The position numbers and the translations under genes are program-made. A stretch of DNA of 22,292 nucleotides from positions 1-22,292 of the IMG/VR virus record IMGVR_UViG_3300006923_001129; one strand, 5' to 3'. Origin of the DNA: a virus. The notes under the pieces were generated by a model. It ran no database searches, had not been told where the DNA came from, and saw nothing but the letters and a program-made list of their open reading frames with translations. Each line of letters opens with the position of its first letter. Positions within the stretch are counted from its first letter, which is position 1. Of this stretch, positions 1-22,292 are shown piece after piece.

Positions 1-75
1 GACACCATAACCCTCATGTACACAGGTTCCAAGTGGGTAGGTTTGGCATCTAGAGTAGCAACGACACCGAGTTAA
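1..75 (+). CDS. C-terminal end of an upstream phage structural protein (partial)
   Basis: The first 24 codons are open in frame 1 and end at TAA (73-75). The visible tail reads DTITLMYTGSKWVGLASR followed by a few residues. This 'DTITL-Y-GS-WV' pattern is a familiar way for phage capsid-associated or fibre-type beta proteins to end. A terminator follows directly, so this gene closes a transcription unit. In a T7-like order the capsid gene would lie about here, but the fragment is too short to separate a capsid protein from a head fibre or decoration protein. The 5' part is outside the window. Confidence 0.6.
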   Translation, partial: DTITLMYTGSKWVGLASRVATTPS

Positions 76-109
76 TTTTTGCTCCATACCTGTTCTGTCT
101 CTGCTACTG

Positions 110-141
110 GGGTCGGGGTGTAAAAGCCTCGGCCCTTTTTT
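110..141 (+). terminator. Rho-independent terminator after the capsid-side gene
   Basis: A nine-base left arm GGGTCGGGG (110-118) pairs with CCTCGGCCC (127-135) across an 8-nt loop, using two G-T (G-U in RNA) pairs and otherwise Watson-Crick pairs. Six T residues follow (136-141). It lies 34 nt past the preceding stop codon and just upstream of the next gene group. In T7 the terminator T-phi sits at the equivalent place, between the capsid gene and gene 11. Partial read-through would set the ratio of capsid to tail products (inference). Confidence 0.8.
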
Positions 142-154
142 CCTTGAAATAATG

Positions 155-170
155 TTACCCTATAACTAGG
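155..170 (+). promoter_or_regulatory. Candidate phage promoter, copy 1
   Basis: The 16-mer TTACCCTATAACTAGG lies between the terminator and the first gene of the tail unit. A 14/16 match occurs at 20038-20053, in the only other real intergenic gap. No well-spaced sigma-70 -35/-10 pair is present: a TTGAAA at 144-149 is only 11 nt from TATAAC. A promoter for a phage single-subunit RNA polymerase therefore fits best. The TATA and trailing GG loosely resemble the 3' half of T7-family promoters. The last AGG may also serve as a weak ribosome site for the start at 180. No phage polymerase gene is in view, so the reader of this site is inferred. Confidence 0.55.
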
Positions 171-179
171 TTCTTAACT

Positions 180-557
180 ATGGCTGTTAAATATTACGCC
201 GGGTCACCGATGAGCGGGAAGCAAATGGACGGATTCACCTTTGTCTTTGAGGCCATTGAGGTCACAGGCGGAAGCTGGAGGGGGGTCTACAAGACTGAAT
301 CAGATGGTGAGATTGTTGCCCTATCCAAGTTGGCTGATGCCGGTCAAGTTAAGGAAATTTCAGAGGGAACCTACAATAACTTCCTGAAAAAAAAAGCGGT
401 GAGGCAAGCTATCTCTCCAAACTTGAACGTCGCGTCGGAACAACAAGCTGTGGGTCGTGCGGACCCTCCAACTCCCAAGGAGTCAGTCGATGATGTTATC
501 GAAGTCCAACAGGTTGAACCCCCTAAGCGCAAACTGCGACCATCAAGGAAAATTTGA
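180..557 (+). CDS. Small phage protein of unknown function, between head and tail genes
   Basis: A 125-residue protein starting at ATG 180, 9 nt after a weak AGG. I do not recognise the family. The first 75 residues look like a compact mixed alpha/beta domain (YYAGSPMSGKQMDG, then FVFEAIEVTGGSWRGVY and an acidic helix with ALSKLADAG). The C-terminal 50 residues are polar and low in complexity and end in the basic tail PPKRKLRPSRKI. It has no signal peptide or membrane segment. As first gene of the tail-tube unit, directly before the head-tail adaptor, it is probably a minor virion or assembly factor (inference). Its 3' end overlaps the next gene by 68 nt in another frame. A nine-A run lies at 387-395. 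Confidence 0.75.
   Translation: MAVKYYAGSPMSGKQMDGFTFVFEAIEVTGGSWRGVYKTESDGEIVALSKLADAGQVKEISEGTYNNFLKKKAVRQAISPNLNVASEQQAVGRADPPTPKESVDDVIEVQQVEPPKRKLRPSRKI
477..482 (+). promoter_or_regulatory. Strong ribosome binding site inside the preceding gene
   Basis: AAGGAG lies 7 nt before an ATG pair at 490-495. It is the clearest Shine-Dalgarno in the first kilobase and is embedded in the coding sequence of the upstream gene. It favours a start at 490 over the upstream GTG at 457 for the next reading frame. Confidence 0.65.
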
Positions 558-744
558 AACACAAAGGGAGAGGGATGCCATTAGTGAATACTGGAGGAAT
601 CATGGACTAGATATACTCAAGGAAAGAAACCCAACATACAGCGAGTGCAAGGCGGCAGCCATTGGGAACCAGACGGCAAACCCTGAACTAGCAGCAGACT
701 TAATGGTTAAGGCAAAGAAGTATAAGAAACCCAAAAGCAAATGA
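490..744 (+). CDS. Small basic phage protein, overlapping its neighbour
   Basis: An 84-residue protein, with ATG 490 chosen because AAGGAG (477-482) is optimally spaced. A GTG at 457 would add 11 residues. The N-terminal 20 residues come from the 68-nt out-of-frame overlap with the upstream gene and look unstructured. The rest looks helical and charged (RERDAISEYWRNHGLDILKE, then TYSECKAAAIGNQTANPELA) and ends in a lysine-rich tail (KAKKYKKPKSK). I do not recognise the family. The basic tail could contact DNA or the portal region, but that is speculation. Its TGA overlaps the adaptor ATG (ATGA, 741-744), which suggests translational coupling. A later start inside the frame cannot be ruled out. 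Confidence 0.6.
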   Translation: MMLSKSNRLNPLSANCDHQGKFETQRERDAISEYWRNHGLDILKERNPTYSECKAAAIGNQTANPELAADLMVKAKKYKKPKSK

Positions 745-1559
745 CTTGGCTACAATTCAAGACGGCAGTTAAAGAACTACTCACGGTGGACGGTGTTCGC
801 GTGGGCGTGGCAACTTCTCCCACATCAGGGGGGACTAGCTATCTGGACAGGATGACGCAACTTGCAGTCGTGGAGGTTCTGTCCCATGTCGATTACTATG
901 TAACCAGAAACACCGCTAAGTACACCACCTTGTCGGGACCGCCTAGCGGCTTCTTAGCACTTGGAACTGACGGGAACGCAAGCACAGGCTTTCTGCCGGG
1001 AGGGGCAAGCGCATTAGTAGACCGAAGGATAGAAGAGGCATATCGCCTGAACTATGAAACAACTACCGCAGTAACCGCTTCCCCTTCGGCTACGGCGGCA
1101 ACCCACTGTAACCGTACCCCTGTAGAGAACTACCCCTGGGCCAACCGCAACGACATGATCTGCGCCCATCCCCTTATCCGTGCCGGGGCTACCCTGATTG
1201 CCATTGGGCCGGGGTTAAGTGGAGGAACGGGCCGAGCTTGTGATTTCTATTTGTACCCCAGCTTTGATGACAAGGAAGTGCTTGAGGTCGCTTACACCAC
1301 ATCTGATGCCTCACACTCAAACGGAGACACGGTTCCTTACGACCTTCCCATGGCCGAGGCGGTGTCAGAATACTGCAAGGCAAAGATCACCCGCGAGGTA
1401 GACAAGGATTTAAAACTTCACGACTCCTATTATTCCAGTTTCCGAAAGAAGAGGCAGGAGTTGTACATCAACAGCTTTGGGCGAGAGCGACTCAAGGATA
1501 ATGTATCTGGAGGATCAACCAGGGCCGCTTGCTCTGATACGACAACCTCCTCCTGCTGA
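741..1559 (+). CDS. Head-tail adaptor (tail tubular protein A-like)
   Basis: A 272-residue protein that probably forms the ring connecting the portal to the tail nozzle, the role of T7 gp11 or P22 gp4. The N-terminus (MTWLQFKTAVKELLTV, then LDRMTQLAVVEVLSHVDYY) gives the helices typical of podoviral adaptors. The middle (residues about 60-185) is beta- and loop-rich. The C-terminal third returns to helix with YDLPMAEAVSEYCKAKITRE followed by HDSYYSSFRKKRQELY (residues about 200-243), the familiar end pattern of these adaptors. It is somewhat longer than T7 gp11 (196 residues), perhaps because of the central loop region. It starts on ATGA with the previous gene and ends on TGATG with the nozzle gene. 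The assignment rests on order, size and helix pattern, so the exact family is uncertain. Confidence 0.65.
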   Translation: MTWLQFKTAVKELLTVDGVRVGVATSPTSGGTSYLDRMTQLAVVEVLSHVDYYVTRNTAKYTTLSGPPSGFLALGTDGNASTGFLPGGASALVDRRIEEAYRLNYETTTAVTASPSATAATHCNRTPVENYPWANRNDMICAHPLIRAGATLIAIGPGLSGGTGRACDFYLYPSFDDKEVLEVAYTTSDASHSNGDTVPYDLPMAEAVSEYCKAKITREVDKDLKLHDSYYSSFRKKRQELYINSFGRERLKDNVSGGSTRAACSDTTTSSC

Positions 1560-3781
1560 TGGCTGCCAAGTCAAAGAGCTTGTTCAAGAGCGTAAACTAC
1601 AAGCCCAAGGATGGGGGGCAGCTATTCACGGCTTTGTCTGGGGAGCTTGCTGGCATTACCAACTATGTGGAGAAGCAGGATTGGCGGCGTGACCTTGATG
1701 TGGAGGTGAGAAGGGAGGGGCATGAATACTTTAATCCCGGCAGCTCAAGCAGCGCAGGGGAAGCCTTTCCCGGTGATACATCAGCCATCAATCTAGTCCA
1801 CATGACTCGGCGGCCCAACGGTGACTCAGCCTTGATAGTCGGAACCGAATCCGCCTTGTACCGCTACACGAAACTGGATGACGCTACCTATGTGGAGTCC
1901 ACCTACCTGTCTGCTTCAGATTACTTTGTAAACACCAACCCGAACTGGATTAAGATAGGTAGCGGGTTTACCAACAAAGCTAACGGGGCCAAGAGGTGGC
2001 AAGCGGTAAACTTAAACGGCTACACCGTATTCAACAACGGCTACGATTTACCTGTGGTGTACCGGGGTGAGGATCATTTAGCAGTTCCGATCTACGAACT
2101 AAGGGAAGCCGGGATTTCCACGGTGGGCTGCATAGCCAGCTACAACGGAATCCTAATGCTTGGAGACATCACGGAAATATCCGACATGGAACACTGGAAG
2201 AAGATAACCCTTCCCTCCGTTGTCACAAGCACCGCAATCGCTTTGCTTATAGGCTCATCAACAGACTACACAAGTAACGGGATTGCGGTTACTGCATTGC
2301 CTATGGACTTAAAAAGCGGTGACGTTATTACGTTTGAGGGCGGTGGAATTTTCACTCTCTCGGCAAACGCCAACATGACTGCAACCACTATTCATGGGAC
2401 ACTAACTGAAGCTACCATTCAAGTGGATGAAGAAGGGATGACACCAGAGAGGGGTACTTACGGAAAGGTCTTAACCTCTACCGCCCGAAATCACGCCAGA
2501 CTCATCTGGAGCCAGATCAACAATCCCAAAAAGTTTGCAGCATCCAACACGGGAAGCATCACCGCTGAAAGCACACTTCTGACCCTTGATTACGAAGCCA
2601 AGTCATACAACAAGGGGGATCAGATAACCGTTATCGGGGCCGGGACAAGCGGGGGCAACTTTACTGCGAGGATAGCGTGGATAAGCGGGGCAAAGCTGTA
2701 TCTCCATGAACCCGCAATAACTACTGTTGCTTCAGCCCTTGTGTCGCAAACCGCCGAGGCAAGCAGCATCATAGGGTATGAGGACATAGAGGATGACGGG
2801 TCAGGCATTGTTAACATGGCCCCGCTCCAGAACTCGCTCGCTATCTACAAGGATACATCAATCTTTATTGCAGAGTACACGGGTAGCGTAACTGCTCCGT
2901 TCAAGTTCAGGCTCATCAAGGTTCCCGACTCCAAGACACTTTACTACAAGAACACTCTTATTAGCGTTAAGGAGTCTATTCACATCTACGCAGGGAGAGA
3001 TAACTTCTACGCTTTTGACCTGTCCACCCGTGGGCCAAAGGAACTGATACCTGGCCAAGCCGTTAAGGATTTATTTTATGATGTGGCAGATATAACCAAG
3101 ACAGACGATGTGTTTGCTGCTGACAATGTTCTAACCAATGAAGTTTGGATCGGGCTTCCAGCTTCAAGTGTAGCCCATAAGTCGATCTGTCTGGACTACA
3201 TAAACAACACCATTTCAACAACTGCCGTGGAGATAGGAGCTGCTGCATCCATCAAGAAGCCGCCAAGCGACAAACAGAACTGGTTTATTATGGGAACCAA
3301 GAACGGGGTGGTGCTGCGATATGGGTTAACCAATGAAACCCAAAGTACTTGGAGCAATAAGAAATCCATCTACTACAGGACGGATGCCAACCCGTACAGC
3401 GCAACACAAAACACATACAACAGCACAATCAAGAGTGGGCTGGCTAACTTTGGGGATGCCTACAACGAGAAGGACTTGAAGGGGTATGTGATTCAGTTGG
3501 CAAGCCAGCAGGACAACAACGCCACCCTCAACCTCAAGATTCATGGGTACGAGAACCCTTACGATGACGCAACCAACCTGTATGACCCCAGCGTGAGTGA
3601 CACCTATTACCAAATCACCAACCCAAAGGGGCAGAATTTAGTACCTGTTTTTTTCAGGCAACATCTTTATCAGGACGAGATAATGGTTAACGGAACCACC
3701 AATGTTAGGCTGGCTGGAAGAATATTCGATGTCAGCAAGGTCAAGAGTTCCAGCGAAGTTAGAACACCGGCAATAGCATAA
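1559..3781 (+). CDS. Tail nozzle (tail tubular protein B-like)
   Basis: A 740-residue protein expected to form the nozzle at the tip of the tail tube, as T7 gp12 and P22 gp10 do. Recognisable parts are an N-terminal arm with SLFKSVNYKPKDGG; a beta-propeller-like stretch with ALIVGTESALYRY; the motif GISTVGCIASYNGILMLGD near residue 190; ARLIWSQINNPKKFA near 315; SIFIAEYTGS with PFKFR near 440; and HIYAGRDNFYAFDLSTRGPK near 480. The blocks near 190, 315 and 440 recur in nozzle proteins of aquatic podoviruses. Between them (residues about 221-301) lies a separate small beta module (DLKSGDVITFEGGGIFTL) that looks inserted. The start ATG shares one base with the adaptor stop codon and the end shares one base with the next start. 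No enzyme motif is visible. Confidence 0.75.
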   Translation: MAAKSKSLFKSVNYKPKDGGQLFTALSGELAGITNYVEKQDWRRDLDVEVRREGHEYFNPGSSSSAGEAFPGDTSAINLVHMTRRPNGDSALIVGTESALYRYTKLDDATYVESTYLSASDYFVNTNPNWIKIGSGFTNKANGAKRWQAVNLNGYTVFNNGYDLPVVYRGEDHLAVPIYELREAGISTVGCIASYNGILMLGDITEISDMEHWKKITLPSVVTSTAIALLIGSSTDYTSNGIAVTALPMDLKSGDVITFEGGGIFTLSANANMTATTIHGTLTEATIQVDEEGMTPERGTYGKVLTSTARNHARLIWSQINNPKKFAASNTGSITAESTLLTLDYEAKSYNKGDQITVIGAGTSGGNFTARIAWISGAKLYLHEPAITTVASALVSQTAEASSIIGYEDIEDDGSGIVNMAPLQNSLAIYKDTSIFIAEYTGSVTAPFKFRLIKVPDSKTLYYKNTLISVKESIHIYAGRDNFYAFDLSTRGPKELIPGQAVKDLFYDVADITKTDDVFAADNVLTNEVWIGLPASSVAHKSICLDYINNTISTTAVEIGAAASIKKPPSDKQNWFIMGTKNGVVLRYGLTNETQSTWSNKKSIYYRTDANPYSATQNTYNSTIKSGLANFGDAYNEKDLKGYVIQLASQQDNNATLNLKIHGYENPYDDATNLYDPSVSDTYYQITNPKGQNLVPVFFRQHLYQDEIMVNGTTNVRLAGRIFDVSKVKSSSEVRTPAIA

Positions 3782-5217
3782 TGGCACAAACAGTAAAAGT
3801 CGTTACTCGCGCAACTGCGCCCACCACCACGCCCACCAACCCTGAGTATGGGGCAAGCGACACATCAAGCAACAAGGGTTCCGCGCTGACATCGTCCGAG
3901 ATGGACATGAACCTTCTCAATTTAAAGGATGCAGTAGAAGGCAACTCCACACGCATGGATGAATCCCACAACGAGGATGGCAGCCTCAAGGCGTTAAGCG
4001 TGGACGGGGGCGACTTGTCTGCAAACAGCGTGGACTATAGCAAGATCAAGTCTATCCATTACGCAGCAGACAACGGGGTAGTCAACGCCTTAGCCTTCAC
4101 AATTTCTGGGTTGGCTGCACTTGAGGACGGGATGCTGTTTCTGGTCAAGGTAGCAGTTGCCAACACGGCGGCAGTCACGCTGGAAGTAACCGGCGCATCT
4201 GGTTCGCTGGGGGCCAAGAGCATCTATAAGAACAAGAACACAGCACTAATCTCTGGAGACTTAAAGGCAGGAGAGATGGTGGGCGTATTGTACGATTTAA
4301 GTAACACGGCATTTCAATTGCTAGGCGGTGGAGTTGAGGATGCCGTTGCCCTCTCAGCGTTAGCGTCCCAGACGACAGGCAACCTTATCTCCTTTGCTTC
4401 TGGAGGTGGCGCACCTGTACTTGTTGCAGCAGGATCAGTTGGAGAGGTGCTTACCGCAAACTCAAGTGGGCCTCCATCTTTCCAAGCGTCAGGCATGGTT
4501 CCCTTGATAGAGCTAACATCACCAACGGTTGACACCATAACAGGTGATGGCGCTCAAACAGGTGATTCTAATGGGCAAATATGGGTTCCCCCAAGCGGTG
4601 TGACAAAAGTTCGATTGTGCCTTCAGGGCGCAGGAGGCAGTGGGTATTCAGCTAACGGTAGCGCAGGGGGTGGAGGTGGAGGTGGAGAATACACTGAGTC
4701 AGAGTTGGCCGTGGCTTCAAGTGAGGTGTACCAGATTTACGTTGGGGCTGGTGGGCCGGGGCCAACGGGTACTGATGACCACGCTTCGCCCACAGCAGGG
4801 GAATCTACTACATTTAAACTGGTTACTGGATACGGAAGCAGCGCTGGAGAATTGACCTTAACAGCCAAGGCCAGCGCAGTCGGAGGTACTGCTGGATTGG
4901 CTTCGACGGGTGGAGGAACAGCTTCAGGCGGAACACAAAACCTTAAAACTGTTTCAGGGTCTGCCGGTGGCGCGGAGGGCGTTCCGTATCCAGACGCAAC
5001 AGCACAGGCCAGCGCGGGTAACTATGGTGGACACGGCGGGGTAAGCTACAAAGGAACGCCGGGGTTCGCGGCAATAAGCAACAGATCGGATGAAGGCAAG
5101 CAAGCGAGCGGCCTCGGATATGGGTATGGAGGTTGCGGGGGGAATGGTTCCGAAGGAGATAAGACAAACGCCGAAGGTGGCGGGGGTGGCTGGGTGGCTA
5201 TCTACGATATATCGTGA
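3781..5217 (+). CDS. Tail fibre or adhesin with glycine-rich C-terminal domain
   Basis: A 478-residue virion protein. The N-terminal part has the phage fibre pattern GSALTSSEMDMNLLNLKDAV (residues about 33-52), then a beta domain (NALAFTISGLAALEDGMLFL and following). From about residue 274 it becomes a glycine-rich domain: VTKVRLCLQGAGGSG, then a seven-glycine run in SAGGGGGGGEYTESEL, IYVGAGGPG, several further G-rich loops, and the end GGGGGGWVAIYDIS. Domains of this type occur at tips of phage tail proteins, where stacked polyglycine strands form a receptor-binding tip in some families. Its place between the nozzle and ejection genes, not after the last ejection gene, is unusual for the T7 order. 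It may be a nozzle-attached short fibre. It ends in a GTGA overlap with the oxygenase gene. Confidence 0.7.
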   Translation: MAQTVKVVTRATAPTTTPTNPEYGASDTSSNKGSALTSSEMDMNLLNLKDAVEGNSTRMDESHNEDGSLKALSVDGGDLSANSVDYSKIKSIHYAADNGVVNALAFTISGLAALEDGMLFLVKVAVANTAAVTLEVTGASGSLGAKSIYKNKNTALISGDLKAGEMVGVLYDLSNTAFQLLGGGVEDAVALSALASQTTGNLISFASGGGAPVLVAAGSVGEVLTANSSGPPSFQASGMVPLIELTSPTVDTITGDGAQTGDSNGQIWVPPSGVTKVRLCLQGAGGSGYSANGSAGGGGGGGEYTESELAVASSEVYQIYVGAGGPGPTGTDDHASPTAGESTTFKLVTGYGSSAGELTLTAKASAVGGTAGLASTGGGTASGGTQNLKTVSGSAGGAEGVPYPDATAQASAGNYGGHGGVSYKGTPGFAAISNRSDEGKQASGLGYGYGGCGGNGSEGDKTNAEGGGGGWVAIYDIS

Positions 5218-5819
5218 CACTAATGATTAAAGACGAATTCATCTCCTCTGCCAAAGAGGTTCGCAACAGAGTCATCTCCGAAGGTTTTAGGGAGGAGGTA
5301 GGCCCAGACGGATTCAAGTATTCTGGTATTAACATGGGTGATGACGGTGACCTTAAAGAAAAGATAGGAGAGCTGGGGCAAATGCGAGAGGTGGCTCCCA
5401 AGGTGTCTTTCTTTCGTCAGGATTTAAGAGGAGAGATGCCGCATAGCTATGTTCACAGTGACGAGATATGTGCTGATTGGGCGGGGCTTTTATATCTAAA
5501 CACAGACGAACAAGCCAAGGGAGGGACAGCCCTTTGGACGCACAAGCACATGAGGTGGGACAGGGTTTTGTCGGACGAAGAGATAGATGATCTTGGCATC
5601 ACAAAAGAGGCATACGGCGAGCAGCTAACAGCAGATTGGAAGAAAGAGGAACTCTGGGAAATGTCAGGGTTCGTGAGCATGAAGTTTAACAGGTTTGTAG
5701 TTTATCCAACTAGGTTATTCCACAGCCGTTACCCCCATCAAGGGTTTGGTTCTGGCAGGGAAGATGGAAGGCTAGTGTGGGTTTGCTTTTTTAATGGTAA
5801 GGCTAACGACTCTGCGTGA
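5214..5819 (+). CDS. 2OG-Fe(II) oxygenase-like protein
   Basis: A 201-residue protein with the layout of a 2-oxoglutarate/Fe(II)-dependent dioxygenase (double-stranded beta helix). Candidate metal ligands are H81 and D83 in SYVHSDEICADWAGLLYLNT (the HxD motif) and H170 in YPTRLFHSRYPH. R186 in DGRLVWVCFF is the likely 2-oxoglutarate-binding arginine, with R182 as alternative. GGTALW at 103-108 also fits this fold. It resembles small phage and bacterial oxygenases of the DUF6445 kind more than canonical prolyl hydroxylases. The substrate is unknown. The GTG at 5214 overlaps the previous stop; an ATG three codons on (5223) is an equally plausible start, and neither has a clear Shine-Dalgarno. 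Being inside the structural operon suggests modification of a virion protein or of a surface target, but this is inference. Confidence 0.75.
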   Translation: MTLMIKDEFISSAKEVRNRVISEGFREEVGPDGFKYSGINMGDDGDLKEKIGELGQMREVAPKVSFFRQDLRGEMPHSYVHSDEICADWAGLLYLNTDEQAKGGTALWTHKHMRWDRVLSDEEIDDLGITKEAYGEQLTADWKKEELWEMSGFVSMKFNRFVVYPTRLFHSRYPHQGFGSGREDGRLVWVCFFNGKANDSA

Positions 5820-6231
5820 TCTCCCTGAAATCATCCCCCTCTATCATAAGTTCTTTGAGGAAGGGGATCTAGCGGGGAAGCCAAACCCTGACTCGTTTAG
5901 GGAGGGAGTGGTGAAGCTGATGGATACGGGGGTAGTCCTCTCTCTTGTGGAAGAAGGGGTTGTTAGGGGGACAATGGCGGGTGCGATATATGATGACTTC
6001 ATTACAGGGGATGTCAGTTGCTTTGAAGCGTTCTGGTACGTTGACCCAGCGCATCGAGGCAAGGGTGGACTCAAGTTGTTTAGTCGCTTTGAACAAGAAG
6101 CAAAGTTCAGGGGAGCAAAAAGAATTTGGATGATTCATCTGCTCGCCTTGAATTCAGAGAAAATGGAGAGATACTACAACAAGTCAGGATACGACCTTAA
6201 AGAGAAAGTATATGTAAAGGAATTATTATGA
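5794..6231 (+). CDS. GNAT-family N-acetyltransferase
   Basis: A 145-residue protein matching the GNAT fold from end to end. The N-terminal strand and helix read MVRLTTLRDLPEIIPLYHKF. The central strand FEAFWYVDPAHRGKGGLKLF (77-96) holds the acetyl-CoA pyrophosphate-binding motif RGKGG at 88-92. The C-terminal YYNKSGYDLKEKVYVKEL (127-144) is the usual final strand and helix. The family transfers an acetyl group from acetyl-CoA to an amine of a small molecule or protein. The acceptor cannot be predicted. The gene overlaps the oxygenase gene by 26 nt in another frame and ends in ATGA with the next ejection gene, so the two enzymes are made together and with the virion proteins. The start at 5794 is supported because the first beta strand begins at once. 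Confidence 0.85.
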   Translation: MVRLTTLRDLPEIIPLYHKFFEEGDLAGKPNPDSFREGVVKLMDTGVVLSLVEEGVVRGTMAGAIYDDFITGDVSCFEAFWYVDPAHRGKGGLKLFSRFEQEAKFRGAKRIWMIHLLALNSEKMERYYNKSGYDLKEKVYVKELL

Positions 6232-7424
6232 GTGGAGTTTCAGGAGCGATAGTAGGAAGTGCAGTCCTCGGCGCCGCAGGGTCTGCGTATGCGGGGTCAC
6301 AGCAGTCGAAGGCCGCAAGTAAAGCGCAGAAGTTAAACAAGGCTGCGATGGACGAGAAGAACCGGCTCGACTATGAGAGGTTCCTAGAATCCAGAGGGGC
6401 ATACGGTAGCGCAATCCTGCCATTGTATTTCCGAGAGGGGGCGTATTCCCATCAAGACCTCCGAGGCATGACCGACTCCCAGCTTATAAACCTAGCTAGG
6501 GAAAGCGGCATTAGCGAAATCCCTGGGGGATCGGTCAGGGATGCTCAGGGCGTTGAAACATTTGGGCCAGATGGAAACCGGGATGTACTGGAGTCTCGTC
6601 TGGTTGATTTGGTAACTAAGCCCTTTGAGTCAAGGGCAGCAAAGGAGGCGATGTCCATATTTAACATGGGCAAAACCCCAGAGGAATTAGCCTCAAGATT
6701 CGGGGAGGTTCAAGACCAGTTCAGACCGGCGCAAGAAGGTGCTGCAAGAGCTATCACAGAAATCTACACAGGCGACAGAGAGAACCAAAGGCTAGGGGAC
6801 TTCCAAGCTTTAGCAGACGAAAGACACGCAGCAGCTCGACTAGAGAACGAAGCCCTAAAACTAAAGCAACAACAGCAACTCAATCTGTTTGCAGCCCAGA
6901 ACCAACGGAAAGGTTATGTCGGCACAGGATTCGGTAATCGGTTGGGACAGCTACAGATTGGTCAACAGATTGCAGGGAAAGGTGCGCTGGCTACCGCATT
7001 GGCCAACCTAAAGAACGCGCAGGAGAAGTTCCAGATACAAGACCAAGAGAGAGACTTGAGACTATCTAATGTAGATCAGGCCAACGCCGGGGCAGCTAGA
7101 GCTATGGGGTTTGAAACAGCACCACAGGTGGGAATGACCAAGGCGTTCTCAGATAAGTTTAGTATAACCAATCCGTTCAGGCTGGGTGTCGGTCAGGCTC
7201 CCGCAACAACTGCTTTTGAAAGCGCACCAATCACACCAACTGGAGCCTACATAGGCAAAGGCATAGCAGATGCAGCAGGAACAATCGGTCAGGCTTACGC
7301 CACGGGTGCGCTGGGCGGTGGTGGAGGTGGAGAGCTTTGGGAGGGAAGAGGCGCAGCACCAGCAGGAACCACGGCAGGGTTTGACTCAAGCGGACTGCCA
7401 GTAAGCATAGCACCAGGCCCATGA
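6228..7424 (+). CDS. Internal virion / DNA ejection protein (T7 gp14-like)
   Basis: A 398-residue protein with the hallmarks of the smallest podoviral ejection protein, which forms a channel in the outer membrane on infection. The N-terminus is a small-residue hydrophobic segment (residues 4-24, VSGAIVGSAVLGAAGSAYAG) followed by the polar stretch SQQSKAASKAQKLNKAAMDE. A long alanine- and glutamine-rich helical region follows, with ITEIYTGDRENQRLGDF, ALKLKQQQQLNLF and RKGYVGTGFGNRLGQL; the last of these recurs in gp14-type proteins of marine podoviruses. The C-terminal 100 residues are glycine-, alanine- and proline-rich, with a GGGGGG run. It is about twice the size of T7 gp14 (196 residues). 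It overlaps both neighbours by 4 nt (ATGA). Confidence 0.7.
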   Translation: MSGVSGAIVGSAVLGAAGSAYAGSQQSKAASKAQKLNKAAMDEKNRLDYERFLESRGAYGSAILPLYFREGAYSHQDLRGMTDSQLINLARESGISEIPGGSVRDAQGVETFGPDGNRDVLESRLVDLVTKPFESRAAKEAMSIFNMGKTPEELASRFGEVQDQFRPAQEGAARAITEIYTGDRENQRLGDFQALADERHAAARLENEALKLKQQQQLNLFAAQNQRKGYVGTGFGNRLGQLQIGQQIAGKGALATALANLKNAQEKFQIQDQERDLRLSNVDQANAGAARAMGFETAPQVGMTKAFSDKFSITNPFRLGVGQAPATTAFESAPITPTGAYIGKGIADAAGTIGQAYATGALGGGGGGELWEGRGAAPAGTTAGFDSSGLPVSIAPGP

Positions 7425-8473
7425 GAAAAGGCGGACAACAGTTAATGGAGATGGGGAAGAGGTTGCCTAAAACAACCAAGGACTTACCTCCGTATCGTGG
7501 TGAGGAACACATTACCTACAACCCAGAACTGGCTGCGTTGGCCGAGGGCAAGGAAGTGTTCGAGGAAGGGTATGTCTATCCACAGGAGATAGCGTTGCGG
7601 CCACCACCACCGCCAACACCCGAACCCTTAAAGCCGCCAGCAATGGAAGAGCCAACCAGATGGCAAGAGGCAATGGAGTTCGCGTCCAACTTTGAGCCTC
7701 CACCTGTAGACCCCAAGCAAGCGCAGATAGATTCTTTAAACGCCAAGATAGATTCCCTTGAGTCTGTGATGCAGCAAACAATAGGAGTACAACAGGTACG
7801 ACAGCAGGAGGACGATCTTGTAAGGCAACAGATTCTCGAACAAGCCCCGCCAGCATTTGACCCAGAAGGAACGGGGTACGATTACGACACGGCAAGGGAG
7901 TACGGACTTCTTTCAGACGCAACAGGGCATTGGAGCAGCAGGGTTCCAGAAACAGGGATGCTACTTAAAGGCACTCAACACCCCAGCTTCCCTCAAACTC
8001 TCGAAGCAGAAGCGGCAATAGGCAACGAGGTGGTGCAAGGTGAGGACGGTAGATACTACTCCTACCCAAGCGGGACAGATACCACAGGTGAAGTTCCACC
8101 ACCGCCACCACCACCGCCGCCGCCAGCACCTGTGACAGTTCCTGCCCAAGAACCGGGGTACATGAAATACACCTACGAGCTTTCGCCAGAGGAAGTGATA
8201 GGGCTAGGGGTTAATGTGCCAAACGATAAGTTGTTAATCGCGCCAGAGTTTGAAAACCAAGAGGCAATGCTTGCAGAGTTGAACGCCTTACTAGCAGACG
8301 GGCAGCCGTTACCTCCTGTCGCGTTTGCCGGGGATGAAGCAATCAGGCTCGCTGAGAACCCAAAGCTACAACGCTGGATCATGTCTCCAGATGACATAAA
8401 GGCATACAATTTAGGCATAGTGGACTTGATGCTAGAAGAAGCTCAAAACCAATTGAAGAAAGACGTTAAGTAA
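7421..8473 (+). CDS. Proline-rich virion protein with a GHW module
   Basis: A 350-residue acidic, proline-rich protein. Five consecutive prolines occur at 61-65 and ten at 226-235. Residues about 101-140 form a short coiled coil (IDSLNAKIDSLESVMQ). Residues about 152-215 are a module with GYDYDTAREYGLLSDATGHW, then SRVPETGMLLKGTQHPSF and EDGRYYSYP. This 'GYDY..A...G...D..GHW.SR...TG..LKG..HP' pattern recurs in phage virion proteins; its function is unknown to me. The C-terminal part (250-350) is acidic and partly helical. The gene lies between the gp14-like and coiled-coil genes, so it is probably an internal or tail-associated structural protein. No enzymatic motif is visible. It overlaps its neighbours by 4 nt and 1 nt. 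Confidence 0.65.
   Translation: MRKGGQQLMEMGKRLPKTTKDLPPYRGEEHITYNPELAALAEGKEVFEEGYVYPQEIALRPPPPPTPEPLKPPAMEEPTRWQEAMEFASNFEPPPVDPKQAQIDSLNAKIDSLESVMQQTIGVQQVRQQEDDLVRQQILEQAPPAFDPEGTGYDYDTAREYGLLSDATGHWSSRVPETGMLLKGTQHPSFPQTLEAEAAIGNEVVQGEDGRYYSYPSGTDTTGEVPPPPPPPPPPAPVTVPAQEPGYMKYTYELSPEEVIGLGVNVPNDKLLIAPEFENQEAMLAELNALLADGQPLPPVAFAGDEAIRLAENPKLQRWIMSPDDIKAYNLGIVDLMLEEAQNQLKKDVK
8096..8125 (+). repeat. Poly-proline codon tract (CCN x10)
   Basis: Ten consecutive proline codons (CCA and CCG only) encode residues 226-235 of the proline-rich virion protein. A shorter five-proline run lies at 7601-7615. The tract separates the GHW module from the C-terminal acidic region and looks like a stiff linker. 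Such runs generally need elongation factor P for efficient translation. Confidence 0.9.
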
Positions 8474-10587
8474 TGGCCATACGAGATACTGGATTAGAAG
8501 TTTATGAGTCGGCAATGCGCCCTGTTCGCCAGAACATACAGGCCATCTTTGCTCATCAGGCGAAACAAAAAGCGGACGCAGAATCCGAGCGTAGACAGTT
8601 AGAGCTTGAACAACGCGCCGAGCGCAGACAGATGGAGCTTGAGAGTCGCGCCGAGGAAAGGGTTATAAGCACCGAGGCCAGAAGGAAAGCTGAAGAGGAT
8701 TCAGATGATATGGCCGCAGCGGTAGCAGCAGCAGGAAGGTATGGCCTACCCACAGAAGGAAGAACCCCAGAGCAGCTCCAGCAGGATGTTGAGAAGGAAG
8801 TGGCCAAGAAAGTACCACGGGATTTCCTAATGGCTAACATGGATGTACTGCCCGGTATCCTTGACCAAGAAAAGATTTCAGCCATACAGAACAATGCACT
8901 CTCCGAAGGGGAACTGGCGCAGATAAAGGCTAATGTAGAAGGGAGAATAACAGCTAGTCGCACTTCTGATGCAGAGATGTGGTTAAGGAAGACTCCCCAG
9001 CGTTTGGCTGATGTAGAAAACGGAAAGAAGCTGCTTACAAAAATAGCCGAAGACCGCGCTGAAATATATGGTGCGCCACTTGCGGATGCAGCAAGAAGAG
9101 CAATTTTAGCAGCCATTCCGCAAGACGGGTCAGTCGGAAATGAGAGTTATATGCTTTACAGAAAACGAGCAGCGCAACGAGCCGTTGAAGACTCAGAAAT
9201 TCAGGATATTTTCTCTAGGCATGATCGTTTAAGAGTGAACTTTGCATCTAACCCAGGTGCGGTCATATTAAACGCTGCACCCATTAATTCAAACGGGGAC
9301 AAACTGGATTCAATGGATGATGAGGACAAGATGCTTTTACTTGAGGCATGGCAACGGGGACAAGCCAGTCAAGCCGCAGCCACAGCAGACGATCAGGAAA
9401 AAGATTACTGGAGAAGAGAGAGCCTCTTAAAGGCAGCGCATGAAGCGCGAAACCCAATGTCACGCCAGTTAGAATTTTTAAAACAACAGGAATTTAAAAT
9501 CTACGACAGGCTTCCTGAGCTTTCTGGCTGGAACTCTCAACAGCAGAAGGTAATGCCACCGCCGGTTAAGGCGACAACGACAGATAGCAGAAGTGATGGG
9601 GCTAGTAGTGGGTTTGGTAATGCCATGCAAAGACTGCAAGCGGCCCCTAGCAACAGCACTCCTGCCGCTGAAGCTGCAACCGCACCGGCAACTGAACTCG
9701 TAGCTTCGGAAGAACCAGTAGCTGCGGAAGAGCCTACTGAAGAAGAACCGGCGGCAGCAACTGTCCCCCCGGCAGCGTCGATTGCGGTTGAAGATTTAGG
9801 GCAGGACATGGGTAGTCCGTTTGGCGGTACAAGTGCAAATCTAATAAGTACGCCAGAATTAGCAGCCCCCAGCTTCTCACCCGCAGCCACAGCGGCTCAC
9901 CCTCTCTTGTCTCCTTACGCAAAGTCATCAACCAACCTAGCCACTTTACTAGATCAGAAAGCTGCTGTTGATGCTGAGATTCAAGCAATGAAAGACCTCA
10001 AATCAGGGAAAACGAAGGTCCCCAGTTTCTTTGGAATACCACTCCACCACAACCAGATTCCCGTTGTTAATTGGAACAGGGCAATAAGTGAACGTGATCG
10101 ATTGCAGCTTCTGATTGATGCCGAAAGGAACGTGCCTGTCCCTGATTTATCTGAAAGAGGAGATGTTGTCCCCCACCAACCGCCAGCTCCGGATGTAACG
10201 CCTTCGCTCCGCACCCCAGAAACGGGGGCAAATGTTGGTTCTAATCTTGGACAGTATGAGCAAGCTGTTCAGGCGCAAATGGGACAAGCACCTCCACCTT
10301 TAGGTCGTTCTATGGCTGGCAATGTTCAGGTTACTGAAGGGGACCCATATGGAGGGTACAGGGAACTGTTAAGTGGCCCTCGAATACATGGCACTCCGTT
10401 CAGTCGATATGTAGAGAATGTTATAAACAGAATGGGGCCATGGGAAAGATATCAGGCAACCAAAGCGTTTAACGAAGCAAGGCCGCCCATAGGGAACGAA
10501 CCTTGGATGCAGGAACACAGAAGGAGTCAACTGCCACCGCCTCAACCTAGAACCCTGCCCACACAGCCGACATGGCAAACCTATTAG
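8473..10587 (+). CDS. Coiled-coil internal virion protein (gp15-position)
   Basis: A 704-residue protein in the position of T7 gp15, an ejection protein. No direct sequence resemblance to gp15 is visible. Residues about 28-78 are a charged coiled coil built partly from a tandem 11-residue unit (ERRQLELEQRA, then ERRQMELESRA). Residues 80-390 are largely helical with LPTEGRTPEQLQQDVEKEV and KVPRDFLMANMDVLPGIL. Residues about 395-450 are a low-complexity Ala/Glu/Pro linker. Residues about 490-560 are again helical. The C-terminal 100 residues contain GPRIHGTPFSRYVENVINRM and end in a proline-rich tail. No signal peptide or membrane helix is seen. The start shares one base with the previous stop (TAATG), and the 3' end overlaps the giant gene by 16 nt. 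Role assigned by context. Confidence 0.6.
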   Translation: MAIRDTGLEVYESAMRPVRQNIQAIFAHQAKQKADAESERRQLELEQRAERRQMELESRAEERVISTEARRKAEEDSDDMAAAVAAAGRYGLPTEGRTPEQLQQDVEKEVAKKVPRDFLMANMDVLPGILDQEKISAIQNNALSEGELAQIKANVEGRITASRTSDAEMWLRKTPQRLADVENGKKLLTKIAEDRAEIYGAPLADAARRAILAAIPQDGSVGNESYMLYRKRAAQRAVEDSEIQDIFSRHDRLRVNFASNPGAVILNAAPINSNGDKLDSMDDEDKMLLLEAWQRGQASQAAATADDQEKDYWRRESLLKAAHEARNPMSRQLEFLKQQEFKIYDRLPELSGWNSQQQKVMPPPVKATTTDSRSDGASSGFGNAMQRLQAAPSNSTPAAEAATAPATELVASEEPVAAEEPTEEEPAAATVPPAASIAVEDLGQDMGSPFGGTSANLISTPELAAPSFSPAATAAHPLLSPYAKSSTNLATLLDQKAAVDAEIQAMKDLKSGKTKVPSFFGIPLHHNQIPVVNWNRAISERDRLQLLIDAERNVPVPDLSERGDVVPHQPPAPDVTPSLRTPETGANVGSNLGQYEQAVQAQMGQAPPPLGRSMAGNVQVTEGDPYGGYRELLSGPRIHGTPFSRYVENVINRMGPWERYQATKAFNEARPPIGNEPWMQEHRRSQLPPPQPRTLPTQPTWQTY
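8587..8652 (+). repeat. Tandem 33-bp repeat within a coiled-coil region
   Basis: Two adjacent 33-bp units (8587-8619 and 8620-8652) agree at 26 of 33 positions and encode ERRQLELEQRA and ERRQMELESRA. The 11-residue period matches one hendecad of a coiled coil. It looks like an in-frame duplication that has since diverged. Confidence 0.7.
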
Positions 10588-13500
10588 TACAGTCTTACAG
10601 GAAAGATAACCCTGACACAAAGCTGTCGGACGACCAAATCTCCATTCGGTTTGCGGAGGAGAACGCAGCGCAGTTACAGGAAATCTTTAAAGCTGACCCG
10701 TCCTACAAGGCGGACATGAATCGCATATGGGGAGTAACAGAAAATCCTGCTTCCCCTGACTCTGGCGGCGATGAACCCTCTAGTTGGGATTGGACAAAGC
10801 AAGCATATAGCCAGTTTATGAAGGGGCTTGCAGAACAGAACATTGTCACAACTGCTCCAGAAACAATCGCAATAGGAACCTCTGCCCTTGGTCATGCGCT
10901 TGACCTCCCCGAAGAAGGGTATTGGGCAGCCCCCCGCGATCCGAAAGAAACAGGCACAGGAAAGTTTGCCGAGTGGATGAAGACAGATGTCCACGAAGCC
11001 CTTACCCCTGAGATCACCGAGAAGAGGCAGGGGCAAATGCGTAACGACTTCGCAAGAAGCACGATTCCTCATGGGTTGGGGTCGGGAGTTGGGTTTATGG
11101 CTGGCGGCGGGGTTATTGGGAAGATACTACAGGGCGGCATCAAGAAACTATCCCAAAAGGTAGGCGAAGAAACGATTGAGTACGCACAGAAGCAAGCCTT
11201 GAAGCGAGGGATGCTGCCAGATGCTGCCCGTAAGTTTGCTGTTGAACAAGGGGAAAAGGCCGCCCAGAAGACATTCCAAAGAGCTGCATTGAGAAGCAAC
11301 TTCAAGGTTACAGCGGGACTTGGTGCTGTTGCTAACGGGCCTCAAGGATACAAGGATGCCATTGCTGAAGGAGCAACACCTGGCGAGGCGTTTACTGCTT
11401 GGATGCTGAACATGGGGGTTGGTACTTCCGAGGTGTTCCCAATGCGAAAGTTTATCGGGAGAATTAGCGGGATAGATAAATACATAGGCAACGGCTTAAA
11501 AGAAGCATTAGTAAGCGCAGGGTGGGAAGCAGCAGAAGAGGCAGCTCAAGAGTTCTTTCAAGGAGCAGCAGGAAACGCAATCGCCAAGTGGATAGTCAAG
11601 TACGATCCAGACAGGGAGGTACTTGCAGATTGGAAGGAGAGCGCAGCGGCGGGAGGAACTGTTGGCGCAATATTAAGTTTGGCTACAAGTGCGGTAGGTG
11701 GGCGAATCCGAAACATAACAGGCAAAGATGAAGGGGAAGGGGCAGCACCGGAATCAGAAGAACTTTTACCTGATACACCCAGCATTGCTGCAAGAGCATA
11801 CGAGGGAGAAAACAAGGAAGCCATTGTTGCCTTAGCAGAAAGAGAGGCGAAGGAAGGATACACCCGCGAGGTCGAGGACGAGTATCTAAAGTTGGGTGTG
11901 GTGAGTGATATCCTAGCCAAAGAACTTTACGACAAAACAAGGAATCAGGCTTTAGCAAGAAACGCCGCCGAGGATGCTGTTGCAGAAACGGAAGCACAGA
12001 TCGACGACATAGCAGCTACTGCGGAGCCTACGGAACAGGAACTGGCACTGCTCGCAGAAGCGGAAGAAGTGAAAGGCAGCCCCCTGACAAACAGCGAGAA
12101 GATTAACATTCTTGCAGGGAATGCGGCAACCACACGCCTTGACGAGGACGAAGATGAGGCGAACAGGAGGAAGGAGTTCTTTAAGGAAGAGGAACAAAGG
12201 GTTGGCCAAAGTGAAGCAGATCAAGAAACGGCCATGCAAGAAGCCTCCGCTGCCGATGGTGATAGGGTTCAACGGGAACTGGATGATGACATAGAAGCAG
12301 CCCAAGAAGGTGAGAGGATTCAACAAGCTCAAAGGGCAGCCACCCAGCAGAAGAACGAAGACTTGGCGGCATGGAGAGCTGCTCGCACCAAGCAGGAACA
12401 ACCAGCAACGGAAGAAGAGGCCGCACCTGAAGCCGAAGAAGATTTACAGCAGCAACTACAGGAAGAGCAGGATGACATAACAGAAGGAACAGAAACCGTT
12501 AATGGACAGGAGATTGCCGGGATTGCGGTTGATGCAGTTGACAACGAAGAGACAGGGATTGCTCATTCAAATGATATAAGGATTGTAAAATCTAGAATCA
12601 AAAAGCTAAAGGAGAGGCTAAAGGGTAAGACCTTAAACGGAAAAGAAATTGGCGAAGACGAAATTGAACAGCTAGTACCGGGGCTGGGTGATGTAGAGTC
12701 AGAAATCGTAGACTATGAAAATTCTGATCTATCCAAGGAGGATGCAAAGGAAAGGCGCGGTGAGATCAAGGAGAAATGGCAATCCTTGTACGGCACAGAG
12801 TACTCCTTGGAAACAGATGAGTCCCTAGAGAAAGCCATAACGCCCAAGGCAAAGGTAAAAGGCGAGCTTCCTGATCGTGCTAAACTTGCAGACAATTACC
12901 CTAAGAAATTAAGCAATTTTACAGATACGGTCTGGCATGAGACAAGTTTGGAAGAGGCGCAAGATTTCATTGGTATGCGTCAAACACAAATGGCTGGTGA
13001 TGTTTACCTTTCTAACAACAAAGACCTTGCTTTAGGGCAAACCGGCCAAGGCGTTCTCCTAGAGTTTGATGCATCTGGAATTAAGGGTCGAGTCAACAGG
13101 AGTAAGCCAAATTGGGGCTTTTCGTGGGATAGTGGTAACGCTGAGTTTGTGGCAAATGAAAACCACAACAAACAAAAAGATTGGGTTAGTAATTTAAAAA
13201 GTATAACCATCAAACCTGATGTAACTTTTAGACCATATCAACAGGACATTCTTAACAGAATAACAAAAGGCTGGGATAATGTTTCCAATAAGGACGGAAG
13301 CCAAACCTTTACAAAGCCCAAGGCAAAGGCCAAAGAAGAAATTGTCCTAGAGCCGGGAACATCCAATGCAACAGAGGCATTCGAGGAAGGGCAGCAAGCG
13401 GCTCGCAAACAAGCGCAAGCCAAGGTGGACAAGGGGAACATAGGTGAAACCTCTCAAGTCATAGAGGGGGTTAGGGAAAGAACAGACGGCCCTATTAATA

Positions 13501-16500
13501 CTGATGATGTCAATTTAGGGGTAGAGTCGGGAGGAGGTTTCTTCACACAAAACGACAACACTTCACAAGGGCGAAGGCTGACCGCAGAGGTAGACGCATA
13601 CAACACAATCTCAAACATTAAGGGAACCACACTAGCTGAACTTAAAAAAGAAGGGATAGTAAGCGGACGCAGCAGTGGAATAGGTTACGCAACAAGCGGG
13701 AAAGGGAAAAATGTTGTCTATCACATAACAAAAGATGCCGTTTATCTTGGTGAAGGAGGGAAGACAGTCGAAGAGGCTATCTCAAATGCAAAGAAAAGGT
13801 CTGCTGAAAGAGTAGGGGTTGTCCTAGCAGAAGGAGGAACTGTTAGCGCAGCGGGATCAGGCGGAAAGGTCACCACTCGCGTTGCCGTACTCCAAAGCCC
13901 AACCGGGGAAGTCGTAGCACTCGGCATACACACGACACAAAACGACAAACCTATGGTCAAGAACCTGAAGGGGACAACCGCAAAGTCCATGCCCCTTTCA
14001 GAGCTGATAACAAAACATGGGTACATCCCTGTCGGCTCAATTAGAACAGTTGCCGGCACAAAAGGATTCGCGGAGGTTTACGAGAGCCGCAAAGATTTCG
14101 ACGAGAAAATAGGCGACAACATTCTGGCACTACAAAAAGCTGAAGCCCAAGTCGGCCCGTTGGCAGAGGGTGTGCAGGAGGCTAAAACGAATGAGAAAGT
14201 TCCGCTTAAAGAAGGCGACCAGCCTGTTCCGCCTATTGTCCGCAACGCACCTCGCCGCGCACCCCGCCCAAGCCAAGAGAAAGTAAACACGGCGTTCTCC
14301 AACATAGTAGACGCTGCTCGAACGGCAGGAGTAGACATTAAGATTGTTAAGGGTGAGTTTGCGAATGTTGAGAAGAAGGCAACCGCTTACATGACGCTCG
14401 AAGACGGGCGGGTAGTGGCAACACTTGCAATGGAGTCTGTCAACAATCCTACACAGAACAACACGCTGGATCTACTCCATGAGATTAACCATGTGGTGTT
14501 CGACCAACTAGACCCTGCCGTCCAAGAGGCACTCGATAACGCAATTGAATCGGTGAGCGACGAAGCCCTTGGCATTGAAGGTTCTGCTTTCATGTTCGAC
14601 AGCTCGTTTACGGATGAAGTGCCGAACGAACTTGTACAGGAAGAAAGACTTGTTGAGGCAGTAGCTAGGAAGATGGAGGCCGCAGGGTTTGATCCTGAAA
14701 GTTCAAGGGGGCTGATTGGAAGTCTCGTCAGGGTGTGGAAGAACATTTCATTTGCCGCAAGGATGGCATGGCAGAAGATGCTGCACGGGCCAACGGCTAT
14801 CAGCCCAACGATGGCGCAGGAATTTTTCACACTACAGGTAGAGGCGTTCCTTACGGGCAACTCCGTCCCAAGGTTTATCAACTATGTGGTTAACCCCAAC
14901 ACCACACTTCTTGAGGACGTAATGCGCTTTACTGGCGACCCCTCCAATGTGTTTATCTCACGCAAAGGTGTGGTCGAAGTGGAGCCTGTTGCACCTGAAA
15001 CCGTGGAGGGTGTGCGCTTCAACATGAAGTATGCCGGTATTACCAGATACAGCCCAGGTGGAACCGAAAGGACAAACGTCCAGCAGTCGAGAAGAAATGC
15101 CGCAACAAACAACGCCGTGCTGCAATCGCTTCGCAATGCCTATGCCGCCTTCACGGCCAGCGGTGCAAACAGAACTCCAGAGGGGGGGCTGATGATTGCA
15201 GAGGATGCGTTCATTGCAAAAATGCTGGGCAAGCGCGGTCCAGTAGAAATTCTGGAGGAGATCGAATCGGAAACAAACCCTGAAGTTGCTGCCACTAGGC
15301 TGGAAGATTTAGACGAGATAGAGGATCGCCCAAGGGCAGCGCTAGATGCTGATAAGTTCCTCACGCGAGTCTATGAGAAGCTCAAGGGCATATCCGACAA
15401 AGCCTACGACAAGCTAAACCGCGACAACAAGAACTCACTGTCAGCTCAAAGGTCAAAGGTTTATATCGCACTTGACGAATTGAGAAGGGAGTACCTTGAC
15501 CTTTCCCGCACAAGCACAAAGCTACTTGAAGGGTATCAGGCAAACCTCGATGCCTTTAATAGCAACAGGAAGGAATCGCGTAACAAAATCAGGCAAGTTC
15601 TGGTCAGCATTGATAAAGATTTAGCCACCAACAAGATTGCTGCTTCGGAGTTTCAAAAACAACCCACACCAGAAGAGCTGGATTTATTCTTCAGGATGGT
15701 CGAAGCGGGAGTGGACTTCACAGAGTCTTGGGCAAACATACAAAAGAAAGTACAGCACCTAGCTACCAAGTACTCCCCAATGGAAGGAACATCCCCGGCT
15801 GCTATCAGGAGCAAAATCATTCTTGCCAAGTTCATGTTGATGGCGGCGGAAAATCCTGTTGCCGTGGAGATGCTTACTCTGCGCGGGGAGAACCCAGCCC
15901 ACAGGAAGAAGTTTGATAGCGTCCTGCGCTTGGCACTCAAGAATGACCGAGATGCCGTGAAGAGAGCTTTCAGGGCATTCAAGGTTGAGTTCAAAGAGGA
16001 GGGCAAGGTCAAGTCGGGGGACTTTGCTCGCTTCAGCAGGAAAATAGAAAAACTCCTGAACAAGATAGAGGAATACAAGGGCAGATACAGCCACATCGAT
16101 CAGGAGATAAATCAAGCACGGCGGGACGTTGCCATGTTCGATGCTACACGGAATGCCTTTGCTGAAGAGAGAGCAACTATAGAAACCTTGTACGACAAGG
16201 AAGACGCAATCAGCGGGTTGCAATGGGAGCCTATACATGAAGCAACCTACATGGTTCCAGCAAGCCCAGTTCAAGGTCTGGAAGATGTTAGGACAAACCC
16301 AGCAACACTAGACCTGTCCAAGAAGGTTGACCTTGCACAGATTGAAAAGCACATCAATGCCATGACCGCATGGTTAAGCAACCAACCCGTTAACAAGCGG
16401 GGCGCAGTATGGAAAACGATGAAGAGGCAGCGTGACAAGCTCATAACTATTCCTGCCGACCAGACACAGCGAGAGGTTAACACTAACTGGATATTAAAAA

Positions 16501-19500
16501 CGCTCGGAGACTACGCCACAAAGCTGGATCTAATCGGGTCACCTCAAGCCAGGAAAATTCAGCAAGCGTTCCGTTCATTAAGCAGAAATGTTAATTCTTA
16601 TGGTGGCGAAAATGCCTTGAGAATAGGACGAGAGTGGGCGTTGGCCCTAGACGATTTGGCGAGGGCATTTAAAAAGAACGGTAGTGTGTTCACTAAAAGA
16701 GATGATATCCTTAGTCTGTATTACTCAAACGCCTTCCATTACTTTGACACCAACCGAGAAGTTCTAAACGAGAACCCCGGCAACAAAGGGCAGCGACTTC
16801 TGCTTAATGGTTTCAAGAATTACTGGAAGGGACAGAAGAAGGAGGACGCAGCATTCATCGATGCAGTATGGCCGCAGTTCGAGAAGCTGATCCTAGCAAC
16901 AAGGAAGGCTTCTAGTCATGTTAATAACATCCGAAAGGAACTAGGGTTAAAGGTAAGGGATGACCACGGAGATTTCTCCTTCTTCCGCGAATCAATAGGC
17001 GACTCCCTGACAACAACCATGCGGAAACCGTCCAAGGAAGTTCCAAGCGTATTCGAGGCACTTGTCAACAGAGGTTGGAACATCAATCAAGCACTTGAGT
17101 CCAAGGCCAGCATTAAAGGTAAATATCTAGAAAATCAAGAGGGGTACATTGCGTATGTTGAAAAGCTGTTTGGCCCAAGTCCACGCGAAGGCGAGGTGTA
17201 CGACAAAACCCACCACCGTGCCGCCTACGCAGTTATGTTGGACTTCGTGGGGCCGTTGGCGAGGAAGTCTGGTGTGGGCCTTTTGTCTAGCCCAACTGAA
17301 AACGGTCTTACTCGACCCGTACCCCAAGCATTGTTGCGAGAGGCGTTCGAGGAGAACCAAGACAACTTTATCGGGATGCTTGAATCTCTGGCAAACAAGC
17401 TGGGGATAGCGGAGGCGGAAGCCAGGGCAGACTTTGTTGCTGAAGCCGTAACTGATTTCCAAGCCGTCTTCAGGCAAATCAAGACTTCTCAAGAAAGGAC
17501 CAACGGAGATTCAATAGGGACAAACACGGCCATGCCTCCCCACATTATGATGGATGCGAGGAAAACAACCAACTGGCCCGAAGAGTGGATTGAATACGCA
17601 ACATTTGGTGAGCGCAACATGCACCAGTATGCCAAGCATTTATCTGTTGAGTCTGCATTTGGTCGTGACATGGGTATGCTCAAAAGAGACATGGCAGAAC
17701 TCAAGCAGCAATTAAAAAACGATGATGATCTAAGGATAAAAATAGACCGAGAGATAAGGGCTGCCGGGGGGAACACGGCTACTGCACACTTTACACGCGC
17801 TTACAAGAAGGCGTTCGAGGAAAAAGCCAAGGCCGCAGGGAAGTCTGCTAAATCCCTGAAGAACGCAAAGACCAAGAAGCAAATAGCAGAAACAATGGAC
17901 ACGCAAATCAATGCTTGGCTGACAGCCGAAAGTGGTACGCCAATGGAGTATTATGCTTGGAATGATTTCATGCGAACCTTGGCTGGGTTTACTGTTCAAG
18001 GCTACGGCACGGCCCTCATCGACACCATCTCAATTGTTGAGCAACCATTCAGGAAACTCGGCCTTGGCAAAACAGCCTTTAGCCATCTCCTGAAGAACGC
18101 CGGTAACTCCGTGGGAATAGGCACAGGCAGCCTGTTTCAGGTGTTCAACAAAACAATAGGCTTTAACGCAGAAAAGATGCAGCTCCTTCGGGAGTTCGGC
18201 CTTGACGATGCAACAGCCAGCTTGGAGGGCAACTTCTTTAGTCGGATCAAGGATAACTATAGGTCTACTCTCTCCGATGAGTTTGTGGGTAATTGGTGGG
18301 AAGGGTGGCGTCCCGGCTCACGGATAGTGGAACATATTTCCCGTGCAGGACGAGCCGTCCTCGGAACCGGGGCTGGAAAATCAGAGGAAGGTAAGGGCGC
18401 TTTCCCTGCGTTGAGGGTTGCCACACCGTTTACACAACTGGCAAAGCAATCGGCAATGGCCAGTACCATGTCCACATGGAGTCAGTTCCAGACCTTGGTT
18501 CTCAAGGCTTCCAAGCTAATAAAGAACAACTCTAAATACGCAGAGATTTTGAGGAACGAGGGAGTCCTGTTCGATGACGCAGTACTTAAAAAGCACGGGC
18601 TATCCCTAAAGAAGCTGATCAAGGAACTAGGGTATGGGCGCAGCTTTGTCGTGCTGGATGACACCCGCGCTTTCCTGCACATGAACGAGTCCCTTCAGCG
18701 TAACGGGTTCACTCTCGAAAGGGTTGCGTTAGACTTTTTAAGAAGAAAAGAGAGGGACAGCAAGGCAGACCCCATTGGGGACAAGAACCTTTACCGAGCA
18801 TTGGCCAATCTAGCTGTATCAGAAACAATGCTTGAGACAGACCTGACCACTAGGCCAAGCGGGATGACCTCTCACAAGTTGGGACAATTCGCCATGCCTC
18901 TCTTGGGTTGGTCTGTGTCAAAGACAAACGATGTGATTAAGGAGTTGAGGGAGCCGGGTGGGCAGACCTCCATGCGAGGGGTTTACTTATCCATGATGAG
19001 CTATATGGCCGTTTGTCCTGTCTGGATGATTTATGCATACCTTCGCGACTTTTTTGACGAGGAAATCGTTGGGAAGAAGTCTGATATTCAACAAGGAAAA
19101 GGGTTGATGCATATGCCGTCTATGGAGCAGATAACTGAAGACCCCATAGATTCCTTCCAGATTGCTTTGGAGCGATTAGATAGAGTCGGGGCTTTCGGTA
19201 TAGCCGGGGAGGCTGCTGTTTACGGCATGGGCCAGGTGGGAGGCAACGTGAGGGACTTCGGGGTGGATTCCAGAGTCTTCGGGATAAACACACTCGGCAA
19301 CTTTCTCGGCACTTGGGTGAAGTGGGGACGGCAAGGCACAGCAACCTATCAGTCAGTAGCCAGACCAATGATCCAATCGCTAGGAGGCAGCGGATTTCTG
19401 CAAACAACCCAAATTATCAACAACCAAATTGGCGAACTACTTGAAGACAAACCCTCTCCCGGCTTGGGGGGGCTGCCGGTTGTTGGAGGAGTACTGTCAC

Positions 19501-20027
19501 AAGACTATTGGGTCAACCATAGGATCGGGGTTCAAAACTACATCAGGGGGGCTGGCAGGACGCTTAACCTCGATGTCAGGAAGCGCAGCAATATGCGAGC
19601 AACCCCAAGCAAGTTGAAGGCTTATGTCGGCCAGATGGTTCTTGCCGCCTACGCTAAAGACCCAATGAAATTTCAGGATGCCAAGCGGTATGCCAAAGAA
19701 GCAGCAAGAGAGGTGGATATTAAGGACGCAGAAAAGAGGATTTTACAGGCGTTCATGGCATATCACCCCCTAAAGCATTCATTCAAAACTGCCCCAACCG
19801 AAAGGGATGTTCAAAAAATTCTAACCACAATTGATGAGTCAAGCGGTGAGGACGCTGGTAAAGCAGTTAGGGATGCCATTCGCTTATACAACAGCGCGAT
19901 AGTACGACTAGGCGGCAACCCTTATGAGGGAAAAAAGGAAAAGGCAGCAAGTTCCACATTCAGAAGGAGGCCGTATATGAGCAGACCCTCACGACCAGAC
20001 TACCGAGCATCCGCCGCATCTATGTAA
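10572..20027 (+). CDS. Giant ejected virion protein with ART-like and zincin-like domains (gp16 position)
   Basis: A 3151-residue protein (about 345 kDa), in the place of T7 gp16, the largest ejection protein. Visible parts, by residue: 1-55 small N-terminal helical domain; 165-193 glycine-rich hydrophobic stretch (HGLGSGVGFMAGGGVIGKIL); 307-380 EAAEEAAQEFFQGAAGNAIA and a second hydrophobic stretch (AAGGTVGAILSLATSAVGG), a pattern I associate with phage 'polyvalent' giant proteins; 395-650 acidic, glutamine-rich coiled coil; 775-900 ADP-ribosyltransferase-like segment (H789, Y812, E858); 993-1185 unrecognised beta-rich domain; 1237-1436 zincin-like domain with HEINH at 1303-1307; 1440-2440 long charged helices; 2467-2520 glycine-rich amphipathic region; 2803-2824 probable transmembrane helix (VYLSMMSYMAVCPVWMIYAY); 2900-3151 basic helical end. 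It was scanned for a lytic transglycosylase motif like that of T7 gp16 and none was found. It starts 16 nt inside the previous gene without a nearby Shine-Dalgarno. No phage lysis or packaging role is indicated. Confidence 0.75.
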   Translation: MANLLVQSYRKDNPDTKLSDDQISIRFAEENAAQLQEIFKADPSYKADMNRIWGVTENPASPDSGGDEPSSWDWTKQAYSQFMKGLAEQNIVTTAPETIAIGTSALGHALDLPEEGYWAAPRDPKETGTGKFAEWMKTDVHEALTPEITEKRQGQMRNDFARSTIPHGLGSGVGFMAGGGVIGKILQGGIKKLSQKVGEETIEYAQKQALKRGMLPDAARKFAVEQGEKAAQKTFQRAALRSNFKVTAGLGAVANGPQGYKDAIAEGATPGEAFTAWMLNMGVGTSEVFPMRKFIGRISGIDKYIGNGLKEALVSAGWEAAEEAAQEFFQGAAGNAIAKWIVKYDPDREVLADWKESAAAGGTVGAILSLATSAVGGRIRNITGKDEGEGAAPESEELLPDTPSIAARAYEGENKEAIVALAEREAKEGYTREVEDEYLKLGVVSDILAKELYDKTRNQALARNAAEDAVAETEAQIDDIAATAEPTEQELALLAEAEEVKGSPLTNSEKINILAGNAATTRLDEDEDEANRRKEFFKEEEQRVGQSEADQETAMQEASAADGDRVQRELDDDIEAAQEGERIQQAQRAATQQKNEDLAAWRAARTKQEQPATEEEAAPEAEEDLQQQLQEEQDDITEGTETVNGQEIAGIAVDAVDNEETGIAHSNDIRIVKSRIKKLKERLKGKTLNGKEIGEDEIEQLVPGLGDVESEIVDYENSDLSKEDAKERRGEIKEKWQSLYGTEYSLETDESLEKAITPKAKVKGELPDRAKLADNYPKKLSNFTDTVWHETSLEEAQDFIGMRQTQMAGDVYLSNNKDLALGQTGQGVLLEFDASGIKGRVNRSKPNWGFSWDSGNAEFVANENHNKQKDWVSNLKSITIKPDVTFRPYQQDILNRITKGWDNVSNKDGSQTFTKPKAKAKEEIVLEPGTSNATEAFEEGQQAARKQAQAKVDKGNIGETSQVIEGVRERTDGPINTDDVNLGVESGGGFFTQNDNTSQGRRLTAEVDAYNTISNIKGTTLAELKKEGIVSGRSSGIGYATSGKGKNVVYHITKDAVYLGEGGKTVEEAISNAKKRSAERVGVVLAEGGTVSAAGSGGKVTTRVAVLQSPTGEVVALGIHTTQNDKPMVKNLKGTTAKSMPLSELITKHGYIPVGSIRTVAGTKGFAEVYESRKDFDEKIGDNILALQKAEAQVGPLAEGVQEAKTNEKVPLKEGDQPVPPIVRNAPRRAPRPSQEKVNTAFSNIVDAARTAGVDIKIVKGEFANVEKKATAYMTLEDGRVVATLAMESVNNPTQNNTLDLLHEINHVVFDQLDPAVQEALDNAIESVSDEALGIEGSAFMFDSSFTDEVPNELVQEERLVEAVARKMEAAGFDPESSRGLIGSLVRVWKNISFAARMAWQKMLHGPTAISPTMAQEFFTLQVEAFLTGNSVPRFINYVVNPNTTLLEDVMRFTGDPSNVFISRKGVVEVEPVAPETVEGVRFNMKYAGITRYSPGGTERTNVQQSRRNAATNNAVLQSLRNAYAAFTASGANRTPEGGLMIAEDAFIAKMLGKRGPVEILEEIESETNPEVAATRLEDLDEIEDRPRAALDADKFLTRVYEKLKGISDKAYDKLNRDNKNSLSAQRSKVYIALDELRREYLDLSRTSTKLLEGYQANLDAFNSNRKESRNKIRQVLVSIDKDLATNKIAASEFQKQPTPEELDLFFRMVEAGVDFTESWANIQKKVQHLATKYSPMEGTSPAAIRSKIILAKFMLMAAENPVAVEMLTLRGENPAHRKKFDSVLRLALKNDRDAVKRAFRAFKVEFKEEGKVKSGDFARFSRKIEKLLNKIEEYKGRYSHIDQEINQARRDVAMFDATRNAFAEERATIETLYDKEDAISGLQWEPIHEATYMVPASPVQGLEDVRTNPATLDLSKKVDLAQIEKHINAMTAWLSNQPVNKRGAVWKTMKRQRDKLITIPADQTQREVNTNWILKTLGDYATKLDLIGSPQARKIQQAFRSLSRNVNSYGGENALRIGREWALALDDLARAFKKNGSVFTKRDDILSLYYSNAFHYFDTNREVLNENPGNKGQRLLLNGFKNYWKGQKKEDAAFIDAVWPQFEKLILATRKASSHVNNIRKELGLKVRDDHGDFSFFRESIGDSLTTTMRKPSKEVPSVFEALVNRGWNINQALESKASIKGKYLENQEGYIAYVEKLFGPSPREGEVYDKTHHRAAYAVMLDFVGPLARKSGVGLLSSPTENGLTRPVPQALLREAFEENQDNFIGMLESLANKLGIAEAEARADFVAEAVTDFQAVFRQIKTSQERTNGDSIGTNTAMPPHIMMDARKTTNWPEEWIEYATFGERNMHQYAKHLSVESAFGRDMGMLKRDMAELKQQLKNDDDLRIKIDREIRAAGGNTATAHFTRAYKKAFEEKAKAAGKSAKSLKNAKTKKQIAETMDTQINAWLTAESGTPMEYYAWNDFMRTLAGFTVQGYGTALIDTISIVEQPFRKLGLGKTAFSHLLKNAGNSVGIGTGSLFQVFNKTIGFNAEKMQLLREFGLDDATASLEGNFFSRIKDNYRSTLSDEFVGNWWEGWRPGSRIVEHISRAGRAVLGTGAGKSEEGKGAFPALRVATPFTQLAKQSAMASTMSTWSQFQTLVLKASKLIKNNSKYAEILRNEGVLFDDAVLKKHGLSLKKLIKELGYGRSFVVLDDTRAFLHMNESLQRNGFTLERVALDFLRRKERDSKADPIGDKNLYRALANLAVSETMLETDLTTRPSGMTSHKLGQFAMPLLGWSVSKTNDVIKELREPGGQTSMRGVYLSMMSYMAVCPVWMIYAYLRDFFDEEIVGKKSDIQQGKGLMHMPSMEQITEDPIDSFQIALERLDRVGAFGIAGEAAVYGMGQVGGNVRDFGVDSRVFGINTLGNFLGTWVKWGRQGTATYQSVARPMIQSLGGSGFLQTTQIINNQIGELLEDKPSPGLGGLPVVGGVLSQDYWVNHRIGVQNYIRGAGRTLNLDVRKRSNMRATPSKLKAYVGQMVLAAYAKDPMKFQDAKRYAKEAAREVDIKDAEKRILQAFMAYHPLKHSFKTAPTERDVQKILTTIDESSGEDAGKAVRDAIRLYNSAIVRLGGNPYEGKKEKAASSTFRRRPYMSRPSRPDYRASAASM
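12900..13280 (+). other. ADP-ribosyltransferase-like segment of the giant protein
   Basis: Residues about 777-903. TVWHETSLEEAQDFI begins with a histidine in the position of the first ART motif (H789). DVYLSNNKDLALGQTGQG has the tyrosine of a second motif (Y812) and the following alanine-containing helix. GNAEFVANEN supplies a candidate catalytic glutamate (E858), followed by WVSNLKSITIKP, a strand with which many ART-like domains in phage giant proteins end. The H-Y-E order matches the diphtheria-toxin/PARP class. This is pattern recognition by eye; the domain could instead be a non-catalytic relative of the fold. Confidence 0.45.
14280..14880 (+). other. Zincin-like metallopeptidase domain of the giant protein
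   Basis: Residues about 1237-1437. A beta-rich start (GVDIKIVKGEF, then AYMTLEDGRVVATLAMES) leads into TLDLLHEINHVVFDQL, a zinc peptidase HExxH motif in a hydrophobic helix, with H1303, E1304 and H1307. Some 55 residues on, EERLVEAVARKME carries E1362 as a candidate third ligand of gluzincin type. A helix with FAARMAWQKMLHG ends the domain. Strand-then-HExxH architecture of this kind is known from small zincin domains in phage polyvalent proteins. The substrate is unknown; peptidoglycan cross-links, virion proteins (self-processing) and host proteins are all possible. Confidence 0.6.
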
Positions 20028-20037
20028 TCCTTGATTT

Positions 20038-20053
20038 TTACCCTATATTTAGG
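20038..20053 (+). promoter_or_regulatory. Candidate phage promoter, copy 2, before the tail fibre unit
   Basis: The 16-mer TTACCCTATATTTAGG matches the site at 155-170 at 14 of 16 positions, differing only in two bases after TATA. It lies in a 54-bp gap, the only gap over 5 nt since position 180. A heptamer TCCTTGA also precedes both copies, but at different distances (3 versus 7 nt). In T7 the promoter phi-17 sits at the corresponding place, between gene 16 and tail fibre gene 17. Here the next gene has its own ribosome site (AGGA, 20071-20074), so ribosome binding cannot explain the conservation. Confidence 0.6.
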
Positions 20054-20081
20054 ACACTAACAAACACATGAGGAAACTCTT

Positions 20082-20384
20082 ATGATACTGAATACAACAA
20101 CATCACTACCGAGAACGGTCAATGTGGCAAGCACCACGGCGGCAGCAGCGACACTGGCAGCAGCACCAGGCGCAGGGAAAAGCATTATCCTTGTAGACTT
20201 GATAAATGGAGACGGCACCAACATGGCCACCTTAAAGGAAGATAACAGCAGCGGGGCTGTAATAGCACAAGTCCCAGCGGGTGGATCAATCAGCTTGAAT
20301 GCCCCAATTACTGTCACAGCTAACAAGGCAGTTCATGTTGCTACATCCACCAAGTTCACCGCCACTTATATGGTCGAAGGCTAA
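20082..20384 (+). CDS. Small beta-rich virion protein upstream of the tail fibres
   Basis: A 100-residue protein with a good ribosome site (AGGA, 7 nt before ATG 20082). The sequence is mostly short beta strands separated by small residues (SLPRTVNVAS, an alanine-rich stretch at 20-28, KSIILVDLING, AVIAQVPAGGSISL, VHVATSTKFTATYMVEG), as expected of a small jelly-roll or immunoglobulin-like sandwich. Proteins of this size and style are common beside fibre genes in aquatic podoviruses, and a fibre-adaptor or decoration role is likely (inference). I know no established name for it. It is the first gene after the second promoter-like motif and shares one base with the next start (TAATG). Confidence 0.65.
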   Translation: MILNTTTSLPRTVNVASTTAAAATLAAAPGAGKSIILVDLINGDGTNMATLKEDNSSGAVIAQVPAGGSISLNAPITVTANKAVHVATSTKFTATYMVEG

Positions 20385-20905
20385 TGGCATTTACCAAAAA
20401 GTCATCCACCCCGGTCCAAAGGATTGAGGGAGAGTACCCAGAACTTCCAGATGGAGGCGAGCTGGGGCTGGATGAATGGTGGCTGGATACCAGGGGGGTC
20501 TTAAACAGGGTAAGGGACAAAATAGATGACGTTGCCGAGGCACAAACTACAACCCCAGTAGCGCCACTTACGGCGGCAGAGATAAAGGCTTTATACGAAA
20601 CAAACTCTAACACCAACAACTTCACAGACTCCCACCTGAAAAGCCTAGAATCACTATCTAGCTACGGCGATCAGCCCAGGGAAAATATATCTAACACCAG
20701 TAGCACCTCGTCAGACAGGTATCTATTCACGGCAAGCACGAACCAAGGGCAATGGATAATCAACCATCAACTAGGGTTTCTACCTAACGTACAAATCTAC
20801 AACTCTGCATTAGAAGAAATAGAAGCTGACATACAACACACAGACAACTACGAAACAATCGTCAATTTCACAGGAACAACCACAGGCTACGCAGTATTAA
20901 GTTAA
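20384..20905 (+). CDS. Short tail fibre protein
   Basis: A 173-residue protein. The N-terminal 50 residues are polar with LGLDEWWLDTRGVLNRVRDK. Next comes a familiar fibre linker, LTAAEIKALYETNSNTNNFT followed by DSHLKSLESL. The C-terminal domain (about 108-173) reads DRYLFTASTNQGQWIINHQL, then GFLPNVQIYNS, DIQHTDNYETIVNF and TTTGYAVLS. This 'W.I.H.LG..P.V.I....' module often ends phage tail fibre or fibre-linker proteins and probably forms a small trimeric beta domain. The gene starts on the stop of the small beta protein and ends 4 nt before the long fibre, so the three are expressed together. It may be an adaptor joining the long fibre to the tail (inference). Confidence 0.7.
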   Translation: MAFTKKSSTPVQRIEGEYPELPDGGELGLDEWWLDTRGVLNRVRDKIDDVAEAQTTTPVAPLTAAEIKALYETNSNTNNFTDSHLKSLESLSSYGDQPRENISNTSSTSSDRYLFTASTNQGQWIINHQLGFLPNVQIYNSALEEIEADIQHTDNYETIVNFTGTTTGYAVLS

Positions 20906-20909
20906 CATC

Positions 20910-22292
20910 ATGGCAAACAAGAAGGTATTCACCAATTTACAGTTCGAGGGAAGCTCCGAGCTAATCAACCCAAAGCTAAACCCAACGGGAACCGCACCAG
21001 CTTCCAAGGGGCCGGGACAAGCCTACTTTGATACAGGCACAGGCGGCACACTCAATCTACAATTTGCAGCGGCAGGAGCAGCTAACAACGGGGATTGGAG
21101 AGCAGTCCTCACATCTGGTGTCAATTTTTCTACATCTGGAGTTTATCAATCAACATTGGCAGCTAGTGGTGGAAGCTCACCGCCGTTTGTGGTCGCCTCT
21201 GACGATCTGGTAACGAACCTCAACGCTGACAAGCTGGACGGGTATCACATTTCTACAACTGCGGCCGCCTCCAAGATTCCCGTCTACGGTACGGGCGGCG
21301 TACTCAAGGTAGGCACACCCCTAGCCGATGACGATGCGAGTTCAAAATTATATGTCGATACCGCAGTACAAGGGCTGGAACACAAGGAGAGCGTTAGGTT
21401 CACCACTACGGGAAATATCGGCTTAACAGGATTAGGCCAAGGCAATGTAGACGGCACTCATGCTGCTGGTGATCGTATTCTAGTTAAGAATCAAGACGCA
21501 GCCGACGAAAACGGAATCTACATAGCAAAACCTACTGGTGTGGATTGGGTGCTGGCGACTGATGCTGACTTAAATTCAGAGATATTCGTTAACGGGGCGT
21601 TCGACACCGTTGATGATGGGCAGACAGGGCATGATAATACTGACGGAACTATTGACGGGTGGACAAACCTAGTTGGAAACCGCCTGTCTCTTGTGTCCAA
21701 TAAATTGCGGATTACACCTGACGGAACAAACGCAAACTCTGGCGCACAAATTAGTTTCACAACCGAGGTGGGGAAATACTACCGACTCTCCATTGATGTA
21801 GACACAGACCCGCTGAACGGAAATACGTCTTATGCCTTTTTAAAGATAGTAGGTAGCACAACAATCAAAACATCAGCGACGTATTCTGGAGCAACAGCGC
21901 AAACGGGAGAGGTCTTTGTTTTTAGGGCAACTACCACAAGCACAAGTTTGCAGTTAATAAACGGCTCCTCCCCAGCAGACAGAGTAGTTGATTGGGACAA
22001 CATAAGCGTCAAGGAAACTGATTTAGGTGAAGGGGCGTTTGTTTTTATTGAGCAGGGAACCACTCTCTCAAATTCATCATGGGTTCTTGCTGATGCAGAT
22101 ACCCACACTTGGACACAATTCAGCGGGGCTGGACAGATCAGCGTTACGTCTACAGCGGGAACAACTGCCTCATCTTCGGCAGGGCCGTTAATCAAGTCAG
22201 GTGACACGATTGATTTCGGGTATAGTGAAAACTTCTTCAACTTGGATTCTAACCTTAACCTTGGACTGAAGCCGGGAGGGATTACCGAATCC
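20910..22292 (+). CDS. Long tail fibre protein (partial, 3' end outside window)
   Basis: Open from ATG 20910 to the window edge without a stop: 461 residues, incomplete at the C-terminus. The N-terminus MANKKVFTNLQFEGSSELIN with PGQAYFDTGTGG is the usual attachment-end pattern of aquatic podovirus fibres. LDGYH occurs near 108, then ADDDASSKLYVDTAVQGLEH (about 139-158) and GDRILVKNQDAADENGIYI (about 188-206), a well-known fibre domain. That domain runs to LATDADLNSE and resumes only at GAFVFIEQGTTLSNSSWVL (about 375-393). Between them lie some 147 residues of a jelly-roll-like module. The missing C-terminal part probably holds the receptor-binding tip. No clear Shine-Dalgarno precedes the start, so coupling to the previous gene is likely. 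Confidence 0.8.
   Translation, partial: MANKKVFTNLQFEGSSELINPKLNPTGTAPASKGPGQAYFDTGTGGTLNLQFAAAGAANNGDWRAVLTSGVNFSTSGVYQSTLAASGGSSPPFVVASDDLVTNLNADKLDGYHISTTAAASKIPVYGTGGVLKVGTPLADDDASSKLYVDTAVQGLEHKESVRFTTTGNIGLTGLGQGNVDGTHAAGDRILVKNQDAADENGIYIAKPTGVDWVLATDADLNSEIFVNGAFDTVDDGQTGHDNTDGTIDGWTNLVGNRLSLVSNKLRITPDGTNANSGAQISFTTEVGKYYRLSIDVDTDPLNGNTSYAFLKIVGSTTIKTSATYSGATAQTGEVFVFRATTTSTSLQLINGSSPADRVVDWDNISVKETDLGEGAFVFIEQGTTLSNSSWVLADADTHTWTQFSGAGQISVTSTAGTTASSSAGPLIKSGDTIDFGYSENFFNLDSNLNLGLKPGGITES
21582..22022 (+). other. Jelly-roll-like module inserted in the tail fibre domain
   Basis: Residues about 225-371 of the long fibre. The module has NGAFDTVDDG, DGWTNLVGNRLSLVSNKLRI, GAQISFTTEVGKYYRLSIDV, a further run of strands, and the end VVDWDNISVKET. 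The 'gain of GW..., strand-rich middle, final WDNISVKE' layout is typical of carbohydrate-binding-like jelly-roll domains of the CBM4/9 sort. It separates two halves of a fibre domain that are normally contiguous. Confidence 0.55.

Follow-up and report, generated by a model that had tools for sequence, protein, structure and literature searches.

A predicted carbohydrate-binding-type module inserted within a widespread fibre/decoration domain of a small clade of viral fibres

Insertions of carbohydrate-binding modules (CBMs) into a loop of the Dit protein are known, and versions without the insertion exist (PMC9692632, PMC10688798). In lactococcal skunaviruses, the Dit CBM insertions are reported to affect adsorption to polysaccharide-bearing strains (PMC10688798, PMC9692632). 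For tail fibres, domain shuffling is widely reported (PMC10684548).

Here, we describe an insertion in a fibre gene of a virus record of 22,292 bases, the whole of which is called the window below. The fibre ORF is the last ORF of the window, and no stop occurs before the window end. Its canonical domain matches several PHROGs, among them 2647 (head decoration, E 9.3e-20), 27782 and 11518 (tail fibre, 2.4e-13), and one half of the domain lies on each side of the insert. The features are:

20384..20905, + strand: upstream ORF, directly before the fibre gene
20910..22292, + strand: fibre ORF, 461 aa, open at the window end, with PHROG matches to head-decoration and tail-fibre families
21300..21581, + strand: N-terminal part of the canonical domain, residues 131-224; PHROGs 2647, 27782 and 11518; half-profile 93.2 bits
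21582..22028, + strand: inserted CBM-like module, residues 225-373; 74.1 bits to the module profile; predicted fold; 4 of 98 scored sources interrupted here
22029..22139, + strand: C-terminal part of the canonical domain, residues 374-410, EGAFVF...SGAGQ; half-profile 27.3 bits

Elsewhere in the window, an ORF of 3151 residues (10572-20027) has no PHROG match at 1e-3 in its C-terminal 1651 residues. Among the structural genes, a DUF6445 ORF (PHROG minor coat protein) is followed by a GNAT acetyltransferase ORF (5214-6231). A Gly_rich_2 glycine-rich protein (3781-5217) matches a PHROG named tail fibre assembly (E 2.5e-6).

The fibre ORF reads LATDADLNSE up to the break, IFVNGAF...DWDNISVKETDLG through the insert and EGAFVFIEQGTTLS where the domain resumes, i.e. 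the canonical domain stops after residue 224 (LNSE) and restarts at residue 374 (EGAFVF). A preliminary description of the window had placed the insertion at 21582-22022 (residues 225-371). The insertion holds, but its bounds are wider: by comparison with relatives it starts at residue 225 or 226 and ends at 373, giving 148-149 residues.

To compare sites, separate profiles of the two halves were used on 99 sources: 14 phage records, 80 IMG/VR loci, the loci L149, L150, L151 and L157, and the window. G001, a further relative, was left out, and L021 has no scorable C half. The halves are 1-12 residues apart in 94 of the 98 scored sources; the 14 phage records are a subset of 218 matching the N-flank, and the 80 loci are the best of at least 576, hence near relatives and no random sample. 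Four sources are interrupted, with 149 residues between the halves in the window, 132 in L149, 118 in L150 and 138 in L151. This agrees with the initial reading that the fibre domain breaks after LATDADLNSE and that an inserted stretch lies between the two parts. All 36 relatives read by eye at the site run from a DAD..E motif, with variants, straight into the strand before GT. The half-profiles replace counts of the domain as a single stretch, in which the window, L149 and L150 align on into the insert; such counts are weaker because rows with an insert may be falsely aligned across the site.

G001 is a fifth carrier, in which the end of the insert is cut by a run of Ns and a frame break occurs earlier in the gene. 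The insert is thus found at the same site on five separate contigs (window, G001, L149, L150, L151), so that it is not the product of one bad assembly. In L157, from the same fibre family, the site is empty and reads GEILDGDFIFVESGT. Alignment with fibres without the insert, proposed in the preliminary description as a check, bears out an insertion through the 94 continuous sources and the empty site of L157. In the near family, the site can be read in six members, of which five are occupied and one, L157, is empty; the sequence of L153 stops short of the site. The module is therefore a separate domain inside the canonical one, as had been supposed, but it is not peculiar to one phage.

Over the N-terminal 160 residues, the window fibre is 46-50% identical to those of L149, L150 and L151. 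The identity to G001 (L001/L026) is 66% across 151 aligned N-terminal residues, and to L157 it is 39% over the N-terminus. The ORF of L150 is long, extending over 1159 aa up to the end of the locus, and includes a Laminin_G_3 domain. Immediately upstream of the fibre gene, G001, L149, L150, L151 and L157 have ORF ends that by eye resemble that of 20384..20905. In a tree of the flanks only (75 rows, quick method, no outgroup root, G001 left out and L157 a long branch), the four complete carriers group together in a single clade with an SH-aLRT of 99.9. Among the rows compared, the insertion is restricted to this clade, and the grouping is compatible with a single insertion event. Judged by these sequences, the fibre of the carrier clade has the insert as a standing feature, and the insert is absent from the 93 other continuous sources. 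With the insert as query, tblastn gave no match at E<=1 in 50,697 phage records; a viral scan using the N-flank alone gave no match, and a scan of genome contigs with the family N-terminus no relative.

Modules with the pattern ELVTNGDF...FTTVVGKTY...DNISVKE occur in other phage ORFs and match the insert, with 34-38% identity in a first set of four. A module profile built without the rows of the window and G001 gives 74.1 bits for the window insert, 58.7 for L149, 57.1 for G001 and 31.3 for L151. Seven sequences were shuffled 200 times each, and the best of these 1400 decoys scores 7.8 bits, so the match of the window insert is not due to chance. Neither the L150 insert nor L157 matches the profile. 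In 44 module-bearing loci (several of which share a contig), the canonical domain is present in the ORF of the module only in L033, which is G001 itself.

Against Pfam, the window insert has no CBM match at E<=1, PF02018 (CBM_4_9) included, and its matches to HphA_C (0.0056) and Plus-3 (0.1) are below cut-off. PF02018 is matched by four of 19 modules, at best with 1.6e-4, the module of the window not being among them. NCBIfam choice_anch_C is matched by 13 of the 19, and by the window insert with an E of 1.7e-4 and 21.9 bits (cut-off 120). A profile of the 19 modules has the CBM4 of endoglucanase C (1gu3, E 0.0024) as its best match among PDB sequences. This sequence evidence hints weakly at CBM4, in agreement with the predicted fold.

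The same module family is also seen at other sites. Two segments that are adjacent in L136 (199/204) and L138 (190/195) are separated by 358 residues in L040 (430 to 789), and a module lies between them at 454-580, likely a second case of loop insertion. In L041:2150-3115 and L143, the module seemingly splits another structural domain (DKILVDKEIM ... KVARGENN); for L041 as a further loop insertion, no phage record matched, which left no intact relative to compare. After PSGTLHVS, the shaft of L026 (reverse strand, G001), L149 and L150 contains a second stretch that is jelly-roll-like. It scores 11.7 bits to the module profile in G001, and is recognised by eye only in L149 and L150.

The insert and the intact homologue L072 were folded separately, in place of a joint fold of the window domain with its insert, since the C halves of the relatives slid into the insert in the alignment and only some MAFFT modes place them rightly. 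The insert model (AlphaFold2, 19 sequences) is an all-beta sandwich with a pLDDT of 80.7 and a pTM of 0.78, with a weak stretch at 13-20. The best Foldseek match is a hyaluronan-binding module (4d0q, 8.1e-8), and CBM4-2 (2y64) is found at 9.0e-7. VIA gives Z-scores of 13.8 for a porphyran CBM (8xmz), 13.6 for CBM4-2 (2y64) and 12.9 for CBM16 (2zew). The top matches of Foldseek and VIA-align are mostly carbohydrate-binding modules, with CBMs 4, 16, 22, 29 and 61 listed; phage tailspikes, HpiC1-type cyclases and crystal-protein domains are in the same list, the latter two up to Z 13.2. The predicted model thus has the beta jelly-roll or sandwich fold of a CBM_4_9-like module, as the earlier suggestion of a carbohydrate-binding jelly-roll had it.

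The model of L072 has a pLDDT of 88.4, and the junction, E95/L96, falls within a coil (91-99) that links a short helix to a strand, consistent with the proposed insertion in a loop. Foldseek finds no significant fold match of this model in the PDB. The sequence profile of the intact host domain matches 9nx3 (E 1.8e-17) and 9efk (E 1.4e-14), and both alignments pass through the site uninterrupted. With such sequence homologues and no fold match, the overall shape of the lone-chain model is doubtful. The model supports the loop position locally; for the assembled fibre it is putative.

In the ten pairs among the five carriers, the inserts are 24-52% identical, the N-flanks 54-73% and the C-flanks 41-71%, where the insert pieces hold a few flank residues and the G001 pieces are short. 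The insert is less conserved than the N-flank in all ten pairs, and than the C-flank in nine; the exception is L149-G001 (insert 52, C-flank 41). Such different sequences at one site are compatible with a fast-changing contact part. In the insert tree, the inserts of the window and G001 are neither joined nor separated (p-AU 0.38), and exchange and fast evolution are indistinguishable.

We think it probable that, in the ancestor of a small fibre clade, a loop of this widespread fibre/decoration domain received an in-frame insertion of a CBM-like adhesin module, and that the module binds polysaccharide in the manner of evolved Dit proteins. The fibre protein would then be an adhesin. The loop would project the module away from the fibre, where it could bind a host or environmental polysaccharide and so add avidity or specificity to adsorption. 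Changing ligands might drive the divergence of the inserts, via exchange or fast evolution. Such an action would parallel the CBM insertions of 'evolved' Dit proteins.

The module might instead be a ligand-free structural spacer or stabiliser, diverging under weak constraint. Non-lectins occur in the fold list, and in most pairs no other piece has diverged as far as the insert, both of which would suit a spacer; we nevertheless regard it as unlikely, as members of the module family are also found in further ORFs on viral contigs and carbohydrate-binding modules make up most of the top fold matches. A capsid-decoration fibre whose module anchors virions to environmental polysaccharide, with no role in host selection, seems a little less likely still. 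It would explain why the best PHROG is the head-decoration family 2647 (E 9.3e-20) and why the profile finds 9nx3, named a capsid decoration protein, but the tail-fibre PHROG 11518 is matched too, and the relative L150 has a long ORF with a Laminin_G_3 domain.

That homologues could reveal the region as an integral part of the fibre domain was foreseen in the preliminary description. It is a standing part in the carrier clade, with five of six readable near-family members occupied at the same site, and an integral part lost in other lineages would leave this pattern. However, 94 of the 98 scored sources are without the insert and the tree, which has no outgroup root, unites the four complete carriers in one clade; this makes such a loss very improbable. 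More tentatively, and as a doubtful extension, the loop could be a standing insertion port. The site would always be filled in one clade, with a jelly-roll cargo that is swapped or rewritten, and an unchanging scaffold would in this way bear interchangeable lectins. A possible second site lies in the shaft (G001, L149, L150, by eye), and an unrelated virion protein (L040, compared with L136 and L138) seems to carry a member of the same module family in one of its loops.

With the ancestral insertion of a polysaccharide-binding module, a widespread fibre/decoration domain would join the known case of the Dit proteins in hosting CBM-like modules in a loop. One empty site and five different inserts form a natural series for asking if a loop-held module sets adsorption specificity. 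In a search of a library of PMC papers, no paper on the insertion was found by titles and abstract starts, which cannot prove absence.

Among known systems, domains of the phage tailspikes CBA120 TSP4 and K2-2 TSP match the predicted fold of the insert with Z 12.5 and 12.3. The capsid decoration protein 9nx3 and orf22 9efk are sequence homologues of the intact host domain; in both, the site is without an insert. CBM families 4, 16, 22 and 61 match the predicted fold of the insert at Z 12.4-13.7 over 122-142 residues, but the identity is 9-17% and the window insert misses Pfam CBM_4_9. In the evolved Dit, as described in PMC9692632 and PMC10688798, a CBM sits in a loop (galectin domain) of an adhesion-device protein, insertion-free versions exist and adsorption is altered. 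The arrangement here is of the same type, with a CBM-like module in a loop and homologues without the module, whereas the host domain is not Dit (belt plus galectin domain) but of the PHROG 2647/11518 type, homologous to 9nx3 and 9efk. By this analogy, the logic of the evolved Dit is most likely what accounts for the insert.
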